Source: Micrococcales bacterium 31B (GTDB lineage: Bacteria > Actinomycetota > Actinomycetes > Actinomycetales > Dermabacteraceae). Taken from it: a stretch of DNA of 64,000 nucleotides. Every line of letters starts with the position of its first letter. Position 1 is the first letter of the stretch. Below the pieces are notes generated by a model. That model saw nothing but the letters and a program-made list of their open reading frames with translations. It made no database searches and was not told the origin of the DNA. A program made the translations under genes and the position numbers. Shown in pieces: positions 1-64,000 of the stretch. The DNA lies in NCBI GenBank assembly GCA_022803075.1, contig JAFFTF010000002.1, positions 522,507 to 586,506 of the forward strand, in the 5' to 3' direction.

Positions 1-14
1 GGCGGCGGAGGTAT

Positions 15-554
15 TCACGAGGCGACCCCCACTGCGAGGCCGCGCGGGGCCACGCGGACGTCGATGCTCGCCTCGACCGCTCCCGCGGCGAAGTGCAGGG
101 TGACCGCCTGGGTCTGCGGGTCGTCGGTTGGGAACGGCGGCGAGGTTCGCAGGCTGCCGTCGGGGCGCACCGCGAGCTCGAGGGTCAAGACCCCCGCGCT
201 GGTGGTCAGGCGCGAGAGGGCGAGGTGGAGCCCATAGGTGGCCCAGTCGGTCGCGGCTTCTCGGGGTGGGTCGAGCCGCAGCGCGTTGCGCGTGAGCAGC
301 CAGGTCAGTGCGTCGAGGAGGCCCGGCAGGGTGGCTTGGCTACCGGTGGCGGAGCGCGCGGTGTACCCGGCGGGGGTGGCCGTGAGCGTGAAGCCGCGGG
401 CGAGCAGGCCGTGTGCGGCGAGATGGGTGGCGCGGCTCGCGCGCACGGCACTGGGGGCGAGGGGGCCGAGCTGGCCGAGGGCAAACTCGGGCCAGCTTCG
501 CGTGGGTTCGTGGGCGCGATACGTCGCCTGGCGATGACCACAGACTTGGCACAT
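15..554 (-). CDS. Hypothetical protein with N-terminal CxxC
   Basis: I do not recognise this 179-residue protein. The ATG at 554 is preferred because a GGAG sequence lies five bases upstream; the frame stays open further upstream but without a ribosome site. The protein opens with Met-Cys-Gln-Val-Cys-Gly, a CxxCG knuckle that could bind zinc, but no second CxxC pair follows, so a complete zinc ribbon is not shown. The remainder is Ala/Leu/Thr-rich with no signal peptide or membrane segment. It is transcribed divergently from the LacI-family gene at 870, and a long perfect inverted repeat lies in the shared upstream region. The function is unknown. Confidence 0.6.
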   Translation of the reverse strand: MCQVCGHRQATYRAHEPTRSWPEFALGQLGPLAPSAVRASRATHLAAHGLLARGFTLTATPAGYTARSATGSQATLPGLLDALTWLLTRNALRLDPPREAATDWATYGLHLALSRLTTSAGVLTLELAVRPDGSLRTSPPFPTDDPQTQAVTLHFAAGAVEASIDVRVAPRGLAVGVAS

Positions 555-654
555 GGGGGCTCCTTTGCCGACCGGTTGAACGAGTGCGGGCGGGCCTGCG
601 AGCCCGGAGCGCCTGTGGGAGGTAGCCCGTAGACCTCGCGGGTATGCCGCACGA

Positions 655-685
655 CACCCTAACGTTTGCGCCAAACGTTAGGGTG
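655..685. promoter_or_regulatory. Perfect 14-bp inverted repeat, candidate operator
   Basis: Two perfectly complementary 14-base arms (655-668 and 672-685) are separated by CGC. Each arm contains the self-palindromic hexamer AACGTT. It sits between two divergent genes, where a terminator would make little sense, so an operator for the adjacent LacI-family protein is the simplest reading. It lies about 100 bases before the left gene and 185 before the right one. Rest of the 555-869 gap: an AT-richer stretch around 755-796 probably holds the lacI promoter, but no convincing -35/-10 pair was found. Confidence 0.6.
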
Positions 686-869
686 GAATCTAGTGGTTCG
701 CGCCACAAAAGTCAACATCCGCAGGGACGCCACCACCCGGGCGTCCGCTCTCCCCAAAATTTGACTATTCCTGCTCCCCGTCGGCCTTGCTAAGATGACC
801 CGAAAACCACCTGGCCACACGCGCACAGCACGCCGCGAGGGCTCCGCCTGATTCGCAAGGGAGACCCCC

Positions 870-1910
870 ATGAAGTCCAGTCGAGTCACCTTGGCGCAAA
901 TTGCCCAAGAAGTTGGGCTGCACGTCTCGACCGTCTCTCGTGTGCTGAATTCAAGCGGAGCCCGCGCGAGCGACGCAGCCTCGGGACCCACCGCCGACCT
1001 GATCCGCGCCACCGCAACGCGCATGGGGTACCGGCCCAACACCATGGCCCAGGGCCTGCGCACCAGGCGCAGCCGGCTCGTCGGCGTCATGGTGCCCCGA
1101 CTCACCGACTATGTGCTCGCCGAAATCTACGAGGGCATCCAAACCGAAGCCACGGAGCGCCAGCTCGTCACCCTCGTGACCAACTCCCAAGACCGCGCCG
1201 ACCTGCAGGCCGAGGGCATTTCGATGATGAGCGACCGCGGTGTCGACGGGTTCATCCTGGGCGACGTGCCCCACCTCGGCGGCTACGCCCATCAGGTCGC
1301 ACAGCTCGGCACCCCGTTCGTGCTGGTTTCGCGCGTGGCCTGCGACTTCCCATCCGTCAGCAGTAACGACTACCTCGGCGGCCGCCTCATGGCCGAACAC
1401 TTCTTGCAGCTCGGCCACACCGACGTGGGAGTCATCTCGGGCCTGGAGTTCGCCTCCACGGCACGCCTCCGTGCGCAGGGGTTTCTCGACACCATGGCGG
1501 AGGCCGGGCACGAGGTTCACGTGCGGGCCCAGGAGCCCAGCGGCTTCACGGTCGATTCCGGCTATCTCTCGGCGCGTAAACTGCTCGAACGCGCCCCTGA
1601 CATCACCGCGCTGTTCGTCGCGAACGATTTCGACGCGATCGGAGCCTACGGCGCGATTCGGGAGGCCGGGCGCAGAGTGGGCAGCGACCTCGCCGTGGGC
1701 GGCTACAACAATATTCCCATCGCCGGGTACATGGCCATGCCGCTCACCTCGGTGAACTCGCCGCGCATCGAAATGGGGCGGCGCGCGCTCGCCATGCTCA
1801 GCGAGGTGCTCGACGGCGGCTCGGGCGAACAGGTGAAACTCGAACCCACGCTCATCGCGCGCGAATCGACCCTGGGCACGAACCGCCCCGGCGCGACGGC
1901 AATCGACTAG
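870..1910 (+). CDS. LacI-family transcriptional regulator
   Basis: A 346-residue repressor of the LacI/GalR family. The N-terminal helix-turn-helix (about residues 6-29, VTLAQIAQEVG then STVSRVLNSS) and hinge are followed by a periplasmic-binding-protein-like effector domain (from VGVMVP, about residue 70) that presumably binds a sugar or sugar acid. The ATG at 870 follows AGGGAGACCCCC and is unambiguous. It is convergent with the sugar kinase at 1907-3409: the stop codons overlap inside the palindrome CTAG. The perfect inverted repeat at 655-685 is the best candidate for its own operator. The family is clear; the effector is unknown, with the neighbouring kinase substrate or a uronate intermediate being plausible. 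Confidence 0.9.
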   Translation: MKSSRVTLAQIAQEVGLHVSTVSRVLNSSGARASDAASGPTADLIRATATRMGYRPNTMAQGLRTRRSRLVGVMVPRLTDYVLAEIYEGIQTEATERQLVTLVTNSQDRADLQAEGISMMSDRGVDGFILGDVPHLGGYAHQVAQLGTPFVLVSRVACDFPSVSSNDYLGGRLMAEHFLQLGHTDVGVISGLEFASTARLRAQGFLDTMAEAGHEVHVRAQEPSGFTVDSGYLSARKLLERAPDITALFVANDFDAIGAYGAIREAGRRVGSDLAVGGYNNIPIAGYMAMPLTSVNSPRIEMGRRALAMLSEVLDGGSGEQVKLEPTLIARESTLGTNRPGATAID

Positions 1911-3409
1911 GCCTCCCCCGCGAGGCGATGCATGGTCGCCTTCAGGGCCGGATAGGCGCCGAGATAGGTCTCGAACCGCTCGCGGTAGAGTGCTGCGCAC
2001 TCGGGCCGTGGGGTGACCACACGCCCCGCCCGAGCCCACCGCGTGTCGCTGGGGACGGCGCCGGCGGCGATTGCCGACCACAGGGCGTCCCCGTAGGCCG
2101 CCCCCACCGCCTGCTCGGGAATCTCCTGCTCACGGCCGGTGATGTCGGAGACGATCTGGGTCCACAGGGCCGACTGGGTGCCGCCGCCGACCGCGACGAT
2201 GCGGCGCACCGGGGCCGCCGCCTCGAGAAACTCGACGATGTGTCGCACCGCGAGGCCGATGCCCTCGTAAGTGGCGCGCAGCAGGTGGCCACGGCCGTGG
2301 CGCAGGCCCAGCCCCAGGATCGCGCCGCTCGCGAGCGGGTCGAAGATGGGGGTGCGCTCGCCCTGAAAATAGGGCAGCAGCAACAGGCCGTCACAGCCCG
2401 GCGGCACCGCCTCGGCGTCCGCAATGAGGGTTTCGAAGGAGTCGCCGCCCAGGAGGTCGCGCAGCCACGTGGTGATCGAGCCCGAGGTGGCCATGCCGGC
2501 CGCGAGGGTCAGGCTGCCGGGCGTGACGCCGCTCGTGGTCCAGAGGATCGGGTGCGCCGCAAATTGGTCGAGCACCTGCACCATGAACATGGTGGAGCCG
2601 TACATGAGCATGAGGTCTCCGGGCTCGGTGATGCCCGCGCTGAAGGCCTCGGCCCAGGCGTCTACGGTGCCTGCCGCGACCAGGGTGCCGGGCGCGAGGC
2701 CCGTGGCGGCGGCGGCGGCGGGGGTGATGCGACCGATCACCTCGCCCGGCCAAACCAGCCGCGGCAGGGGCACGTGCGCGCTGATGGGGTCGGCCCATTC
2801 GGGTATCCACGACTGCGTGGTCACGTCGTAGAACGGGTCACACTGGCTGGCCGTGTGGTGATCGAGCACGTATTCGCCGGTGAGGCGCGCGTCGATGTAG
2901 GTGTGGGCGTTGAACCAGTGGCGGGTGCGCGCGAAGACGTCGGGCTCGTGGCGCTTGATCCACTCTAGTTTGAGGCCTGCGGCCTGCGACGAGAGGTGCT
3001 TGCCGGCGCGCGCGAAGATCGCGTCGGCGCCGCCGCACGCGGCCTCGATCTCGGGTATCAGCTCGACCGCGCGCGTGTCGATTCCGTACAAAATCGCCGG
3101 ACGCAGGGGTGAGAAGTTTTCGTCTGTCACCAGCATCGTGGGGCCGAGGCCGGAGACGGTGACGGCGAGAATGCTGGCCGCGGGGTGCTGGGTCGTGAGT
3201 TCGCGCGTGAGTTCGCAGATTTCGGACCACCAGACCGCCTCGGCATCAAACTCGGCGAGGCCCGGGCCCGGCAGGCTCATGGCATGGCCGCGGGTTGCGG
3301 TGGCGACGATGGTGCCGTCGGCGTCGGCGAGCACGGCCTTAGTGGAGCCGGTGCCGATGTCGATGCCGAGAAAGAGGCTGGCGCTGGTGGCGGGCTGTGC
3401 GTGGGGCAT
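1907..3409 (-). CDS. FGGY-family carbohydrate kinase (xylulokinase-like)
   Basis: A 500-residue ATP-dependent sugar kinase. The first FGGY phosphate-binding motif is at the N-terminus (FLGIDIGTGSTKAVLADADG), YGSTMFM lies near the middle and GGGTQSALWTQIVSDITG in the C-terminal lobe, as in xylulokinases and gluconokinases. The ATG at 3409 is chosen because AAGGAGACA immediately precedes it; the frame is open to 3508 but that extension would run into the PadR promoter. Length matches the family. Substrate cannot be assigned from sequence: D-xylulose, L-ribulose or a related keto-sugar would fit a pectin-using organism, and it does not replace a KDG kinase, which is PfkB-type in most pathways. 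Confidence 0.85.
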   Translation of the reverse strand: MPHAQPATSASLFLGIDIGTGSTKAVLADADGTIVATATRGHAMSLPGPGLAEFDAEAVWWSEICELTRELTTQHPAASILAVTVSGLGPTMLVTDENFSPLRPAILYGIDTRAVELIPEIEAACGGADAIFARAGKHLSSQAAGLKLEWIKRHEPDVFARTRHWFNAHTYIDARLTGEYVLDHHTASQCDPFYDVTTQSWIPEWADPISAHVPLPRLVWPGEVIGRITPAAAAATGLAPGTLVAAGTVDAWAEAFSAGITEPGDLMLMYGSTMFMVQVLDQFAAHPILWTTSGVTPGSLTLAAGMATSGSITTWLRDLLGGDSFETLIADAEAVPPGCDGLLLLPYFQGERTPIFDPLASGAILGLGLRHGRGHLLRATYEGIGLAVRHIVEFLEAAAPVRRIVAVGGGTQSALWTQIVSDITGREQEIPEQAVGAAYGDALWSAIAAGAVPSDTRWARAGRVVTPRPECAALYRERFETYLGAYPALKATMHRLAGEA

Positions 3410-3499
3410 GTGTCTCCTTGGACGGGGCCTCCAGACTAGGCGGTGAAGGCGCGCGGCTCCATCAGGTGTGGCTGCGACACTCCACATTTCTCGCCCCGC

Positions 3500-3530
3500 T
3501 TGACACACATTAGTGTGTGTCGCACACTAT
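3500..3530 (+). promoter_or_regulatory. PadR gene promoter with overlapping operator
   Basis: TTGACA (3500-3505) and CACTAT (3525-3530) form a -35/-10 pair with a 19-base spacer. The spacer is occupied by GACACACATTAGTGTGTGTC (3502-3521), a 20-bp palindrome with one mismatched pair, and by an overlapping AGTGTG-N5-CACACT (3512-3528). Operators laid over the promoter of a padR gene are normally autoregulatory. The site is also in front of the divergent kinase gene. Confidence 0.6.
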
Positions 3531-3559
3531 TGGCATGACGCACACCCCAGGAGCTCGCC

Positions 3560-3925
3560 ATGACTCATGACGACCTCGCCGACTTCATCGCCGCGCAAAC
3601 CCAAGAGCTGCGACGCGGCACCATCGTGCTCGCGAGCCTCAGCCTGCTGCGCACGCCGCACTACGGCTACGCGCTCATCTCGGCACTCGCCAACGCGGGG
3701 TTCGCCGTCGAGCAGAACACGCTGTACCCCCTGCTGCGCCGCCTCGAAAAACAGGGCCTGCTCGCCGCCGAGTGGGATACCAGCGAGGCCCGGCCCCGCA
3801 AGTACTACCGCACCACCGAGCAAGGAGGGCGGCTCGCGTCCGCCCTCACCGCCGAATGGCAGACCATCGCCGAGGGGCTGCACACCCTCGCCCACCCCCA
3901 GGAGAACTCTCATGCCCAGCGTTAG
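3560..3925 (+). CDS. PadR-family transcriptional regulator
   Basis: A 121-residue winged-helix regulator. The segment from LRRGTIVLASLSLL through HYGYALISAL and EQNTLYPLLRRLEKQGLL is the standard PadR core, and the tail RPRKYYRTTEQG is the winged turn typical of the family. AGGAG lies six bases before the ATG. The gene overlaps the next one by 14 bases, so the two are co-expressed. PadR genes paired with a HAAS-domain membrane protein usually control cell-envelope or antimicrobial-stress responses; here no ABC transporter follows, so the target is probably this promoter plus unlinked genes. Confidence 0.9.
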   Translation: MTHDDLADFIAAQTQELRRGTIVLASLSLLRTPHYGYALISALANAGFAVEQNTLYPLLRRLEKQGLLAAEWDTSEARPRKYYRTTEQGGRLASALTAEWQTIAEGLHTLAHPQENSHAQR

Positions 3926-4919
3926 CGACAGCCTGACCGACCGCTATCTCGCGGAACTGGCCCGACACCTGCCCCGCCGTCAACGCGACGACATCGTGCG
4001 CGAAGTACGGGGCGCCATCGACGACCTCGCGGCCGAGGAATACGGGCACCTGCCCGCCGCGTACGCCGAGCGCGAGGCCCTGCGCACCCTGGGTGACCCC
4101 GCCGACCTCGCCACGCGTTACTACGACTCCCCCCGTCAGGTGGTGCGCCCCGAGAACTACCGCGCGTGGGTGTCGCTGTGCACCCTGAGCGCGTGGCTCG
4201 GCGTCGCGGTGTTTGCCGTCACCTTCACGGCGGACGGCTTTCGCGGGCCCGAAAATTGGCTGCGCACGCTCGGAGAAACCGCCGCCCAAGGCGTCATCAC
4301 CTGGCTCAGCCTGACCGCCGTTTGCACGCTCGTGCTGCACGCGAGCGACCGACGGCGATTGCGGGCGTTCGGCTCGCGCCAGGACGAGAAACCGTGGACG
4401 CCCGAGGCCCTCCCCGAGGTGAGTCGCCCCTATGGCCTGGGGGAACACATCGCCGATTTGATCTTGCTGGGGCTTTTCTTGCCCCTCATACTGAATGCGA
4501 TCCTCCAGGAGTCGCCGCTGACCCTGCAGCTGGGCGATGGGGCCGCGATCAGCGTTTTCAACTCGATGTTCCTAACCGTTTTCTTGCCCGTGCTGCTGGT
4601 ACACGGGGTACTCGAAATGGGCCTCGCCGTGTGGGCCATCGCACGGCGCACGTACACCCTGCACTTCACCATCGTCAGCATCGCATCGTGCCTCGTCGGC
4701 TGCGCCGTGTTCGCGGTGGCCCTGTCGAACCCCACGCGGTTTCTCGTGACCCCAGCATTCGCGACGGAACTCTTGGCGCAGGATTTCCCGCGGCTCTTTC
4801 TGAGCGGCAACCTCGCCGTCGGATACCTCGTCATCTTGGGTGTCGCCATCGGAGTGCCCTGGTTCAGCTGGCGGCGCTACCGCCGCTGCCAAGAGGTCGA
4901 GGGCGCGCTCGCGGCGTAG
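3912..4919 (+). CDS. HAAS-domain membrane protein, PadR partner
   Basis: A 335-residue protein. Residues 1-75 (RYLAELARHLPRRQRDDIV, then ALRTLGDPADLATRYY) look like the HAAS/permease-prefix alpha-helical domain found next to PadR regulators. The rest contains about five hydrophobic segments in two groups. The ATG at 3912 lies inside the padR 3' end with AGGAG at the right distance; translation is coupled. Proteins of this layout are thought to act with the PadR regulator in signal sensing at the membrane, but their mechanism is not established. The inference is from domain layout and context only. Confidence 0.75.
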   Translation: MPSVSDSLTDRYLAELARHLPRRQRDDIVREVRGAIDDLAAEEYGHLPAAYAEREALRTLGDPADLATRYYDSPRQVVRPENYRAWVSLCTLSAWLGVAVFAVTFTADGFRGPENWLRTLGETAAQGVITWLSLTAVCTLVLHASDRRRLRAFGSRQDEKPWTPEALPEVSRPYGLGEHIADLILLGLFLPLILNAILQESPLTLQLGDGAAISVFNSMFLTVFLPVLLVHGVLEMGLAVWAIARRTYTLHFTIVSIASCLVGCAVFAVALSNPTRFLVTPAFATELLAQDFPRLFLSGNLAVGYLVILGVAIGVPWFSWRRYRRCQEVEGALAA

Positions 4920-4992
4920 GGGCGGGGTCCCCAGCCCCGGCGCCAACGCGGTAGACCAGGCGGCGGGCCACGCGCGCGTCCGAAAACCGCAA

Positions 4993-5027
4993 CTGGCCCC
5001 CACCCGGAGAACCCGGGAGGGGGCCAG
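4993..5027. terminator. Bidirectional hairpin between convergent genes
   Basis: Arms of 15 bases (CTGGCCCCCACCCGG at 4993-5007 and its complement at 5013-5027, one mismatch) with a five-base loop. It lies between the convergent ends of the HAAS gene (4919) and the mannonate dehydratase gene (5045). There is no U-tract, which is common in high-GC actinobacteria. Confidence 0.6.
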
Positions 5028-5044
5028 CACCACGTGCGACTGGC

Positions 5045-6274
5045 TTACCAGTCGTGCACCGTGCCGTCGACGAGACGGTTGTAGGGCAGGTAGGCCTGCT
5101 GGTAGGGGAACTTCGCGGCGGCCTCGACGTCGAACTCGACGCCGAGACCGGGCGCGTCACCCGGGTGCAGGTAGCCATCGGTGAACGTCATCGACTGACG
5201 GAATACCTCGTTGGTCTGATCGGAGTGCTGCATGTACTCCTGAATGCCGTAGTTGTGAATCGCGAGACCCACGTGCAACTGGGCCGCAAAGCCGACGGGC
5301 GAGATGTCTGTGGGGCCGTGGAAGCCCGACTTGATCTGGTACTGCGCGGCGTAATCCATGACCTTCTTGAGCGGCGAAATGCCGCCGAAGTGGGTCGACG
5401 CGGCGCGCACGTAGTCGATCAACTGCTCCTTGATGAGGGTCTGGAAGTCGAACACCGTGTTGAAGATTTCGCCGATGGCCAGCGGGGTCGTGGTGTGCGA
5501 GCGCACGAGGCGCAGGGCCTCCTGGTTTTCCGCGGGGGTGCAGTCTTCGAGCCAGAACAGGTCGTAGGGCTCGAGCGCCTTGCCGAGCTTCGCCGCCTGA
5601 ATCGGCGTCATGCGGTGGTGACCGTCGTGCAGCAGGGGAATCTCGGGGCCGAACTCGTTGCGCACCGCCTCGAAGACCGTGGGCAGGTGGCGCAGGTAAG
5701 CGCGGGTATCCCAGTCCTCCTCGGTCGGGAACGCGCCGCGACCAGCGGGTTCGTAGTCGTAGCGCTCGCCCGAAGCCTGCGTCTGCGCCGCGACGCCGTA
5801 GACGGCCTTGATGCCGGGCACCGCGGTCTGCACGCGAATCGACTTGTAGCCCAGTTCGAGGTGAGCGCGAATCGAATCAAACAACGACTCGGTATCGGTG
5901 CCCGAGGCGTGGCCGTAGGCGCGCAGGCCATTGCGCGAGGCACCGCCCAGCAGCTGGTACACGGGCAGGCCCGCAACCTTGCCCTTGATGTCCCACAGTG
6001 CCATGTCCACGGCGGCAATCGCGGCCATCGTGACGGGCCCGCGGCGCCAGTACGAACTGCGGTACAAGAACTGCCACGTGTCTTCGATGCGGTGCGGGTC
6101 TTTGCCGATCAGCAGTTGGCAGACGTGCTCGCGCAGGTATGCCTCGACCGCGAGTTCGCGACCGTTTAGGGTCGCGTCGCCGATGCCGACGAAGCCCTCG
6201 TCGGTCTCGACGCGGAGCGTCACGAAGTTACGCGTGGGGCTCGTGACGAAAACTTCGGCCTTAGTGATTTTCAT
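5045..6274 (-). CDS. manD: D-mannonate dehydratase, enolase superfamily (ManD/RspA type)
   Basis: A 409-residue enolase-superfamily enzyme that would dehydrate D-mannonate to 2-keto-3-deoxygluconate. It starts [13 protein letters not shown], and the metal-binding and catalytic strands are visible: [11 protein letters not shown] (Asp and His), [13 protein letters not shown] (Glu) and IGEIFN (Glu). Together with [12 protein letters not shown] these are characteristic of the ManD/RspA subgroup. It is the last gene of a leftward operon behind the symporter (nine-base gap), the reductase and uxaC, which supply mannonate from glucuronate. Members of this subgroup can act on D-gluconate or have very low activity, so mannonate is inferred from the operon rather than from residues alone. 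Confidence 0.88.
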
Positions 6275-6282
6275 GAATACTC

Positions 6283-7680
6283 CTAGTGAGCGTTGTGAGT
6301 GGGATTATTTTCGGAGGCCTCGCGGCGGGCGCGGATTTCGTTCACCATTTCAGCATGCGCTTTGTCAGTGAGGGTGTAGAACCGCATAATCGCAAGGCCC
6401 AGCAACGCCAGCACGAGGGGCACGAGACCCGCCGCGAGCTGCAGGCCCGAGATCGTGGCTTCCGACTGACGGAAGGTCTCAGCCGCCGCAGCGTCGGCGG
6501 GCGGCTTGACGTAGTTCGCCGCGCCGATGGCGTAGGCGATCACCGCGCCGCCTAGGGCCTGGCCCATCTTGCGGGTGAACGAGAACAACGAGTAAATGAT
6601 GCCCTCGGTGCGGATGCCCGTGCGCAGCTCGCCATACTCCACGGTGTCGGCTTCGAGCGCCCACACCACGATGTTCATGACCTGAATGCCAAGCTGAGTC
6701 ACGACGAGTGCCGTGAACGCGCCGTACGTGGCGTGATGGGGAATGAACGCGACACCCACCGAGCCGACCACCACGAGGGTGCAGGCGACCAGGTAGACGG
6801 CCTTCTTGCCGAAGGTGCGCACCAGCAGCGGGGTCAGGGCGATCACGATGATGGCCAGCACGAGGTTGGTGATGGCAAGCGGGCGCGACAGGTCGACGTT
6901 GCCGAGCACGTCGCGCAGATAATACACCTGAATAGTCGAGACACCGGTGCTCGCCGTGAGCATGAGCAGCGACGACACGCACAGCATCAGCAGCGGGCGG
7001 TTGCCCTTCAACGTTTCGAGCGACTGCTTGAACGACACCTTCGGCACCGTGCGGTGCACACGCTCCTTCGACGTGAACACCGTCATGAGGTATAGCGCGT
7101 AGCCGAGCACAATGAAGACGAGCGTGAGCGTCGTGAACAGTGGCTGCAGCTTATCGGCGCCCTGCTTCGTGAGCGGGGTGACGAAGTACAGCAAGAACGA
7201 ACCCACCAGCAGGCCGCCGCACGAGCGCGCCGCGCCGAGCTTCGAGCGTTCCGCCGGGTCTTGAGTCATGGCACCGGCGAGCGAGCCATAGGGAATGTTC
7301 ACCATCGAATAGGCGAGCCCGAGGCCCGCGTAAGTGAGGTACGCGTACCAGAGCTTGCCGTCGTGGCTCAGGCCGCTCGGAACCTGAAACGTCAGGGCGC
7401 TCATGATCAGCAGCGGCAAGCCGCCAAACAGCACGAACGGACGGAACTTGCCCAATTTTTTATGGAAGGTGCGGTCGACGATGCGGCCCGCGAAAACATC
7501 GGCGAACGCATCGAAAAAACGCACCAGCAGAAACAGCGTGCCCGCCGCCGCCGCCGAGATACCGGCCACGTCGGTGTAGTACAACAGCAGATACGTGGTG
7601 GACAGGGTGAACGCCAAGTTATTGGCGAGGTCGCCGGCCCCGTAGCCGACGACTTGTAGGGACGTGAGTTTTTGATTCAC
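6283..7680 (-). CDS. GPH-family sugar/glucuronide:cation symporter
   Basis: A 465-residue, 12-helix transporter of the glycoside-pentoside-hexuronide family. The N-terminus ([20 protein letters not shown], then [12 protein letters not shown], and [17 protein letters not shown]) is diagnostic. It is related to UidB/YicJ-type carriers that import glucuronides, xylosides or other glycosides with a cation. The ATG at 7680 has AAAGGAG upstream. It lies between the fructuronate reductase gene and manD, so uronate or uronate-containing oligosaccharide uptake is the likely role. A strong hairpin at 7711-7738 separates it from the upstream gene and may adjust its expression. Confidence 0.9.
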
Positions 7681-7710
7681 GACAAGGCTCCTTTACCTTC
7701 AAGAACACAG

Positions 7711-7738
7711 CGGGTGGCCGCCCGCAGGCGGCCACCCG
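7711..7738 (-). terminator. Intra-operon hairpin
   Basis: A perfect 12-bp stem (CGGGTGGCCGCC at 7711-7722 and its complement at 7727-7738) with the loop CGCA. It lies just after the reductase stop codon (7747) and before the symporter start (7680), all on the minus strand. It could be a partial terminator or an mRNA-stabilising end, giving less symporter than enzyme. No U-tract follows. Confidence 0.55.
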
Positions 7739-7746
7739 GGGCACGC

Positions 7747-9111
7747 CTAAGCGAGCGATGAAACGAGGTCGCGCACTAAACGCACCACCTCGGCGTCCTC
7801 GCCCAGGGCGGGCGAGATGGTCGACAAGAGGGCGGGCACGCGGTCCGCCTCGTCACGTGCGAGCGCCGCCGCGATGGCGTCGGTCGCGCGATCTTGCAGT
7901 TCGGCGCCCGAGGCGCAGTAGGCGATCCACGCCGCGATGACCAGGGCCGCCTCCTCGCCGGAGCGGCCCGCGGTGCGTTCCGCCTGTAACACGGGCACGG
8001 CGCGCATGAGCAGTTTGGTGCTGCCGTCCATGGCGATCTGCTTCAAGAAGTGCGCAATGCGGGGGTTGCCGAAGCGCACCCGCAGGGCGGCACGGTACCC
8101 GGGAATGTCGAGGCCCGGCGTCGTCAGGTGTCGCTCGGCGGCGTCCCAAAACGCCTCCATGGCGTCGCGGCACACGGCGTCGTCGAGGGCCTCGGCGACC
8201 GTCGTGGCCCCGCGCAGCTGGCCGAGGTAGGCGAGCAGCGAGTGCGCGCCGTTCAGCAGCCACAGTTTGCGGTTCTCGAACGGTTCGATCTCGTCGACGA
8301 ACACGGCTCCCGCGTCCTCCCAGCGGGGGCGGCCCGCGGGAAACTCGCCGCACAGGACCCAGCTCGCGAACGGCTCGGCCACCACCGCAGCGGGGTCGAG
8401 GTACTCGCGCGTTGCGGCGAGGCCCGCGACGTCTCCGTCGGTAGCGCGCGGCGTGATGCGGTCGATGGAGGTGCCCACGAACCTCACGTTTTCGCGCACC
8501 CAACGGGCCAGCTCGGCGTCCCACGCCGCGGCCAGCTCGGTCACGGCATTGCCCGCGAGGGTGCCGTTGTCGGCCAGGTTGTCGCAGCTCACGACGGCGA
8601 GGGGGCCTGCCCCGGACGCGCGCCGGGCCGCGAGGCCGTATACCAACCGACCCAGCGCGGTGGCGGGGGCCTCCCCCGCGGCCAGGGCCGCGAGGTCGGC
8701 GCGCACCGGCTCGCTGTTGACCGCGAGGTGCGAGTCGGCTCCGAGGTGATAGGCGTTTTCGGTGATGGTGAGCGTCACGATGGCGGTGGTGTCGGCGGCC
8801 AACAGCTCGCTCAGGCGGGCCGTGTCGGCGCCGTCATGGGCGCTGACGATGCTGTCGATGACCTCATACGAGTCGCCCGTGGCGGCCCGGGTGACGAGCG
8901 TGTAGACACAGCCCTGAGCGCTCAACTGCTCGGCGGCGTCGGGGCGGCGTCCGGTGAAGGCCGCGATGCCCCACTGCTTGGCGTCACTCGCGTGCGCGGT
9001 GTACCAGGCCTGGTGAGAGCGGTGAAACGCCCCGAGGCCGATGTGCACGATGCGGGTGGGCGCCGCGGGCTGCGCGATGGGGTCGCGCGTGAGAAGCGGG
9101 AACTCGTTCAC
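7747..9111 (-). CDS. uxuB: Fructuronate reductase / mannitol dehydrogenase family
   Basis: A 454-residue NAD-dependent polyol dehydrogenase of the mannitol dehydrogenase family. The Rossmann start is PTRIVHIGLGAFHRSHQAWY (about residue 18), a further motif is VSCDNLADNGTLAGNAV, and the catalytic K-x5-N-x2-H signature is in KLWLLNGAHSLLAYLG. Because it is translationally coupled to uxaC (GTG start overlapping the uxaC TGA by four bases), conversion of D-fructuronate to D-mannonate is the expected reaction. Tagaturonate reductase or mannitol dehydrogenase are alternatives within the family, but the next enzyme in the operon is a mannonate dehydratase, which favours UxuB. Confidence 0.87.
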   Translation of the reverse strand: MNEFPLLTRDPIAQPAAPTRIVHIGLGAFHRSHQAWYTAHASDAKQWGIAAFTGRRPDAAEQLSAQGCVYTLVTRAATGDSYEVIDSIVSAHDGADTARLSELLAADTTAIVTLTITENAYHLGADSHLAVNSEPVRADLAALAAGEAPATALGRLVYGLAARRASGAGPLAVVSCDNLADNGTLAGNAVTELAAAWDAELARWVRENVRFVGTSIDRITPRATDGDVAGLAATREYLDPAAVVAEPFASWVLCGEFPAGRPRWEDAGAVFVDEIEPFENRKLWLLNGAHSLLAYLGQLRGATTVAEALDDAVCRDAMEAFWDAAERHLTTPGLDIPGYRAALRVRFGNPRIAHFLKQIAMDGSTKLLMRAVPVLQAERTAGRSGEEAALVIAAWIAYCASGAELQDRATDAIAAALARDEADRVPALLSTISPALGEDAEVVRLVRDLVSSLA

Positions 9112-10520
9112 AGTTTGAAGACCCTCCGTGGTGCGGAATCGACGATGTCCACGATGATCTCGTGCGCGCGCTCTTCGCTCACGCGGTGCTCGGCGACGAG
9201 TCGCGCAAGGAACGCGGCCTCAATGCGGCGCGACGTATCGTGGCGCGCGGGAATCGAGCAGTAGGCGCGCGTGTCGTCGATGAAGCCCGAGGAGCGCGAG
9301 AAGCCCGCGGTCTCGGTGACGGCGGCGCGGAACCGCAGCATGGCGTCGGGGGCGTCGAGGAACCACCAGGGGGCGCCGACGAAAACTGACGGGTAGAAGC
9401 CCGCGAGCGGTGCGAGCTCGCGCGAGAACACGGTCTCGTCCATCGTGAAGAGCACGAGGTGAAAGCCCTCCGCCGTGCCGAAGTCTTGCAGCAGCGGGCG
9501 CACGGCGCTCGCGTAGTCGATCGCGAACGGGATGTCGTGGCCCGTGTCGGCGCCGAACCGTTCGAACGTGGCGGTGTGGTGATTGCGCAGCGAGCCGGGG
9601 TGCATGGTCATCACGAGGCCGTCGTCGACCGACATGCGCGCCATCTGGTAGAGCATGTGGGCCTCGAAGTCTTCGGCCTCGGTGACGCTCGCGTGGCCAC
9701 TGCGCACGCGTTCGAACAGGGCCGCGGCCTCGCTGGCCTCGAGCCTCAGGGTGCGGGGGGTGCGCGAGCCGTGGTCGGCCGATACGGCGCCGCGCTCGAC
9801 GAAGAAGCGGCGCCGGTTCTCGAGTGCCTTGAGGTATGCGGCAAAGTCACGGCCGCCGTCGCCCGCGGCGTCGAGCAGTCGCTCAATGTTTGCCGCGAAC
9901 GCGGGGTTCAGGGGGTTCAGGTACGCGTCAGGGCGAAACGTCGGCAGCACCCGGCCGGTGAAGGTGGGGTCTGCGGCGATTTTGCGGTGTGCCTCGAGGT
10001 CGGCCAGCGGGTCGTCGGTGGTGGCCAGCACCTCGATGTTGAACTCCGTGAAGAGCTCGCGGGGGCGGAAGCTCGGCTCGCGCAGGCGCGCGTCGATCAC
10101 GTCGTAGAGCCGGTCGGCATTCTCGGCGCTCGGCGCCTCGGTGATACCGAAGATGCCCACGAACTGCTCGCGCAGCCAGTAGCCCGAGGCGGTGCCGTCG
10201 AAGAGATCCCACGAGGCACAGAAGGTGCGCCATACCTCGCGGGGGTTCAGGGTATTCGGGCCGGACGCCGGGGCCCGCAGTTGGTCAATCGAGGCCCCGT
10301 TGGCGTGAATCAATCGGGTGACGTAGTGGTCGGGGCTCACGAAGAGGGTGGCCGGGTCGGTGAACGGCGTGTTCTCTTCGATGACGGAGGCCTCGACGTG
10401 GCCGTGAGGCGAAATGATGGGCAGTGTGGCGACCCGTGCGTACAGGCTCTCGGCGATCGCGCGCGTGGCGGGATCGGCCGGGAACAGGCGCTGGGGGTCG
10501 GTAGACATCGACTTTGACAT
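9108..10520 (-). CDS. uxaC: Glucuronate isomerase
   Basis: A 470-residue uronate isomerase of the amidohydrolase superfamily, converting D-glucuronate to D-fructuronate (or galacturonate to tagaturonate). The N-terminal LPIISPHGHVEAS (about residues 33-45) carries the metal-binding His-x-His, and the family segments ALENRRRFFVERGA and DDTRAYCSIPARHD are present. The ATG at 10520 (MSKSMSTDPQRL) is chosen because AGGA precedes it and the operator-like palindrome lies directly upstream; the frame itself is open to 10670. It is the first gene of the uronate operon running to 5045. A pectin or glucuronoxylan source for the substrate fits the PL11 lyase at 48.6 kb. Confidence 0.93.
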   Translation of the reverse strand: MSKSMSTDPQRLFPADPATRAIAESLYARVATLPIISPHGHVEASVIEENTPFTDPATLFVSPDHYVTRLIHANGASIDQLRAPASGPNTLNPREVWRTFCASWDLFDGTASGYWLREQFVGIFGITEAPSAENADRLYDVIDARLREPSFRPRELFTEFNIEVLATTDDPLADLEAHRKIAADPTFTGRVLPTFRPDAYLNPLNPAFAANIERLLDAAGDGGRDFAAYLKALENRRRFFVERGAVSADHGSRTPRTLRLEASEAAALFERVRSGHASVTEAEDFEAHMLYQMARMSVDDGLVMTMHPGSLRNHHTATFERFGADTGHDIPFAIDYASAVRPLLQDFGTAEGFHLVLFTMDETVFSRELAPLAGFYPSVFVGAPWWFLDAPDAMLRFRAAVTETAGFSRSSGFIDDTRAYCSIPARHDTSRRIEAAFLARLVAEHRVSEERAHEIIVDIVDSAPRRVFKL

Positions 10521-10547
10521 GAGACCATCCTGCTGCGTGTGGCAAAC

Positions 10548-10575
10548 TTTGTCAACCGGTTGCCAAACATTGCCA
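10548..10575 (-). promoter_or_regulatory. LacI-type operator upstream of uxaC
   Basis: TTTGTCAACCGGTTGCCAAA (10548-10567) is a 20-bp palindrome with a single mismatched pair and the central CG typical of LacI-family sites. A second TTGCCA half-site follows ten bases on (10570-10575). It lies 28 bases upstream of the uxaC start codon. The LacI gene at 10736-11767 encodes the obvious ligand. A further perfect dyad, CTGGCAA-G-TTGCCAG, is at 10678-10692 between the two genes. Confidence 0.7.
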
Positions 10576-10735
10576 AGGACATTTTTTGGCATATTTTGCA
10601 GCGGCTTCCGACAGCCTAACCGCGCGAAACAGCGTGCGGGGCGCAATGGGGCGCACGAGGGCCTGGGCAACCCAAAACTGGCAAGTTGCCAGCAATCCGG
10701 CTTCGCGCGGGTCTTGCCCGGCGCTGCGCGCTGAC

Positions 10736-11767
10736 CTACGCGGGCGCCCCGCTCGAACCCCTCGGCACAAACTCGGTGTCCACCTCGAGCCGCGCGGGCC
10801 GCGCCACGTCGTCAAGCACCTTCAGCATGGCGCCCATCGCACCGACGCCGCTGTCGCGATGCGGCAACCTCACCGTACTCAGCGCGGGCGTCACGAGATC
10901 GGCCCCGAAAATATCGTCGAACCCGATGACACTCATGCGCCCGGGCACGTCGACCCGGGTGGCCTGCAACTCGCGCAAAATGCCGAGCGCCAGCAGGTCG
11001 TTGTAGCACAGCACCGCGCTGGCACCAGACTGCACGACCAACGGGGCGACCTGGCGTCCCCCCTCTACCGTGGGCCGCTCGGAGTCAAGCCGCCGCGTGT
11101 CCAGCCCATAGCGCTCCCCCGCCTCGCGCACGGCATCCCAGCGGCGGCCGGACATCCACGATTGACGCGGGCCCGCGACGTACGCGATCGACGTGTGACC
11201 CTCCGCGCCGAGGCTGCGCACGGCCTCGCCAATGCCCTTCGCGACGTTCGGCACCACCGACGTCACGCCCGCGATGTCGCGGTTGATGACCACCACGGGC
11301 TTGTCGGCGTTGAGCTCGAGAATCTCGGCGTCGCTCATGCGGGGGCTCGCAAGGATGATGCCGTCGGCGGCGCTCAGCATGCGACGCGCAATGGTGGCCT
11401 CGGTGGTGGCCGATTCGGCGGCATCGGCCAGCAGCATGGTGTACCCCGCCGAGGCCGCCATGGTCTCGGCGCCGCGAATCACATCGAAAAACGAGGGGTT
11501 GGTGATGTCGGCGACGATCAGGCCGAGCATTCGCGTGCGGCCCGTCGGGAGCGCCCTCGCGTGGGTATTGGCGCGGTAGTTCAGCTGAGCGGCGGCGGCT
11601 TCCACGCGCTCGCGCGTGGCCTCGCTGACGCGCCCCGGCTTGGTGAGGGCGCGAGACACCGTAGACGGGTTGACGCCCGCGAGCTTGGCGATGTCGTAGA
11701 TCGTCGCACCGCTTTTGGATTTAGATTCTCGCTGCACGTAATTCATCATAGCTGCCACGATTGCCAT
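10736..11767 (-). CDS. LacI-family regulator, probable uronate repressor
   Basis: A 343-residue LacI/GalR-family protein. The DNA-binding region ATIYDIAKLAGVNPSTVSRA (residues 21-40) and hinge YRANTHARALPTGRTRMLG lead into a sugar-binding effector domain (GLIVADITNPSF, then VIGFDDIFGADLVTPALSTV). It sits between the uxaC operon and the oxidoreductase/epimerase operon, all on the minus strand, and TTGCCA half-sites occur before both operons and at its own start. Start choice is uncertain: the ATG at 11767 lies within a TTGCCAT half-site and AGG directly abuts it, while ATGs at 11749 and 11746 also precede the HTH. Effector unknown; a uronate intermediate such as fructuronate is the inference. 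Confidence 0.88.
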   Translation of the reverse strand: MAIVAAMMNYVQRESKSKSGATIYDIAKLAGVNPSTVSRALTKPGRVSEATRERVEAAAAQLNYRANTHARALPTGRTRMLGLIVADITNPSFFDVIRGAETMAASAGYTMLLADAAESATTEATIARRMLSAADGIILASPRMSDAEILELNADKPVVVINRDIAGVTSVVPNVAKGIGEAVRSLGAEGHTSIAYVAGPRQSWMSGRRWDAVREAGERYGLDTRRLDSERPTVEGGRQVAPLVVQSGASAVLCYNDLLALGILRELQATRVDVPGRMSVIGFDDIFGADLVTPALSTVRLPHRDSGVGAMGAMLKVLDDVARPARLEVDTEFVPRGSSGAPA

Positions 11768-11783
11768 CCTGTTGCCATTTGCC
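11761..11783 (-). promoter_or_regulatory. TTGCCA direct repeats at the lacI start
   Basis: TTGCCA occurs at 11761-11766 and 11772-11777 (11-base period), followed by TTTGCC. The same half-site with 10-11-base spacing is found upstream of uxaC and of the epimerase operon, so autoregulation is likely. It overlaps the most upstream candidate start codon of the regulator. Confidence 0.45.
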
Positions 11784-11814
11784 GCCGCGCGCCGAGACTC
11801 ACCGCCGCGGGCGT

Positions 11815-12996
11815 CTACTCGCGCAGCGCGAACTTACCCTCGGCCTCAATGCGGCTGTTCAGCTCGGCCACGAACTCGTCCTCATCAAAATCGAGCGAGA
11901 CCTCGCGGCCCAGCCAACTCGACAGGTGAATCGCGTTGGCGAGGCGCACGCCCTGCATGCCGTCCGAACCGGGAGCGAGCAACGGCGCACCCGTCAGAAT
12001 GTTTTGCGCGAAGTTTTCAAGCACCCCCGCGTGCTGGCCGCCCCACACCGACTCGAATTCGAGCTTTTCGGTGCTGTAGTACTGGCTAGGGTCGTGCTGG
12101 CCGCGGAACATGTTCGCCACGCCGGCGGCGTCCATCTCGTCGCTGATCTGCTGCTCCGGCTTGACGAGCCGCGTCACGGTCGCCGTGTGGCTGCCTTCGA
12201 CGACGATCTTGCCGGAGTCGCCGTGAATCTCGAACCGGTCGGTGCCCACGAGGTCGTGCGTCGCCGTGACGAACACGCCCGTCGCGCCGTCGCCGTAGTC
12301 GACCACGACGGTGACCTCGTCCTCGACCGCGATGTCGCGCCTGAACCCGTAGGCCACCTTCGCAAAAACGCTCTTCGGCACCCCGCAGATCCACTGCCAC
12401 AGGTCGAGCTGGTGCGGCGCCTGGTTGACGAGCACGCCGCCGCCCTCGCCGCCCCAGGTCGCGCGCCAGGCGCTCGAATCGTAGTAGGCCTGGGGGCGCC
12501 ACCACGTGGTGATGATCCAGTTGCTGCGGCGCAGGGCGCCGATCTCGCCCGCATCGACGATCTGCTTGATCTTCTGGTAGAGCGGGTTGTTCCGTTGGTT
12601 AAACATGATCGCGAAGGTCACGTCGGGCTTGGTAGCCGCGAACTCGTTCAGCTCGCGCACCTGCTTGGAGTACACGCCCGCGGGCTTCTCGACCAGCGCG
12701 TGAATGTCGCGACCAAGCGCCGCGATGCCCATCTCGGGGTGCAGGTAGTGCGGCACGCAGGTCACGACCGCGTCCACGGCGCCGCTGTCGAGCATCGTTT
12801 CGTAGTCGTCAAAGATCTGGACGCCCGGGTGGGCGGCCTCCGCCTTGGCCCGCTTCTCGGGGTCGATATCGCAGATGGCGCCGATGGTCATCGAGGGCAC
12901 GAGGCCCTCCGCGATGAAGCCCGCGTAGGCCCCACCCTGATTGCCGAAACCGACGATGCCGATGCGCACTTTTGACTGTGCTTGGGGTTCGCTCAT
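11815..12996 (-). CDS. Gfo/Idh/MocA-family oxidoreductase
   Basis: A 393-residue NAD(P)-dependent dehydrogenase. The N-terminal Rossmann fold starts VRIGIVGFGNQGGAYAGFIA with the glycine-rich GxGxxG-like loop. The EKPAG motif (HALVEKPAGVYS, about residue 136) contains the family's catalytic lysine, and the C-terminal beta-sheet domain includes the His-rich NQAPHQLDLWQWICG. The length is normal. It is the third gene of a leftward operon with two xylose-isomerase-like TIM-barrel proteins, a combination seen in pathways that oxidise and epimerise inositols, glycosides or keto-sugars. The exact substrate cannot be told; the operator upstream of the operon links it to the uronate regulon. Confidence 0.88.
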   Translation of the reverse strand: MSEPQAQSKVRIGIVGFGNQGGAYAGFIAEGLVPSMTIGAICDIDPEKRAKAEAAHPGVQIFDDYETMLDSGAVDAVVTCVPHYLHPEMGIAALGRDIHALVEKPAGVYSKQVRELNEFAATKPDVTFAIMFNQRNNPLYQKIKQIVDAGEIGALRRSNWIITTWWRPQAYYDSSAWRATWGGEGGGVLVNQAPHQLDLWQWICGVPKSVFAKVAYGFRRDIAVEDEVTVVVDYGDGATGVFVTATHDLVGTDRFEIHGDSGKIVVEGSHTATVTRLVKPEQQISDEMDAAGVANMFRGQHDPSQYYSTEKLEFESVWGGQHAGVLENFAQNILTGAPLLAPGSDGMQGVRLANAIHLSSWLGREVSLDFDEDEFVAELNSRIEAEGKFALRE

Positions 12997-13011
12997 GTGC
13001 TGCTCTCCGCT

Positions 13012-13878
13012 CTAGAACTTGTCGCCGTGGCCCAGCGCCACGAGGTTGGTGTAGGACGTGGTGAGGGCCTCCCACACGGTGCGCCCGTAGAGCTGATCTT
13101 GCTCGACCAGCAGGTATTCGGCGCCGCTTTCGATGGCGGCGGGGATGATCGACGCGAAGTCGAGGTTGCCCTCGCCCACCTCGGCGAACTGCACGACTCC
13201 GGCGAACTCTTGCATGAAGGTGGCGTGGTCGCCCTCCTGCAGGGCCGCGAAGGCCGCCTCCGAGAGCGTGCCGATGCGGTAATCCTTGAGGTGCACCATG
13301 GCGGTGCGGCCCGCATACTTGTGCAGCGTGCGCACCGGGTCGAGGCCGCCGCGGGCCACCCAGTGCACGTCAATTTCGAGACCCATGGCGGGCGAGTTCT
13401 CGGCGATCAAATCGAGAATGTGCGCGTTGCCTGCCTCTTTGACCTTGGCGAACTCGATGTGGTGATTGTGGTAGTACAGGTCAATGCCGCTCTCCCGCAG
13501 CTGCTCGGCGTAGGTGTTGCAGGTCTTGGCGTACTCGACCATGCCGGGCACGTCGGCCATGAGGTTCACGGGCATCATGCCGATGCGCAGCATGCGAGTG
13601 CCGAGCCGCTGCGCGACCTCGACCACGCGCTCCAGATCGGTTTCGAGGTTGGGGTTGACGCCGCCGGCCGCGCCGACCGCGCACGAGAGCGACGCGACGT
13701 TGATGCCGAGGTCGCTCTGCGCCGAGTCGAGCTGGTCAACGTTTTCGTTAGTGAGCTCGATCTGGGAGATTTCGACGGCGCGGTACCCGATGTCGCGGGT
13801 CTTGCGCAGGGTCTCGTACGCGCCGATGTCGGTGAAGCTGTCTTTCAGCATCATGGCCTGAACGCCAATTTGTGCCAT
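13012..13878 (-). CDS. Sugar phosphate isomerase/epimerase (TIM barrel) A
   Basis: A 288-residue AP-endonuclease-2/xylose-isomerase-like TIM-barrel protein. It starts MAQIGVQAMMLKDS, has TRDIGYRAVEISQIE on strand 2, and carries metal-ligand strands YYHNHHIEFAKV, MGLEIDVHWVARGG (Asp, His), MVHLKDY and YLLVEQDQLYG (Glu). Such enzymes isomerise or epimerise keto-sugars, 2-keto-inositol or oxidised glycosides. It lies 15 bases upstream of the Gfo/Idh/MocA gene, so an oxidise-then-epimerise sequence is plausible. It resembles its neighbour (13933-14778) only in general fold, indicating an old duplication or separate recruitment. Confidence 0.82.
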   Translation of the reverse strand: MAQIGVQAMMLKDSFTDIGAYETLRKTRDIGYRAVEISQIELTNENVDQLDSAQSDLGINVASLSCAVGAAGGVNPNLETDLERVVEVAQRLGTRMLRIGMMPVNLMADVPGMVEYAKTCNTYAEQLRESGIDLYYHNHHIEFAKVKEAGNAHILDLIAENSPAMGLEIDVHWVARGGLDPVRTLHKYAGRTAMVHLKDYRIGTLSEAAFAALQEGDHATFMQEFAGVVQFAEVGEGNLDFASIIPAAIESGAEYLLVEQDQLYGRTVWEALTTSYTNLVALGHGDKF

Positions 13879-13932
13879 GGGTGTTCCTTGGGTGAGGGGC
13901 TGCTCTGCCCGGTGGGTGGTGAAGGGAGGCTG

Positions 13933-14778
13933 CTATGCCAGGCGGATGCCCGCGGCGTCCGTCAACGCGCGGAACGCGCGACCCGCGATGCCGAAGGCCG
14001 CGGGGCCGGAGAATCCGCCCAGCTCTTCGGCGAGCGCGAGGTGAGGTTCGAGCGAGGCGAAGCCCGTGAACCCGTCGGCCTTGAGGGCCGCGATGGTTTC
14101 GCGCAGTTCTCCGTCGCCCTCGCCGCTCGGCACGACCTCGCCGCTCGCCGCGAGGGCGTCTTTGACCTGGAAGTACACGATGTGTTCGCGCAGCAGGGCG
14201 TAGCCGTCGGTGAACGGCTGCACGCCGCACTGCACGAAGTTGGCGTTGTCCCAGGCCACGCGCAGGGCCGGTGAGTTGACGCTCTCGATGATGTCGAGCA
14301 CACGTTCGGGGGTGTCGCCGTAGATGCCCTTCTCGTTTTCGTGCACGAGCGTGACATTGGCCGCCGCTGCAGTGGCCGCGAGCGCGGTCATGCGCTCGAT
14401 CACGAGGTCGCGAATCTCGGCCACGTCTTGGCCCTCGGCCGGGTAGAAGGAGAAGATGCGAATGAATTCGGAGCCGAGCTGCTGCGCCGCGTAGATGGCG
14501 CGCTCGAGGCGCGTGACCTCGTGCTCCACGGGCAGGGTCGCGGCGACCTTGCCGATGGGGCTCGCGATGGCCGAGACCTTCATGCCGCGACGGTCGAGCA
14601 CTGCCTTCAACTCGGCGATTTGGGCGTCGCTAAGTTCGACGATGTTGACTCCCCACGCGCTGCGCACCTCGATGTGCTGGGCGCCGAGGGCCTGCAACAC
14701 CGCCACTTGAATCTCGGGGTCTTTGTCGATCTCGTCGCCGAAGCCGGAGAGTGTGAATTGGGGTTCGGTGGCGGTCAT
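13933..14778 (-). CDS. Sugar phosphate isomerase/epimerase (TIM barrel) B
   Basis: A 281-residue member of the same TIM-barrel family, first gene of the operon. It opens TLSGFGDEIDKDPEIQVAVL, and the metal-site strands are TLVHENEKGIYGDT (Glu), LRVAWDNANFVQCG (Asp, Asn), IVYFQVKDAL and GFASLEPHLALAEE (Glu). AAGGATGTTCC before the ATG is an acceptable ribosome site. The operator-like TTGCCA repeats at 14853-14880 are 75 bases upstream. The substrate is unknown; hydroxypyruvate isomerase, tagatose epimerase and inosose isomerase are all in this fold, and context only says sugar-acid or glycoside catabolism. Confidence 0.82.
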   Translation of the reverse strand: MTATEPQFTLSGFGDEIDKDPEIQVAVLQALGAQHIEVRSAWGVNIVELSDAQIAELKAVLDRRGMKVSAIASPIGKVAATLPVEHEVTRLERAIYAAQQLGSEFIRIFSFYPAEGQDVAEIRDLVIERMTALAATAAAANVTLVHENEKGIYGDTPERVLDIIESVNSPALRVAWDNANFVQCGVQPFTDGYALLREHIVYFQVKDALAASGEVVPSGEGDGELRETIAALKADGFTGFASLEPHLALAEELGGFSGPAAFGIAGRAFRALTDAAGIRLA

Positions 14779-14852
14779 GGAACATCCTTGTCGTGTTGCC
14801 GGATGGGGCCGGGAGCCCTCGTTTTGCCGCCAGTCTAGCCCGCGACAACAAC

Positions 14853-14880
14853 TTTGCCAACCGATTGCCAGAAACTGCCA
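14853..14880 (-). promoter_or_regulatory. LacI-type operator upstream of the epimerase operon
   Basis: TTTGCCAACCGATTGCCAGA (14853-14872) matches the uxaC operator at most positions (TTTG-N-CAACCG-N-TTGCCA). A third half-site, CTGCCA, is at 14875-14880. The half-sites are 11 and 10 bases apart. It lies 75 bases upstream of the first gene. The shared element implies joint control of this operon and the uronate operon by the LacI protein at 10736-11767. Confidence 0.65.
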
Positions 14881-14937
14881 GAATCCGGTTTCCTTCCCGG
14901 GGCGCGAATGGCCAGAGGGCCACCCGCGCGTCCGGCC

Positions 14938-16830
14938 CTACCCCTCGGTGACCCCCAGGTACCCGGCGGCCTGCAGGTCAAAGGCTTCGCGATACCAGGC
15001 GGACGCGCGGTAGACCTCCCTGGGCGGGCCGGCTGCGGTGACGCGACCCTCCTCGACGACGAGCAGGTGATCGGCGCGCGCGGCGTGCGAGAGCCGGTGC
15101 GTCACCAAAACGAGCGTATGGTCCTCCATCTCGCCCTGTATCAGATCGAGGAGCTCATCTTCGGCGTACGGGTCGAGGGCGCTCGTGGGCTCGTCGAACA
15201 GGGCGAGCCGCGTGCGGCGCCCGTGCAGTAGGGTGCGGGCGATGGCGAGTCGCTGCCACTGGCCTCCCGAGAGGTTGGTGCCCTTGCCGTCCGAGTCGAT
15301 ATAGAGGTACGAATCGAGACCGTCCACCGTGCCGCGTTCGCGCTTGGGCAGGCTGCGGTTCATGACGACGCTGCGCAGCGTGAAGCTCGCGGCGCGCGAT
15401 TCGAACACGTTGGCGCTACGGGCCTCGCCGAGAAAGCCCAGGCCCACCCGGTCGAGCATGGACTGCAGACCCGCGTCGTCGGCCGCGAGCGCCGGGTCGG
15501 CGCAGGCGAGGTTTTCGCGCACGCTGAGCGGGAACTTCGCGAAATCTTGGTTCATGACCGAGATGCCCGTGATGCTCGCGTGCTGGCGAATCGCGCCGCC
15601 GCTGGGCTCGTAGAGGCCCGTGAGGATGCGCACCAGGGTTGACTTACCGGCTCCGTTCGGCCCTACGATGCACGTCATACGGCCGTATGGAACCTCGCCC
15701 GTGAGGTCGTGCAGCACGGGCTTCTCGGTCGCCGGGTACAGGTATGCAATGCGATCGACCTCGAGCGCGTGCGAACCATCGCGAACCGCCGCGCGCGGCG
15801 CCGCAGCGGGCGGTTCGGCGCGCGTGAACTCCATCAGCGCCTCGCATGGCCCCTGAAACGCGATTAGCTGGTTGATGCCGCCCGCCAGGCCGCGAAACAG
15901 CGGCTGAATGTTCATGAGGACGCCGAGCACCAGCACGATCGTCGCGGGCCGGGCGGGGTCGATGTACAGCACGCACGCGACGATGGATGCGGACGCGGCG
16001 AGCAGCGAGGCCAACGCGAGGTATAGCCCGGCCCGGTAACGCAGGCGACTGAACAAAGCGAGCAGCCGAAACTGGTCGGAGTACCACTGCATGGGCGCCC
16101 AGCCCTGCATCTGAAAAGTTCGCAGGTCTTTCGCGTAGGCGGGTTCCATCGCGACATCGGAGACGGCGCCGATGCGCTGGTGCACGCCCGTGTACGTCGC
16201 GTTCACGCGCCACAGCAGGCGATCGAACTTTAACTGCACCACCGTGCTCGGCACCATGCCCAGCACGAGCACCACCGGGAACCACGGTCCCACGCTCAGC
16301 GCGAGCCCGAGCATCGGCACGAGACCCACGAACGACTGCAGCATCGACGTAAACGACCAGGCCAACTGGGCCGACTGATCGAGAGCCTCACGCGCGGCGG
16401 TCTTCTTCGACACGAGCGCCGGGTCTTCGTGAACGCGCACGTCCGGCCACGTGGCGACCGCGTTTTGGAACAGTTCGTGCAGTCGCGCCCGCATCAGATC
16501 GGTCGCGTGCAGGGTAAACGGCATCGACCACGCGCCCAGAATGCCGCTCAGCGCAAACATGCCCCCGAGCAGCACCAGCAGCAGGGTGAGCGAGTGCTCC
16601 TCGGCTACCTGCGGACCGTGACTTTGCAGGTAGACGAAGCCGGCGGGCAGCAGGGCCAGCACGAACTGAATCAACACGGCGGCCCCGAACGGACGCCAGG
16701 CGAACCGCACCAACATGATGAGGCAGGTCGTGAGGGCAAACCGCACGGCGGGAAACACCTCGTCGCCGCCGGGCCGCACCTCGGCGCCGGGGGCCTCGCC
16801 CGCTGCGGCGGCGCGTGAATCGGAAGGCAT
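14938..16830 (-). CDS. ABC transporter, fused permease-ATPase
   Basis: A 630-residue half-transporter. The N-terminal half (about residues 25-330) contains roughly six hydrophobic stretches (TTCLIMLVRFAWRPFG, ALLPAGFVYL, LLLVLLGGMFALSGILG, then later pairs). The ATPase domain has Walker A GPNGAGKSTLVRILTGL (about residue 390), signature LSGGQWQRLAIARTLL, Walker B RLALFDEPTSALDP and the H-loop VLVTHRLSHA. All catalytic residues are present, so it should be active, probably as a homodimeric exporter. Exporters of this form occur with peptide natural products and in lipid or drug export. It stands alone and divergent from the gene at 16893, so its substrate is open. Confidence 0.88.
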   Translation of the reverse strand: MPSDSRAAAAGEAPGAEVRPGGDEVFPAVRFALTTCLIMLVRFAWRPFGAAVLIQFVLALLPAGFVYLQSHGPQVAEEHSLTLLLVLLGGMFALSGILGAWSMPFTLHATDLMRARLHELFQNAVATWPDVRVHEDPALVSKKTAAREALDQSAQLAWSFTSMLQSFVGLVPMLGLALSVGPWFPVVLVLGMVPSTVVQLKFDRLLWRVNATYTGVHQRIGAVSDVAMEPAYAKDLRTFQMQGWAPMQWYSDQFRLLALFSRLRYRAGLYLALASLLAASASIVACVLYIDPARPATIVLVLGVLMNIQPLFRGLAGGINQLIAFQGPCEALMEFTRAEPPAAAPRAAVRDGSHALEVDRIAYLYPATEKPVLHDLTGEVPYGRMTCIVGPNGAGKSTLVRILTGLYEPSGGAIRQHASITGISVMNQDFAKFPLSVRENLACADPALAADDAGLQSMLDRVGLGFLGEARSANVFESRAASFTLRSVVMNRSLPKRERGTVDGLDSYLYIDSDGKGTNLSGGQWQRLAIARTLLHGRRTRLALFDEPTSALDPYAEDELLDLIQGEMEDHTLVLVTHRLSHAARADHLLVVEEGRVTAAGPPREVYRASAWYREAFDLQAAGYLGVTEG

Positions 16831-16892
16831 CTGACCAGCCTACCGAGTTCTCCGGTCGCGAGGAGACGGGTTCGCCGCGATAGCATGGCGGC

Positions 16893-17813
16893 ATGAGTGA
16901 CGCTCCCTCGAACCACGTCTCGCACAACACCGGGAACCCCGCGCCGGAGTCGGCCGCGCAGCGCTTCTTGTCGGTGCAACGACCCGCCGTGCTCGCGCAC
17001 ATTCGCTCGATGCGGCACGCACACCCCTACGAGACCCCCGCGCAGCTGCTGCGCCGCCTCGAAAACCGCTACCTAGCCGCCGTCTCCACGGGCGGCGCCG
17101 CCGTGGGCGCGACCGCCGCCATTCCCGTCATCGGCACCGGCACCGCGCTCGCCCTGTCTGCCGCTGAACAGGTGGTATTTCTCGAAACCACCGCCCTGTA
17201 CGCACTTTCCGTCGCCGAGGTGCACGGCATCGCCGTGGACGACCCCGACCGCGCGCACGCCCTGGTCTACGGCATGATGCTCGGCGACAACGCCGAGATG
17301 GTACTCGCCGAGATCGCGGCCGTGGCCCTCAACAACCCCACGTCGACGCAGGCCTGGGGCACGCTGATCGGCAAGAAACTGCCTGGTCGGGCAATCAAGA
17401 CCCTCGCCTCGAAGCTGCGCAAGCGCCTGCTGGCCTCGCTCGCCGCGAAGCAGGGAGCCACCATTTTGGGCCGCGCGGCTCCCTTCGGCGTGGGCGCCGT
17501 GATCGGCGGCATCGGCAACAACGTGCTCGGCCGCCGCGTGGTCAAGTCCTCGCGACTCGCGTTTGGCCCCCCGCCCACCGAGTTTCCCGAGTGGCTCAGC
17601 CAACTGCAGATCGAGGCGTCCGGGCCCAGCACCCTAGAACGCGCCAAAGCGGGGGTCGAAGACATCGGCCACGCCGCCGCGGACGGCCTGGGCCGCGCCG
17701 CCGATAACGTCGCGCGCGTCGCTCAGGGCGTGGGCCGCGCGGGCGGGGTCGTCGGCGAGGCCGCCAAAGACGCCATGCGCGGCGCCTTCGGGCGACTGCG
17801 CAAAGATAAGTGA
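16893..17813 (+). CDS. EcsC-like / unknown membrane-associated protein
   Basis: A 306-residue protein. The middle contains two hydrophobic, glycine-rich stretches (AVSTGGAAVGATAAIPVIG and APFGVGAVIGGIGNNVLG) separated by a helical, charged region with LVYGMMLGDNAEMVLAEI. The arrangement resembles the EcsC/actinobacterial membrane proteins of unknown role, but I cannot confirm the family. The C-terminal 60 residues form an amphipathic, alanine-rich segment with repeated helical motifs (GHAAADGLGRAADNVARVAQ). TAGCAT lies six bases before the ATG and no Shine-Dalgarno sequence is seen, so the message could be leaderless. Its stop codon overlaps the rlmC start by one base (TGATG), so the two are co-translated. 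Confidence 0.6.
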   Translation: MSDAPSNHVSHNTGNPAPESAAQRFLSVQRPAVLAHIRSMRHAHPYETPAQLLRRLENRYLAAVSTGGAAVGATAAIPVIGTGTALALSAAEQVVFLETTALYALSVAEVHGIAVDDPDRAHALVYGMMLGDNAEMVLAEIAAVALNNPTSTQAWGTLIGKKLPGRAIKTLASKLRKRLLASLAAKQGATILGRAAPFGVGAVIGGIGNNVLGRRVVKSSRLAFGPPPTEFPEWLSQLQIEASGPSTLERAKAGVEDIGHAAADGLGRAADNVARVAQGVGRAGGVVGEAAKDAMRGAFGRLRKDK

Positions 17814-18943
17814 TGCGCTGCGACTACTTCGAGGCGGGCGCGTGTCGCTCGTGTACCCACCTGCGCACCCCGTATGCCGCGCAGCTGGACGCCAAGGTGG
17901 CCCGCACCCGCGCCGCGCTCGCGGGGCTGCCCGGAGCCGAGTTGGTCACGTGGCTCGACCCCGTGCGCAGCGCCGAATCCGGGTTTCGTAACCGCGCCAA
18001 GATGGTGGTGGGCGGCACGCGGGGGCGCGTGAAACTCGGGGTGCTCGACGACGCGCGGCGCGTTCAAGACCTCGTGGACTGCTCGCTGCACTCCCCCGGC
18101 ATTCACGCGGCGCTGCCGGTGATCGCCGAGTATCTTTCGTGGGCCGGGTTCGAGCCCTACGACATTGCGGCGCGACGCGGCGAGGTGAAGTACGCGCACG
18201 TCACCGAGTCGCCGAGCGGCGAACTCATGCTGCGCTTCGTGCTGCGCAGCCGGGCCGTGCTCGACGACCTGCGGCACGATGTGCCCGCCCTGCGCCGCGA
18301 GATACCGGGACTGCGCGTCGTGACCGCGAACCTGCTGCCCGAGCCGAAGGCCGTGCTTGAGGGGCATGTCGAGATCGTGCTCACCGAGGCCGATACCCTG
18401 CCGATGGCGTTCGACGGGGTGACCCTGCACCTGCGGCCCCAGAGTTTCTTTCAGACCAATACCGAGGTGGCGCACGAGCTGTACGGGCAGGCGAGCGCGT
18501 GGGTGCGGCGCCTGCGGCCGCGCAGCGCGTGGGACCTTTACTGCGGGGTCGGCGGCTTCGCCCTGCATGCTGCGCTCGCCGGGGTGGGCGAGATGCACGG
18601 GGTGGAGGTAAGCGCCGAGGCCATCGCGAGCGCGCGCCTGAGCGCCGAGCAGGCCGGCTTCGCGGCGACGTTCACGGCCGCCGACGCCACCGAGTGGGCG
18701 AGTGGGCGCGAGGCGCCCGAGCTGGTGATCGTGAACCCGCCCCGGCGCGGCATTGGCCCGCTGGCCGCATTCTTGGCCGGTTCGGACGCGCGCTGGGTAC
18801 TGTACTCGAGCTGCAATCCGACGTCGCTGGCCCGGGATCTCGCGGTGATGTCGGAGCGCTTTGCGGTGCGCGAGGCGCGGCTGCTCGACATGTTCCCCCA
18901 CACCGACCACGCCGAGGTGATGACACTGCTGGAGCGGCGTTAG
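17813..18943 (+). CDS. rlmC: 23S rRNA (uracil-747-C5)-methyltransferase RlmC
   Basis: A 376-residue SAM-dependent RNA methyltransferase of the RlmC/RlmD/TrmA family. The N-terminus MRCDYFEAGACRSCTHL has the cysteine cluster that holds the 4Fe-4S centre, closely paralleling Escherichia coli RumB/RlmC, as do GFRNRAKMVVGG and LRPQSFFQTN. The SAM-binding motif is WDLYCGVGGFALH; the catalytic cysteine lies in LYSSCNPTSLARDL and the general base in the C-terminal FPHTDHAEVMTLL. No TRAM domain is present, as expected for RlmC. The ATG at 17813 overlaps the preceding stop codon. Confidence 0.93.
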   Translation: MRCDYFEAGACRSCTHLRTPYAAQLDAKVARTRAALAGLPGAELVTWLDPVRSAESGFRNRAKMVVGGTRGRVKLGVLDDARRVQDLVDCSLHSPGIHAALPVIAEYLSWAGFEPYDIAARRGEVKYAHVTESPSGELMLRFVLRSRAVLDDLRHDVPALRREIPGLRVVTANLLPEPKAVLEGHVEIVLTEADTLPMAFDGVTLHLRPQSFFQTNTEVAHELYGQASAWVRRLRPRSAWDLYCGVGGFALHAALAGVGEMHGVEVSAEAIASARLSAEQAGFAATFTAADATEWASGREAPELVIVNPPRRGIGPLAAFLAGSDARWVLYSSCNPTSLARDLAVMSERFAVREARLLDMFPHTDHAEVMTLLERR

Positions 18944-19100
18944 GCGGGTCTTGCGGCTTCGCCGGATTACGCGACCCACCACGACGTGCGATAGGTACAT
19001 GTGGTAACCGTTTTCACATCCCAGCGTTTCAGCAGTTGCTCATTTTATGCAAAAGTTTAAAAGGTGACGCGCGGCACGTCGAGGTGCTACTTTCAATAAG

Positions 19101-19172
19101 TTCGATCGAGCACCCGTTCGATCGAGCACCCGTTCGATCGAGCACCCGTTCGATCGAGCACCCGTTCGATCG
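19101..19172. repeat. 16-bp tandem repeat, four copies plus a half
   Basis: TTCGATCGAGCACCCG is repeated exactly four times (19101-19164) and followed by TTCGATCG. Each unit contains the 8-bp palindrome TCGATCGA. The array ends 28 bases before the start of the secreted-protein gene at 19200, so it occupies the promoter or leader region. Possible roles are a cooperative protein-binding array or a phase-variable spacer; contraction would move any upstream promoter element by 16 bases. The surrounding 18944-19200 gap is AT-richer than the flanks and otherwise empty. Confidence 0.9.
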
Positions 19173-19199
19173 TTTCCGTCGTATGACAGGACTCCGATT

Positions 19200-19619
19200 G
19201 TGAAAATCACCAAACAAAAGATCATCGCGAGCCTCGTGTTCGCAGCATCCTTCGGCGCCGTAGGCGCTTTGGCAGCCAACGCTCAAAGCTTGCCCAACGA
19301 GACGTGGTCCAACATCAACCCCGGTTCCATCTCGGCGCGTTCGTGGAGCTCGCCATCCTCCGGTGTTTCACGCACCAACTTTGTCACGTGCGGCCTCAAC
19401 AGCGGTGCCCAAGTCAGCATCCCGAATCCCACCTGGATCGTTCGGCATGCGGGAGCGTTTGGACTGACGGCTTACGTTGGCGAAAAATCGGCCCTCTGCA
19501 GTTTGCGAAGCGCCTCGTACATTGACTGGGGCATCGGCGCAGGTCAAGCAGGCAATCAGCTCACGCTTGCAAGGTCGGTGGGCACATTGAAGACCACGTG
19601 GAACGTGGCCGACCGGTAA
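19200..19619 (+). CDS. Small secreted protein of unknown family
   Basis: A 139-residue precursor starting with GTG, with AGGA eight bases upstream. It has a clear signal peptide: KITKQKK-like basic start, hydrophobic core IIASLVFAASFGAVGAL, and a probable cleavage after AANA. The mature part of about 110 residues is Ser/Gly/Trp-rich and has two cysteines (FVTCGL and ALCSL), so one disulfide is possible. I do not recognise the family; it is not lactococcin-972-like as far as I can see. Its TAA overlaps the next start codon by one base, placing it first in a four-gene unit with membrane proteins and an ABC ATPase. A bacteriocin-like or signalling protein is one idea without direct support. Confidence 0.7.
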   Translation: MKITKQKIIASLVFAASFGAVGALAANAQSLPNETWSNINPGSISARSWSSPSSGVSRTNFVTCGLNSGAQVSIPNPTWIVRHAGAFGLTAYVGEKSALCSLRSASYIDWGIGAGQAGNQLTLARSVGTLKTTWNVADR

Positions 19620-20953
19620 TGACTCGGCAAAATGCACGGCAGGGGTGGCGCCGATGGGCACTGCCCCTGCTCTATCTTGGTCTCGGAGTTTTGGCCTTTC
19701 TCGCCACAACTCTGCCGACCTATGGCCTGTTGCGACCCACGGACCAATATCAATTAACAGCCAGGCTCTACGCATCACCACAACTATGGCTGGCGACCCT
19801 GGGCGGTTGCAGCGCATGGCACATAGCGACAATGCGAAGTCGACACGCGTTCCGCCGAGCCGTGGCAAGGTCTCCTCTCACGGTGGTGATTCGCAGCCTG
19901 GCCATGCCCGCAGTGGTCACCACATTGAGTTTGGTGATTGGTGTGGCCGCGACCATGGCCTACTTCGGAATTTATCGCCTGGGGGATTTTTACATATTAG
20001 TGGCCATCTGGGCACTGGGAATTTCTGTGAGCCTTTTAGGCGCGTCTGTGGGAATGTTTTTGCCGCGCTTACTGTCATTGCCAGTTGCCCTCGCGGCAAT
20101 ATTCACGATTGCTTATGTTCCCATGACTATGAAGGAGTCGTGGGTACGATCACTCTTGGGAGGTGGCATAGGGCCCTCAAACCTTTATCAATTGAGCACA
20201 CAAACACTCATCGCAACTCTTGTAACTTCGTTAAGTTTCATGGTCTGGTCCGCGTGCATGATAGCGACGGGGCTACCGAATGCACACAAACGCTGGAGTA
20301 GGTCCCTGCTGACGCTTTGTCTTGTGGTGTGTATTTCATGGGCGGCACACTCAGTTCGAAATCTCGGTTTCATCCCCCTTGTCGGGCGTGACATCGACAC
20401 GGTCTGCAGCGACAACGTGCCGCAGTGGTGTGTGGCGGCGTGGAACTCCGACGAACTCTCCGCGTTTGTGGCCCTCAACCCTAAGATTCACGAGATCGAG
20501 CAGCGCACGGGGGCGAGGTTTCCCGCGCGCCTCAGCCAGGAGGCACCGCCGGGCCCCGCCCTGAGCACCAATGTCGACGCGCTGAGCCCACTACCCAGCA
20601 TCAAGCTCGACGACGGCACCAAAGACGTCTACCGCGCCGTGGAGTTGGGCCTCTCTACCACGGTAAACCCCTGCCAACAGGTACCTCCCTTTATGAACCT
20701 AACGGTCGCGGTCTATGCCTCTGAATGGTGGAGCAGCCAACTGCAGGGAACGCCGCTTTATGGCAATGGCGCACACGACCTCGAAACGGATGTTCCGGCG
20801 CAGACCATTCGCGCCATGACGGAACGCGAACAAGGAGCCTGGGTCAACAGCGTCTTCGAAGCACCCCGCACCTGCACCACCCCTCTCACGCTGCCCGGCC
20901 TCGACAGCGTCGGCAACCCCTTACCGCCCACCACACCGAAAGCCACGCCATGA
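19619..20953 (+). CDS. Polytopic membrane protein with extracytoplasmic Cys domain
   Basis: A 444-residue protein. About six hydrophobic segments fill residues 15-250 (for example ALPLLYLGLGVLAFLATTL, AVVTTLSLVIGVAATMAYFG and LVAIWALGISVSLLGASVG). The last 190 residues are soluble, begin after a final membrane segment and contain paired cysteines (TVCSDNVPQWC, then NPCQQV and RTCTT), suggesting an outside, disulfide-bonded domain. It resembles an ABC-2-type permease with a C-terminal extension, but I cannot confirm a family. It is coupled to the gene before (TAATG) and after (ATGA overlap). The coding sequence to about 20.3 kb is markedly AT-richer than neighbouring genes, a sign of recent acquisition. 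Confidence 0.68.
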   Translation: MTRQNARQGWRRWALPLLYLGLGVLAFLATTLPTYGLLRPTDQYQLTARLYASPQLWLATLGGCSAWHIATMRSRHAFRRAVARSPLTVVIRSLAMPAVVTTLSLVIGVAATMAYFGIYRLGDFYILVAIWALGISVSLLGASVGMFLPRLLSLPVALAAIFTIAYVPMTMKESWVRSLLGGGIGPSNLYQLSTQTLIATLVTSLSFMVWSACMIATGLPNAHKRWSRSLLTLCLVVCISWAAHSVRNLGFIPLVGRDIDTVCSDNVPQWCVAAWNSDELSAFVALNPKIHEIEQRTGARFPARLSQEAPPGPALSTNVDALSPLPSIKLDDGTKDVYRAVELGLSTTVNPCQQVPPFMNLTVAVYASEWWSSQLQGTPLYGNGAHDLETDVPAQTIRAMTEREQGAWVNSVFEAPRTCTTPLTLPGLDSVGNPLPPTTPKATP

Positions 20954-21675
20954 TCTCCATAACGGCGTTACGCAAGGGCTACCGCCGCGTGCCCCTCTTC
21001 ATCGACTTCACCTGGGAACTCCCCCCGGGCCGCACCGTGCTCCTCGGCCCCAACGGGGCCGGCAAATCCACCCTCATGCACTGCATCGCGGGCATCGAAT
21101 ACCCCCAACGCGGAGAAATCCTCATCGACGGCGTTCACATGCGCCGCCGCAAGGCCTACTTTTCGCGGCTCGGCTGGATGCCACAAAACATCAGCGCCCT
21201 ACCCGGGGCAACCTGCCTCAACCAGGTTGCCTACGCGGGCTGGCTGAAGGGCATGAGCAACCGCGAGGCACGCAACCAAGCCGAGATCCAGCTCGAACGG
21301 GTCGGCCTGGCGTCCAAAAGTACCTTCGCCGCCGACAACCTATCGGGCGGCCAACTGCGACGCCTCGGGCTGGCCGAAGCGCTCATCGGCGACCCCAAGG
21401 TGCTCGTGCTCGACGAACCCTCGGTGGGGTTAGACCCCGGCCAGCGCGAAACGTTCAGAAACGTCATACTCGAAACGGCCAACGTGGACTGCCTCATCTC
21501 CACCCACCAGGTAGACGACATCGACGCACTGTTCGACAACGTGGTGGTGCTCGACGGCGGCGAGATCCAGTACCAGGGCAGCGTGCAGGAGTTTCTCGGG
21601 AGCGCACCACCTGGCCTCGACACGCTGCGCGCCGCCGAACACGCCTACCGACAGCTCGTGCGCCGTGAAGCCTAA
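20950..21675 (+). CDS. ABC transporter ATP-binding protein
   Basis: A 241-residue ATPase subunit. Walker A is GPNGAGKST (residues 33-41), the Q-loop is around GWMPQNISAL, the signature is LSGGQLRRLGLAEAL, Walker B is VLVLDEPSVGLD and the H-loop is CLISTHQVDD. All key residues are intact. The ATG at 20950 overlaps the previous TGA by four bases and is preferred over the longer open frame, whose extra N-terminus only mirrors the upstream gene. It presumably energises the membrane proteins encoded on each side. The overall form matches ABC-2 exporters of the CcmA/antibiotic-export type. Confidence 0.9.
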   Translation: MISITALRKGYRRVPLFIDFTWELPPGRTVLLGPNGAGKSTLMHCIAGIEYPQRGEILIDGVHMRRRKAYFSRLGWMPQNISALPGATCLNQVAYAGWLKGMSNREARNQAEIQLERVGLASKSTFAADNLSGGQLRRLGLAEALIGDPKVLVLDEPSVGLDPGQRETFRNVILETANVDCLISTHQVDDIDALFDNVVVLDGGEIQYQGSVQEFLGSAPPGLDTLRAAEHAYRQLVRREA

Positions 21676-22291
21676 ACCGCAAGGAACCTCGGCTTCACAG
21701 TGGTGGTTGGTGCGGCGCACCGCCTGGTACCTCCCCGCGATCGTGGTTTTCCTCGCGCTCGGCCTCGCCCTGACCGAACGTACCGTGGCCGTCACGCGGA
21801 TACTCGGTGAAGGCGAAAACATCGTGGGCTACAGCCAATTTTGTATCGCCCCGGCCGCCACCCTGCTCTACGCCTGGGTCATCCAGGGCAACGCCCGCCG
21901 CGAGCGATCCTCCGCGGGCCGGGCCCAGACCATGGCCCTCACCTGCTGGCTCGCGGCCACACTGGCAGGTGGAGCCATACCCCTCGGCATCGGGTACCTG
22001 GCCGACTCGCCACTCCTGCGAGTCGCCGGGCTCAGTTACGTAGGCCTCACCGGGCTCGCCGGCCTCGCGGGATACCTCACGCTCCCCCACGTGGGCACAG
22101 CTATGCCGATTCTCTACCTCGCGATGAGCTTCATTTTTGTTGTGCAGGCTGGAGGACCACTTGAGATTTTTTGGCCCATCACCCTCGACGTGGACTGGAC
22201 GTGGGCATGGACCGCCGTCGCCGCGTGGCTCGCGGGCACGTGGTGCGTCGCCAAGAGGCCGACCCGGCTTCGCTGCAGGGTGGCACCGTGA
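21665..22291 (+). CDS. Membrane protein of the ABC cluster
   Basis: A 208-residue, GTG-started protein with about six hydrophobic segments (YLPAIVVFLALGLAL, APAATLLYAWVIQG, ALTCWLAATLAGGAIPLGIG, GLSYVGLTGLAGLAGYLTL, PILYLAMSFIFVVQ and TWAWTAVAAWLAGTW). It overlaps the ATPase gene by 11 bases and ends the unit. I do not recognise a family; a second permease-like subunit or an immunity/accessory protein for the secreted product are the likely options from context. The start is fixed by position inside the ATPase 3' end; no strong ribosome site is needed for coupled translation. Confidence 0.65.
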   Translation: MKPKPQGTSASQWWLVRRTAWYLPAIVVFLALGLALTERTVAVTRILGEGENIVGYSQFCIAPAATLLYAWVIQGNARRERSSAGRAQTMALTCWLAATLAGGAIPLGIGYLADSPLLRVAGLSYVGLTGLAGLAGYLTLPHVGTAMPILYLAMSFIFVVQAGGPLEIFWPITLDVDWTWAWTAVAAWLAGTWCVAKRPTRLRCRVAP

Positions 22292-22433
22292 ACTCGAAAC
22301 GGCCCCACCTTTTCAGCACTTTCATCGAGGTGAGAACGACGGCCCCGGCCGGGCCCCTCACGCGCGCTGCGGCCCGCGACTGGTTCGCCGCGGGCCGCTA
22401 GCCGATTCGTGCACCTGATCGCCTGCGCGCAGA

Positions 22434-23204
22434 TCAGAACAGGGTGTAGCCGCCGTCGATGGTAACCACCGAGCCGGTCATGAACCGCGACGCATCGGAG
22501 GCGAGAAACACCACGGCGGGCGCGATCTCCTCGGGCAGGGCGTAGCGTTGCATCGGCGCGTCGTCGATCCACCGCGCCTTCAGTTTCGGATCATCGACGG
22601 GCGCCATCTCGGTCTTGACGTACCCCGGGGCGACCGCGTTGACCCGAATATTGTGGGGCGCCCACTCGGCCGCGAGCGAGCGCGTGAGGTGATGCACCGC
22701 CGCCTTCGACGCGTTGTAGGCGGGCTGCCATTGCGGCCGATTCACGATGTCCGCCGACATCGAACCGATGTTCACGATCGTGCCGCCGCCCGCACCGATG
22801 AAGTGCTGCGCCGCGACCTGGCTCAGCTTCCACAGCCCCGCGACGTTCGTGTCGAACACGGCATCCCACTCGTCGTCGGGCACGTCGAGCGCGGGCCGGT
22901 GAAAACACGTGCCCGCATTGTTGACTACGATGTCGAGCCGCCCCGTCGCATCGAGCGCCGCCGCGACGGCCGCCCGGTTCGAATCCCGCGAGGTCACGTC
23001 CAGGGCCACCCCCACCACGGTGCGTCCGGTTTCGGACGCCAGGGTGGTCGCGGCCTCCCGCGAGGCCTCCTCATTGCGGGCCCCGATCACGAGGTCGGCG
23101 CCCGCTTCGGCGAGCCCGCGGGCGAACGCGAGGCCGAGACCCCGGTAGCCGCCCGTCACGATAGCGGTGCGACCCGCGAGGCTGAATTGCTGCAAGATAC
23201 TCAT
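22434..23204 (-). CDS. Short-chain dehydrogenase (polyol dehydrogenase-like)
   Basis: A 256-residue SDR oxidoreductase. The cofactor loop is TGGYRGLG, followed by NNAG, the catalytic Ser in NIGSMSADIV and YNASK, and the C-terminal MTGSVVTIDGGYTLF. The ATG at 23204 is chosen for its GAGGAAACC ribosome site. It is the last gene of an operon with an RpiB-like isomerase, a fused DhaK-DhaL kinase, an MFS carrier and a zinc alcohol dehydrogenase. In Mycobacterium smegmatis a D-threitol dehydrogenase of this SDR class is encoded with similar partners, so tetritol or pentitol oxidation is the inference; gluconate 5-dehydrogenase-type activity remains possible. Confidence 0.85.
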   Translation of the reverse strand: MSILQQFSLAGRTAIVTGGYRGLGLAFARGLAEAGADLVIGARNEEASREAATTLASETGRTVVGVALDVTSRDSNRAAVAAALDATGRLDIVVNNAGTCFHRPALDVPDDEWDAVFDTNVAGLWKLSQVAAQHFIGAGGGTIVNIGSMSADIVNRPQWQPAYNASKAAVHHLTRSLAAEWAPHNIRVNAVAPGYVKTEMAPVDDPKLKARWIDDAPMQRYALPEEIAPAVVFLASDASRFMTGSVVTIDGGYTLF

Positions 23205-23243
23205 GGTTTCCTCACGATGCACAAACTAGTCGAACGACCCGCA

Positions 23244-23702
23244 CTAGCCCTCGTACGAGCAGATGGCGGCCACCTTCTCGGCCGAGGCGCTCGTCTCGTC
23301 GAACGTGTGCAGCAGCCACTCGGCGGTCAACTTCTTGGCCAGTTCGAGCCCGATCACGCGCTGCCCAAAGCACAGCACCTGGGCATTGTTGGAGAGAATT
23401 GCGCGCTCCACCGAGAACGCGTCGTGCGCGGTGACGGCGCGCACGCCGTTCACCTTGTTCGCTGCGATGGCGACGCCGAGACCAGTGCCGCAGATGAGCA
23501 GAGCGCGATCGGCCTTGCCCTCGGCCACGAGGCGGGCCGCGTCGACGGCCACGTGCGGGTAGGCCTTGTCGTCTCCGCTGGGCACGCCCACATCGGTCAC
23601 GCTCACAACGCGGTCGTGCGCCTCCAGCACGGCCTTCAGGGCGTCGCGGTATTCCACGCCGGCGCTATCGCAGCCGACGACGATTCGAAGCTTGTCGCTC
23701 AT
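23244..23702 (-). CDS. RpiB/LacAB-family sugar-phosphate isomerase
   Basis: A 152-residue aldose-ketose isomerase. The start [19 protein letters not shown] and the active-site cysteine loop [18 protein letters not shown] are the RpiB hallmarks, as is [14 protein letters not shown]. The first motif reads GCDSAG where ribose-5-phosphate isomerase B normally has a histidine (GCDHAG), which argues for a different substrate. Next to an erythrulose-type kinase, D-erythrulose-4-phosphate to D-erythrose-4-phosphate isomerisation is a good candidate. The ATG at 23702 has AGGA upstream; the longer frame to 23747 has none. Confidence 0.85.
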
Positions 23703-23721
23703 GAGGATTCCTTTTTCTGGA

Positions 23722-25449
23722 TTACTTGCAGGTGGTTTCGGTGCCAACGAACGCCCCGAGCGCCGTCACGATGAGGGCCAGGGAGGTGGCGCCGGCGTCC
23801 GGGGTGCCCACCGACTTTTCGGCGAGGGGACGCGCGCGGCCCTTCTTGGGTCGCAAGGCCGCGGTATCGGCGGCCCGCTGGGTGGCGACGGCGGCCGCCT
23901 CTCGCCACGCGGTGGCGAGGCTGGAGCCGCCGCTGATGCCCGCGGCGAGGGTTTCGCCGAACGGCAGCAGGGAGTCGACCAGGGTCTTGTCTCCGATCTC
24001 GGCCTTGCCGAGTTCGAGAATGGCCCCCGTGAAGGCCTCGACCGCCGCGGCGACGTCGGCGCCCGTGTAGGCGTCGCGCGCGTCGGTGAGGGAGCGGCCG
24101 AAGTCTTCGAGGGCCGCGCCCCACAGCACGCCGGAGGTGCCGCCCGCGAACTCGGCCCAGGCCTGGCCGGCCTTTTCGAGCACGAACGCGCCGCCCGCGT
24201 TACGTGCCGCCGCCGCTTGCGCCGCGGTGAGGGCCGCGTCGATGCCCTTGCACATGCCGCGACCGTGGTCGCCGTCGCCCGCGACGGCGTCGATGCGGCC
24301 GAGTTCTTCCTCGTTGGAGTGCAGCGTCGTGTGCATGATGGTGAGCGCCGCGACGACGTTTTGACCAACCTCGACCGCGGCGGGCGTGGCCGAGGGCACC
24401 TCGTCGACCGTGGCCGCGGCGCCGACGCTCGCGGCGGCGACGAGGCTAGAGACGGGCGCCCCCTGCTTGCGGTAGGCCGGGGTGTACGCGTCGGCGTTCC
24501 ACCAGCGGCGCAGGTCATCGTCGAGCCACATCAGGGTGAGCGAGCAGCCACCCATGTCGAGGCTCGTCACGAGCTCGCCCACCTCGGGCTGCACGATTTC
24601 GAGGCCCGCCTCGCGCAGGAGCTTCGCGATGTGGCCCCACAGCAGAAACAGTTCTTCGTACTTGGTGGTGCCGAGGCCGTTGACGATGGGCGCCACAGCG
24701 GCGGGCATGCCCTCGGGAGCCTCCTGCAGTAGCGTCTGCACCAGCGTGGCGGCCAGTTCGGACGCCCGGGGCAGGGGCTCGTCGCGGATCCCGGGCTCGC
24801 CGTGAATGCCGAGGCCGAGGCCGAGGTGACCCTCGGGCACAGAGAACAGGGGCGTGCTGGCGCCGGGCATGGTGCACCCGGAGAATGCGACACCCAGCGT
24901 GCGGCAGGCCTCGTTCGCGCGGTTGCCGGCGGCCTCGACGGCGTCGAGGTCGAGGCCCTCGGCGGCGGCGGCGCCCATCACCTTGAACACCGAGAAGTCG
25001 CCCGCGATGCCGCGGCGGTTGTCGAACTCGGGGGCGGAGGCGACGTCGTCCTTGACCACGACGATGCGCGTGTCGATGCCCTCCTTGCGCAGTTTGTCGG
25101 CGGCGATGCCGAAGTTCATGTTGTCGCCCGCGTAGTTGCCAAACGAGAGGATCACGCCGCGACCCTGGTTCGCGGCCTTCGCGACCGAGTACACCTGCGC
25201 GGCGGAGGGCGAGGTGAAGATGTTGCCCACCACGGCTCCGTGCGCGAGGCCCGCGCCGACGGTGCCCGCGAAGGCTGGGTAGTGGCCCGAACCGCCGCCG
25301 ATGACGACCGCCACCTGCGGTTCGGCGCCCTCCTCGCGCAGGGCCACCACGCCGCCGGGCACGCCGCGCAGGCGGTCGGAATACAGGTCGAGGAATCCGG
25401 CGAGCTGGTCCTCGGCGAACTCACTGGGGTCGTCGTACAAGGTGGTCAT
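23722..25449 (-). CDS. Fused DhaK-DhaL keto-triose/tetrose kinase
   Basis: A 575-residue ATP-dependent kinase. The K domain (residues 1-330) includes [30 protein letters not shown] and GIHGEPGI, whose histidine binds the keto-sugar covalently in DhaK. A short linker leads to the L domain (about 365-575) with the Mg-ADP-binding [11 protein letters not shown] and SGVLWGAAL. Fusion means ATP rather than PEP is the donor, so no DhaM is needed. Dihydroxyacetone kinase is the default name, but the operon (isomerase of RpiB type, polyol dehydrogenases) fits D- or L-erythrulose kinase as described for M. smegmatis tetritol use. It lies 20 bases upstream of the isomerase start. Confidence 0.92.
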
Positions 25450-25501
25450 GGTGGTCCTTTGCGTAGTGCGGGTTTCGGGTGCCGAAATGATGAGGGGTGG
25501 T

Positions 25502-25527
25502 CGGGGCGTCCTCTCGCGGACGCCCCG
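25502..25527 (-). terminator. Hairpin between carrier and kinase genes
   Basis: A perfect 10-bp stem, CGGGGCGTCC (25502-25511) and its complement (25518-25527), with a six-base loop. It follows the MFS gene and precedes the kinase start at 25449, all on the minus strand. It is probably a partial terminator or processing end, as no U-tract follows. Confidence 0.5.
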
Positions 25528-25603
25528 GTGGCCCGGTGCCCGGTACCGTGCTTACCAGCACGGGCGGGTTCGGGCCACGGGGGTCGACGCGGGCTGCCGG
25601 CTC

Positions 25604-26950
25604 CTAGTGGTGGCGGGCGTGGGCGTCTTCGTCAGCGGGAACTTTGAGGGTCTTGGTGAGGAAGAAGGCGATGGCGTAGAGAATCACGAACGCCCACACG
25701 ACGGCCACGTTATTGTCGTTGCCAAACACGGCGTGCACGAGGAGCACGACACCCGAGCCGAGGAACGTCGCACCGCCCGCGGCCGTGGTGTACATGGCGA
25801 TCGCCGCGCCGCGGTCCTCCTCGGGCACGATGTTCGGCATGATGGCGCCCATGGGCACGAAGCCCGCGAGCATGATGCCGAACACGGTCGCGAGGATCAC
25901 GGTGATGGCGTAGCCGCCGCCCGAGCCGGAGCCGTCGGTGATGCCGCCGCCGACCCACTGGGGCACGTACCACCACAGCAGCAGGCCGATGGCCGAGCCG
26001 ATCACGCCGAAGTATTGCACGGTGCGGCGCCAACCGAACTTGTCGCCGAGCCAGCCGAAGAAGGCGTTGAACAAGATGTTGCCCGCGAAGATGATGGTGG
26101 TCATGAGCAGCCACTTGTCTTGGCCCCAGATGGCCGAGATGACGGCGGGCATGATGATCAGCATGCCGAACTCGGGCGCGGTGTTGATGAGGCGAACCCA
26201 GAAGCCGGCCATCACCTTGCGGTTGCTGAACAGCAGGCGCACGCCGCCGAGCAGCACGTAAGCCGAACTGTGGTCCTCGTGGGCCAGGCGGTCGTAGCCG
26301 TGGCGGTCTTTGACGAGGCCCAGGGCGAAGAACGTGCCGAGGCCGACGAGCACCATGGAGGCCCACATGGCACCCTGTTCGCCCGCGAAGCCGCCGCCGA
26401 ACAGGTTGATGAAGGCGATGCCGAACAGTGAGCCGATGGTGGGCAGGCCGCCCGTGAACATCACGTAGAACCAGCCGACGGCGGTGGCGTTCTTTTCACG
26501 CGGGGTGACCTTGTTGATCCAGACGAGAAAGGCGAACGCGAAGAGGGGGAACCCCATGCCGCGAAGGAAGTACGAGGCGAAGATGCCGAACTGGCTGCCG
26601 CCGAGAATCGAGAATTGCAGCAGGGCCTCGAAGACGAGCCAGCCGCCCGCGCCGATCATCATGACCTTGCGGGGGCCCCACAGGTCGCTGAGCGCGCCCG
26701 CGAGGTACGAGCAGATCAGCACCGAGAGGGAGTAGAGGGTGATCGTGAGGGTGACGAACTGGGGCACGGAGCCCTCGCGGTCGCCGCCGATGGCCTCGAT
26801 CAGGTGCGGGGTGATGAAGCCAGATTCGACTCCGTTGCCGCACATGAAGAGGAAGATGCCGACGAATCCCCATTTGATGGAACTGGGAATGCCGATGCGG
26901 TCGAGAAAGGTTTGCGGCGAGGTCGAGCCCGCGGTGAGTTTCGTAGTCAT
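25604..26950 (-). CDS. MFS transporter, polyol/sugar uptake
   Basis: A 448-residue major facilitator with 12 predicted helices. Helix 1 begins IKWGFVGIFLFMCGNGVESG, and the cytoplasmic loop after helix 2 reads LSDLWGPRKVMMIG, the usual MFS loop-2/3 signature. A long central loop precedes helix 7 (FSNRKVMAGFWVRLINTAPE). The type recalls polyol permeases such as RbtT-like carriers. It lies between the zinc alcohol dehydrogenase and the kinase in the leftward polyol operon, so it should import the polyol. The ATG at 26950 is preceded by AAGGACACC. Hairpins flank it on both sides, suggesting segment-specific mRNA levels. Confidence 0.88.
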   Translation of the reverse strand: MTTKLTAGSTSPQTFLDRIGIPSSIKWGFVGIFLFMCGNGVESGFITPHLIEAIGGDREGSVPQFVTLTITLYSLSVLICSYLAGALSDLWGPRKVMMIGAGGWLVFEALLQFSILGGSQFGIFASYFLRGMGFPLFAFAFLVWINKVTPREKNATAVGWFYVMFTGGLPTIGSLFGIAFINLFGGGFAGEQGAMWASMVLVGLGTFFALGLVKDRHGYDRLAHEDHSSAYVLLGGVRLLFSNRKVMAGFWVRLINTAPEFGMLIIMPAVISAIWGQDKWLLMTTIIFAGNILFNAFFGWLGDKFGWRRTVQYFGVIGSAIGLLLWWYVPQWVGGGITDGSGSGGGYAITVILATVFGIMLAGFVPMGAIMPNIVPEEDRGAAIAMYTTAAGGATFLGSGVVLLVHAVFGNDNNVAVVWAFVILYAIAFFLTKTLKVPADEDAHARHH

Positions 26951-27049
26951 GGTCCTGGTGTCCTTCGTGAGGGACCCTCGGCGCCTTCGACGAGAGCGAT
27001 TACTACATGATGTGGTTTCGCGTGCGGACTGCGTTGCCCGCGGCGGGAG

Positions 27050-27076
27050 CGGGGGGCGGCACGGAGCCGCCCCCCG
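27050..27076 (-). terminator. Hairpin after the alcohol dehydrogenase gene
   Basis: An 11-bp perfect GC stem (27050-27060 and 27066-27076) with loop ACGGA, eight bases after the dehydrogenase stop. It is the third such stem in this operon and probably a partial terminator that sets dehydrogenase above carrier expression. Confidence 0.5.
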
Positions 27077-27083
27077 GGAGTCG

Positions 27084-28178
27084 CTACGGCAGCAGGGATA
27101 CCTTGACGGAGGAGCCCGCGGTGTCGCCCACGAGGTCGATGCCCTCCTGGAACTTGTCGAGGGGGAACTGGTTGGTGCAGATCTCGTCGAGAGGCAGGAT
27201 GCCGCTCTCGATCAGCTTGATGGCGGCGGGCCAGCAGTGGGGGCCCAGATGGGCGCCGCGCACGTCGAGCTCTTTGTCGTCCGAGATGATCGACCAGTCG
27301 ACGGTGACGTCGGAGCCGAACACGGAGTATTCGACGTAGCGGCCGAGTTTCGCGAGCAGGTTCAGGCCCTGACCGACGGCGCTGGGGTGGCCCGTGCCCT
27401 CGATGTAGACGTCGGCGCCGTAGCCGTCGGTGAGGTCTTTGACGATCTGGACGGCGTCTTCGTTCAGGATGTTGATGGTGAGGTCGGCGCCGCACTTCTT
27501 GGCGAGTTCGAGCTTCGCGTCGCTCGCGTCGAGGGCGATGATCTTCAGGGGGTTCTTCTGGCGGGCGCCGGCCACCATGCCGAGGCCGATGGGGCCGCAG
27601 CCCGCGATGACGACGACATCATTGAACTGAATGTCGGCGCGCTCAACGGCGTGCAGCGAGCACGAGAGCGGCTCGGCGAAGGCCGCGTGGTGCGGCGGGA
27701 TCGAGGAATCCACCTTGTGGGGCAGGGCCTTGAAGGGAACGATCAGGTATTCGGCCATGGCGCCGTTGTAGTTGCGGAACCCGAACATGTCGTGGGGGCC
27801 GCACATCCAGTACTGGCCGCGCAGGCAGTAGCGGCACTCCCAACAAGGCACGATCTGCTCGCACGCAACGCGGTCGCCCACCTGCACGCCGTGGCGTTTC
27901 AGGGCGACCTCGTCGGCCTGCACGATGGTGCCCACGAACTCGTGGCCGGGTACGACGCCGGTCTGGGCCCAGGCGGGGCGGTTCTCGTCGCCCCAGAACT
28001 TCGCGGCACCGTGGTAGCACTTGAGGTCGGAGGCGCAGATGCCCACGGCCTCGACCTTCATGAGCATTTCACCCTCGGCGGGGGTGGGTACCGGGATAGT
28101 TTCGAGTCGGTAGTCTTCGGGGCCGTGGTTGATGACGGCGGTCATGGTCTCGGGTACTGCGGCAGCGTTCTCAGCCAT
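27084..28178 (-). CDS. Zinc-dependent alcohol dehydrogenase, polyol type
   Basis: A 364-residue medium-chain dehydrogenase. The catalytic zinc site is given by GICASDLKCYHG (Cys) and PGHEFVGTI (His, Glu). The structural-zinc loop has four cysteines (CEQIVPCWECRYCLRGQYWMC, read as CxxxxxCxxCxxC plus), and the cofactor loop is IAGCGPIGLGMVAGA. It is the first gene of the operon ending at 22434. The ATG at 28178 has GGAGACCTCA upstream. In M. smegmatis an erythritol/L-threitol dehydrogenase of this family feeds an erythrulose kinase, and the gene set here is parallel; sorbitol or threonine dehydrogenase-like activity is the alternative. Confidence 0.88.
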   Translation of the reverse strand: MAENAAAVPETMTAVINHGPEDYRLETIPVPTPAEGEMLMKVEAVGICASDLKCYHGAAKFWGDENRPAWAQTGVVPGHEFVGTIVQADEVALKRHGVQVGDRVACEQIVPCWECRYCLRGQYWMCGPHDMFGFRNYNGAMAEYLIVPFKALPHKVDSSIPPHHAAFAEPLSCSLHAVERADIQFNDVVVIAGCGPIGLGMVAGARQKNPLKIIALDASDAKLELAKKCGADLTINILNEDAVQIVKDLTDGYGADVYIEGTGHPSAVGQGLNLLAKLGRYVEYSVFGSDVTVDWSIISDDKELDVRGAHLGPHCWPAAIKLIESGILPLDEICTNQFPLDKFQEGIDLVGDTAGSSVKVSLLP

Positions 28179-28241
28179 TGAGGTCTCCGTTTTCTGGTTC
28201 CATACGTCGGTGGTGGATGCGTCCATCTTTGCGCACCGCCT

Positions 28242-28267
28242 GAACAGTTGTCAAGAACGTTTGTTCA
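28242..28267. promoter_or_regulatory. Tandem GAAC-N4-GTTC operator pair
   Basis: GAACAGTTGTCA (28242-28253) and GAACGTTTGTTC plus A (28255-28267) lie next to each other, 65-90 bases upstream of the dehydrogenase start codon. The second is a perfect GAAC-N4-GTTC dyad; the first has one change. A third copy is at 28429-28441, close to the divergent regulator gene. The arrangement fits DNA looping by a tetrameric SorC-type regulator. Confidence 0.65.
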
Positions 28268-28428
28268 AGATTTTTTTTCGGGACACTCCGTTGGCCCGCT
28301 CTCGCGCAGGCTTCCGTACCAGCGGGCCACGTCGGCGTCCAAAACCCGCGCACAATGGCACGCTACACCCCGCGAGACGTCGATATCAGCCATAGGCACG
28401 AATGCATAAATAATTGAACGCATGGATA

Positions 28429-28441
28429 GAACACTTGTTCA
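28429..28441. promoter_or_regulatory. GAAC-N4-GTTC operator near the SorC gene
   Basis: GAACACTTGTTC plus A repeats the element found at 28255-28267, with the same TTGTTCA right half. It lies 120 bases before the chosen regulator start at 28560 and would be inside the gene if translation began at 28422, which argues against that longer start. The rest of the 28179-28559 gap holds no other gene; promoter boxes were not assigned. Confidence 0.6.
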
Positions 28442-28559
28442 CGAGCGCCCCTTTGCCTATACTCGCAGAGGGACGATCCATGATTACGGTGTGCAAGCAA
28501 CGATGCGCGAGCACCCCACGATTCACACATTCACTCCACTCCACAAGGCGGGTACTTGC

Positions 28560-29501
28560 ATGCTCGACGATGCACGATTTCCACTCGCTCAACTTCACCG
28601 TGCGGCGCAGATGTACTACCTCGAAGACCGCACACAGGCGCAGATTGCCGACGCGCTCAGCGTGTCGCGCCCCACGGTCTCTCGACTCCTCGCGGAGTCG
28701 CGCCGCATCGGCCTTGTCAGCATCCAGGTTCTCGACCCGTTTGCGGAAGACCTCACCGCACTGGCTGCACGATTAGCAACGGCCCTCGGCTTGGATCGCT
28801 GCTACCTCGCTCAATCGATGGATCCACGATCCCCCTGGCCCGCCATCGCGGCGCCCCTCGAGGCGGTTTTTCACGACTTGAACCTCTCCCCCGGCGACGT
28901 AGTCGTGACCGCCTCGGGTCAGATGACCTACGCCGTCGGCCGCGGCGATCTGCCCCAACACGTCGGCACCATAGTCGTGCCCACCGTCGGCGGCCAGAAC
29001 GAACCCGAACCGTGGCACCAGGCCAACGAAATCGCCCGCAGTTGGGCCGAACGCCTGGGAGGGCGCCCCGCCTTCATCTATGCCCCCGCCCTGCCGAGCG
29101 CCGCGATGCACGACTTGCTCATGCAAGACTCGGAATACCTGCGCATCGAGCGCCTGTGGGGCCAGGCGAAGGCCGCCTTTGTCGGCGTGGGCGCCCCACC
29201 CTCGCAGCGCACGTCGATCTCGCGGGCCATCAACACCGGCGATGCGGGCCTCGGCTCGGCGCGCGGCGACGTTTGCCTGCACTTCTTCGACCAGCATGGC
29301 GAGCCCGTCGAGTTTACGAATTCAGACCGCATGATTCGCATCCCCCTCGGCATCCTGAAGGCCATTCCCTTCACGATCGCCCTCGCGGCGGGCGACGACA
29401 AGGTCGAATCCATCGTCGGCGCGAGCCGCGGCGGCTACATTCGCCGGCTCGTAACGGACGCTCCGACGGCCCGTTCCCTGCTGCAGCTACTGGGCGCGTA
29501 A
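28560..29501 (+). CDS. SorC/DeoR-type sugar-binding transcriptional regulator
   Basis: A 313-residue regulator. The N-terminal helix-turn-helix (about residues 13-45: HRAAQMYYLEDRTQAQIADA then SVSRPTVSRLLAESRRIG) is followed by a SorC-type sugar-phosphate-binding domain with VVTASGQMTYAVG, FVGVGAPP and the terminal VESIVGASRGGYIRRLVTD. ATG 28560 is chosen because it is the last start before the HTH and keeps the operator at 28429 outside the gene; earlier in-frame starts (28422, 28503) exist. Family members respond to phosphorylated sugars, here probably erythrulose phosphate or a related intermediate. It is divergent from the polyol operon and is its likely regulator. Confidence 0.87.
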   Translation: MLDDARFPLAQLHRAAQMYYLEDRTQAQIADALSVSRPTVSRLLAESRRIGLVSIQVLDPFAEDLTALAARLATALGLDRCYLAQSMDPRSPWPAIAAPLEAVFHDLNLSPGDVVVTASGQMTYAVGRGDLPQHVGTIVVPTVGGQNEPEPWHQANEIARSWAERLGGRPAFIYAPALPSAAMHDLLMQDSEYLRIERLWGQAKAAFVGVGAPPSQRTSISRAINTGDAGLGSARGDVCLHFFDQHGEPVEFTNSDRMIRIPLGILKAIPFTIALAAGDDKVESIVGASRGGYIRRLVTDAPTARSLLQLLGA

Positions 29502-29502
29502 A

Positions 29503-30270
29503 TCAGGGGGCCGCCGGCTGGGGTCCTGACTGCAATTCAAGCTGGCTCCAATAACTTGCTGAGACCACAATGTTGTCTACGCCGTGTTGCCGCGTGTACT
29601 CGTCAACGAATTCTTGTACTTCTGCCACATCGGGGGTCTGACGCGGTGTTTCGCTCTCGGGGCGAATACCCGTGTAGCCAACCTGCGACCCCCAATGGTT
29701 GTAAGAGTCATCCCCGACACCGACGAGGATGTTGCCATCGAGGCTTCGAGTAATGCCGAAACCTGCGCCGTCGAATCGCACGCCGAGAGCCTGCACCAAC
29801 TAAGCTTGCTGCGCCAACAGTTCCGTCTCGCTGTAGCCCGTGTTCTCCACAAAGATGAGCGGCACGGGCAACTCGCCCGTGATCATGCCGAACACCTCAT
29901 CCGGCACGCTGCCGCTAAAGCCCACGTAGGGCGTTTTGCCCACCGCTACGAAAGACACTTGATCATGGAATTTTTGCTCGATGTCCACCACCAGGTCTCG
30001 AACCGGCAAGGTACGGCGGAACTCGACCATGAGCTCGGCCTCCGTTTTTTCTTCCAGAGGAATCACGGGGGCCACAAAGTCATGAATCTGCACCACGCTC
30101 ACGCCAGGGATAGCGCTGGTTCGTGACACCGAGGGAACGTCGGGCGCGGCAGCCACGCTCGTCGACGCACTCGTAGCACACACCGCTGACACGACCGCGA
30201 GGCCGAGCACCACCTGGACTTTACGAAGTCTCAAGGATTCGGTTATCCAGAAAAAAGGCCCGGCAACCAC
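29503..30270 (-). pseudogene. Secreted protein gene split by an in-frame TAG
   Basis: Two open segments, 30270-29803 and 29799-29503, are in the same frame and separated only by a TAG codon (29800-29802). Read through, they give about 255 residues: a signal peptide (VVLGLAVVSAVCATSAS, then VAAA), a segment YVGFSGSVPDEVFGMI, then ENTGYSETELLAQQA-stop-LVQALGVRFDGAGFGITRS. The flow across the stop is smooth and helix-like, so this is probably one gene with a nonsense mutation rather than two. The pattern recalls the propeptide region of secreted actinobacterial serine proteases, but no catalytic domain is present. The start is GTG at 30270 after GGGGAG, or TTG at 30234. A sequencing error remains possible. 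Confidence 0.6.
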
Positions 30271-30294
30271 ACGCTCCCCCTGCGAAGAGACCCA

Positions 30295-30332
30295 AGCGGG
30301 GGCCGCAGCGACTGGTCGCTGCAGCCCCCGCT
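30295..30332 (-). terminator. Terminator downstream of thioredoxin gene
   Basis: Arms of 17 bases (30295-30311 and 30316-30332, one mismatched pair) with loop CTGG. It lies 37 bases after the thioredoxin stop codon on the minus strand, before the broken secreted-protein gene. No U-tract, but stem length and position are typical. Confidence 0.65.
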
Positions 30333-30368
30333 GCGTGATGAGTTCAGATGCGCTTCGCGCGCGTCACC

Positions 30369-30731
30369 TTAGGCCTGCTGCTGCTGAGCGTACTGCTCGC
30401 GCACGACCTCCATGTCGAGACCCTTGACCTGCTCGATCAACTGGTTCAGGGCCGGAGCGGGCAGGGCGCCCGGCTGGCCGAAGACCGGAATGCCGTCGCG
30501 GTACGCGACGATCATGGGAATCGAGGTGACGCCGTACTTTGCAGCGAGTTCCTGCTGGTCCTCGGTGTCGACCTTGCCAAACTTGACGTCGCCGTGTTCC
30601 TCGGAGGCCTTCTCGAAGATGGGGCCAAAGCGCTTGCACGGGCCACACCATTCGGCCCAGAAGTCGAGCAGAACAATGCCGTCCTTCACGGTTTCGTCGT
30701 GGTTTTCCGTGGTGATATTCGTAGTTGCCAT
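30369..30731 (-). CDS. trxA: Thioredoxin
   Basis: A 120-residue thioredoxin fold protein with the classical active site FWAEWCGPCKRF (Cys29 and Cys32), the cis-proline loop GVTSIPMIVAY and the buried Asp in LLDFWAEW. It should reduce disulfides in cytoplasmic proteins. The C-terminus ends in a run of glutamines (REQYAQQQQA), which is unusual but harmless. It lies 75 bases downstream of hisS on the same strand and is followed by a strong hairpin, so it probably has its own promoter or shares that of hisS. Confidence 0.95.
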   Translation of the reverse strand: MATTNITTENHDETVKDGIVLLDFWAEWCGPCKRFGPIFEKASEEHGDVKFGKVDTEDQQELAAKYGVTSIPMIVAYRDGIPVFGQPGALPAPALNQLIEQVKGLDMEVVREQYAQQQQA

Positions 30732-30806
30732 GCTCGGTCAACACCTTCTTCGCTGGGATTATTCCGAGCCCGCGCGGCCACCGCCGCGGCGCTCGTCACA
30801 CGCGAA

Positions 30807-32174
30807 TTACTCGTTCGCGCCGGTCTCTTTCAGGGTAACGGAGGGCTTCAGATCGGCCACGGGGGGTTCCCACGCAGCGGGCGACGCGGCCTCCTGCTCC
30901 CCCGAGCGAATGTCCTTCACGGCGTGCGTGCCGTCCTCCTGCATGATCCACACGAACGGAATCCCGCGGCGGTCGGCATGACGAATCTGCTTGCCGAACT
31001 TCGCCGCGCTCGGCGACACCTCCGCCGCGATCCCCCGCGCGCGCAACTGAGCGGCCACGCGCGTCGACTCCAACCGCGACTCCTCGGCGCTCACCGCCAC
31101 CAGCACCACGGTCGGCACCTTGCGCGAGGCCTCGACGAGGCCCTGGCTGATGAGCCGCGACACGAGACGCGAGACGCCGATCGAGAGCCCCACGCCCGGA
31201 TACGTCTTCTTGCCGTCGGTCGCGAGCTGGTCGTAGCGGCCGCCCGAGCAGATCGAACCCAGCGACTCGTGACCGTTCAGCACCGTCTCGTAGACGGTGC
31301 CCGTGTAATAGTCGAGCCCGCGCGCAATAGAGAGATCGGCCACCACCACGCCCGGGTTCAGTTCCGCTGCGGTCGCGAGCACGCGTTCCAGCTCCGCGAG
31401 GCCCTCCTCGAGCATTGCGTCGGTGACTCCGTGCTCGCCCGCCAGCGCCCGCACCTGCGCCACAAAGGAGGTGTCTGCCGTACGGATGCTCGCGAGCGCG
31501 AGGCACGCCGCGACCTGCGACTCGTTCGCGCCCGCCTGCTGCTCCAGCTGCGTGCGCACCCCGTCGGGGCCGATCTTCTCGAGCTTGTCGATCACCCGCA
31601 GCACCGCCGCCGTGTCGTCGAAGCCCAGGCCGCGGTAGAAGCCCTCCACGATCTTCCGATTATTCACGCGAATGGTGAATGACGGGATCGGCAGCGCTGC
31701 GAGCGCGTCGGCCATCACGAGCGGCAGCTCGACCTCGTAGTGGAACGGCAACTCCCCCTCGGCCACCACGTCGATGTCGGCCTGGTAGAACTCGCGGAAC
31801 CGACCGTCCTGGGGCCGCTCGCCGCGCCACACCTTTTGAATCTGGTAGCGCTTAAACGGAAAGTCGAGGTGCCCAGAGTTTTCGAGCGTGTAGCGCGCGA
31901 ACGGCACGGTGAGGTCGAAGTGCAGGCCGAGTTGCTTCGCGGGGTCGGCCTCGTCGTCGCCGGGCTCGGCCTGCAGTCGACGCAGCACGTAGACCTCTTT
32001 GTCGATCTCCCCCTTGCGCACGAGCTCGCTCAGCGGTTCGACGGCACGCGTCTCGATTCCCGCGAACCCGTGCAATTCAAACGTGCGGCGCAAGATGTCG
32101 AGCACGTGTTGCTCAACGATGCGCCCCTCGGGTAGCCATTCGGGAAAACCGGAAAGCGGGCGGGGTCGGGCCAT
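30807..32174 (-). CDS. hisS: Histidyl-tRNA synthetase
   Basis: A 455-residue class II aminoacyl-tRNA synthetase. Motif 2 is in RYQIQKVWRGERPQDGRFRE, the histidine-A sequence is SIARGLDYYTGTVYE, and motif 3 is in GVGLSIGVSRL. The C-terminal anticodon-binding domain follows (VLVAVSAEESRLESTRVA onward). Typical bacterial HisRS is 420-450 residues, so the length is normal. It starts MARPRPLSGFPEWLPEGRI with AGGAG upstream. It lies 119 bases downstream of the metallo-hydrolase gene in the order normally found next to rel in actinobacteria. Confidence 0.96.
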   Translation of the reverse strand: MARPRPLSGFPEWLPEGRIVEQHVLDILRRTFELHGFAGIETRAVEPLSELVRKGEIDKEVYVLRRLQAEPGDDEADPAKQLGLHFDLTVPFARYTLENSGHLDFPFKRYQIQKVWRGERPQDGRFREFYQADIDVVAEGELPFHYEVELPLVMADALAALPIPSFTIRVNNRKIVEGFYRGLGFDDTAAVLRVIDKLEKIGPDGVRTQLEQQAGANESQVAACLALASIRTADTSFVAQVRALAGEHGVTDAMLEEGLAELERVLATAAELNPGVVVADLSIARGLDYYTGTVYETVLNGHESLGSICSGGRYDQLATDGKKTYPGVGLSIGVSRLVSRLISQGLVEASRKVPTVVLVAVSAEESRLESTRVAAQLRARGIAAEVSPSAAKFGKQIRHADRRGIPFVWIMQEDGTHAVKDIRSGEQEAASPAAWEPPVADLKPSVTLKETGANE

Positions 32175-32292
32175 GAATACTGCTCCTTGCGGGATTGGTC
32201 TTAAAAAATTGTAGGCGCGCGGCGCACGCTATTTTTCGGGCGGACGCCGCGGGGCCCACACCCGGGTCGCCCCGCGCTCGCCTCCTGGTTGT

Positions 32293-33075
32293 TTAGCGGA
32301 TGCTCCACAGGTGGGGGTTCGTGCTGAGTTCGTGGTCGACTCGGCTCGTGGGGCCGTGGCCCGGAAGCACGGCATGGGTTTGCGGTAGCTCGGAGATCAC
32401 GCTGAGCAGCGTTTCGCGCATGACGGCCTCGCTGCCCCCGTGCAGGTCGCACCGGCCAATGGACCCGGCAAACAGCACGTCACCGGTAAAAATCAGCCCC
32501 GCGGCGTCCGCAATGGGGCCAGCAATGGAGCCGCCATTAACCTCAATAAGGCCCGGGCCGATCTCGAGATCGGCCCAGGGAATGTCGAGGGCGTACAGGG
32601 TAGAACCCTCGGTGTGACCGGGCGCGAGAATCGACCGCAGGTGCCAATCACCGAGATCAACCACCTCGTCGGCGCACAACTCGCGCACGCGACCGGGGGC
32701 ACGCCACGAGATCTCCCCGCGCGAGGCCTTAAACATGTCGATGAACGGCTGCGGCAACTGCGAGACCGGGTTCTCGAGGCGGTACGCGTCACCCGCCCCG
32801 ATCACCACGGGTACGCCCCAGGCGCGCACGAGGGGCGCAATGTCGGCGACGTGATCGAGGTGCCCGTGTGAAATGAGGACCGCCGCGAGGCCCACCCCCC
32901 GCGACTCCAGCAACTTAGCGACGGGTTCGGCCACGTCAAAGCCGGGGTCCACGACGAGGGCCTCACCATTCGGGTGAATGAGTACGTAGCAATTGGCGGC
33001 GAGCACCGGCGAGACAATGACGTCAAGGTAGCCGCGGGGCGTGGGTTCCCCGGGCTGGTGGTCTGAGGTGTGCAT
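32293..33075 (-). CDS. MBL-fold metallo-hydrolase (glyoxalase II-like)
   Basis: A 260-residue zinc hydrolase. The metal motif HGHLDH (His70, His72, Asp74, His75) is complete. Further ligands are in APGHTEGSTLYAL and FTGDVLFAGSIGRCD, and the C-terminal LPGHGPTS supplies the last histidine. It resembles the YcbL/glyoxalase-II-like hydrolases conserved beside hisS in actinobacteria; the physiological thioester or other substrate is unknown. It is divergent from the cyclophilin-like gene at 33114, with only 38 bases between start codons. Confidence 0.88.
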   Translation of the reverse strand: MHTSDHQPGEPTPRGYLDVIVSPVLAANCYVLIHPNGEALVVDPGFDVAEPVAKLLESRGVGLAAVLISHGHLDHVADIAPLVRAWGVPVVIGAGDAYRLENPVSQLPQPFIDMFKASRGEISWRAPGRVRELCADEVVDLGDWHLRSILAPGHTEGSTLYALDIPWADLEIGPGLIEVNGGSIAGPIADAAGLIFTGDVLFAGSIGRCDLHGGSEAVMRETLLSVISELPQTHAVLPGHGPTSRVDHELSTNPHLWSIR

Positions 33076-33113
33076 GGTACGAGGGTAGCCGCCTGATTAG
33101 TTAGGCTTGATGG

Positions 33114-33719
33114 GTGTCTACATCTCGAAAGCCCTTCTCGCACCTGAAGCGCTGGCAAAAGGTCACCCTGGTCGTGGTGGTCTCGTGCATGGTGCTGACG
33201 CTCGTGGGGTCAAGCCTTGTGGGCCTGATGAATAGGGGCACGGGCTCGACCGCCGTGTTTTCGACCTCGGTGGGCACGTTTGAAGTGGAACTCGATTCGG
33301 GCGCCGCGCCGCAGGGCACGGCAGCCGTGGAGACGCTGATCGCGCAGGGTTTTTACACGCAGAAGTTGTGCTACGGGCTCACGGCCGAGCAGCAGTCGGT
33401 GCTGTATTGCGGGCTGACGGTGTCGGGGCCGCCCGAGGCGAACCTGACTCTGCCCGTCGAGAATGTCCCATCCAACGAGACGTACCGGGCGGGCGACGTC
33501 GTTTTAGACCGGCAATCGAATAACGGGCTCACTGTGACCGGCGGATTGTTTATTGTTTACAAGGACGTAAAAATACCGACGCAAGATACCAAGGGCTACA
33601 CGGTCGTTGGTAGGGTCACCAGCGGGTTCGAGCTACTTGAGAACTTCGCTACAACTAATGGCACTGCCTCGCTCAATGGGGGCACTGCCATCACTATTGA
33701 GGGAGTGAACGTCAGATGA
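33114..33719 (+). CDS. Membrane-anchored cyclophilin-like protein, degenerate core
   Basis: A 201-residue protein with a GTG start. A short cytoplasmic N-terminus is followed by one membrane segment (KVTLVVVVSCMVLTLVGSSL) and an outside domain with the cyclophilin layout: TSVGTFEVELDSGAAPQGTAA, GFYTQKLCYGL, GGLFIVYKD and VVGRVTSGFELL. In active cyclophilins the stretch after GFY is T-x-FHR-V with a catalytic arginine and a downstream QGGD; here it reads TQKLCYGLTA and YCGLTVSGPP, so the catalytic Arg and Gln are missing. The position between rel-linked genes is where actinobacteria keep a peptidylprolyl isomerase. A structural or binding role may remain. It overlaps the DUF349 gene by four bases. 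Confidence 0.78.
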   Translation: MSTSRKPFSHLKRWQKVTLVVVVSCMVLTLVGSSLVGLMNRGTGSTAVFSTSVGTFEVELDSGAAPQGTAAVETLIAQGFYTQKLCYGLTAEQQSVLYCGLTVSGPPEANLTLPVENVPSNETYRAGDVVLDRQSNNGLTVTGGLFIVYKDVKIPTQDTKGYTVVGRVTSGFELLENFATTNGTASLNGGTAITIEGVNVR

Positions 33720-35389
33720 CGGAGCAGCCAACCACGCAAGCAGGCGACACCGCCGCGGACCTCGAGACGACCCCAGCGGTCGAGACTCAGCCCGAAGGTG
33801 CGGTCGACGCTCAGGTGGAGGCGGCTGCCGAAACCGCTGATGCCGCTGAACCTGTCGAGGTGGTAGAGGTCGAGGCCGTAGCAGCAGAAGTTGTTGAGGC
33901 CGCTGCAGCCGCTGAGGCTGAGGTTGTTGAAGCAGAGGCAGTTGAGGCACCCGCAGCCGTTGAGCCCGTTGCCGTTGAGCCCGTTGCCGTTGAGCCCGTT
34001 GCCGCTGAGGCCCAGGCAGTTGAGCCCGCTAAGCCGAGCCCCGCCGCCCCTCGCCCCCCTGCACTGCGCATGCCGTCGCCCGCCGTGATCGCCGCCAAGC
34101 CGCCAGCTCCCGTGAAGCCCATCCTGCCCACCCTCACGCCCGCTGACGAGGCGACCGTCGAGGCATCGAAGGCCTTCGGTCGAGTAGATGCCGAAGCAGG
34201 CGTTGTCTACCTGGTGGGTGACCCCGAGGTCGAGGTGGGTAAGGTGGCCGACTGCCACGGCGAAGACCCGCTTGAGCACTTCGCGAAGAAGTACGTGGAG
34301 GTGCTGCACCAGATCAACGAGGTCGATACGTTGCTCGCGCAGGATCCCCCGCCGGTGCGCGATATTCGCCGCAGTGTGGACAAGAGCGCGAATGCCCTGT
34401 CGCACCCGCATTTTATTGGCGACATCGAGGCCCTGCGCGCCCGCGCACACGAGCAGCAGTTGCAGGCCCGCCACCTGATTTCTGAAGTGGACCGGGCTCG
34501 CAAGGTCGAGAAGCAGCAGGCCGCTGAGGCGCGCGAGGTCACCGTCGCGGCGGCCGAACACTTGAGCGAAGCCGATGCGCAGTCCATTAACTGGCGTCAG
34601 GCCAGCGAGCAGTTCCGTGAACTGCTTGACACGTGGAAGCAGCAGCAGGCCAACGACATTAAGTTGGACAAGCCCGTCGAGGACGCCCTGTGGAAGCGCT
34701 TCAGCCACGCCCGCGCCACGTTTGAGCGCCGCCGCAAGCAGTTCTTTGCCGCGCTCGACGCCAACCACGCCGAGGCGAAGCAGGTCAAAGAGAAATTGAT
34801 CGCCGAGGCCGAGGCCCTCAGCACGTCGACCGACTGGATCGATACCACCAGCAAGTTCCGCAACCTGATGGACACGTGGCGTTCGGCGCCGCGCGCCTCA
34901 CGTAAAGAAGACGACGCTCTGTGGGCTCGCTTCAAGGCCGCCCAAGACACCTTCTTTGACGCGAAGAACGCCGAGGCCAGCGTCGCCGAAGAGGAGTTCC
35001 GCGGCAATCTTGAGGTCAAAGAGGCGCTGCTCGCCGAAGCGAAGGCCCTGCTGCCGGTCAAGGACCTCGCGGCAGCCAAGGCCACCCTGCGCACCATCCA
35101 GGACCGCTGGGAGGAGGCCGGCAAGGTGCCCCGCGCCGACATTCGCCGTATGGAAGACGGCCTGCGTTCCGTGGAGCGCGCGCTCAAGGACGCAGAGGCC
35201 GAAGAGTGGCGTCGCAGCAACCCCGAGACGCAGGCTCGCACGAGCGGGTTCCGTGCTCAGCTTGAAGACCTGATCGCGGACCTCGAAAAGCAGCTCGCTG
35301 CCGCTCAGTCCGCGGGTAAGGACAAGCAGGCGAAGGAGATCGAGGCGAACCTCGAGATGCGCCGCTCGTGGCTGGCCACGCTCGACTAG
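33716..35389 (+). CDS. DUF349-domain protein
   Basis: A 557-residue cytoplasmic protein. The first 140 residues are low complexity, rich in Ala, Glu, Val and Pro, with repeats such as VEPVAVEPVAVEPVAAE. The rest is helical and contains several DUF349 repeats recognisable by W-x-(W/F) spaced motifs: LLDTWKQQQ, LWKRFSHARATFERRRKQFF, LMDTWRSAPR, LWARFKAAQDTFFDAKNAE and IQDRWEEAGKVPR. Long coiled-coil stretches end the chain. The function of DUF349 proteins is not known; the gene is conserved beside rel in actinobacteria. The ATG overlaps the previous stop (ATGA). A strong hairpin follows 11 bases after the stop. Confidence 0.87.
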   Translation: MTEQPTTQAGDTAADLETTPAVETQPEGAVDAQVEAAAETADAAEPVEVVEVEAVAAEVVEAAAAAEAEVVEAEAVEAPAAVEPVAVEPVAVEPVAAEAQAVEPAKPSPAAPRPPALRMPSPAVIAAKPPAPVKPILPTLTPADEATVEASKAFGRVDAEAGVVYLVGDPEVEVGKVADCHGEDPLEHFAKKYVEVLHQINEVDTLLAQDPPPVRDIRRSVDKSANALSHPHFIGDIEALRARAHEQQLQARHLISEVDRARKVEKQQAAEAREVTVAAAEHLSEADAQSINWRQASEQFRELLDTWKQQQANDIKLDKPVEDALWKRFSHARATFERRRKQFFAALDANHAEAKQVKEKLIAEAEALSTSTDWIDTTSKFRNLMDTWRSAPRASRKEDDALWARFKAAQDTFFDAKNAEASVAEEEFRGNLEVKEALLAEAKALLPVKDLAAAKATLRTIQDRWEEAGKVPRADIRRMEDGLRSVERALKDAEAEEWRRSNPETQARTSGFRAQLEDLIADLEKQLAAAQSAGKDKQAKEIEANLEMRRSWLATLD

Positions 35390-35400
35390 GTCACGCAAAC

Positions 35401-35446
35401 GACGACAGCGGCGGACGTTCCACAAGGAACGTCCGCCGCTGTCGTC
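35401..35446. terminator. Perfect 21-bp bidirectional terminator
   Basis: A perfect 21-base stem (35401-35421 and 35426-35446) with loop ACAA. It lies between the DUF349 stop (35389) and the convergent oxidoreductase stop (35490). It also marks the junction between the conserved hisS-DUF349 block and the accessory DNA. Confidence 0.8.
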
Positions 35447-35489
35447 ATGCTGGGATCACTGAAGAATTGAGCCGAACCCGGCCGCGCGC

Positions 35490-36689
35490 TTACACGCTGA
35501 GGGCGGCCTTGGCGGCCTCGACGGCAACTGGCCTTCGCGTCGCGGCGGCCTCAAAAGCTGCGCCCACGACGCGCATCATGGTGGTCGCGGTCGCGAAGTC
35601 CGTGTCGATGGGCGTTCCTGTGACAATGCAGCGCAGAAATTCTTGAATCTCCGCGACGAATGCCTCGGCGTAACCCGTCCCGACGCCGGCACCGGGCATC
35701 GCGGCGACGTCTGAGAAATACGGATGCTCCGGCCCGGTCGTGACGGTGCGCGGGCCATTGCTGTAGGCATCGGCCGCGGCCTGCGTGTGGATGACGAACT
35801 CGCCGGCCCGCAGCGAGTCGAACGAAACGAAGCCCTCGCTGCCAAACACCTCAATGCCCAGCGAGTTGGGCACGCCCGTGGAAATGCGGCTGAGCGCAAC
35901 CTGCGCGTTGACCCCGGTCTCCGTGGTCACGGCGAGGAGCGCGACATCGTCGTTGGTGACGGGACCGGTCTCGGTGGACTCTGATGCGCCGTGGCCGATC
36001 GCGCCCGCGACCGGTCGCGGGCGTTCCGTGATGATGGTCGAGAGGTTGGCGGCGCCGACCTCGCGGACGGGGCCCACCACAAAATGCAAAGCATCGAGGG
36101 CATGGGCACCGATGTCGAGGAGCGCGCCCCCGCCCGACTGCTCCTGCGAGTACCGCCACGAGAGGGCACCGCGAGGGTCAGCGGCGTAGTCAGCGTGGTA
36201 CCACACGCGCGCCGTGTGCGGCGTACCAATGCGTCCCTCGCGCACGAGTTGGGCAACGGCCGCCAGGGCCGGCAGGCGACGGAACGAGAAGCCAACTCCC
36301 GTGACGGCGGCCGACCGCTCGGCGAAGGCCTCCAGAGCCTCCGCCTCCTCGACAGTGCGACCGATCGGCTTTTCGGCGAAGACGTGCTTACCGGAGGCGA
36401 GCACGCGCGCGAGCACATCCGCATGCAGGAAGTTGGGCAGTGCGACGCTCACGGCATCGACGTCGCTGGCGAGCGCCTCGTCGATGTCGGTGAGCACGCC
36501 ATCGAAGCCATAGCGCTCGGCTACGCGCTCGGCGAGCGCGCGGTTGGGGTCGACGATGTAGGCGAGCTCGACGCGGTATGGGGCGTCGGCGGCCATCATG
36601 GCATTGCGGTAACCGAATGCGTGCGCCTGGCCCGCGAATCCGGCTCCGATAACGGCGATTTTAAGGGTGGGGCGACTTGCCTGAGTCAT
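35490..36689 (-). CDS. Gfo/Idh/MocA-family oxidoreductase
   Basis: A 399-residue NAD(P)-dependent sugar or inositol dehydrogenase. The Rossmann start is LKIAVIGAGFAGQAHAFGYR, the catalytic-lysine motif is HVFAEKPIGRTVEEA, and the C-terminal domain holds LDIGAHALDALHFVVGPV, whose Asp and His are typical of inositol-type members. The ATG at 36689 follows GGAGCACC. A perfect 16-bp palindrome 36-51 bases upstream is shared with the sugar porter gene at 37955, so both respond to the LacI protein at 36790. With a sugar porter of the inositol/hexose type, inositol or a glycoside is a plausible substrate, but no inositol-specific enzyme (IolE, IolG partner) is in the window. Confidence 0.87.
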   Translation of the reverse strand: MTQASRPTLKIAVIGAGFAGQAHAFGYRNAMMAADAPYRVELAYIVDPNRALAERVAERYGFDGVLTDIDEALASDVDAVSVALPNFLHADVLARVLASGKHVFAEKPIGRTVEEAEALEAFAERSAAVTGVGFSFRRLPALAAVAQLVREGRIGTPHTARVWYHADYAADPRGALSWRYSQEQSGGGALLDIGAHALDALHFVVGPVREVGAANLSTIITERPRPVAGAIGHGASESTETGPVTNDDVALLAVTTETGVNAQVALSRISTGVPNSLGIEVFGSEGFVSFDSLRAGEFVIHTQAAADAYSNGPRTVTTGPEHPYFSDVAAMPGAGVGTGYAEAFVAEIQEFLRCIVTGTPIDTDFATATTMMRVVGAAFEAAATRRPVAVEAAKAALSV

Positions 36690-36724
36690 GGTGCTCCTAC
36701 GTGTGAAGTGGCTGGTGCTCAAAG

Positions 36725-36740
36725 ACTAGAGCGCTCTAGT
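36725..36740. promoter_or_regulatory. LacI-type operator, copy 1
   Basis: ACTAGAGCGCTCTAGT is a perfect 16-bp palindrome with the central CG favoured by LacI-family proteins. It sits between the divergent oxidoreductase and lacI genes. The 14-bp core CTAGAGCGCTCTAG recurs at 37915-37928. Confidence 0.75.
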
Positions 36741-36789
36741 TTGCCTGTCAACAGCTATAGTGAGGGCATATCCACCAGCAAGGGGTCCC

Positions 36790-37779
36790 ATGTCGCACGT
36801 GACCATGGAGGACGTCGCGAAGGCCGCCGGCGTCTCCCGGGCGCTCGTTTCACTTGCCTATCGCAATGCTCCCGGAGTCTCGACCGCCAGCCGCGAGAGA
36901 ATCCTGAAGACGGGCTCCGACCTCGGCTATCGGCACAATCGGATAGCGGCGGCCCTCGCCAGCAAGGGCGGCAAGACCCTGGGCGTGCACCTGCTCGACC
37001 TGCACAACGATGTGTTCGCCGACATGTTCGATGGCATCCGCGAAACGCTTGACAGCACCGGCCACCATCTCGTGCTCTCGGTCGGCACCATCGACGGCAG
37101 CCTCGACCTCAGCGCGCTGCACACCCTGCAGCAGTCGCGCGTGACGGCCATCATCGCCGCCGGGTTGCTACTTTCGGACGCGGCCGCGCACGAGATCGCC
37201 GCCGCAACCCCACTCATCTGCGCCTCCCGAGTGATCGACGGTCTCGACTCGGTCTCGGCCGACGACCACGAAGGCGCGCGCCTTGCCACGCAGCACCTGA
37301 TCGACCTCGGCCACTCCCGCATCGCCTTTCTCGCCAATCCGCCTTCCGATGGCTATGGACTCCGACTCGCCGGCTACCACTTCGCCATGCGGGCCGCGGG
37401 GTTGCCGCCACTCGTCGCCCCCTCCGCGTATTCGCGCGACATCGCCGCCCGCGACACCACCGCGCTCCTTGCTACCGCGACTCCCCCGACCGCGATCATC
37501 GCCCACAACGACCAGGCCGCCTTTGGGGCCCTCGACGCCGCCGCAGACCGGGGCGTCGCCGTGCCCGAAGAGCTGTCGATCGTGGGTTACGACGACAGCT
37601 CGCCGAGTCGGGCGCCTGGCACCGCCCTCACGACGGTGGCGATTCGGGGACGCGAGATCGGGCAGTTGGCAGCCCAGGCCGCCCTGGCGCGGCTCGACGA
37701 CCGGTCCGCACCTCCATTGCGCACCATCCTGACCCCGCGCCTCGCGGTGCGCGCGACCACCGCGCCCCCGGCACGGTAA
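36790..37779 (+). CDS. LacI-family regulator of the oxidoreductase/porter module
   Basis: A 329-residue LacI/GalR-family repressor. The DNA-binding helix-turn-helix is VTMEDVAKAAGVSRALVSLA (residues 4-23), and the hinge YRHNRIAAALASKGGKTLGV leads to the effector domain, which ends AVRATTAPPAR. The ATG at 36790 is preferred because AAGGGG lies before it; an upstream in-frame start at 36760 would add ten residues without a clear ribosome site. Two copies of the perfect palindrome CTAGAGCGCTCTAG, one on each side of the gene (36725 and 37914), are the likely operators. The effector is presumably the sugar carried by the porter. Confidence 0.9.
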   Translation: MSHVTMEDVAKAAGVSRALVSLAYRNAPGVSTASRERILKTGSDLGYRHNRIAAALASKGGKTLGVHLLDLHNDVFADMFDGIRETLDSTGHHLVLSVGTIDGSLDLSALHTLQQSRVTAIIAAGLLLSDAAAHEIAAATPLICASRVIDGLDSVSADDHEGARLATQHLIDLGHSRIAFLANPPSDGYGLRLAGYHFAMRAAGLPPLVAPSAYSRDIAARDTTALLATATPPTAIIAHNDQAAFGALDAAADRGVAVPEELSIVGYDDSSPSRAPGTALTTVAIRGREIGQLAAQAALARLDDRSAPPLRTILTPRLAVRATTAPPAR

Positions 37780-37913
37780 GCGGTCGACCAACCGGCACCG
37801 CCGCCTCGCGCACAATCGCGAAGCGTCCACGCGGGCTAGCATCCCCGGGGAAACTTTGTCCGAACAAACCCTTGCAATCGGCGAGCCCGGCATTTACTGT
37901 TGTCTAGTCAAAC

Positions 37914-37929
37914 TCTAGAGCGCTCTAGA
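37914..37929 (+). promoter_or_regulatory. LacI-type operator, copy 2
   Basis: TCTAGAGCGCTCTAGA is a perfect 16-bp palindrome sharing a 14-bp core with the site at 36725-36740. It is 26 bases upstream of the sugar porter start codon (37955), placing it over or just after the promoter, where binding would block transcription of the porter and the universal stress gene. Confidence 0.75.
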
Positions 37930-37954
37930 AGCGCTTTCATGCAAAGGAGCATGC

Positions 37955-39394
37955 ATGTCTCACTCCTCCATCGAACCTCACACACCCCTACCGCCACTCA
38001 GCCGTGGCCCGCACTCGAAGCGACTCGGCATCATCTCCTACGTCGCGACCTTCGGCGGGCTCCTCTTTGGTTACGACACGGGCGTCATCAACGGCGCACT
38101 CGAACCGCTGCGGCGCGAATTGCAGATCAGCGCCACCATCGAGGGCTTCGTCGTCTCGATCCTGATCTTCGGCGCCGCACTCGGAGCCGTCATCGGCGGT
38201 CGACTCGCGGATCGCTACGGTCGCCGCCACAATATCCTCCTGCTGGCGGGAGTATTCATCGTGGGCACGCTCCTGTGCACGCTCTCCCCCACGTGGCAAG
38301 TGCTCGCGGTCGGCCGCTTCATCCTCGGGCTCGCAGTCGGCGGTGCGTCGGCCACCGTGCCCGTCTACCTTGCCGAAATCTCGCCCTACGAAAAGCGCGG
38401 CTCCCTCGTCACCCGCAACGAAATGATGATCGTGAGCGGTCAGTTCGCGGCCTTCGTCATCAACGCAGTGCTCTATCACTTCTTTAGCCACGTCGACAGC
38501 ATCTGGCGCTTCATGCTGCTCGTCGCGGTGCTGCCAGCCATCGCTTTGCTCGTGGGCATGGTGTTCCTGCCCGAGAGCCCCCGGTGGCTGATCAGTCAGG
38601 GTCGCCCCGAAGCGGCTCATGCGGTACTGCTGCAGGTGCGCGACAGCGCCCGCGCCCGGGCCGAAATGGACGAGGTGCAGCACCTCGCCGACGAAGAGGC
38701 CGCCATGAAGACCGGAGGCTGGGCTGACCTGGCCGTGCCGTGGATTCGCCGCCTGATCATCATCGGCGCCCTCATTGGCGTATTCTCGCAGCTCTCGGGA
38801 ATCAACGCCGTCATGTACTACGGCTCCGAACTACTGAGAAACGCTGGCTTCGCGGCTGACGCGGCCATCGTCTTCAACACCCTCAACGGCCTCGTGAGCG
38901 TCCTGGGCGTGCTGATCAGTATGCGACTGATTAACCGCCTCAATCGTCGCACCATGCTCATCGCAGGTTTCGTGCTGACCACCACGTTTCACCTGCTCAT
39001 AGCCCTGACTGCCATGCTTCTGCCCGACGGGGACCTCAAGATGTGGCTGATCCTCGTGTTTGTGCTCTGCTTCGTGCTCTCCATGCAGGGCGCGATCGGA
39101 CCACTCGCGTGGCTCATGCTCTCCGAAATCTTCCCGCTCAAAATTCGCAGCTTCGCCATGGGCGTGGCCGTGTTCACCCTCTGGATCGCAAACGCCGTGG
39201 TCGCCTTCGCGTTCCCCCCACTTATTGCCGCCGCAGGTATCGCGCTGACGTTCTTCGTCTTCGTGGCCTTTGGACTCGTTGCCATAGTGACCCTCTACCG
39301 CATGCTGCCCGAGACCCGTGGCAAGACCCTGGAGGAATTCGAAGACGAGGCCCGACTGGGTTTCGCCGCCCCCGGAGCGTCCAACGCTCGCTAG
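37955..39394 (+). CDS. Sugar porter family MFS transporter
   Basis: A 479-residue, 12-helix MFS carrier of the sugar porter family. The signatures are all present: GGLLFGYDTGVINGAL in helix 1, GGRLADRYGRR in loop 2-3, AEISPYEKRG after helix 4, FLPESPRWLISQGR after helix 6, QLSGINAVMYYG in helix 7 (sugar binding) and LPETRGKTLEEFE at the end. It is closest in style to bacterial inositol/xylose/hexose proton symporters. It is controlled by the upstream palindromic operator and followed 30 bases on by a universal stress protein gene. The ATG has AAAGGAGC upstream. Confidence 0.93.
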   Translation: MSHSSIEPHTPLPPLSRGPHSKRLGIISYVATFGGLLFGYDTGVINGALEPLRRELQISATIEGFVVSILIFGAALGAVIGGRLADRYGRRHNILLLAGVFIVGTLLCTLSPTWQVLAVGRFILGLAVGGASATVPVYLAEISPYEKRGSLVTRNEMMIVSGQFAAFVINAVLYHFFSHVDSIWRFMLLVAVLPAIALLVGMVFLPESPRWLISQGRPEAAHAVLLQVRDSARARAEMDEVQHLADEEAAMKTGGWADLAVPWIRRLIIIGALIGVFSQLSGINAVMYYGSELLRNAGFAADAAIVFNTLNGLVSVLGVLISMRLINRLNRRTMLIAGFVLTTTFHLLIALTAMLLPDGDLKMWLILVFVLCFVLSMQGAIGPLAWLMLSEIFPLKIRSFAMGVAVFTLWIANAVVAFAFPPLIAAAGIALTFFVFVAFGLVAIVTLYRMLPETRGKTLEEFEDEARLGFAAPGASNAR

Positions 39395-39424
39395 ACCACT
39401 TGGTAACCCGCAACAAGGAGAATC

Positions 39425-39805
39425 ATGACCATCTTGATAGCAGTGACACACCGAGCCGAGGGCAGGGCGGCCCTTGCGGCCGGCCTCGCCGAGGCCCAAG
39501 GCCTGGGCACCTCCGCCATCATCGTTAACCTCGACATCGAGCCCTTCGACTCCGCGACGCTGCCCATTGATCTGCCGGGCGGGCTTGTCGAACGCATCAT
39601 CGAGCGGCACGGCAAGTCCGACCGCGACCCGGCGAACGCGGTCCTCGACGAGATCCACGCGGACCCCAACATCTCGCGGGTGGTGATTGGGATGCGGCGA
39701 CGCACCCCGGTGGGAAAGGCGCTGCTGGGCAGCCTGAGTCAGAGCATTCTGCTCGACTCACCCGTGCCGGTGCTCGCGGTCAAGCCCGCCGCGAACCCGG
39801 CCTGA
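39425..39805 (+). CDS. Universal stress protein, UspA family
   Basis: A 126-residue single-domain Usp protein. It starts MTILIAVTHRAEGRAALAAG and ends with the family ATP-binding pattern VVIGMRRRTPVGKALLGSLS followed by SPVPVLAVK. The Gly-x2-Gly-x9-Gly-Ser nucleotide loop is approximately kept but with basic residues inserted. It is the second gene of the sugar porter transcript, with AAGGAG before the ATG. Its role may be to adjust transport or metabolism under energy stress; that is inference from co-transcription. Confidence 0.87.
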   Translation: MTILIAVTHRAEGRAALAAGLAEAQGLGTSAIIVNLDIEPFDSATLPIDLPGGLVERIIERHGKSDRDPANAVLDEIHADPNISRVVIGMRRRTPVGKALLGSLSQSILLDSPVPVLAVKPAANPA

Positions 39806-39927
39806 ACTCGCGGCTCACCCGCCGCACGAGAAAAGTTCCCCGTTCGGCAGTTCTGCCCGGCATCTCGCCATGGGCGTACAAAACCAGATTTCGTGAGGTA
39901 TAGGCGGCGCGAGAAGAACACAACCGG

Positions 39928-39984
39928 TAGTTTTGTATGCAGGGGATTTGAACCATCCGAAGCCAGACCTTTAGTTTTGCATGC
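39928..39984. repeat. Direct repeat TAGTTTTGYATGC before telA
   Basis: TAGTTTTGTATGC (39928-39940) and TAGTTTTGCATGC (39972-39984) are 44 bases apart, about four helical turns, in the AT-richer gap (39806-40037) before the Ter operon. An inverted relative, GTACAAAACCA, occurs near 39878. They may be binding sites for a regulator of the Ter operon. Between them lies a stretch that reads GGTTCAAATCC on the minus strand, like a tRNA T-loop, but without a foldable tRNA around it. Confidence 0.5.
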
Positions 39985-40037
39985 GCAGGAGCGTACCGGG
40001 TCGAGCGAGTGAAGTTTCATGACACGAGGAGCACTAG

Positions 40038-41258
40038 ATGAGCAGCCTGAACTTTGACGCGCAGCCGAACCCGGCCACCAACTCGGGGGCCACGGCACCG
40101 CAAAGCGCCGAGATCGTGCTCACGCCGCCCACGCCCGTGGTCGCCGTGACCACCCAGCAGGCAGACTCGGTGACGAATCAGGTGGTACCAACCGAGAAGC
40201 AGTCCCAGGCCACCGCCATGGCGCAGAGTTGGGTCAGCGAACTCCTCAAGAACGAGTTCAACTCCCCCGCGTTCCGCGCGAAGGTCGCCGAAGTGACCGC
40301 CATCGGCACGACCGAAATCAATCAGTCGTCGTCGGCGTCAAACCGCATGCTGCAAAGGCCAGCGGTCCGCAATCAGGGCGACACCGCGCAAACGCGCGTC
40401 TCGAACACGCTCTCAGAACTGCGGCGCACGGTGACCGAGCTCGACCCCAACCGCGCCGATCTCACGGGCGGTAAGAAGCTGCTGAAGTTCCTTCCGGGCG
40501 GCGTGCGCAACAAGATCGAAGACTACTTCGCCAAGTATCAGTCGGCGCAGAGCCAACTCGACGCCATCACCGCTTCTTTGGCATCGGGTCAAGACGAGTT
40601 GCGCAAAGATAATGCCGAGATCGACGTCGTACGCAAAGACATGTGGGAGGCGATGGGCAAGCTCGGCCAGTACAAGATCTTGGCCGAAGAGATCGGTCGC
40701 GCCGTCGAGAACAAGGCCAACGAGTTGGAGGCCATGGGGCAGACCGAGGAGGCCACGGGCCTGCGCGCAGACGTCTTGTTTGCCGCCAACCAGCGCCATC
40801 AAGACATCATGACGCAGATGGCGGTCAACGTGCAGGGCTACCTGGCCCTCGACGTGGTGCAGAAGAACAACACCGAGCTCATCAAGGGTGTCGACCGCGC
40901 CCGCACCACGACCCTCTCCGCGCTGCGCACGGCCGTCATCGTGTCGCAGGCCCTCAGCCAGCAGCAAATCGTGCTGAACCAAATCAATGCCGTGAACGCC
41001 GCGACGTCCGACATGATCTTGAAGACCTCCGAGCAGCTGAAGCAGCAGGGTTCGCAGATCAATCAGCAGGCATCTCAGGCCAGCGTCGACGTCGAAAAGT
41101 TGAAGTCGGCGTTCCAGAACGTGTTCGAAGCCCTCGACGCGGTCGACACCTACCGCATCAAGGCCAACGACTCGATCAAGCAGACGATTGGCGCGCTCGA
41201 AACTCAGGTCGCGTCGGCACAGACGTACCTCGAACGCTCCAACCGCGGTCAGTCCTAG
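40038..41258 (+). CDS. telA: TelA-family toxic anion resistance protein
   Basis: A 406-residue TelA/KlaA-type protein, mainly helical. After a low-complexity N-terminus (Thr/Gln/Pro-rich, residues 1-55), the core includes LLKFLPGGVRNKIEDYFAKY, then long coiled-coil stretches (YQSAQSQLDAITASLASGQD, KANELEAMGQTEEATGLRAD) and LRTAVIVSQALSQQQIVLNQ. TelA proteins occur with TerD, TerC and related partners in stress islands linked to tellurite, phage and metal-ion resistance. GAGGAG precedes the ATG. It is the first gene of a ten-gene rightward unit ending at 48608. Confidence 0.9.
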   Translation: MSSLNFDAQPNPATNSGATAPQSAEIVLTPPTPVVAVTTQQADSVTNQVVPTEKQSQATAMAQSWVSELLKNEFNSPAFRAKVAEVTAIGTTEINQSSSASNRMLQRPAVRNQGDTAQTRVSNTLSELRRTVTELDPNRADLTGGKKLLKFLPGGVRNKIEDYFAKYQSAQSQLDAITASLASGQDELRKDNAEIDVVRKDMWEAMGKLGQYKILAEEIGRAVENKANELEAMGQTEEATGLRADVLFAANQRHQDIMTQMAVNVQGYLALDVVQKNNTELIKGVDRARTTTLSALRTAVIVSQALSQQQIVLNQINAVNAATSDMILKTSEQLKQQGSQINQQASQASVDVEKLKSAFQNVFEALDAVDTYRIKANDSIKQTIGALETQVASAQTYLERSNRGQS

Positions 41259-41312
41259 CGAGCCCGTGGCCCTCCGCGCGGCGGGCCCTCGACGAAAGAA
41301 TCTCGTGGCGTC

Positions 41313-41822
41313 ATGAGTTGGTTTGATCGCATGCGGCAGCAAGGCCCCAGCGGCCCGGTGCCCCTACAAAACGGCGCGCAGCAATTCGGCGCGCCGCCAC
41401 CGGGTGCGCAGATCATCCGCGACGACATCATTCAACTCGTGTTCGAAATGGTGCTCAAGATCAATCGCTATGGCGGCAAGATCCCCACCGACGCCGCCGT
41501 GCTGTCGCGCTTGATCACCGATGCGATCCTCATCGTGGCACGCCGCGAGCAGCAGTTCGGCGAGACCATCGACATCGATTCGAAGGTCCTGTTCCGCGGC
41601 ATTCTCACGGATTATCTGCCGAACACGCTGTCGACGTATGCGCGCTCGGTCACGGGCGGCCCCAACGAAGAGTTCCGCCGTTCGCTCATTGAACAGTTGC
41701 ACCTCATGTTGGATCGCACGCAGCAGATCGTGCGCTCGGCCCAAGAGAATGACACGCGGGCGCTGCGCTCGCACCAGCAGTTCATGGAAACCCGCTTTCA
41801 CGAAACGGATCTTCGATTCTGA
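41313..41822 (+). CDS. Hypothetical protein of the Ter island
   Basis: A 169-residue protein I do not recognise. A proline/glutamine-rich start (residues 1-32) is followed by an all-helical core, DDIIQLVFEMVLKINRYGG, AVLSRLITDAILIVARREQQ and LHLMLDRTQQIVRSAQENDT, with no membrane segment. It lies 54 bases after telA, and its TGA overlaps the following terD start (TGATG), so it is co-translated with the Ter proteins. It may be a TelA partner, as small helical proteins are frequent next to telA. Confidence 0.7.
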   Translation: MSWFDRMRQQGPSGPVPLQNGAQQFGAPPPGAQIIRDDIIQLVFEMVLKINRYGGKIPTDAAVLSRLITDAILIVARREQQFGETIDIDSKVLFRGILTDYLPNTLSTYARSVTGGPNEEFRRSLIEQLHLMLDRTQQIVRSAQENDTRALRSHQQFMETRFHETDLRF

Positions 41823-42388
41823 TGACGCCTCAACCCATCGTCCGCGGCGCCAATGTCGCACTCTCCCGCGAGGTCGCGGGCCTCGAAACTGTCGTCGTTG
41901 GCGTCGATTGCGAAACCAAGGACGACGCCCTGCGTTCGAGCCTCACGTTCGCGGCCCTGCTGTGCGATGCGGACCGGCGCGCACCGGACGCCCAGCACTT
42001 CGTGTTCTTCAATCAGATGGTCTCGGCCGACCTCTCTACCGAGGTACGCGAGCAGACCTTCGGCAACGATGACGAGCAGATCGAGGTTGACCTCAACGTC
42101 GTGCCGCCGCACATCGAGAGCATCGAGTTCGTGCTGTACGTGAACGATTCGGGGGGCGTGCGGCGCACCCTGAAGCAGCTGCGTTCGTGCCGCATGCGAC
42201 TCCTGAACGCCCAGGGTAACGGCGAGATTGTGCGCACCGAAGACCTCGCCCCCTACTTTCAAACCGAGACCGCTTCGGTGCTGGGCCGCCTGTATCGCTA
42301 CAAGGGCGAGTGGAGGTTTAGGGTCACGGGCCAGGGCTACGCTGAGGGTCTGACTAAGCTCGCGCAAGATTACGGTGTGCCCCTGTGA
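41822..42388 (+). CDS. TerD-family protein 1
   Basis: A 188-residue TerD-domain protein. The fold is marked by [55 protein letters not shown] and [20 protein letters not shown]. The acidic calcium-binding loop is partly changed: canonical TerD has DLDASA after the first strand, where this protein has LCDADR, and NGDDEQI is replaced by GNDDEQI. It is therefore a diverged paralogue compared with the copies at 43778 and 45544. Its stop overlaps the next GTG start (GTGA). Confidence 0.88.
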
Positions 42389-43749
42389 CCATTTCGCCTG
42401 ACCGCGCTGAGCCTCGCACCGACCTGCCCTTCTTGCGCCGCCGCACGCCGCCACCACGGTCGGCGGCACCGGCCAGCGCCCCCGACCCGGGGTATCGCAT
42501 TAATTTTGAGCGGACGCGCCCGTCCTCCTCGGCAGGTTCGCCTCCCGCCCCCGTGGCGGCCCAGGCCTCCGCCGCGCCAGCCCCCGCGCAACCTGCCAGC
42601 CAGCCCGGTTCGCTGTCGTTCGACGCACCCGCACCAGCCCCGGCCCCTGCGCCAGCGCAGCCCGCTGTCCAGCCCGATTCGCTGTCGTTTGACGCACCCG
42701 CGCCAGCCCCGGCCCCCGCCCCAGCGCCCGCGGTTCAGCCCGGTTCGCTGTCGTTCGACGCTCCTGCACCAGCCCCGGCCCCCGCCCCAGCGCCTGCGCC
42801 TGCACCGCCCGCGGTTCAGCCCGGTTCGCTGTCGTTCGACGCTCCTGCACCAGCCCCGACCCCCACCCCGGCACCCGCGCAGCCCGCACAGCCCGCGATC
42901 CAGCCCGGTTCGCTCTCGTTCGACGCACCCGCCCCCGCGGCGGCCGACACGTCGACCTCCCTGGTATTCGCCTCCGAACCCGCGCCCACGACACCAGCCG
43001 GGCCCCAAACCCGCCTGTCGTTCGAACCCGCGCCACCCCCACAACCCGTGCCGCCCCAGCCAGCCAGCCCGGCGGCGTCCGGCCCCATTCGCTCGCCGCA
43101 GCCCGGCCAGCCGCTCGCCGCCACCCCAGCCGCGCAGGCGCCCCGCCGCAGGCCCCTGCCGATACTGCCTCCCGTACCACTCGTCGAGCGGGGCGCGCCC
43201 CTCATGCTTGACCCCACGGCGGCCAACGGCCGCCCCGTCATCATGATCGACCGGGTTCACGCGGGCATTGGCGGGCTGATCATCACCTACCGCGGCCCCG
43301 TACCGGCGACCGTCGGAGTGGCCTACGAAGATTCGACGGGCCTACCGGACGTGATCGAACAGAACGGCTCGTCGGGTCGCCACTCGCTCACCGACCCCAT
43401 TTTCTTTGCCACGCAGAACGGCGTGGTGCTCAACCTGCGGCGCGTGCGCGACCTGCGCCGCGCCATGATCTACCTGCGGCTCCCGCAGCCCACCGTAGGT
43501 ATTTTCACCCTCGAGACCACCCTCGGTATGCAGATAAACTGGCCGCTGGACGGCATGGAGCCCCCGTATCCCCCGGGTCAACGCGCACCCAACAGCCACG
43601 TGGCCGGGCCTACCATGTCGCTCCATGTTGTCGAAGGCGCCCTCGTTGTACGCCCCGAGATGAATTATCGCCCACCGGCGCTGCGGCCGCTGCTGGAGAC
43701 GTACGGTTACTCGTACATGTGGGCAGACTCCGACACCCCGATTGTCTAG
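42385..43749 (+). CDS. Pro/Ala-repeat protein of the Ter island
   Basis: A 454-residue protein with a GTG start, of no family I recognise. Residues 60-195 contain five copies of [14 protein letters not shown] or close variants, separated by runs of alternating Pro and Ala, then weaker forms ([18 protein letters not shown]). The conserved element SLSFDAP may be a short linear binding motif presented on an extended linker. The C-terminal 190 residues are globular ([32 protein letters not shown] and [15 protein letters not shown]), probably a beta-rich domain. There is no signal peptide. It lies between TerD genes and is coupled to TerD 1, so it is likely a scaffold for Ter proteins. Confidence 0.7.
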
Positions 43750-43777
43750 AATCCACTAACACCGAAAGGACACAACC

Positions 43778-44365
43778 ATGGTGGTTAACCTCTCCAAGGG
43801 CGGCAACATCTCTCTCGAGAAGGCCGCTCCCGGAATGCTCAACGCCGTCGTCGGGTTGGGCTGGAACGCCCGCACCACAGACGGCGCACCCTTTGACCTC
43901 GACGCCTCGGTCGTCATCTGCGGCGTGGGCGCCAAAGCGCGTTCCGACGCCGACTTCGTGTTCTACAACAACACGCGCGGCGACAACGGCTCCGTCGAAC
44001 ACCTCGGCGACAACCGCACGGGCGAAGGCGACGGCGACGACGAGCAGATCATGGTGCACCTGAACCAGGTGAGCGCCGACGTCGACAAGATTGTCGCGAT
44101 CGTTTCGATCGACCAGGCGGATGCACGTCGCCAAAACTTCGGCCAGGTCTCCGACGCCTACATTCGCGTCTTCGACGCCGACGACCCGCACAATCAAGAC
44201 AAGTGGGTGCGCTTCGACCTCAGCGAGGACGCCTCCATGGAAACCGCTCTCATCTTCGGCGAGTTGTACCGCAAGGGCGACGGCTGGAGCTTCCGCGCCA
44301 TCGAGCAGGGCTACACCTCCGGACTCGCGGGCGTCATCAGCGATTTCGGCCTCATGGCCGGCTAA
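43778..44365 (+). CDS. TerD-family protein 2 (TerE/TerZ-like)
   Basis: A 195-residue canonical TerD-domain protein. It has VVNLSKGGNISLEKAAPGML, FDLDASVVICG and the calcium-binding NRTGEGDGDDEQIMVHL, followed by FDLSEDASMETALIFGELYR and SFRAIEQGYTSGL. Members bind calcium through the two acidic loops, which are intact here, and are required for tellurite and stress tolerance in other bacteria. AAAGGA lies seven bases upstream of the ATG. It is followed after three bases by the DUF475 gene. Confidence 0.93.
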   Translation: MVVNLSKGGNISLEKAAPGMLNAVVGLGWNARTTDGAPFDLDASVVICGVGAKARSDADFVFYNNTRGDNGSVEHLGDNRTGEGDGDDEQIMVHLNQVSADVDKIVAIVSIDQADARRQNFGQVSDAYIRVFDADDPHNQDKWVRFDLSEDASMETALIFGELYRKGDGWSFRAIEQGYTSGLAGVISDFGLMAG

Positions 44366-44368
44366 TCC

Positions 44369-45547
44369 ATGGGCCTCATCAAACACTTCCGTATCGACTT
44401 TGCCATCACGGCGCTCGCGCTCGTGGCGGCCTTTTGGTACGGCAGTTGGGCTGCGCTCGCGCTCACCGCGATCCTCATCGTCGTCGAAATCGTGTTTTCG
44501 TTCGACAATGCCGCGGTGAACGCCAAGTATCTCGAGCGCCTCAGCCCGTTCTGGCAGAAGATGTTCCTCACCGTAGGCATCTTGATTGCCGTATTCGGCA
44601 TGCGCCTCATCTTCCCCTTCGTGATCGTATGCGTCTCCGGCCAAGTCAACCCGGTCGAAGCCCTGCACCTCGCGATGGAGAAGGGTGACGCGAACGTACC
44701 CGGAACCTACGGCTACATCCTGCACGAGGCCCACCCCGCCATCGCCGCCTTCGGCGGCATGTTCCTGCTGCTGCTGTTCCTCGATTTCGTGTTCGATACC
44801 GAACGCGACATCGCCTGGCTGAAATGGATAGAGGTGCCCCTCGCGCGAGTGGGCCACCTCGATCAAATGTCGGTCATCGTCGCGGGCATCATGCTGCTCG
44901 TGGCCTCGGAGGTCTTTGTCGAAGAAGGCCACCGCGACACCGTCTTGATGTCGGGCCTGCTCGGCATCATCACGTACCTGGCCGTCAACGGCCTCGCGAG
45001 TGTCATGGAGAAACGCGAGGAGGCCAAGAACGAGCAGTTCGAACGCACCGCCTCCGCCGGTAAGGCGCTAGTGCTGCACGGTCGCGCCGCCCTGTCGTTG
45101 TTTTTCTTCCTCGAAGTTCTCGACGCGACCTTCTCATTCGACGGTGTGATCGGCGCGTTTGCGATCACGACTGACCCGATCATCATCGCGCTCGGTCTCG
45201 GCGTCGGCGCCCTGTATGTGCGCTCCATGACCGTGTACCTCGTGCGGCAGGGCACGCTTAACGAGTACCGATACCTCGAACACGGTGCCCACTGGGCCAT
45301 TGGCTCCCTGGCGGTGCTTCTGCTCATCACCCTGCGGTGGGAGATTCCCGATGTCGTGATCGGTCTGGTCGGCATCCTGTTCATTACGGCCGCATTCCTC
45401 TCCTCACGCACCGCTAATACACGGGACGCCGCGGCGGCCCTCGCCGAAGCGGAGCACACGACCCTCATGGCCCACGACTCCACGGCCCACGAACCCCGGG
45501 GGCGCGCGGGTACCCCACTCATCACTCCAGAAAAGGACATCTCATGA
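44369..45547 (+). CDS. DUF475 / TerC-like integral membrane protein
   Basis: A 392-residue membrane protein of the DUF475 branch of the TerC superfamily. The start FRIDFAITALALVAAFWYGS and the motif EIVFSFDNAAVNAKYLERLS, with its acidic SFDNA, are the hallmarks; a second copy, EVLDATFSFDGVIGAFAIT, occurs in the second half, giving the internal symmetry of the family. There are about nine hydrophobic segments. TerC proteins are thought to move or sense metal ions (manganese in some) and to assemble with TerD proteins at the membrane. Its stop overlaps the next ATG by four bases. Confidence 0.92.
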   Translation: MGLIKHFRIDFAITALALVAAFWYGSWAALALTAILIVVEIVFSFDNAAVNAKYLERLSPFWQKMFLTVGILIAVFGMRLIFPFVIVCVSGQVNPVEALHLAMEKGDANVPGTYGYILHEAHPAIAAFGGMFLLLLFLDFVFDTERDIAWLKWIEVPLARVGHLDQMSVIVAGIMLLVASEVFVEEGHRDTVLMSGLLGIITYLAVNGLASVMEKREEAKNEQFERTASAGKALVLHGRAALSLFFFLEVLDATFSFDGVIGAFAITTDPIIIALGLGVGALYVRSMTVYLVRQGTLNEYRYLEHGAHWAIGSLAVLLLITLRWEIPDVVIGLVGILFITAAFLSSRTANTRDAAAALAEAEHTTLMAHDSTAHEPRGRAGTPLITPEKDIS

Positions 45548-46125
45548 GCATTAACCTTCAAAAGAACTCCACCATCAACCTCGCGAAGTCCGATGGCAGC
45601 GCGCTCAGTGCGGTGCGCATGGGCCTCGGCTGGGACGCCGTCAAGAAGAAGGGCTTCCTCGCCGCGCTCACCGGTGGCGGCGGAGACATCGACCTGGACG
45701 CCTCCGCGATTCTCATGCGCAACACGGGCGAAGCCGAAGTCATCTACTTCGGTAACCTCAATTCGCGCGACGGATCGATCCGTCATACGGGCGACAACCT
45801 CACGGGTGCGGGCGACGGCGACGACGAGTCTATTCTGGTCGACCTGACGCGAGTCGAGGCCTCGGTGACCCACATGTATTTTGTGGTCTCCTCGTTCCGC
45901 GGGCAGAACTTCAGCCAGGTACAGAACGCCTTCGTGCGCGTGCTCGACTGCTCAGGCCGCGAAACCGAAATTGCTCGCTTCATGCTGACCGAGCAGGGTG
46001 ACCACACGGGCCTCATCATGGCCGGCCTCAAGCGCACGCCGAGCGGCTGGACCTTCACCGCCATCGGTCAGCCCGCCTTTGCGCGCGTACCGATGGAGAT
46101 GGTTCCGAGCCTTCCAGCCCTCTGA
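45544..46125 (+). CDS. TerD-family protein 3
   Basis: A 193-residue TerD-domain protein. It has INLQKNSTINLAKSDGSALS, GDIDLDASAILMRNTG and the acidic NLTGAGDGDDESILVDL, then FMLTEQGDHTGLIMAGLKR and TFTAIGQPAFARVP. Both calcium loops are intact. Compared with TerD 2 it is shorter at the C-terminus and has a KKKGFLAALTGGGG insertion before the first acidic strand, as in TerD/TerX-type copies. AAAAGGA precedes the ATG, which overlaps the DUF475 stop. The HAD gene begins one base after its TGA. Confidence 0.93.
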   Translation: MSINLQKNSTINLAKSDGSALSAVRMGLGWDAVKKKGFLAALTGGGGDIDLDASAILMRNTGEAEVIYFGNLNSRDGSIRHTGDNLTGAGDGDDESILVDLTRVEASVTHMYFVVSSFRGQNFSQVQNAFVRVLDCSGRETEIARFMLTEQGDHTGLIMAGLKRTPSGWTFTAIGQPAFARVPMEMVPSLPAL

Positions 46126-46126
46126 C

Positions 46127-46816
46127 GTGCAAATTCAGGCCGTCAGCTTCGACATTTGGCTCACGCTGATCCGCAGCGATCCGCAGTTTAAGCGCACCCG
46201 CAATGCCATGCTGCGCGCGGAGTTAGCGCCCAGCGTCGACGAACAGCAGTTCGACACGACCCTGCGCAAGATCGACTCGCTCGTCGACGACGAGAGTATC
46301 GCAACGGGCATCGACTTCGGCCTGATCCCGCGGGTACGTCGCACCCTCGAGGCCGTGGGCATCTCGCCCGCGGCCCTCGACGAATCCGAGGTGCAGACCG
46401 ACCTGCTCACGCGGCAGGCCAGCCTCGCCCGAGCCCACCCCCCACTACCCCTCGAACCGGGGTTGCCCGAGGCACTGCGGAACCTCGCGTCCGCGATGCC
46501 CGTGATCGTCACGAGCAACACCGGCATGCTGCCCGGCGACCTCATGCGCGACCTGCTTGACCTCGCCGGATTCGCCGAGGTATTCAGCGGGTACGTGTTT
46601 TCGAATGAGGTGGGGGTGCCTAAGCCGCACCGACCCATATTCGACGCGGCCTTGCGCGCCCTGGGTGATCCCGCCCCGGCCAGCGTGCTGCACGTGGGTG
46701 ATAATCCTCGCGCGGACGTCGACGGCGCCCGCGCCGCTGGACTCCAGGCTCGGCTCGTGAACGGCGAGGTCACCACCACTCGCCTCATCGCAGATCTACT
46801 CGCCGCAGCAACGTAA
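46127..46816 (+). CDS. HAD-superfamily hydrolase of the Ter island
   Basis: A 229-residue haloacid-dehalogenase-like protein. Motif I is AVSFDIWLTL (nucleophile Asp at residue 9, with Trp at the usual general-acid position two residues on), motif II VIVTSNTG, motif III Lys in VPKPHRPIF and motif IV HVGDNPRADV. The start is GTG at 46127, one base after the TerD stop; the frame is open further upstream, but that part is only a shadow of the TerD gene. The Asp-to-Trp change suggests phosphatase activity may be altered. HAD proteins are a known part of the Ter-associated nucleoside-like biosynthetic module. Confidence 0.83.
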   Translation: MQIQAVSFDIWLTLIRSDPQFKRTRNAMLRAELAPSVDEQQFDTTLRKIDSLVDDESIATGIDFGLIPRVRRTLEAVGISPAALDESEVQTDLLTRQASLARAHPPLPLEPGLPEALRNLASAMPVIVTSNTGMLPGDLMRDLLDLAGFAEVFSGYVFSNEVGVPKPHRPIFDAALRALGDPAPASVLHVGDNPRADVDGARAAGLQARLVNGEVTTTRLIADLLAAAT

Positions 46817-46921
46817 TGCGCGTCGCATGGGCAGACCTATCACCACCCGTGTGCGATGTCGTCATGGTGCGGGCGCGCCCCGCCCGCTAGTCTGAGGGGA
46901 CGCCTTCACACCAGGAGACCC

Positions 46922-47791
46922 ATGCCCCGGCACACCGCGACATCGACCCTGTTCGCGCTCGATCGACTCCATCGCTCCAGCGCCGACGGCTCCCTGCGCA
47001 CGTCTCGCGGCGAAAAGTTCGACGTGACCGGGTACTCCGCGATGAAGTATGGCGCGCGCTCCGAACTAGCGGCGCGCGGGGCGGCCCTCGGTGCCGCGCT
47101 CCTCGATAAGGCTCCGGCTCTCCGCACCGACCCCGCCGCTCCCCTGTTCCCCGTCGCCTACCTGCGGGTTCCGCCCGCCTGCTATTACCTGGCCGAATAC
47201 GCCGCTCACACTGTGAATGCGGCCCGCCGCGCGATAGACCCCGCACTACCAGCTGCGCACCTCGTGCGAATCGCCAAATCTGATGTCGTGGCCCTCGACT
47301 ATGCCTCCGCCACCGCGGACGAGCGCTCCGCCTCCCTGCAGAGCCTCACCTTCACCCTCGCGGAAGACGTCACCGGTCACGCCGTGGTGCTGGTCGACGA
47401 CGCGCGCATCACGGGCCACGCCGAGCGCACGGCAATCGACTGCGTTCTCGCTGCCGGCGAGCCGACCCGTGTGATCGGCGCGTGCCTGGTGGAGGTCGAC
47501 GCCGCCCTGCGCGCCGAACCCACCGTTGAGGCCGAGCTCAATCACGCGCTGATCACTCGCGCGGTAGACATGCTGCCCTGGATCGACCGCGGCGACTTCG
47601 TGCTGACGATTCGCTGGCTGAAGAACTTCCTCGCGCAGAGCGACGAATTTGCCTCAGCGTTGCCGCAGGTGCCCACCGACCTGCTACGCGCCATCGTGGA
47701 CGGCGCCCGCGGCAGTGGGCGCGGTGTCACTGCGGCCTACGCTACGGCGATCGAGGCCCTGACTCGCGAAGTGGAACGACGGGATGCCTAA
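46922..47791 (+). CDS. PRTase-like protein A of the Ter island
   Basis: A 289-residue protein with a type I phosphoribosyltransferase PRPP loop, AVVLVDDARITGHAERT (residues 154-170). Shared with the next gene are a GYSAMKYG motif (about residue 37) and a DYASATADERSASL-type segment before the PRPP loop, so the two are paralogues. The ATG at 46922 has AGGAGACC upstream; it is separated from the HAD gene by 105 bases and may have its own promoter. Ter islands in other bacteria carry PRTases of this kind, for which Anantharaman, Iyer and Aravind predicted a nucleoside-like product. Substrates are unknown. Confidence 0.8.
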   Translation: MPRHTATSTLFALDRLHRSSADGSLRTSRGEKFDVTGYSAMKYGARSELAARGAALGAALLDKAPALRTDPAAPLFPVAYLRVPPACYYLAEYAAHTVNAARRAIDPALPAAHLVRIAKSDVVALDYASATADERSASLQSLTFTLAEDVTGHAVVLVDDARITGHAERTAIDCVLAAGEPTRVIGACLVEVDAALRAEPTVEAELNHALITRAVDMLPWIDRGDFVLTIRWLKNFLAQSDEFASALPQVPTDLLRAIVDGARGSGRGVTAAYATAIEALTREVERRDA

Positions 47792-48608
47792 AGCTGCCGC
47801 ACTGAGCCTCGCCACGATTGAACTCGACCCCCTGCGCCTCGTGCCGCCCACGGGAGTCGTAAACCTCGCCGAATATAGCCGCTTCAAGTACGGCGACACC
47901 GCGGTGGCGGGGCACTATGGTCGGTATTTGGCGGACGCCATTGCGCCCTCCCTGCCAGCCTCGGCCCGCGTGCTCGTGACCGCCTCGGGCTACCATGCAG
48001 CCCCGCCGGCTGCGGCGTTTCTGGTGCCGCCCCTGTGCCGCAGGCTCGGCGAGTTGCTGCCTCACGCGCACGTCGAATCGTTCAAGGTGGAGCGCAGTAA
48101 CGTGACGAACGGGGACTATGCGACCCTCAGCCAGGCGGAACGGTACCGTGCCCTGCCCAAGGAGGCCCTGCGCGTCCCCGCCGATTTTGACCCCACCGAC
48201 GCTCTCGTGGTGGCGGTCGACGATGTGCGAGTGAGCGGGGTGCACGAGTCGGTCATGGATGCCGTACTGCGCGAGGCAGGTGCCCCTCACGTGCTCCACG
48301 GGTATGTGATCGATGCGTTTGCCGCGCGTGAGCACCCCGAACTGGAGGCCGAGCTCAACTCCGCGGCGGTGCGCTCCCTCGACGCGCTGATCGCGGTCAC
48401 GCGCGCGCCCCATTTCGAGCCGAACTCACGCCTTTGCAAGCGGGTCTTGCAATTGAGCGAGTCTGAGATGCACCGCTTCGTGCGTGGCGTGGCGCCCGAC
48501 CTCGCAGCGTGGGTGGCTGCGATGGCCGAGCGCGATCACCTGGCGACCGTGCCCGCGTATCGGGAGGGCGCCGCCCGCTACGCGAGTCTGGTGCCGCTGG
48601 GAGCTTAG
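47784..48608 (+). CDS. PRTase-like protein B of the Ter island
   Basis: A 274-residue paralogue of the preceding gene. The PRPP loop is ALVVAVDDVRVSGVHES (residues 140-156), the shared early motif is EYSRFKYGD (residues 30-38), and the conserved segment is NGDYATLSQAERYRAL (109-124). Before it, VLVTASGYHAAPPAAAFLVP resembles the pyrophosphate-binding strand of PRTases. It overlaps gene A by eight bases. Relative to typical PRTases, the loop's usual Thr-Gly is Ser-Gly here. It ends the Ter island, seven bases before the convergent lyase stop. Confidence 0.8.
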   Translation: MPKAAALSLATIELDPLRLVPPTGVVNLAEYSRFKYGDTAVAGHYGRYLADAIAPSLPASARVLVTASGYHAAPPAAAFLVPPLCRRLGELLPHAHVESFKVERSNVTNGDYATLSQAERYRALPKEALRVPADFDPTDALVVAVDDVRVSGVHESVMDAVLREAGAPHVLHGYVIDAFAAREHPELEAELNSAAVRSLDALIAVTRAPHFEPNSRLCKRVLQLSESEMHRFVRGVAPDLAAWVAAMAERDHLATVPAYREGAARYASLVPLGA

Positions 48609-48615
48609 ACCCAGG

Positions 48616-51159
48616 TCAGGGCGCCGTGGCGGTCACTCGCCAGGTCGCCGTAGCGTCCGCCGCGAATCGATACCCCACCTCGGGAACCGCCGTGACCGTC
48701 ACCGCGCCGATATTGCGATGGAACCCAGGGCTCAGCAGGGTGCCGTTCGCGTAATAGGTGACTCCCGGGGCGTCCGCGATCTCAAACCCGTCGCGGCCCT
48801 TGCCGGGCCGGTCCACGACGCGCGGCGCGGTGGGCACGGTGAGCCTCGTGAACACAGGCACGTCGGCGTAGTCGATGTCGGAGGCGAGTCGATACTCGGT
48901 ATAACTGGGCTGGTTGTACGCCGTGTTTTGCCGCGCCACCTCGGCCCGGTACTGCGGATCGTGCATGAGGGTCGTGAGTTTGCGGTCGGTCACCTCGGTC
49001 GAGAAGTACACGCGTATGGCGCTGCTGTCAGCGGTGCGCACGAGCAGCTCTTCGCGCCAGTCACCGAACACGTCGGCCACGAGGCCAGCATTACCCTTGG
49101 TGCCGTTGTTCGAGCGCGTGCCCGGTGCCGTAAAGACCACAGTGTTGTCGCCGTCGAGCAGGCTCACATCTTGGTCTCCGCTGCCGCTGACCAACTGCGT
49201 GGTCATGTCGGCGGCCCAGTGAATGGATTGATTGGTGCCCGCGCCCTCGGCCGGGGTGCCGGAGCCGGGGGGCATCGACGCCCAATACTCGAGTCCGGGC
49301 AGGGCAGGGTCGATGTCGCCTACCATGCCGCGGCCCGTATCTCTGCCCGAGTATGTGCCCGCCAGTACTTCGCCACTTGCGGCGTCGCGCAGCGCCCATC
49401 CGTAGGGGGCATTCGCGGCGCCCTCGTGCACCGTGAAGATTTCGAGCCCGGGATTACCGGGCACAATGTCGGTGACGTGCATGGCATCACCGTGGCCGAG
49501 GCGAGCGCTAGCTCCTGGATCGGCGCTGCCCTCGGGCAGGGTGTCGAAGGAGCTGTAGAGCAGGCTGCCATCGTCGTCGATCGTCGCCGAGCCGTACACG
49601 ACCTCCTGCTTGCCGTCTCCGTCCACGTCGGCGGCCGAAAGCGAGTGGAATCCCTGCGTGGTCAGCGTCGCGAATTCGGGATCAGTGCCATCGCGCCCGT
49701 GGGGTGAGTCGTTGAAGGGGTTGCTGAGCGGTACGTGACCGCTGTCGACGAACCAGCGCTGGGTCAGGTGCGTGCCGTCCCAGTCGTAGGTTCCGATGGT
49801 TGAGCGGGTGTAGTAGCCGCGGGCGAACACGGCCGAGGCGTGCTGGCCATCGAGGTAGGCAACTCCGGAGAGAAAGCGGTCGTTGCGGTTACCTGGCTCA
49901 ATGCGGGGCATGGCATAGTCGCCCCACAGCAGGCCATCGTCCCCCCGCGCCGGCGCGAAGGGCTGCGTTGCAAGTTCGGAGCCCGTCGCGCCGTCGAACA
50001 CCGTGAGGTATTCGGGCCCCTCCTGCACGAACCCCTCGAAATCGCGCAACGTATTGTTCGCGCTGCGCGAGGGCGCGTAAACGTCCATGAAGTAGTCGAC
50101 CAGCTCGCGCGCGGAGGAGTCGCTGAGCGGATACCCGTGCGTTACCGGAACGCCCAGCGCCTGCTCCACAGTGGCGGGCCATTGCCCCGAGGCCACCTCG
50201 GGCCGCTCGCTCCACCCAGCGAACACGGTCACCAGATGCTCGTAGTAGTCGGCGCTTGACCAGCGGTAGTCGTCCGCAGCGGTGACGCCGGCGGCGATAT
50301 CTGCCGCGGGCAGCGTGATGCCCGTGGTGACCCCCGCCGCGATGGTTTGGGTGCCGGGAGCGGTCTTCAGCATGATCTCCGACCTGCCATCTCCGTCGAA
50401 GTCGTACACCATGAACTGCGTGTAGTGCGCCCCCGAGCGGATGTTCACCCCGAGGTCAATGCGGTAGAGCAGGGTGCCATCGGTTTGGTACGCGTCGATG
50501 TAGGTGTTGCCGGTGTAGCCCTTTTGAGAGTTGTCCTTGGCGTTGGAGGGGTACCACTTCACCAGGTATTCATAGTCCCCGTCGCCGTCGAGGTCACCCA
50601 CCGACAGGTCGTTGGCCGAGTAATCGTAGGCCTCGCCTGCCGGGGTCACGCCAGGTGCGGGCTTCTGCAGGGGAATACTCACAAAGTTATCCGCCTGCGG
50701 GGTGGCGACCGCGCTGCGGGCGCCTTCGATTCCGTAGCGCACGGGGGCCACCTGGTAGCGCGCCCCGGGGGTGGCGTCGAGGTAGTTGGTGCTGTCGGTG
50801 ACGGTGGCTATGCGGCGGCCGTCGCGGTAAACCGCGAAGTCGACGCCGAGCATGCCCGTGTCGCCCGCTCCGAATGTCTCTTCGGCGAGCAGGCGCCAGC
50901 TCAGGTAGACCCCGTCGCCGGAGCGGGCCGCGACCAGCCCTCGGTCCAGCGCCTCGAGTTGGGGCGCTGCCGGGTTGGCTGCGTTCACGGGGTTCAGGGC
51001 GTATGCGCTGTTCGGGGGGTTAAGTGCGGACGCCGCGGTGGTCGCGTGGGCCGGGGCGGGCACCGCTGAAAGGGTGGCCGCGAACAGGGTCACGGTCGCG
51101 GCCGCGCCGAGCGCGGCACGCAGGGATCGCGGGTGAACAGGGTGTGGTCGTCTAGTCAT
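48616..51159 (-). CDS. Secreted rhamnogalacturonan lyase (PL11 type)
   Basis: An 847-residue secreted polysaccharide lyase. A signal peptide (hydrophobic ALGAAATVTLFAATLSAV, cleavage near AHA) is followed by a domain of family PL11 beta-propeller type, with calcium-binding acidic loops VGDLDGDGDYEYL, VYDFDGDGRSEIM and AADVDGDGKQEVVYG, and the typical RIDLGVNIRSGAHYTQFMVY and GDWREELLVRTAD. It would cleave the rhamnose-galacturonate backbone of pectin outside the cell. The C-terminus ends with a short beta-rich domain (FEIADAPGVTYYANGTLL). A LacI-type palindrome and 10-bp repeats lie upstream. It supplies the galacturonate/rhamnose route, complementing the uronate operon at 5-10 kb. Confidence 0.9.
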   Translation of the reverse strand: MTRRPHPVHPRSLRAALGAAATVTLFAATLSAVPAPAHATTAASALNPPNSAYALNPVNAANPAAPQLEALDRGLVAARSGDGVYLSWRLLAEETFGAGDTGMLGVDFAVYRDGRRIATVTDSTNYLDATPGARYQVAPVRYGIEGARSAVATPQADNFVSIPLQKPAPGVTPAGEAYDYSANDLSVGDLDGDGDYEYLVKWYPSNAKDNSQKGYTGNTYIDAYQTDGTLLYRIDLGVNIRSGAHYTQFMVYDFDGDGRSEIMLKTAPGTQTIAAGVTTGITLPAADIAAGVTAADDYRWSSADYYEHLVTVFAGWSERPEVASGQWPATVEQALGVPVTHGYPLSDSSARELVDYFMDVYAPSRSANNTLRDFEGFVQEGPEYLTVFDGATGSELATQPFAPARGDDGLLWGDYAMPRIEPGNRNDRFLSGVAYLDGQHASAVFARGYYTRSTIGTYDWDGTHLTQRWFVDSGHVPLSNPFNDSPHGRDGTDPEFATLTTQGFHSLSAADVDGDGKQEVVYGSATIDDDGSLLYSSFDTLPEGSADPGASARLGHGDAMHVTDIVPGNPGLEIFTVHEGAANAPYGWALRDAASGEVLAGTYSGRDTGRGMVGDIDPALPGLEYWASMPPGSGTPAEGAGTNQSIHWAADMTTQLVSGSGDQDVSLLDGDNTVVFTAPGTRSNNGTKGNAGLVADVFGDWREELLVRTADSSAIRVYFSTEVTDRKLTTLMHDPQYRAEVARQNTAYNQPSYTEYRLASDIDYADVPVFTRLTVPTAPRVVDRPGKGRDGFEIADAPGVTYYANGTLLSPGFHRNIGAVTVTAVPEVGYRFAADATATWRVTATAP

Positions 51160-51250
51160 GGGAACCTCTTACGTCATCGTGGGGAGGGTGGTGGTCACCC
51201 GGTGTGCGCCGCAGGGAGCGCACCGGGTGGAGCAAGCGGCTGCGGAGCGA

Positions 51251-51320
51251 TCCTGACGGGCACTGAATGGCACTGACGGGCACTGAATGGCACTGAATGG
51301 CACTGACGGGCACAGACGGG
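51251..51320. repeat. 10-bp tandem repeat, seven units
   Basis: Seven consecutive 10-base units, variants of CACTGAATGG and CACTGACGGG, run from 51251 to 51320; an eighth begins CACAGGC. The units differ at two positions and alternate. The period equals about one helical turn, so bound proteins would line up on one face. The array lies in the leader or promoter region of the lyase gene, 92-161 bases from its start codon. Confidence 0.85.
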
Positions 51321-51343
51321 CACAGGCAGCCGCAGAATCGCGC

Positions 51344-51359
51344 TGGAAAGCGTTTTCCC
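51344..51359 (-). promoter_or_regulatory. LacI-type operator upstream of the lyase
   Basis: TGGAAAGCGTTTTCCC is an imperfect palindrome (GGAAA-RCG-TTTCC form) with a central CG, typical of LacI/CcpA-type sites. It is 185 bases from the lyase start on the far side of the 10-bp repeats. The sequence is unlike the three other operator types in the window, so the regulator is probably encoded elsewhere. Confidence 0.5.
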
Positions 51360-51464
51360 GTCCAGTGTACTCGCACCATCCTTGAAACGATGCAATATCG
51401 GCAAGCCGGCCACCCGCGCGTCCCCAACGCCGCAGCCTCGCATCAGCCCAACCTCAGCCACCGC

Positions 51465-51512
51465 CCCACCCATTCGCCGCCCCACCCATTCGCCGCCCCA
51501 CCCATTCGCCGC
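51465..51512. repeat. 16-bp tandem repeat, three exact copies
   Basis: CCCACCCATTCGCCGC is repeated three times without change (51465-51512). It lies 64 bases upstream of the SRPBCC gene and next to the 10-bp array, within the 418-base gap 51160-51576, which holds two arrays and one operator but no gene. Confidence 0.85.
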
Positions 51513-51576
51513 ACAGGCCTGCCACCCGCACCGGAACTCGCCGACGGCCACCGCGATGACACCTATACTGTGTCCC

Positions 51577-52050
51577 ATGAGTTCATACGAGGTAGTCCGA
51601 AGCCGCACGATCCCCGCGAGCGCCGAGGCGGCCTTCGAGGCCGTCAACGCGTTCAAGAACTGGGACCACTGGTCGCCGTGGGAGGCCGTCGACCCCAGCG
51701 TGAGCAAGCGCTACGAGGGCCCCGAGTCGGGCGCGGGGTCGCAGATCCACTGGGAGGGCAAGAAGGCGGGCGCCGCCCACCTCGAAATGCTTAGCAGCAC
51801 GCCACCGAGCGAGGAGTCGGCGGGCTCCATCGAGATTCGACTGCACTATCTGCGACCGTTTGAGAGCACGAATCTGAATCGATTCACCTTCGAGTCCACT
51901 CCCACCGGCGCGCTCGTCTCCTGGACCATCACCGGAGACAGCGAGGGCTTCATGACGAAAGCCATGACCAAGACGGGCGTGCTGCAAAAGATCATGGGCA
52001 AAGACATCGAAAAGCGACTTCAGCAACTGGCCGCGCACGTCAGCGCGTAA
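51577..52050 (+). CDS. SRPBCC-family protein
   Basis: A 157-residue START/polyketide-cyclase-like protein. It starts SSYEVVRSRTIPASAEAAFE, has the family's WDHWSPWEAVDPS after the first helix, GALVSWTITGDSEGFM on the central sheet and a long C-terminal helix (MGKDIEKRLQQLAAHV). Such domains bind a hydrophobic ligand in a helix-grip cavity; the ligand is unknown. TATACT (51564-51569) lies seven bases before the ATG and no ribosome site is present, so the transcript is probably leaderless. The next gene, an aldo/keto reductase, follows after 24 bases. Confidence 0.83.
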   Translation: MSSYEVVRSRTIPASAEAAFEAVNAFKNWDHWSPWEAVDPSVSKRYEGPESGAGSQIHWEGKKAGAAHLEMLSSTPPSEESAGSIEIRLHYLRPFESTNLNRFTFESTPTGALVSWTITGDSEGFMTKAMTKTGVLQKIMGKDIEKRLQQLAAHVSA

Positions 52051-52074
52051 CGCCCTCAACATTCGGGAGACTCC

Positions 52075-53052
52075 ATGGAATACGTTCGTCTTGGCACCTC
52101 GGGGCTGCACGTCTCGCGCGTCATTCTCGGCTGCATGAGTTACGGCGACTCGGCCCGCGGCTCGCACGCGTGGACCCTGCCCGAAGCGGAGGGCGCGCGG
52201 TTCGTGCGCCAAGCGTTCGACGCGGGCATCAACACCTTCGACACCGCGGACGTATATTCCGACGGCACGAGCGAGGAATACCTGGGTCGGGCTCTCCGGC
52301 AGATCGCGCAACGTGAGGAGGTGGTCATCGCCACGAAGGTCAATGGCCGCATGGGCCCCACCGCGAATCAGGCCGGGCTCTCCCGAGTACACATCTTGAA
52401 CGCCATTGATGCGAGCCTGCGGCGGCTCGACACCGACTACGTAGACCTGTATCAGATTCATCGGTGGGACCCGAACACACCGATTGAGGAGACCATGGAG
52501 GCGCTGAACGACGTGGTGCGAGCCGGCAAGGCACGCTACATCGGGGCGTCCTCGATGTGGGCCTGGCAATTCGCGAAGGCACAGCACGTCGCCGAGCGAG
52601 AGGGCTGGACGCGCTTCGTCTCGATGCAGGACCAGTACAACTTGCTGCAGCGTGAGGAGGAGCGCGAAATGCACCCCCTCTGTCGAGACCAGGGCGTTGG
52701 CGTGATCCCGTGGAGCCCGCTCGCCCGCGGCCGCGTCACGCGCGACTGGGACGCAGCGACGGACCGCACTGCCACCGACGAGTTCGGCAAGACCCTCTAT
52801 CACCGCGAAGAGGCCTCGAACCGCGAGATCGTCGAGGCGGTCGGCCGCATCGCGCAGGCCCGTGGGGTCTCGCGCGCGCAGATCGCGCTCGCCTGGGTGC
52901 GCCAACAGTCGGCGATCACGGCGCCCATCGTCGGTGCTACCAAGCCCGCCCACCTTGACGACGCCATAGCCTCGCTCGCGGTGACTCTCGACGAGGCCGA
53001 GTGTGCGGCCCTGACCTCGCCGTACACCCCCAGGCTGCCCGAGGGGTTCTAG
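52075..53052 (+). CDS. Aldo/keto reductase
   Basis: A 325-residue NADPH-dependent oxidoreductase. It starts MEYVRLGTSGLHVSRVILG; the catalytic Asp and Tyr are in NTFDTADVYSDGTSEEYLG, the lysine in VVIATKVNG and the His in DLYQIHRWD. The cofactor phosphate site is in IVGATKPAHLDDAI. It matches the AKR11/12-like sub-group that includes YajO-type reductases. GGGAG lies before the ATG. It is probably co-transcribed with the SRPBCC gene. The substrate is unknown; sugars, keto-compounds or aldehydes are possible. Confidence 0.92.
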   Translation: MEYVRLGTSGLHVSRVILGCMSYGDSARGSHAWTLPEAEGARFVRQAFDAGINTFDTADVYSDGTSEEYLGRALRQIAQREEVVIATKVNGRMGPTANQAGLSRVHILNAIDASLRRLDTDYVDLYQIHRWDPNTPIEETMEALNDVVRAGKARYIGASSMWAWQFAKAQHVAEREGWTRFVSMQDQYNLLQREEEREMHPLCRDQGVGVIPWSPLARGRVTRDWDAATDRTATDEFGKTLYHREEASNREIVEAVGRIAQARGVSRAQIALAWVRQQSAITAPIVGATKPAHLDDAIASLAVTLDEAECAALTSPYTPRLPEGF

Positions 53053-53142
53053 GCGTCGGGCGCGGCCGGGCGCATTCGCCGCCTTTTCCACAGGCCGCCC
53101 GAGGTCGTTGCGGGCGCTAAGGCCAGAGAGCACCCTAGTCGC

Positions 53143-53841
53143 ATGACGATCTCAGCCCCGCCCCCGTGTTCCCCGCCCGCCATCCACCCGCAGCGCGGAG
53201 ACTCGCTGCTACAGGTACCCGACGGCGTCGACCCCCGCTACTACGACGCCAGCCTCCTCGGCGACGACTTCTTCACCCTGAGCCCCCGTGAACGCAGCGA
53301 GCGCTTCATGAGGCATGCTCGCAGCATCGAGGCGGGCCCCCGCCAGGTAGACCTCACCACCGAAAGCACGGGCCCCTGCCTGCACAGTGACGGACTGTTT
53401 CGCACCGTTGACCTGTGGTTTCCCAATAATGGGTGCTTCGCGGACGCGACCGCCGTCTGGATCTGGCTGGGTCGGCCGCGTGAACTCACTCCCCCGCGCC
53501 ACACCGTGGTCTCGCCGCAACGATGGCGACCACCCCAGGGGGTCATCCACCGCGAAACCGCGCTGCCGCCGCAGGACCTCGCTACCTGTGGCGAGTTCTT
53601 GGTCACGAGCACCCTGCGTAGCCTGTGCGACCTGCTGCGCTACAGCGAACCCGACGTGGCCCGTGGGTTGATCCTGCGTGCGTTTCACGAACGCCTGGGG
53701 GAATCCGCCGTCATCGCCCGCGAACTGCGCCGCTTCGCCCGCCAGAAGTTCGTCGCCCGCGCTATGCAGCGGCTGATCGACGCCACCGCGGAATTTCAGG
53801 ACTCCACGGGCGAGAACAGCGACGAGAACTCTAGGGGGTAA
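53143..53841 (+). CDS. Hypothetical protein (AbiEi-antitoxin-like C-terminus?)
   Basis: A 232-residue protein I do not firmly recognise. Residues 1-50 are Pro/Ser/Asp-rich. The part from about 105 to 195 (HTVVSPQRWRPPQGVIHRET, FLVTSTLRSLCDLLRYSEPD and VARGLILRAFHERLGE) resembles the region of actinobacterial AbiEi-like or endonuclease-domain proteins in which an HR-rich beta element is followed by a T-x-RTL-D-like helix. No toxin gene is next to it. It ends convergent with rel (53920), with a 78-base gap. The assignment is weak and given as a hint only. Confidence 0.5.
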   Translation: MTISAPPPCSPPAIHPQRGDSLLQVPDGVDPRYYDASLLGDDFFTLSPRERSERFMRHARSIEAGPRQVDLTTESTGPCLHSDGLFRTVDLWFPNNGCFADATAVWIWLGRPRELTPPRHTVVSPQRWRPPQGVIHRETALPPQDLATCGEFLVTSTLRSLCDLLRYSEPDVARGLILRAFHERLGESAVIARELRRFARQKFVARAMQRLIDATAEFQDSTGENSDENSRG

Positions 53842-53919
53842 GGGTTGGCCGGGCAGTTATCGCTGGGCCGAGACCGCAGGCGCGACGCTGCAAACGCGAT
53901 CCGTGGCTATGGCCGCCCG

Positions 53920-56685
53920 TCAGTGGCCCCCGGTCTCCCTCTGAAACTTGCGATTGTTGCCCTTCACGCGGTGCACGTCATAGACGCCCTTGACGCGCAT
54001 GAGCGCGCTCAGCACGTGCTGCAAGTGCTGCGTGGACGCCATTTCAAAGATGAACCTCGAAACGGCCACCTGGTCGCGTGTGGTGAGCACGTTCGCCGAG
54101 AGGATGTTGACATGCAGGTCGCTCAACTGGCGCGTGATGTCTGCCATCAGCCCGTGGCGATCCAAGGCCTCCACCTGAATCTGTACCTCATAGACGGCGT
54201 CACTATTGCGCCCCCACGAGACCTTGACGAGGCGGTCGCGCGACCCCTCGGGCAGGATGGCGAGGTTGCTGCATTCACTGTGGTGAATCGAGATGCCCTG
54301 ACCGCGAGTCGTGAAACCCGTGATGGGGTCCCCCGGCACGGGAGTGCAACACTTCGCGAGCTTCACGAGAATGTCGCTGATGCCCTCGACATTGATCTGC
54401 GGCTCACCCGTGCGACGGAACTTCTTGGTGATCTGGCCGACCCCGGGAATCGTCGCCTCCGCGAGGTCCTCCGAGGCCCCATCGACTCCACCATGCAATT
54501 CGATCAGTCGCTTGGTGACGGCCTCGGGGCTGACATGGCCCTCACCGATGGCATAGAGCAGGTCGTCGAGATTCTTAAACTTCAGGTCGCCCGCGATCTG
54601 CTTGAGCGAGTCTCCCGCCATGAGCCGACGCAGCGGCAGGCTCTGCTTGCGCATGTGGCGCGACAGCTGATCTTTGCCTTTCTCGATCGACTCTTCGCGC
54701 CGCTCCTTCGAGAACCACTGGCGAATCTTGGACTTCGCCCGCGAACTCGCGACCACGCTCATCCAACTCTGACGCGGGCCCGCGTCCTCGGACTTCGAGG
54801 TGAGAATCTCCACCTGGTCGCCGTTCGAGAGTCGCGTCTCCAACGGTGCAATGCGGCCGTTGACCTTGGCGCCTATCGTGCGGTGGCCGACATCGGTGTG
54901 TACCGCATAGGCGAAGTCGATGGGGGTCGAACCCGACACCAGGGCAAGACACTTGCCCTTGGGGGTGTACACGTAGATCTCGTCGCTCGCCGCTTCATAG
55001 CGAAAGTTCTCGATGAACTCGTTCGAGTCGACCGTTTCGCGCTGCCATTCCATGAGGGCACGCATCCACTGCCGCGTGCCCTCCTCGGGGTTCGAGGCCC
55101 GTGGAGCCTTGCCCTTGTCGGCCTTGTAGCGCCAGTGTGCCGCGACCCCGTACTCCGCTTCGCGGTGCATCTCGTGGGTGCGAATCTGCACCTCGATGGT
55201 GCGACCCTCGGGGCCCACCACGGTCGTGTGCAGCGACCGATAGATCGACAACTTCGGCACCGAGATGTAGTCCTTGAACCGGCCCAGAATGGGGTTGTAG
55301 ATCGCGTGCACGACACCCATCGCCTGGTAGCAATCGGCCACGGTATCGACCAGAATGCGCAGGCCCACCAGGTCATAGACCTCGTCAAAGTTCTTGCCGT
55401 CCACCACCATCTTTTGGTAGATGGAGTAAAAGTGCTTCGGTCGCCCCGTGATGTAGAACTTCATGTTCTCGTGCGTCAGCAGCCGCGACAACTCGTCGCG
55501 CACGCGATCGAGATAGCGCTCGCGCTCGGGAGTCTTCTCGGCGACCAGCTTTTCGATCTCGTCATAGCGGCCCGGATGCAACACCTGAAAAGAGCGGTTC
55601 TCGAGTTCCCATTTGACCTTGTTGAGGCCGAGTCGGTGCGCGAGGGGCGCATAAATTTCGAGAGTCTCCCGGGCCTTGCGCTTGGCACTCTCCGCCGAAA
55701 CGTACTTCCAGGTACGGGCGTTGTGGAGGCGATCGGCCAGCTTGATGACCAGCACCCGAAGGTCTTGGTTCATCGCAATCATCATCTTGCGAATCGTCTC
55801 GGCCTGGGCGTTGTCGCCGTACTTGACCTTGTCGAGCTTGGTCACGCCGTCTACCAGCAGGGCAATGGCCGGGCCGAAGTCATGCTCAATCTGCTCGAGG
55901 GAGTACTCGGTGTCTTCGACGACGTCATGCAGCAATGCGGCCGCGAGCGTATCGGGCAGGTACCCCAGTTCGGCCAGGATCGTCGTGACCGCAACGGGGT
56001 GCGTGATGTAGGGGTCGCCGTTCTTGCGCCGTTGCTCGCGGTGCGAACGCTCCGCGACATCGAATGCGCGCAGCAGCACCGCGTAGTCTTCGCCCGGGTG
56101 CAGTGTCTTCAGCACGCTAATGATGGGCTCCAGCAGGGGCGGGACCTGCGGTGCGCTACTGCCCAATCGCGAGAGGCGACCTCGGATGCGCCGCACCCAG
56201 CGCGCCTCGCGGCCCGTGGACGTCTCGGCTCCGCTCGGCGTCGCGACGACGCCACCCAGCGTGGCAACGCTGCGTGGTATGTCGGGGCCGGGGCTGACGG
56301 GGGGCGCGCTGGGGGCGCCTCCCTCCTGCGATGACGAGGGGGACGCTCCGGGGTCCGGGTTGGCAGGCTCCGTCGCGGCCCCGCGTTCGTGCTCAGCGCG
56401 GTGCGATTCGAGGTCGGGTGCGGGTGCGGGTGCCTCCACCACCGCGACCGGCGCCGTGGTGGTCGCCGTGGTCACCGCGTGGGTGCCCTCACGCGGGGAG
56501 GTTGCGCCCTTGGGAGCGTTGCGGGAAACACCCTGGTCGTGCGCAGCCTGTACGGCCTCGGCATGCGCCGCGGTGGCCGAGTTGGCCGAAAACACCACGT
56601 GCGACACGTCCAAAGCCTGGTCGCCGGGCGACATGCCCTGGGGTGCCTTTGGCGGCATCAAGGCTGGGGTGGGTGGGCGCGACAT
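53920..56685 (-). CDS. rel: Bifunctional (p)ppGpp synthetase/hydrolase, Rel
   Basis: A long-form RelA/SpoT homologue of about 921 residues. The hydrolase HD domain is intact: HREQRRKNGDPYITHPVAV and ALLHDVVEDT (His-Asp and Glu-Asp). The synthetase follows with RPKHFYSIYQKMV and DLVGLRILVDTVADCYQAMG, then the TGS domain (VYTPKGKCLALVSGSTPIDF) and the C-terminal ACT domain (VQVEALDRHGLMADITRQL-like). An unusually long, disordered N-terminus (about 160 residues rich in Ala, Pro, Ser and Thr) precedes the HD domain; common Rel proteins are 740-800 residues. The start is uncertain: ATG 56685 is used here, TTG 56793 is the upstream limit. It controls the stringent response. Confidence 0.93.
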   Translation of the reverse strand: MSRPPTPALMPPKAPQGMSPGDQALDVSHVVFSANSATAAHAEAVQAAHDQGVSRNAPKGATSPREGTHAVTTATTTAPVAVVEAPAPAPDLESHRAEHERGAATEPANPDPGASPSSSQEGGAPSAPPVSPGPDIPRSVATLGGVVATPSGAETSTGREARWVRRIRGRLSRLGSSAPQVPPLLEPIISVLKTLHPGEDYAVLLRAFDVAERSHREQRRKNGDPYITHPVAVTTILAELGYLPDTLAAALLHDVVEDTEYSLEQIEHDFGPAIALLVDGVTKLDKVKYGDNAQAETIRKMMIAMNQDLRVLVIKLADRLHNARTWKYVSAESAKRKARETLEIYAPLAHRLGLNKVKWELENRSFQVLHPGRYDEIEKLVAEKTPERERYLDRVRDELSRLLTHENMKFYITGRPKHFYSIYQKMVVDGKNFDEVYDLVGLRILVDTVADCYQAMGVVHAIYNPILGRFKDYISVPKLSIYRSLHTTVVGPEGRTIEVQIRTHEMHREAEYGVAAHWRYKADKGKAPRASNPEEGTRQWMRALMEWQRETVDSNEFIENFRYEAASDEIYVYTPKGKCLALVSGSTPIDFAYAVHTDVGHRTIGAKVNGRIAPLETRLSNGDQVEILTSKSEDAGPRQSWMSVVASSRAKSKIRQWFSKERREESIEKGKDQLSRHMRKQSLPLRRLMAGDSLKQIAGDLKFKNLDDLLYAIGEGHVSPEAVTKRLIELHGGVDGASEDLAEATIPGVGQITKKFRRTGEPQINVEGISDILVKLAKCCTPVPGDPITGFTTRGQGISIHHSECSNLAILPEGSRDRLVKVSWGRNSDAVYEVQIQVEALDRHGLMADITRQLSDLHVNILSANVLTTRDQVAVSRFIFEMASTQHLQHVLSALMRVKGVYDVHRVKGNNRKFQRETGGH

Positions 56686-56899
56686 TCCACCGTCCGCACG
56701 GGTATCTTCTCCGTTGACCTGGTCAGCGGAGGCTGCGTCCTGGCGACGAGGGACACCAGCGGGAGCTGCGGAGTGTGCCAAAGAGACCCCCAAATGTGGT
56801 GTGCGCGCAAATTGTTAGCGCTCAGTATATCTGCATGACCTTGGCCACCACGACCAGCCGCATGCCGCTCTCAGCAACTGTGCTCCGCGGCCCCGCCAA

Positions 56900-57481
56900 C
56901 TAGTACTGCAGCACCACCGACGTGGCGTATTGCCGCAAACGTTGCATGCCTTGCAGTGCCGTGACATCGATCAGGAACGTCACCGCCGCCACCTCGGCGC
57001 CCACCTGCTCGACCAATCGGCAGGCCGCCTCGGCCGTGCCGCCCGTAGCCAGCACGTCATCAACGATGAGCACCCGTTGACCTGACACCACTGCGCCCGC
57101 CGGTAGTTCAAGCGCGGACGCACCATACTCGAGGTCGTAGTTGACGCGAGCGGACACGTCCGGCAGTTTGCCGGGCTTGCGCGCGGGCACGAAACCCACG
57201 CCCAACTGCTGCGCGAGCGGGGCCCCAAAGATGAATCCGCGCGATTCCAATCCCATGACCACGTCGAAGGTGGTGCCGTGCGTTTCCAGCAGGTCGTGCC
57301 AGACCTGAAAGGTGTAGTTGAGCAGGTCCGCATCTGCGAGGATGGGCGTCACATCGCGAAAGAGGACTCCCGGCGACGGGAAGTCCGGAACCGACCGAAC
57401 GGCCTGACGCAGGCGGCCCGTCACCGCGGCGTCCGCGACCAGGGTCTCTGTGTGCTCTGCGGATTCGCTCGACACGATCAC
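56900..57481 (-). CDS. apt: Adenine phosphoribosyltransferase
   Basis: A 193-residue purine salvage enzyme converting adenine and PRPP to AMP. The fold shows the adenine-site strand FDVVMGLESRGFIFGAPLAQ, the hood loop FVPARKPGKLP and the PRPP loop VLIVDDVLATGGTAEA, all canonical. GTG start at 57481 overlaps the secF TGA by four bases, so translation is coupled. The position between secF and rel is normal for actinobacteria. Confidence 0.95.
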   Translation of the reverse strand: MIVSSESAEHTETLVADAAVTGRLRQAVRSVPDFPSPGVLFRDVTPILADADLLNYTFQVWHDLLETHGTTFDVVMGLESRGFIFGAPLAQQLGVGFVPARKPGKLPDVSARVNYDLEYGASALELPAGAVVSGQRVLIVDDVLATGGTAEAACRLVEQVGAEVAAVTFLIDVTALQGMQRLRQYATSVVLQY

Positions 57482-58584
57482 TTCTTTCCGCTGGGGCGGC
57501 CGCCGTGGCGGCGGCGCGGCTGCGAACGCTGGGCCGAACCCGCCTGCACGGGTACCAGATTGATGCGGGGCTTCGCGGGGGCGTCATCGCCGAGCACCTC
57601 GCGCTCGGCCTGTTCGGCGCGGAACTTCTCTACCTTGAGCGTGTGAGCGGCGATCTCGGGCTCGCGCTTGCGCAGGTCAACGATCACACCGGGGGCGATG
57701 AACACCGACGAATAAGTGCCCACCAGGATGCCGATAAAGAGGGCGAGCGAGATGTCCTTGAGGGTGCCCGCGCCCAGCACGAATGCGCCGATGAACAGGA
57801 TCGCCGCGACGGGCAGGAGCGCCACCACGGAGGTGTTGATCGAGCGTACGAAGGTCTGGTTCACCGCGTAGTTCACCGACTCGGCGAATGTGTAGGAGCG
57901 CTGCTCGGTGATGTTGAGCGTGTTCTCGCGGACCTTATCGAACACCACCACGGTGTCGTAGAGCGAGTAACCAAGAATGGTCAGGAACCCGATCACCGCC
58001 TCGGGCGTCACCTCGAAACCCACGGCGCCGTACACCGCTGCCGTAAAGGCGAGGTCGTGCAGGAGCGCCACCATCGCGGCGATGGACGTCTTGAGATTTC
58101 TGAAGTACACCGCCATCACGATGCCGACGAGAATCAAGAAGATCACGAGACCCTGGAGGGCCTTGACGGTGATGTCCTGACCCCACGAGGGGCCAATGAG
58201 CTGCGAACTTACGTCGTCGACATCGACCGTGTAGGCCGAAGCCAGGGCCGCGCGCACCTGATCGTTTTGATCGGCGGTCAACGTTCCCGTGCGCACCTGG
58301 ACATTGGTGCCGCCCAAGACCGTGACCTGCGGCTCTGTTCCCGACGACACGGACTTAACGGCCTCGGTCGCGAGCGACTGATTGACATTTGTGACATTGG
58401 AGACCTGAAACTCCGAGCCGCCCTCGAAGTCGATGCCGACGTTGACGCCGCGCACGACGGTGATGATCGTCATGAGAATGAGCAGCACCACCGAGACGGC
58501 GTAGAAGCGCTTGCTGCGGCCGATGACGTTGATCGAGCGCTTACCGGTGTAGAGGTCGTTGCCGAACTGAGCGAAATTAGGCAT
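57478..58584 (-). CDS. secF: Protein translocase subunit SecF
   Basis: A 368-residue membrane protein of the SecDF complex that uses proton-motive force to pull exported proteins across the membrane. The first helix is YAVSVVLLILMTIITVV, followed by the first-loop GVNVGIDFEGGSEFQV, the outer P4-like domain, and five further helices (GLVIFLILVGIVMAVYFRNL, PEAVIGFLTILGYSLYDTVV with the D-x-V-V-V-F-D proton-path element, and SVVALLPVAAILFIGAFVLG). The C-terminal tail is basic and disordered (KPRINLVPVQ to RRHGGRPSGKK). The ATG overlaps the secD stop by one base. Confidence 0.95.
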   Translation of the reverse strand: MPNFAQFGNDLYTGKRSINVIGRSKRFYAVSVVLLILMTIITVVRGVNVGIDFEGGSEFQVSNVTNVNQSLATEAVKSVSSGTEPQVTVLGGTNVQVRTGTLTADQNDQVRAALASAYTVDVDDVSSQLIGPSWGQDITVKALQGLVIFLILVGIVMAVYFRNLKTSIAAMVALLHDLAFTAAVYGAVGFEVTPEAVIGFLTILGYSLYDTVVVFDKVRENTLNITEQRSYTFAESVNYAVNQTFVRSINTSVVALLPVAAILFIGAFVLGAGTLKDISLALFIGILVGTYSSVFIAPGVIVDLRKREPEIAAHTLKVEKFRAEQAEREVLGDDAPAKPRINLVPVQAGSAQRSQPRRRHGGRPSGKK

Positions 58585-60830
58585 CAGTTGCCCTCCTTCT
58601 CGGTGGTCAGGGTGACGGTGGCCGCGTCGGGCCCGGACGCCTCGGTGGCAGCAGACGCCTCGGCCTCCTTGGCGCGCAATCGAGCCTTGCGCTCGGCGAG
58701 GCTGAGGCCCGCGAGTTCTGGGTCTTCCGCCACGATCTCGCGGCGGCGTTCCTCGGCCTTGGCCAGGATTTCGCGCTGCTCGGCCTTGGTGCGTACGCGG
58801 CCGCGGCCCGCGTACTGGCTGACTGAGCCGCCGAGGCGAACGGGGTCGAGGCCGCTCATGGGGTGGCCGCCGCCAAAGAAGCGCGTGCGCGCCAGCAGTT
58901 GCAGCATGGGGTGGGTGAACAGCATGACCACTGCCAGGTCGATGACTGTGGTCAGGCCCAGGGTGAAGGCGAAGCCCTTCACGCTACCCACCGAGAGGAA
59001 GTACAGCACGATGGCGGCGAGGAAGTTCACCGCGTCCGAGGCGAGGATGGTGCGGCGGGCACGCGCCCAGCCGCGTTCCACCGCGAGCATCAAGGAGGCG
59101 CCATCGCGCACCTCGTCGCGTACGCGTTCGAAGTAGACGATGAAGGAGTCGGCCGTGAAGCCGATGGCCACGATCACGCCCGCGACGCCCGCTAGGGAAA
59201 GTCGATAGCCCTGCAGGTTACTGAGGAGGGTGATGGAGCCGTAGGTGATGATCGCCGCGATAATCAGAGATGCAACGGTCACGATGGCGAGCAGACGGTA
59301 CTGGAAGAACGAGTAGACCACCACGAGGCCCATGCCGATCAGGCCGGCGATGAGGCCATTACGCAGTTGATCGCTGCCGAGAGTCGCGGAGATGTTCTGG
59401 TCTGACTGCAGGTCGAGCTTCAACGGCAGGGCACCGAACTGCAACTGGTTGGCGAGTGCTTCGGCGGTCGCCTGGTTGAAGTTGCCTTCGATATAGGCCT
59501 CGCCGTTGGGGATGGTGCTCTGCATGGTCGGGGCCGAAATGGTTTGGCCGTCGAGTACCACCGCGAACTGATTCTGGGGCGACTGCGAGTTCGTAAGAAT
59601 CTCGGAGGCCGAACGGAATGCCTCGGTGCCGGCTGCGTCGAGTTTGAAGTTCACTATCCAGTTGTTGGTGACTGCGCCCTGCGGCGTGGTCTGCAGGCCG
59701 GCCTCGGCCGAGACAAGCTGCGAGCCCTCGACAACGGCCGGGCCGAGAATGTACTTGAGCTGACCGCTCGCGTCGCAGGATGCCAGGGGCTTCGCCGGGT
59801 CGTCGGTGACGGCCTCCGTGAGGCGGGTCGGGTCGGCGCAGTTCAGCGCTCGGAACTGGGTTTGAATGTCCTGGCCCAGGGTCCAGTTGATGTCGAAGGC
59901 GTCAATGCCCGTAGCCACGGGAGCGAGCGCCGCGAGCGCCGCGTCGGCCTCGGTGGCCGGGGTCGACGCGGGGGCCGGGGTGGGTGCCGTGATTCGCGTG
60001 ATCGTGGGGAACGGGGTGGCGGCGGGGGTCGCCGCCGAAGTCGTGGCGGCGGGGGTCGCCGCCGAAGTCGTCGCGGCGGGGGTCGCCGCCGAAGTCGTCG
60101 CGGCGGGGGTCGCCGCCGGAGTGGCGGCGGGGGTCGTCGCGGCGGGAGTCGCGGCAGGGGTCGTCGCGGCAGGGGTCGCGGGGTCCGTGACATCCACGGG
60201 GGCTGCGGGGGCCGCGGGTTGCGTGAGCGCGACCCGCGGGGCATTCGCCGGAGCGGCAGGCGCGGTCGCGGCGGGGTCAACCGCGGCAGGCGCGGTCGCC
60301 GCGGGGTCAACCGCGGCAGGGTCCGGCACTGTGGTTGTCTGGTTAGTGGTGGCGAGATTCGCGGTGTTGGCGGTCGCCGCGGCGGACTGCACAAACAGCA
60401 CGGGGCGGAACCGCATCAGCGCAGTGCGCTCAACCAACTCGCGGGTCGTGGGGTCGGCCTCGCCGGGGATCTCGACGATGATGTTATTGCCGCCCTGGGC
60501 CGTGATCTCAATTTCGCCCACACCCGTGGCGTTGAGGCGATTGTTCATGATCGCGATGGCCTCGGCGAGGTCACTGCTCGTCACGTCGCGGCCGTCGGTG
60601 CTGCTCGCGCGCAGAATGATCTGGGTGCCGCCCTCCAGGTCGAGGGCCAACTTGGGCGACAATTCACCGGCCGGGTTCGACCACTTCCAGGATCCGGCGA
60701 TGCCGCCAAACATTAGCAATACGAGAATTGCCAATCCGATGAGGGGTCGCGCTACGCGCCCCTTGCCATTACCAGCCAAGACTTTGTCTCTTTCGTTAAC
60801 GCGACGGGATCGACCGTCTGCCACGATCAC
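58584..60830 (-). CDS. secD: Protein translocase subunit SecD with repeat insertion
   Basis: A SecD of about 748 residues. The signature KLALDLEGGTQIILRA is near the N-terminus, LRNGLIAGLIGMGLVVVYSF and GVAGVIVAIGFTADSFIVYF mark the membrane core, and a typical RVRDEVRDGASLM follows. Residues 150-300 form an inserted low-complexity region rich in Ala, Pro and Thr (repeats ATTSAATPA), lying in the first outer domain where it should be surface-exposed; usual SecD is 550-620 residues. The start is uncertain: GTG at 60830 or 60824, or TTG at 60779 (AGNGKGRVARPLIG), which would still retain the first helix. It is the first gene of the secD-secF-apt-rel transcript. Confidence 0.93.
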   Translation of the reverse strand: MIVADGRSRRVNERDKVLAGNGKGRVARPLIGLAILVLLMFGGIAGSWKWSNPAGELSPKLALDLEGGTQIILRASSTDGRDVTSSDLAEAIAIMNNRLNATGVGEIEITAQGGNNIIVEIPGEADPTTRELVERTALMRFRPVLFVQSAAATANTANLATTNQTTTVPDPAAVDPAATAPAAVDPAATAPAAPANAPRVALTQPAAPAAPVDVTDPATPAATTPAATPAATTPAATPAATPAATTSAATPAATTSAATPAATTSAATPAATPFPTITRITAPTPAPASTPATEADAALAALAPVATGIDAFDINWTLGQDIQTQFRALNCADPTRLTEAVTDDPAKPLASCDASGQLKYILGPAVVEGSQLVSAEAGLQTTPQGAVTNNWIVNFKLDAAGTEAFRSASEILTNSQSPQNQFAVVLDGQTISAPTMQSTIPNGEAYIEGNFNQATAEALANQLQFGALPLKLDLQSDQNISATLGSDQLRNGLIAGLIGMGLVVVYSFFQYRLLAIVTVASLIIAAIITYGSITLLSNLQGYRLSLAGVAGVIVAIGFTADSFIVYFERVRDEVRDGASLMLAVERGWARARRTILASDAVNFLAAIVLYFLSVGSVKGFAFTLGLTTVIDLAVVMLFTHPMLQLLARTRFFGGGHPMSGLDPVRLGGSVSQYAGRGRVRTKAEQREILAKAEERRREIVAEDPELAGLSLAERKARLRAKEAEASAATEASGPDAATVTLTTEKEGN
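60031..60111. repeat. 27-bp tandem repeat inside secD
   Basis: Three 27-base copies (60031-60057, 60058-60084, 60085-60111), two identical and one with a single change, encode the nine-residue unit ATTSAATPA on the minus strand. The repeat is in frame, so changes in copy number would alter only the length of the outer linker of SecD. Confidence 0.85.
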
Positions 60831-60992
60831 CCACGGGACCCGCCCAAAATGCAGAGCGGTATGAGCTCTGGGTAGCCGAGATGCCTTCTGTTAGCGTATC
60901 GGTTTTCTCTGAAGATTGCGCATTGGCCTCACGCTCTGCGCTGACGCGACCTGGGCACACGGTCCCCCGGAGGCTCAGCGACCGACAAGCAA

Positions 60993-61016
60993 GGAGCCCG
61001 GCCGAGGCCGGGCTCC
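60993..61016 (-). terminator. Terminator between yajC and secD
   Basis: A perfect 11-bp stem, GGAGCCCGGCC and its complement, with a two-base turn, lies 24 bases after the yajC stop codon on the minus strand. It implies that secD-secF-apt-rel is transcribed from its own promoter. Confidence 0.65.
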
Positions 61017-61039
61017 GCTTGCACCAACGCGCCGAGCGA

Positions 61040-61462
61040 TTACTCGCCGGGCCGCGTGATCGGGCCAGGCTGCGCGTCCGCCTGCTTGCCGAGGTTAATG
61101 GGGCTTTCGGGCTGTACGGGCTGCGCTGTCTGCACGGTCGTTGCCGTGTTGTGTACCGCGTCATCGTCGGAGGCCTCGTCGGCTACGTCGCCAGCATGGG
61201 CGTCGGCGGCTGGGCGCTCACCCGCGATGGCCTTAAACATCCAGGTGCTCTGGGCGCCTGAATCGGTCTCCAGCACGACCTCTTCGCCGTTCTTCTCGAC
61301 GATGGTGCCAACGAAGCCGGAGTGCGTGTACACGCGCGTTCCCTCCGCCAGGGCGTTGCGCTGAGCCTCGGCGGCCGCCATGCGCTTCTTGTTGTTGCGC
61401 GTCGTGAAGATCATGAAGACCAGCAAGACGGCAATCAGTATGAACATTATGGTCGAATCCAT
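61040..61462 (-). CDS. yajC: Preprotein translocase subunit YajC
   Basis: A 140-residue accessory subunit of the Sec translocon. One membrane segment (IMFILIAVLLVFMIFTT) is followed by basic residues (RNNKKRM) and the compact YajC domain (ALAEGTRVYTHSGFVGTIVE, then EVVLETDSG). The last 55 residues are acidic and disordered, not present in the enterobacterial form. It lies upstream of secD but is separated from it by a terminator-like hairpin. The 218 bases to ruvB (61463-61680) hold no gene. Confidence 0.93.
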   Translation of the reverse strand: MDSTIMFILIAVLLVFMIFTTRNNKKRMAAAEAQRNALAEGTRVYTHSGFVGTIVEKNGEEVVLETDSGAQSTWMFKAIAGERPAADAHAGDVADEASDDDAVHNTATTVQTAQPVQPESPINLGKQADAQPGPITRPGE

Positions 61463-61680
61463 GGGGGCTTCCTAAGTCAAGTCGGTGGGGAGCGAGTGCA
61501 AAGCGGTGATCGCGGCACTGCCCGCAACAACGCGTGGCGGTGACGAATAGTTGCGCCGCACTGGGTGGCTCGCAGCCGGCGCCCAGCGGGCAGGCCCGCA
61601 GCGCGCGCGTGCGGGCATAACGGTGCCATTCTACCCCGCTGCCCGCGCAGCAGATTCCAGGCCCGCCGCAACCGCCGCGT

Positions 61681-62799
61681 TTAGTCGCGCGGTGCGTTCG
61701 TCTCTTCGGTAACGTCGGTCTCGTTTGTCTCGTCGAGAACGTCTAATGCCAACTGCGCCGAATCCATCATGACGGAGCGTGGGGCCGTGAGCCCGAGGTG
61801 GCGCCAGCCCGCCGGGGTCGCGATGCGCCCCCGGGGCGTGCGCCCCATGAGCCCCTCGCGCACGAGGAACGGTTCGGCGACTTCGGAGACCGTCTCGGGC
61901 TCTTCGCCGACGGCGATGGCCAGCGTGGAGAGCCCTACGGGGCCACCCCCGAACAGGGTGCACAGCGCGCTGAGCACGCCCCGGTCGAGGCGATCGAGGC
62001 CCCGCTCGTCGACCTCGTACACGGTGAGTGCCTCGCGCGCGGCCGTGAGATCAATCAGCCCGTCACCGCGCACCTGCGCCCAGTCTCGCACTCGCCGCAC
62101 GAGGCGGTTCGCGATGCGGGGCGTGCCCCGAGAACGTAGCGAAATTTCGCGAGCGGCGTCCGCCGACAGCGCAATCTCCAGCTTATTTGCCGAACGCTGC
62201 AGCACCCGCTCCAGCTCGGCGGGAGAGTAAAAATCCAGGTGCGCGGTAAACCCGAAACGGTCGCGCAGCGGGGCGGGCAGCAAGCCCGCGCGGGTGGTCG
62301 CGCCCACCGTCGTGAAGGGCGGCAATTCGAGGGGAATCGCGGCGGCACCTGCACCCTTACCCACCACCACGTCAACCCTGAAGTCCTCCATTGCCATGTA
62401 GAGCATCTCTTCGGCGGGCCGCGCGAGACGATGAATCTCATCGATAAACAGCACGTCTCCGGGCTCCAGCGACGTCAGCACCGAGGCCAGATCACCGGCG
62501 TGCTGGATCGCGGGGCCGCTCGTGATGCGCAGCGACGCGCCCAGCTCTGCCGCAATAATCATCGACAGCGTGGTCTTGCCGAGACCCGGGGGGCCCGATA
62601 GCAGCACGTGCTCCGGAGGGCGCCCCCGCACCTTAGCCGCCTCGAGCACGAGCGACAATTGCTCGCGCACCTTGTGCTGGCCCACGAAATCGTCCAGCGT
62701 GCGGGGCCGCAGCGCCGCCTCGGCAGCCCGCTCGATGGCGTTCGATGAGGGGCTCATCGCGCGCTCCGCGCCCCTCGCCTCGGCGTCGTCACCGCTCAT
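61681..62799 (-). CDS. ruvB: Holliday junction DNA helicase RuvB
   Basis: A 372-residue AAA+ motor that drives branch migration with RuvA. Walker A is [15 protein letters not shown], Walker [11 protein letters not shown], sensor 1 [10 protein letters not shown] and sensor 2/arginine-finger region LRDRFGF. The C-terminal winged helix ends with a short extra Thr/Asn/Glu-rich tail ([12 protein letters not shown]). The start overlaps the ruvA stop by four bases. The length is slightly above the family norm owing to both tails. Confidence 0.97.
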
Positions 62800-63398
62800 C
62801 GCGTACCGCCCAGATGACGCAGCGCCGCGCGCAGCAGGGCCGAGGTGTTCATTCCACCCTCGGCCGACTTCGCCACCGCGTCACGCGACGCCTTCTCGTT
62901 CCAGCCAAGCCCCATCAGGGCCTCAACCACCGAGTCAACGGCCGTATCGCTCACCGCGGCGGATTCTCCTGGGTACTCCTCGGGCGTCGCCGCCACCGGC
63001 GGCGCGACTTTACCCTTCAATTCGAGCAGCAGCCGCTGGGCACCCTTTGCCCCGATGCCGGGCACGCGCGTGATGGTCGCGGCGTCGCCCCCATGCACGG
63101 CCGCTCGAAACTGGTCGGGAGTGAGCACGCTCAGCACCGCCAGCGCGACCTTGGGGCCGATACCGCTCACGGTTTGCAGCAGTTCATACACTTCGCGCTC
63201 GTCCGGGCCAACAAAGCCGAACAGCGTCAAGGAGTCTTCGCGCACCACGAGGCTCGTGTGCAGCGCCGCGGGCTCCCCCACCCGCAGGGTCGCCAACGTT
63301 CCAGCGGTGGCCTTCACGAGATAGCCGACGCCGCCCACGAGCAGCACCGTGTGGTCGAGGCTCACCGATACGGGCGTGCCCTCTAGATACGCGATCAC
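62796..63398 (-). CDS. ruvA: Holliday junction DNA-binding protein RuvA
   Basis: A 200-residue protein. The OB-fold domain starts [20 protein letters not shown], then two helix-hairpin-helix motifs ([17 protein letters not shown] and [20 protein letters not shown]), a flexible linker and the C-terminal RuvB-binding domain ([18 protein letters not shown]). The GTG at 63398 is chosen over the open frame to 63428 because AGGGAGG lies six bases before it and the length then equals that of typical RuvA. Confidence 0.96.
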
Positions 63399-63471
63399 GC
63401 GCGACCTCCCTTGACGAGTAACTGCCACCCATTAGAACACATGTTCGAAGCACGTCGCGGAGCACGCGCGG

Positions 63472-64000
63472 TCACCGATACCGCTTCGGCTTCGCCCCCG
63501 ACGCGCGAGCCGCCCGCTCGGCCTCCTTCCAGGCCCGCTGCGCGGCGGTCGTCGCCATCACGTCGCCGCCCGAAAAGTCATTGCCCAGCCCGAGCGTCCC
63601 GCGCCACACATGGCAAATGGCAATGGCCAGCGAATCCGCCGCATCGGCCGGCTTCGGTGCCTCCGTGAGACCAAGAATGCGCTTGACCATGGTCTGCACC
63701 TGCGCCTTCTCGGCGTTGCCATACCCCGTCACCGCGGCCTTGACCTCGCTCGGCGTATGGGTCGCCACGGGAATGTCGTGCAGCGCCGCCGCCAAAATAG
63801 CAACGCCCGCCGCCTGCGACGTGCCGATCAAGCTCGACAGATTATCTTGCGCAAACACGCGCTCAATGGCAATCACATCGGGGTGCGTTTTCTCGATCAG
63901 CGCGACAATGCCCTGATAGATGCCCTTGAGTCGGTCACCGATCGGGTCGGTGCTGAGGGTGCGCACCACGGTCACGTCCACGAGGCCCACGCGGCGCGCA
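63472..64000 (-). CDS. ruvC: Crossover junction endonuclease RuvC (5' end cut off)
   Basis: The N-terminus lies beyond the window edge; the frame stays open to 64000. The visible 175 residues contain the second and third catalytic acidic positions: [13 protein letters not shown] (Glu) and [15 protein letters not shown] (two Asp). The first Asp (in the usual GIDPGL motif) is missing only because the window ends. The basic tail [12 protein letters not shown] is normal. RuvC cuts Holliday junctions and forms the ruvC-ruvA-ruvB set; 73 bases separate it from the ruvA start. Confidence 0.93.

Follow-up and report, generated by a model that had tools for sequence, protein, structure and literature searches.

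The leaders of ompA and aprE carry 5' mRNA-stabilising hairpins, namely a strong stem-loop upstream of the ribosome site. In Micrococcales bacterium 31B we identify two tandem-repeat arrays, each in front of an operon for a small secreted-type protein and an ABC transporter, at which a strong stem-loop is likewise predicted upstream of the ribosome site; unlike in the ompA and aprE leaders, this hairpin would be built by one unit of a perfect tandem repeat pairing with another, in arrays whose transcription is presumed. The same arrays recall operators or iteron-type direct repeats in that a near-palindromic 12-mer is repeated in one orientation close to the start codon, but its spacing differs between the two arrays and no known regulator accompanies them. 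A third point of comparison is provided by hmw1A and hmw2A of Haemophilus influenzae, where 7-bp repeats are present in 9-28 units and their variable copy number correlates with mRNA level (PMC2424069, PMC8262952). Those genes and the present loci both have tandem units of more than 4 bp, placed in the promoter or 5' UTR region of genes for surface or secreted proteins, and in both cases two paralogous loci have an array each; here, in contrast, there are 4.6 and 3.2 long, self-complementary units.

The array at locus 1 and the operon behind it

The window, by which we mean the whole stretch of 64,000 nucleotides that was analysed, contains at 19100-19172 (+ strand; henceforth locus 1) a perfect tandem array of 4.56 copies of GTTCGATCGAGCACCC, in which a 12-base self-complementary core, GTTCGATCGAGC, alternates with a 4-base spacer, ACCC. 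Tandem Repeats Finder returns it with a period of 16, 4.6 copies and 100% match, and it resolves into four exact full units, each containing TCGATCGA, followed by the partial unit GTTCGATCG. Its self-match of 57 bases at lag 16 is the longest exact one of the window at lags of 5-40, with the same statistic reaching 10-12 in ten dinucleotide-shuffled windows. These results confirm the four exact units, and the motif within each, that had been reported in the initial annotation. The array is directly followed by TTTCCGTC; a putative ribosome binding site, AGGA, lies at 19188-19191 (+), and 27 bases, rather than the 28 first reported, separate the end of the array (19172) from a GTG start codon at 19200.

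This GTG opens the gene for a 139-residue protein (19200-19619, +) with a signal-peptide-like N-terminus by eye, which heads an operon whose subsequent genes run on with small overlaps. They code for a 444-residue membrane protein that is ABC-permease-like by eye (19619-20953, +), a 243-residue ABC transporter ATPase (20944-21675, +; PF00005, E 3.1e-28), and a 208-residue membrane protein, also typed by eye (21665-22291, +), with a counterpart in both paralogous operons described below. For the 139-, 444- and 208-residue proteins, neither Pfam nor NCBIfam has a match up to E 0.1. The gene upstream of the array ends at 18943 and matches tRNA (uracil-5-)-methyltransferase (PF05958). An alternative frame at 18499-19203 overlaps the array; because this frame also overlaps the methyltransferase gene in another frame, and because 16 is not a multiple of 3, we rejected the array as a protein-coding repeat. 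It was also rejected as a terminator of the upstream gene: no T run follows it, and no intrinsic terminator was found on the + strand at 18900-19700. A search of the same interval against Rfam up to E 1 returned a single match, on the minus strand, whose 22.4 bits fall short of the gathering score of 83.

Paralogous operons and the array of locus 2

The genome carries two operons paralogous to that of locus 1, and all three are made up of the same four gene types. The closest (locus 2, on C28) encodes a secreted protein 44% identical to that of locus 1, and the third (locus 3, on C23) one that is 36% identical; at locus 3 the large membrane protein occurs twice in a row (L014 7049-9652). Upstream of the locus 3 operon there are TetR-like and cytosine-methyltransferase-like frames, their types assigned by eye, and upstream of the locus 2 operon two overlapping minus-strand frames (L013 10756-12080), of which the second has a helix-turn-helix-like stretch and which by eye may be a toxin-antitoxin-like pair.

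At locus 2 the GTG start is preceded by a second array, of TTCGGTCGAGCACACACGG, with a 19-bp period, 3.2 copies and 100% match by Tandem Repeats Finder. Since the upstream gene at this locus is divergent from the secreted-protein operon, the array cannot be that gene's terminator. The 12-base core GTTCGRTCGAGC is common to both arrays, in tandem and in the same orientation, and they share GTTCGRTCGAGCAC, with differing spacers and periods (16 vs 19 bp). Between the two loci the core is kept at 11 of 12 bases, plus the AC after it, and a single-unit stretch common to both agrees at 13 of 14 bases. The arrays end at -28 (locus 1) and -47 (locus 2) from the start codon. Local alignment of the two leaders scores 48, as against a mean of 18.2 and a maximum of 33 in 300 shuffles, although the repeats inflate this score; once both arrays are masked it falls to 16, against a shuffle mean of 16.4. 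The leaders align in their arrays only, the remainder being unalignable, at chance level. Because the units are identical inside each array and differ in sequence and length between the arrays, each array was probably expanded or homogenised separately. The recent expansion that the initial annotation had read from unit identity is supported in this form, as expansion or homogenisation within each array.

The leader of locus 3 contains no array, and instead has a perfect inverted repeat, GGCCGAGGTG-CT-CACCTCGGCC, at -41 to -20, which is unrelated in sequence to the arrays. No comparable array was found in the leaders of eight distant relatives of the operon (available leader down to 76 bases); a 2.1-copy, 88% stretch in the L038 leader is the coding end of a preceding small gene copy.

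The exact core GTTCGRTCGAGC occurs seven times in the 3,934,240-base genome, four times at locus 1, twice at locus 2, and once (on C26) inside a coding frame that reads by eye as L-aspartate oxidase, with no third place in the genome where it stands in tandem. Allowing up to two mismatches, the 15-base unit is found at 16 places (4 at locus 1, 2 at locus 2 and 10 elsewhere) and its backwards-read control at none. Among 396 genomes of the order a tandem-pair core pattern was recovered from two, namely this genome and G088, and no exact array stretch was found in viral contigs. In G088 (L031, about 1469-1528) there is an intergenic palindrome with the motif TTCGGTCGAGC just before a frame that by eye is lysyl-tRNA-synthetase-like. 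Given that the exact core is nearly confined to the two arrays (6 of 7 occurrences in the genome), we argue that the array serves some function in cis, which in our judgement is likely.

Other sequences, too, form tandem arrays in this genome often enough for array expansion to be unremarkable in itself: 26 arrays with a period of 8-60, at least 90% match and at least 2.5 copies were counted in 521,508 sampled bases, a sample that includes the 64-kb window and the sister loci, and 8 of the 26, counting those of loci 1 and 2, lie mostly outside a crude coding proxy. The window itself has a second perfect 16-bp array of unrelated sequence (CCGCCCCACCCATTCG x3.2; 51461-51512), and no + strand frame of at least 60 residues starts at 51451-52000. 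Nearby, seven 10-bp units (CTGACGGGCA / CTGAATGGCA; 51253-51323) lie about 94 bases upstream of a minus-strand secreted-type frame (49402-51159) and are a candidate for a helically phased operator. In L072 (5851-5944) a 14-bp unit, GCGGCCCGAATCGC, is repeated 6.7 times between two minus-strand frames.

The operon family and its secreted protein

In operons for lactococcin 972-type bacteriocins the gene of a small secreted protein comes first, and those of a large membrane protein and an ABC ATPase come after it. The operons described here present the same order, as read from their frames and from PF00005, which suggests, by analogy of gene order, a bacteriocin-like role that no family model supports. 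They differ from the lactococcin 972-type operons in having an extra membrane protein of 200 residues, in the lack of a bacteriocin family among the NCBIfam and Pfam matches up to E 1 of 11 aligned secreted-protein members, and in a fold that matches generic beta-sandwiches only. The structural model of the secreted-type protein (mean pLDDT 65), for which an earlier model from three sequences (mean pLDDT 45.5) was dropped, is all-beta. Its best match is a CBM22 domain in Foldseek (E 8.5e-4, TM 0.37), and its best VIA-align match has a Z of 8.7 (rmsd 3.8, 101 aligned); no lactococcin 972 structure is among the 50 fold matches listed by each program. A PDB sequence search returned three matches with E values of 1.7-2. 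Two cysteines are invariant across the 11 aligned relatives.

Within 47 genomes of the family the secreted protein was recovered from its own genome only, at three places. A three-row profile of it gave one other, weak match (E 5.2e-4) in 396 genomes of the order and two others, also weak, in 376 genomes of the phylum (E 3.9e-5 with two internal stops, and 4.9e-4), and no relative was found on plasmids up to E 0.01. Counting the own genome, matches to the large membrane protein came from 29 of 374 genomes of the class with a six-sequence profile and, with a four-sequence profile, from 3 of 396 in the order; two contig scans with the membrane protein found no relative. We collected 31 loci (L025-L027, L037-L064) around the large-membrane-protein matches and one weak secreted-protein match, and a partial reading by eye located the small secreted gene in at least eight of them. 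The large membrane protein of one distant relative matches DUF7224. In several of these distant genomes (L026 2548-5517, L037, L042 and L047) a two-cysteine secreted protein stands beside an ABC ATPase and membrane proteins, and in L038 (1-561) and L039 (1-567) an apparent preceding copy of the small secreted gene ends directly before the located one, with a strong hairpin between the two copies. Taken together, the sequences point to a secreted protein/ABC operon family whose secreted protein appears to be without a family name in Pfam or NCBIfam as searched. The literature consulted, mostly titles and abstracts, contained no mention of the array or of the operon family.

Possible leader hairpins, protein binding and slippage

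The reading that we prefer, with a probability of roughly 0.45, takes the array for a cis-regulatory element that lies in the 5' leader of the secreted protein/ABC operon and would act as stacked mRNA hairpins. The array would be transcribed and act as RNA: each core would pair with its neighbour, giving a leader with 12-bp hairpins in a stack. Such a structure would protect the mRNA at its 5' end and determine how much of it is present; tandem duplication would amplify the hairpin, and the number of copies may adjust transcript abundance. On the mRNA strand a core pairs with another core copy over 12 positions, leaving loops of ACCC at locus 1 and ACACACG at locus 2, by way of 10 Watson-Crick and 2 G.U pairs at the former and 8 and 4 at the latter. 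On this strand the departures of the cores from a perfect palindrome are all G.U, and in the comparison of the two loci a core A at one is G at the other and is kept as G.U. In the last partial unit of locus 2, CGACCG replaces CGGTCG and pairs Watson-Crick with the first CGGTCGA. This self-pairing free of mismatches in both arrays, together with the hairpin of its own at locus 3, argues for action as RNA, and the differing periods (16 vs 19 bp) suit RNA stems better than cooperative DNA binding. The best hairpins in the leaders of loci 1, 2 and 3 score 27, 24 and 25; of 200 shuffles each, 0, 1 and 1 do as well, the three leaders being paralogous and hence not independent in these statistics. 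Among 141 further leaders from this genome, 7.1% score at least 24.

Several observations weigh against the stacked hairpins. At locus 1 the predicted antisense fold is no less stable than the sense fold (-40.2 vs -38.7 kcal/mol), and the sense fold is preferred at locus 2 only (-29.9 vs -18.0 kcal/mol for antisense). The eight distant relatives, besides having no comparable array, show a shuffle-rare hairpin in only two leaders (2 and 5 of 200 shuffles, against 18 to 200 of 200 for the other six), which are close to each other and have it at about -48 to -23. The frequency of tandem arrays of other sequence in the genome also counts against them. Moreover, the promoter matches upstream of the two arrays are no better than expected by chance, so that transcription of the array is putative. 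The match at locus 1 is a putative weak promoter (GTGACG-18-TACTTT; 19064-19093, +) from which transcription would start at about the first base of the array, and since 102 of 300 shuffles score as high the location of the start site is only putative; a stricter promoter scan at this locus found none. Upstream of loci 2 and 3, 173 and 7 of 300 shuffles, respectively, are as good as the matches there. Transcription could also start downstream of the array.

The promoter match bears on a further proposal of the initial annotation, that adding or losing a unit, which is not a whole number of helical turns, would rotate upstream elements. This argument needs the array to lie between the promoter and the upstream elements; with a promoter upstream, added units would lengthen the transcript without rotation. 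It is weakened by the best match, weak and of chance quality as it is, lying upstream of the locus 1 array, and by the 19-bp period of locus 2.

A protein operator, as the initial annotation had it, is a close rival: a transcription regulator would bind adjacent copies of the near-palindromic 12-mer GTTCGRTCGAGC and co-control both sister operons. What stands from that annotation is that the array is probably a cis-regulatory repeat cluster, its core having been kept before a sister operon while the rest of the leaders diverged; as to its mode of action, the operator is a serious possibility that we nevertheless hold to be doubtful. Since pairing alone would not require a constant core sequence, the conservation between the leaders of the sequence itself (11 of 12 core bases and the AC after them) favours a sequence-specific binder, as does the near exclusivity of the exact core to loci 1 and 2; the G(T/C)TCGA half sites also face each other at locus 1, as in many operators. 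On the other hand, spacings of 16 and 19 bp put the sites on different faces of the helix, and the core of locus 2 is the worse DNA palindrome, with 8 of 12 positions Watson-Crick. By eye no regulator directly adjoins locus 1 or 2, the helix-turn-helix-like frame (L013 11400-12080) being two frames upstream of locus 2, and locus 3 is without the core sequence although a TetR-like frame, by eye, lies upstream of it.

By analogy with hmw1A, slippage might alter the number of units and hence the amount of secreted protein, making the locus phase-variable or a rheostat. The perfect tandem units and their different length and number in the two leaders (4.6 vs 3.2 copies), which point to independent expansion or homogenisation, are consistent with this, but we consider it unlikely: with so few copies slippage would be expected to be slow, and predicted access to the ribosome site shifts only slightly with unit number, in opposite parity. 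For locus 1 arrays of 0-8 units, AGGA has a predicted opening of 0.30 when the number is odd and 0.27 when it is even, and GTG one of 0.13-0.14 and 0.18-0.24, respectively; at locus 2, with 0-6 units, the values are 0.09-0.18 for AGGA and 0.03-0.06 for GTG. A parity switch, in which CGATCG of the last partial unit pairs with CGATTG at the start codon, was also set aside: the fold does alternate, but the change in opening is too small and has opposite senses. Less likely still is that the arrays reflect neutral slippage tolerated between genes and owe their resemblance to a shared ancestral leader, since, for all the 26 tandem arrays in 521,508 bases and the 8 mostly outside the coding proxy, the core was kept while the leaders otherwise diverged and the proteins fell to 44% identity, and it is in exact tandem nowhere else in the genome.

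Extending the preferred reading, stacked mRNA hairpins, we entertain as an improbable scenario that the leader arrays of the two sister operons might be a heritable rheostat on mRNA level, in which units would be added or removed whole as hairpin arms and the arrays re-amplified independently with different unit lengths, the pairing core being kept. If true, the repeat unit of such an array would itself be a functional RNA stem, one that persisted while the arrays of two paralogous operons re-expanded separately. The 16- and 19-bp units with the same core would then offer a natural pair for deciding whether selection acts on RNA pairing or on DNA binding, in a secreted protein/ABC operon family that is present in part of the sampled actinobacterial class and for which the Pfam and NCBIfam searches gave no name.

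Follow-up and report, generated by a model that had tools for sequence, protein, structure and literature searches.

Ter systems and the locus of Micrococcales bacterium 31B

In the published model of the Ter systems for stress response (Anantharaman, Iyer and Aravind 2012, as summarised in PMC7824862), phosphoribosyltransferases (PRTases) and HAD enzymes are the predicted makers of a signal, which TerD proteins sense and to which TerC and TelA respond. A precedent for the pairing of a PRPP-dependent PRTase with a HAD enzyme is given by the ribofuranosyltransferases (gPRT plus HAD phosphatase, PDB 7SHG; PMC11127046). In the canonical Ter module (IncHI2 p39, P. aeruginosa pPUV-4), PRTase, HAD and Ter genes likewise lie together.

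The window analysed here, a stretch of 64,000 nucleotides, contains an operon with the same principal components: TerD sensors, TerC, TelA, and PRTase and HAD proteins. It differs from the Ter systems as summarised in PMC7824862 by two PRTase_3 paralogues, a HAD protein with a D-x-W motif, a divergent TerD (TerD1) and a TerA-like Pro/Ala-rich protein, and it has no ATP-grasp, lyase, StiP or TerB gene. With the ribofuranosyltransferases it shares the logic of the PRTase-HAD pair, and the model of its HAD protein matches 7SHG, among other structures, in fold. However, these enzymes act on a glycan acceptor, whereas the operon has no glycan genes and a phosphatase step is doubtful there.

Organization of the operon

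Ten plus-strand genes follow one another between 40038 and 48608, each present as an open reading frame (Table 1). The gaps from telA to PRT2 are 54, -1, -4, 28, 3, -4, 1, 105 and -8 nt, so that the longest break, 105 nt, separates the HAD gene from PRT1. Coordinates, strand and gaps thus bear out an earlier note, made from the sequence alone, which had described ten consecutive rightward genes that mostly touch or overlap. The TelA, three TerD, DUF475/TerC and HAD proteins named there were each matched by Pfam; a single operon thus unites TerD-domain proteins with TelA and a membrane protein of the TerC family. PRTase and HAD enzymes that are Ter-associated as defined in PMC7824862 are present too, according to Pfam and the related loci. 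The note had also called the locus a compact island. The gene run is indeed compact, but a compositional signature is lacking (GC 65.7% in the operon versus 66.2% in the window), and a compositional island was rejected. The window contains no tRNA as an island edge and no Rfam RNA element. PADLOC 2.0 (5027 models) gave no antiphage match for the locus, an absence that is compatible with a defence role. Neither this result nor the presence of the unit in some phages speaks for or against the antiphage role that the note had considered.

Table 1. Features of the operon and its upstream region (window coordinates)
Feature	Position	Strand	Basis or remark
GTTTTGYATGC-like element x3, candidate operator upstream of telA	39874..39984 (39874-39886 inverted, 39928-39940, 39972-39984)		
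TelA	40038..41258	+	Pfam PF05816 4.8e-80
Helical protein, unknown family	41313..41822	+	Conserved position between TelA and TerD1
TerD1, divergent TerD	41822..42388	+	PF02342 1.1e-40
Pro/Ala-rich linker with TerA-like C-terminal domain	42385..43749	+	hhalign
TerD2, canonical	43778..44365	+	PF02342 2.3e-71
DUF475/TerC-family membrane protein	44369..45547	+	PF04332 2.2e-122, PF03741 7.8e-17
TerD3, canonical acidic site	45544..46125	+	PF02342 1e-46
HAD-IA protein	46127..46816	+	PF00702 3.6e-14
PRT1, type I PRTase, PRTase_3-like	46922..47791	+	Sub-cut-off Pfam, alignment, tree, AlphaFold
PRT2, PRTase_3	47784..48608	+	PF15610 2.1e-24

Apart from its two exact copies here, the GTTTTGYATGC-like element has no exact match anywhere in the 3.93 Mb genome. 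The element is not conserved upstream of related operons; a conserved promoter motif was therefore rejected, the element being confined to this genome.

In the alignment, TerD2 retains the canonical acidic GDGDDE, whereas TerD1 has no acidic run of this type. The Pro/Ala-repeat protein of the earlier note is present but has to be amended: it has no Pfam match, and its C-terminal domain (about 43195-43749) is similar to the C-terminal domain of TerA (hhalign E=5e-9, prob 95.9). Its match to TerD itself is weak, and homology was accepted for TerA alone. The helical protein had no match in Pfam or NCBIfam; it occupies the same slot between TelA and TerD1 in 9/9 actinobacterial operons.

The HAD-PRT1-PRT2 module

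Both of the last two proteins had been called PRTase-like, and Pfam and motifs agree. PRT2 belongs to PRTase_3 (PF15610) with 86.8 bits against a curated cut-off of 28.7. PRT1 stays under this cut-off (PRTase_3/Pribosyltran, 2e-5, 24.4 bits) but alignment and tree show it to be a clear homologue. The motifs that the note had seen in both, Y-S-x-x-K-Y-G, D-Y-A-x5-E-R and a PRPP loop, are real: YSAMKYG and DYASATADER with the loop VVLVDDARITG in PRT1, YSRFKYG and DYATLSQAER with VVAVDDVRVSG in PRT2. Across 33 homologues the residues K, G, R, DD, (T/S)G, E, N and R are near-invariant, and the shared motifs are thus not due to chance. The PRPP loop, which has the acidic form DDxR(I/V)(T/S)G in the two window proteins, and the other near-invariant residues are retained in PRT1, PRT2 and the single forms. 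The AlphaFold model of PRT1 (pLDDT 92.9) matched PyrR (Z 10.1) and ComF (Z 9.4) in VIA-align; the matches listed have the PRTase fold, and a viral fold library yielded no confident match. Type I PRTases are thus indicated by the fold of PRT1 and by the PRPP loop of both proteins. In the tree, PRT1 and PRT2 form two clades (support 100/99 and 100/98), which indicates that they are ancient paralogues whose duplication predates the split of the lineages.

The HAD protein has the features of its superfamily (nucleophile Asp, S/T in motif II, Lys in motif III, GD(N/S)...D in motif IV), and the fold of its AlphaFold model (pLDDT 92.9) agrees. Motifs II-IV are intact, but motif I reads D9-I-W11-L-T and lacks the Asp at +2; D-x-W instead of D-x-D was found in 20/20 module HADs examined. 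In HAD phosphatases the second Asp of D-x-D is the general acid/base (PMC12715507). Motif I hence argues against simple dephosphorylation, and its constancy makes the assumed phosphatase step doubtful. The best match in both sequence and fold, the archaeal PH0253 of P. horikoshii (PDB 2OM6), is likewise a D-x-W protein; its PDB name is only 'probable phosphoserine phosphatase'.

The entire operon, with conserved order, occurs in nine distinct actinobacterial genomes from several genera, and the genetic distances of its genes are correlated (r 0.53-0.87; permutation p < 0.001 in every case). HAD and PRT1 are fused in two Luteimicrobium species, PRT1 and PRT2 in Allobranchiibius. Outside the actinobacteria, HAD-PRT1-PRT2 adjoins Ter genes in a Saccharimonadia bacterium (Patescibacterium) and vWA/TerD/PP2C/kinase genes in a betaproteobacterium. 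Ter genes were adjacent in 8/8 PRT1 loci found, so that the HAD and PRTase genes do travel with the Ter genes, one of the two points on which the note had staked its reading.

A form with HAD and a single PRTase_3 exists in several groups of phages as well as on plasmids. The phages are Justusliebigvirus and other Stephanstirmvirinae, Rhizobium phages and Caulobacter/Brevundimonas jumbo phages; phages of E. coli K-12 (JohannJBalmer and relatives) have the two-gene form. The phage and rhizobial plasmid pairs have the same D-x-W HAD subfamily next to PRTase_3, mostly in overlapping genes. Unlike the window module they have one PRTase, and Ter genes are distant, nearby as TerC only, or none were seen. 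Plasmid relatives of PRT1 were not found, and a viral-contig scan with PRT2 gave no confirmed match, though annotated phages have the PRTase_3 family. PRTase_3 stands by itself in two actinobacteria.

Interpretation of the module

The note had suggested a minimal form of the larger Ter module, or one with its missing enzymes elsewhere. The general setting is indeed alike, with TerD, TerC and TelA-type genes beside PRTase and HAD. However, the canonical modules have a PRTase of another family (PRTase_2-TRSP) and unrelated D-x-D HADs, and their StiP, HpcH/HpaI lyase and ATP-grasp partners are absent from the operon. A search of the organism's own genome found no PRTase_2 (PF15609) and no StiP (PF11202); ATPgrasp_Ter (PF15632) matched only carB, below the cut-off, and C-C_Bond_Lyase (PF15617) only two generic CitE-like genes on other contigs, one of them at 28.9 against a cut-off of 28.4. 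Canonical partners were not seen inside any of the nine actinobacterial operons, the flanking genes of which were in part Pfam-scanned. A reduced canonical module, with its partners gone or encoded at another place in the genome, is thus highly improbable and largely refuted; judged from sequence, the module is a separate unit of PRTase_3 and D-x-W HAD, not the large module minus parts.

Two further readings concern what this unit does. PyrR is the closest fold to PRT1, and PurR with cPRPP aligns too; hence PRT1 could have a regulatory role in place of a catalytic one, and both paralogues could be PyrR/PurR-like sensors of nucleotides or PRPP that regulate the operon. We consider this rather improbable, as it leaves overlap and fusion with HAD unexplained, both paralogues retain the PRPP loop, Pfam finds no DNA-binding domain and the window has no Rfam attenuator. 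More weight, though well short of even, is due to a self-contained salvage or repair unit for nucleotides (e. g. breakdown products of NAD or ADP-ribose), recruited separately by Ter operons, plasmids and phages, Ter being one use and not the purpose. On rhizobial plasmids no annotated Ter genes lie within about 9 kb of the pair, in three phages macrodomain, PARP and NUDIX genes are neighbours, and the overlap of HAD and PRTase genes in most plasmid and phage cases resembles a minimal pathway. Such pairs and the lone PRTase_3 genes mean that the chemistry of the unit need not be a Ter signal. Yet PRT1/PRT2-type duplicates turned up only beside Ter genes (8/8 loci), phages with the pair have TerD elsewhere (2/2 tested) or TerC nearby, and the bacterial operons contain no NAD-specific domain.

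Our preferred reading, the chances of which we judge to be about even, takes the locus for a complete stress operon of the Ter type, equipped with a dedicated HAD-PRT1-PRT2 module that would process a PRPP-derived, nucleotide-like signal for TerD, TelA and TerC. The analysis itself establishes gene content, homology, PRTase fold, PRPP loop, conserved operon order, gene fusions and HAD motif I. The Ter-linked metabolite module of the earlier note, published in outline (PMC7824862), gains support from the PRTase identity and the Ter linkage. PRT1 and PRT2, probably as a pair, would use PRPP to transfer phosphoribosyl to some base or other acceptor. HAD would process the product through attack by Asp9 without the usual phosphatase acid/base. 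The nucleotide- or nucleoside-like product may be sensed by the TerD and TerA-like proteins, which with TelA and TerC/DUF475 would act at the membrane in a response to metal, oxidative or phage stress. The paired action, the order of the reactions, the role as a signal and the ligand of TerD are what we infer here. The Ter signal itself has been predicted; we know of no study that identifies it.

HADs of the haloacid dehalogenase type, with D-x-Y, attack a carbon centre. By analogy, a bolder and on the whole unlikely possibility is that the module HAD is no phosphatase but attacks a carbon centre or holds a stable acyl or phospho intermediate. In that case PRTase_3 and HAD would catalyse two steps that lead to, or away from, a ribosyl signal of a new class, perhaps related to NAD or ADP-ribose. 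This signal would serve Ter operons as an alarm, and phages would carry the pair to tune or erase it.

Ter proteins are widespread, and a compact unit of three genes, or two in phages, is now set apart from the larger ATP-grasp module. Its D-x-W motif conflicts with the phosphatase step assumed for the synthesis of the Ter signal. Because the unit is compact and a two-gene form exists in phages of E. coli K-12, the question of the Ter metabolite becomes testable in a model host with a small number of genes.

Operon content and upstream elements

The ten rightward ORFs reported in the earlier note were all found, almost contiguous. Pfam recognized TelA, three TerD proteins, DUF475/TerC, a HAD hydrolase and, in the last gene (PRT2), PRTase_3 (PF15610), whose match to the ninth product (PRT1), like that of Pribosyltran, was slightly under the curated cut-off. 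The helical second gene had no match in Pfam or NCBIfam, and the Pro/Ala-rich fourth gene had none in Pfam. Because the C-terminal domain of the fourth gene product resembles that of TerA proteins encoded on plasmids (hhalign E=5e-9, probability 95.9), it is named TerA-like here. In the alignment, an acidic run, GDGDDE, is present in TerD2 and TerD3 and absent from the divergent TerD1.

The GTTTTGYATGC-like element upstream of telA had three matches at up to two mismatches (0.57 expected), a number attained in 4 of 100 shuffles. Exact TAGTTTTGYATGC occurs twice, both copies upstream of telA, and nowhere else in the genome. The element is not kept upstream of related operons. The GC content of the operon gave no sign of recent import.

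Coordinates of the operon, its surroundings and features at comparison loci (L handles, each with its own coordinates)
Feature	Location	Strand	Observation
Operon	40038-48608	+	Ten ORFs, telA to PRT2
GTTTTGYATGC-like elements	39874-39984		Three, spaced
Upstream flank	36790-39805		LacI-type regulator, sugar transporter, UspA-like gene (by eye)
Downstream flank	48616-51159		Large convergent gene, rhamnogalacturonan lyase-like (by eye)
L019	16043-17758		571-aa membrane protein gene (by eye transporter-like) between TerD1 and helical gene, one operon
L023	9797-10741		PRTase_3 without adjoining HAD or Ter genes, actinobacterial genome
L024	9317-10255		As L023, second actinobacterial genome
L043, phage JohannJBalmer (Justusliebigvirus, E. 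coli K-12)	5001-7216; 7773-8750		HAD-PRTase_3-macrodomain trio, TerC ~550 nt further
L052, Rhizobium phage	1840-4176		HAD-PRTase_3 pair near NUDIX gene
L053, Klebsiella phage	1846-5757		HAD-PRTase_3 pair near WGR-PARP gene
L056, Citrobacter plasmid	3922-5909		Larger PRTase_3-like protein beside annotated histidinol-phosphatase, radical SAM genes

PRTase identity and linkage to Ter genes

The PRTase fold, on which the earlier note had made its reading depend beforehand, was borne out. The AlphaFold model of PRT1 is confident (pLDDT 92.9), and in Foldseek and VIA-align its best match was PyrR (Z 10.1, rmsd 4.0, 143 residues); ComF matched with Z 9.4, and the matches listed are PRTase-fold proteins. 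The sequence profiles of PRT1 and PRT2 each match PDB PRTases via the PRPP loop, and 33 homologues show almost no variation at the residues K, G, R, DD, (T/S)G, E, N and R. In the PRTase tree the two proteins fall into distinct clades (100/99 and 100/98). Actinobacterial, Saccharimonadia and betaproteobacterial members occur in both, and thus the duplication predates the spread of these lineages. The branch of the window PRT1 is long; therefore its exact position within the actinobacteria is unsure.

PRTase_3 was found in 1/47 genomes of the family, 5/396 of the order and 4/396 of the phylum, each count including the window genome and one phylum match being under the family cut-off. Of 398 genomes from the phylum to which the betaproteobacterial locus belongs, one was over the cut-off, namely that locus's own. 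The PRT1 type accompanies Ter genes at every locus where it was found. Nine distinct actinobacterial genomes, among them Isoptericola, Paraoerskovia, Sediminihabitans, two Luteimicrobium and Allobranchiibius, keep the order TelA-helical-TerD1-TerA-like-TerD2-TerC-TerD3-HAD-PRT1-PRT2 with minor variations, flanks being classified by operon profiles and selected Pfam scans. The pairwise distances of seven operon gene families are correlated over these nine genomes. In a Saccharimonadia genome HAD-PRT1-PRT2 likewise comes after TerD and TerC, and in a betaproteobacterium after a cluster of vWA/TerD/PP2C/kinase genes. Single-protein fusions join HAD to PRT1 in Luteimicrobium and PRT1 to PRT2 in Allobranchiibius. 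The HAD and PRTase genes thus travel with the TerD genes; the opposite would, by the earlier note, have refuted its reading.

A module distinct from the canonical Ter module

The suggestion of a minimal form, or one with its missing enzymes elsewhere, was not supported. The two canonical modules compared (IncHI2 p39 and P. aeruginosa pPUV-4) have ATP-grasp, PRTase_2-TRSP, StiP and HpcH/HpaI lyase, and the window HAD and PRTase profiles gave zero matches to their proteins. A search of the window genome found no PRTase_2 or StiP; the one ATP-grasp_Ter match, under the cut-off, is judging from its sequence presumably carbamoyl-phosphate synthase (carB), and the two lyase matches, one marginally above the cut-off, we likewise take to be CitE-like. 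Nothing is thus "missing": HAD-PRT1-PRT2 is a different module.

The HADs differ as well. Motif I reads D-F-D-G-T or D-L-D-D-T in the canonical modules, whereas it is D-x-W-x-T in 20/20 HADs of this module. The other ten window-genome HADs with readable motif I have D-x-D (7), D-K-T (2) or D-F-G (1), none D-x-W. The general acid-base of HAD phosphatases is the second Asp of this motif (PMC12715507). As this residue is replaced, the sequence makes a plain phosphatase role doubtful. D-x-W is not exclusive to the module, since PDB 2OM6, the best sequence and fold match and named just a probable phosphatase, carries it too. Fold neighbours include phosphatases, haloacid dehalogenases, which have D-x-Y and attack carbon, and a PRPP-dependent ribofuranosyltransferase. 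The latter contains a HAD domain (PMC11127046).

Mobile one-PRTase forms and possible function

HAD lies next to a single PRTase_3, mostly overlapping, on Hymenobacter and rhizobial plasmids and in phages. The PRTase_3 family is carried by 154/50,697 phage records; HAD adjoins it in 6/6 phage loci opened, and TerD lies at another genomic location in both Caulobacter/Brevundimonas phages tested. On the Citrobacter plasmid the context of the family differs, and AbpA and helicase genes follow at some distance. A review notes Ter genes in jumbo phages (PMC7824862); in its main text and in that of another review, on viral NAD systems, no HAD-PRTase_3 pair by a macrodomain was found. A PADLOC search gave zero matches.

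The overall scheme comes from the published Ter model (PMC7824862), whereas the two-PRTase pairing and the unusual HAD step are inferred from the present analysis. Most likely, the module enzymes would use PRPP in forming or modifying a nucleotide-like molecule, with TerD and the TerA-like protein as its sensors and TelA and TerC acting at the membrane.
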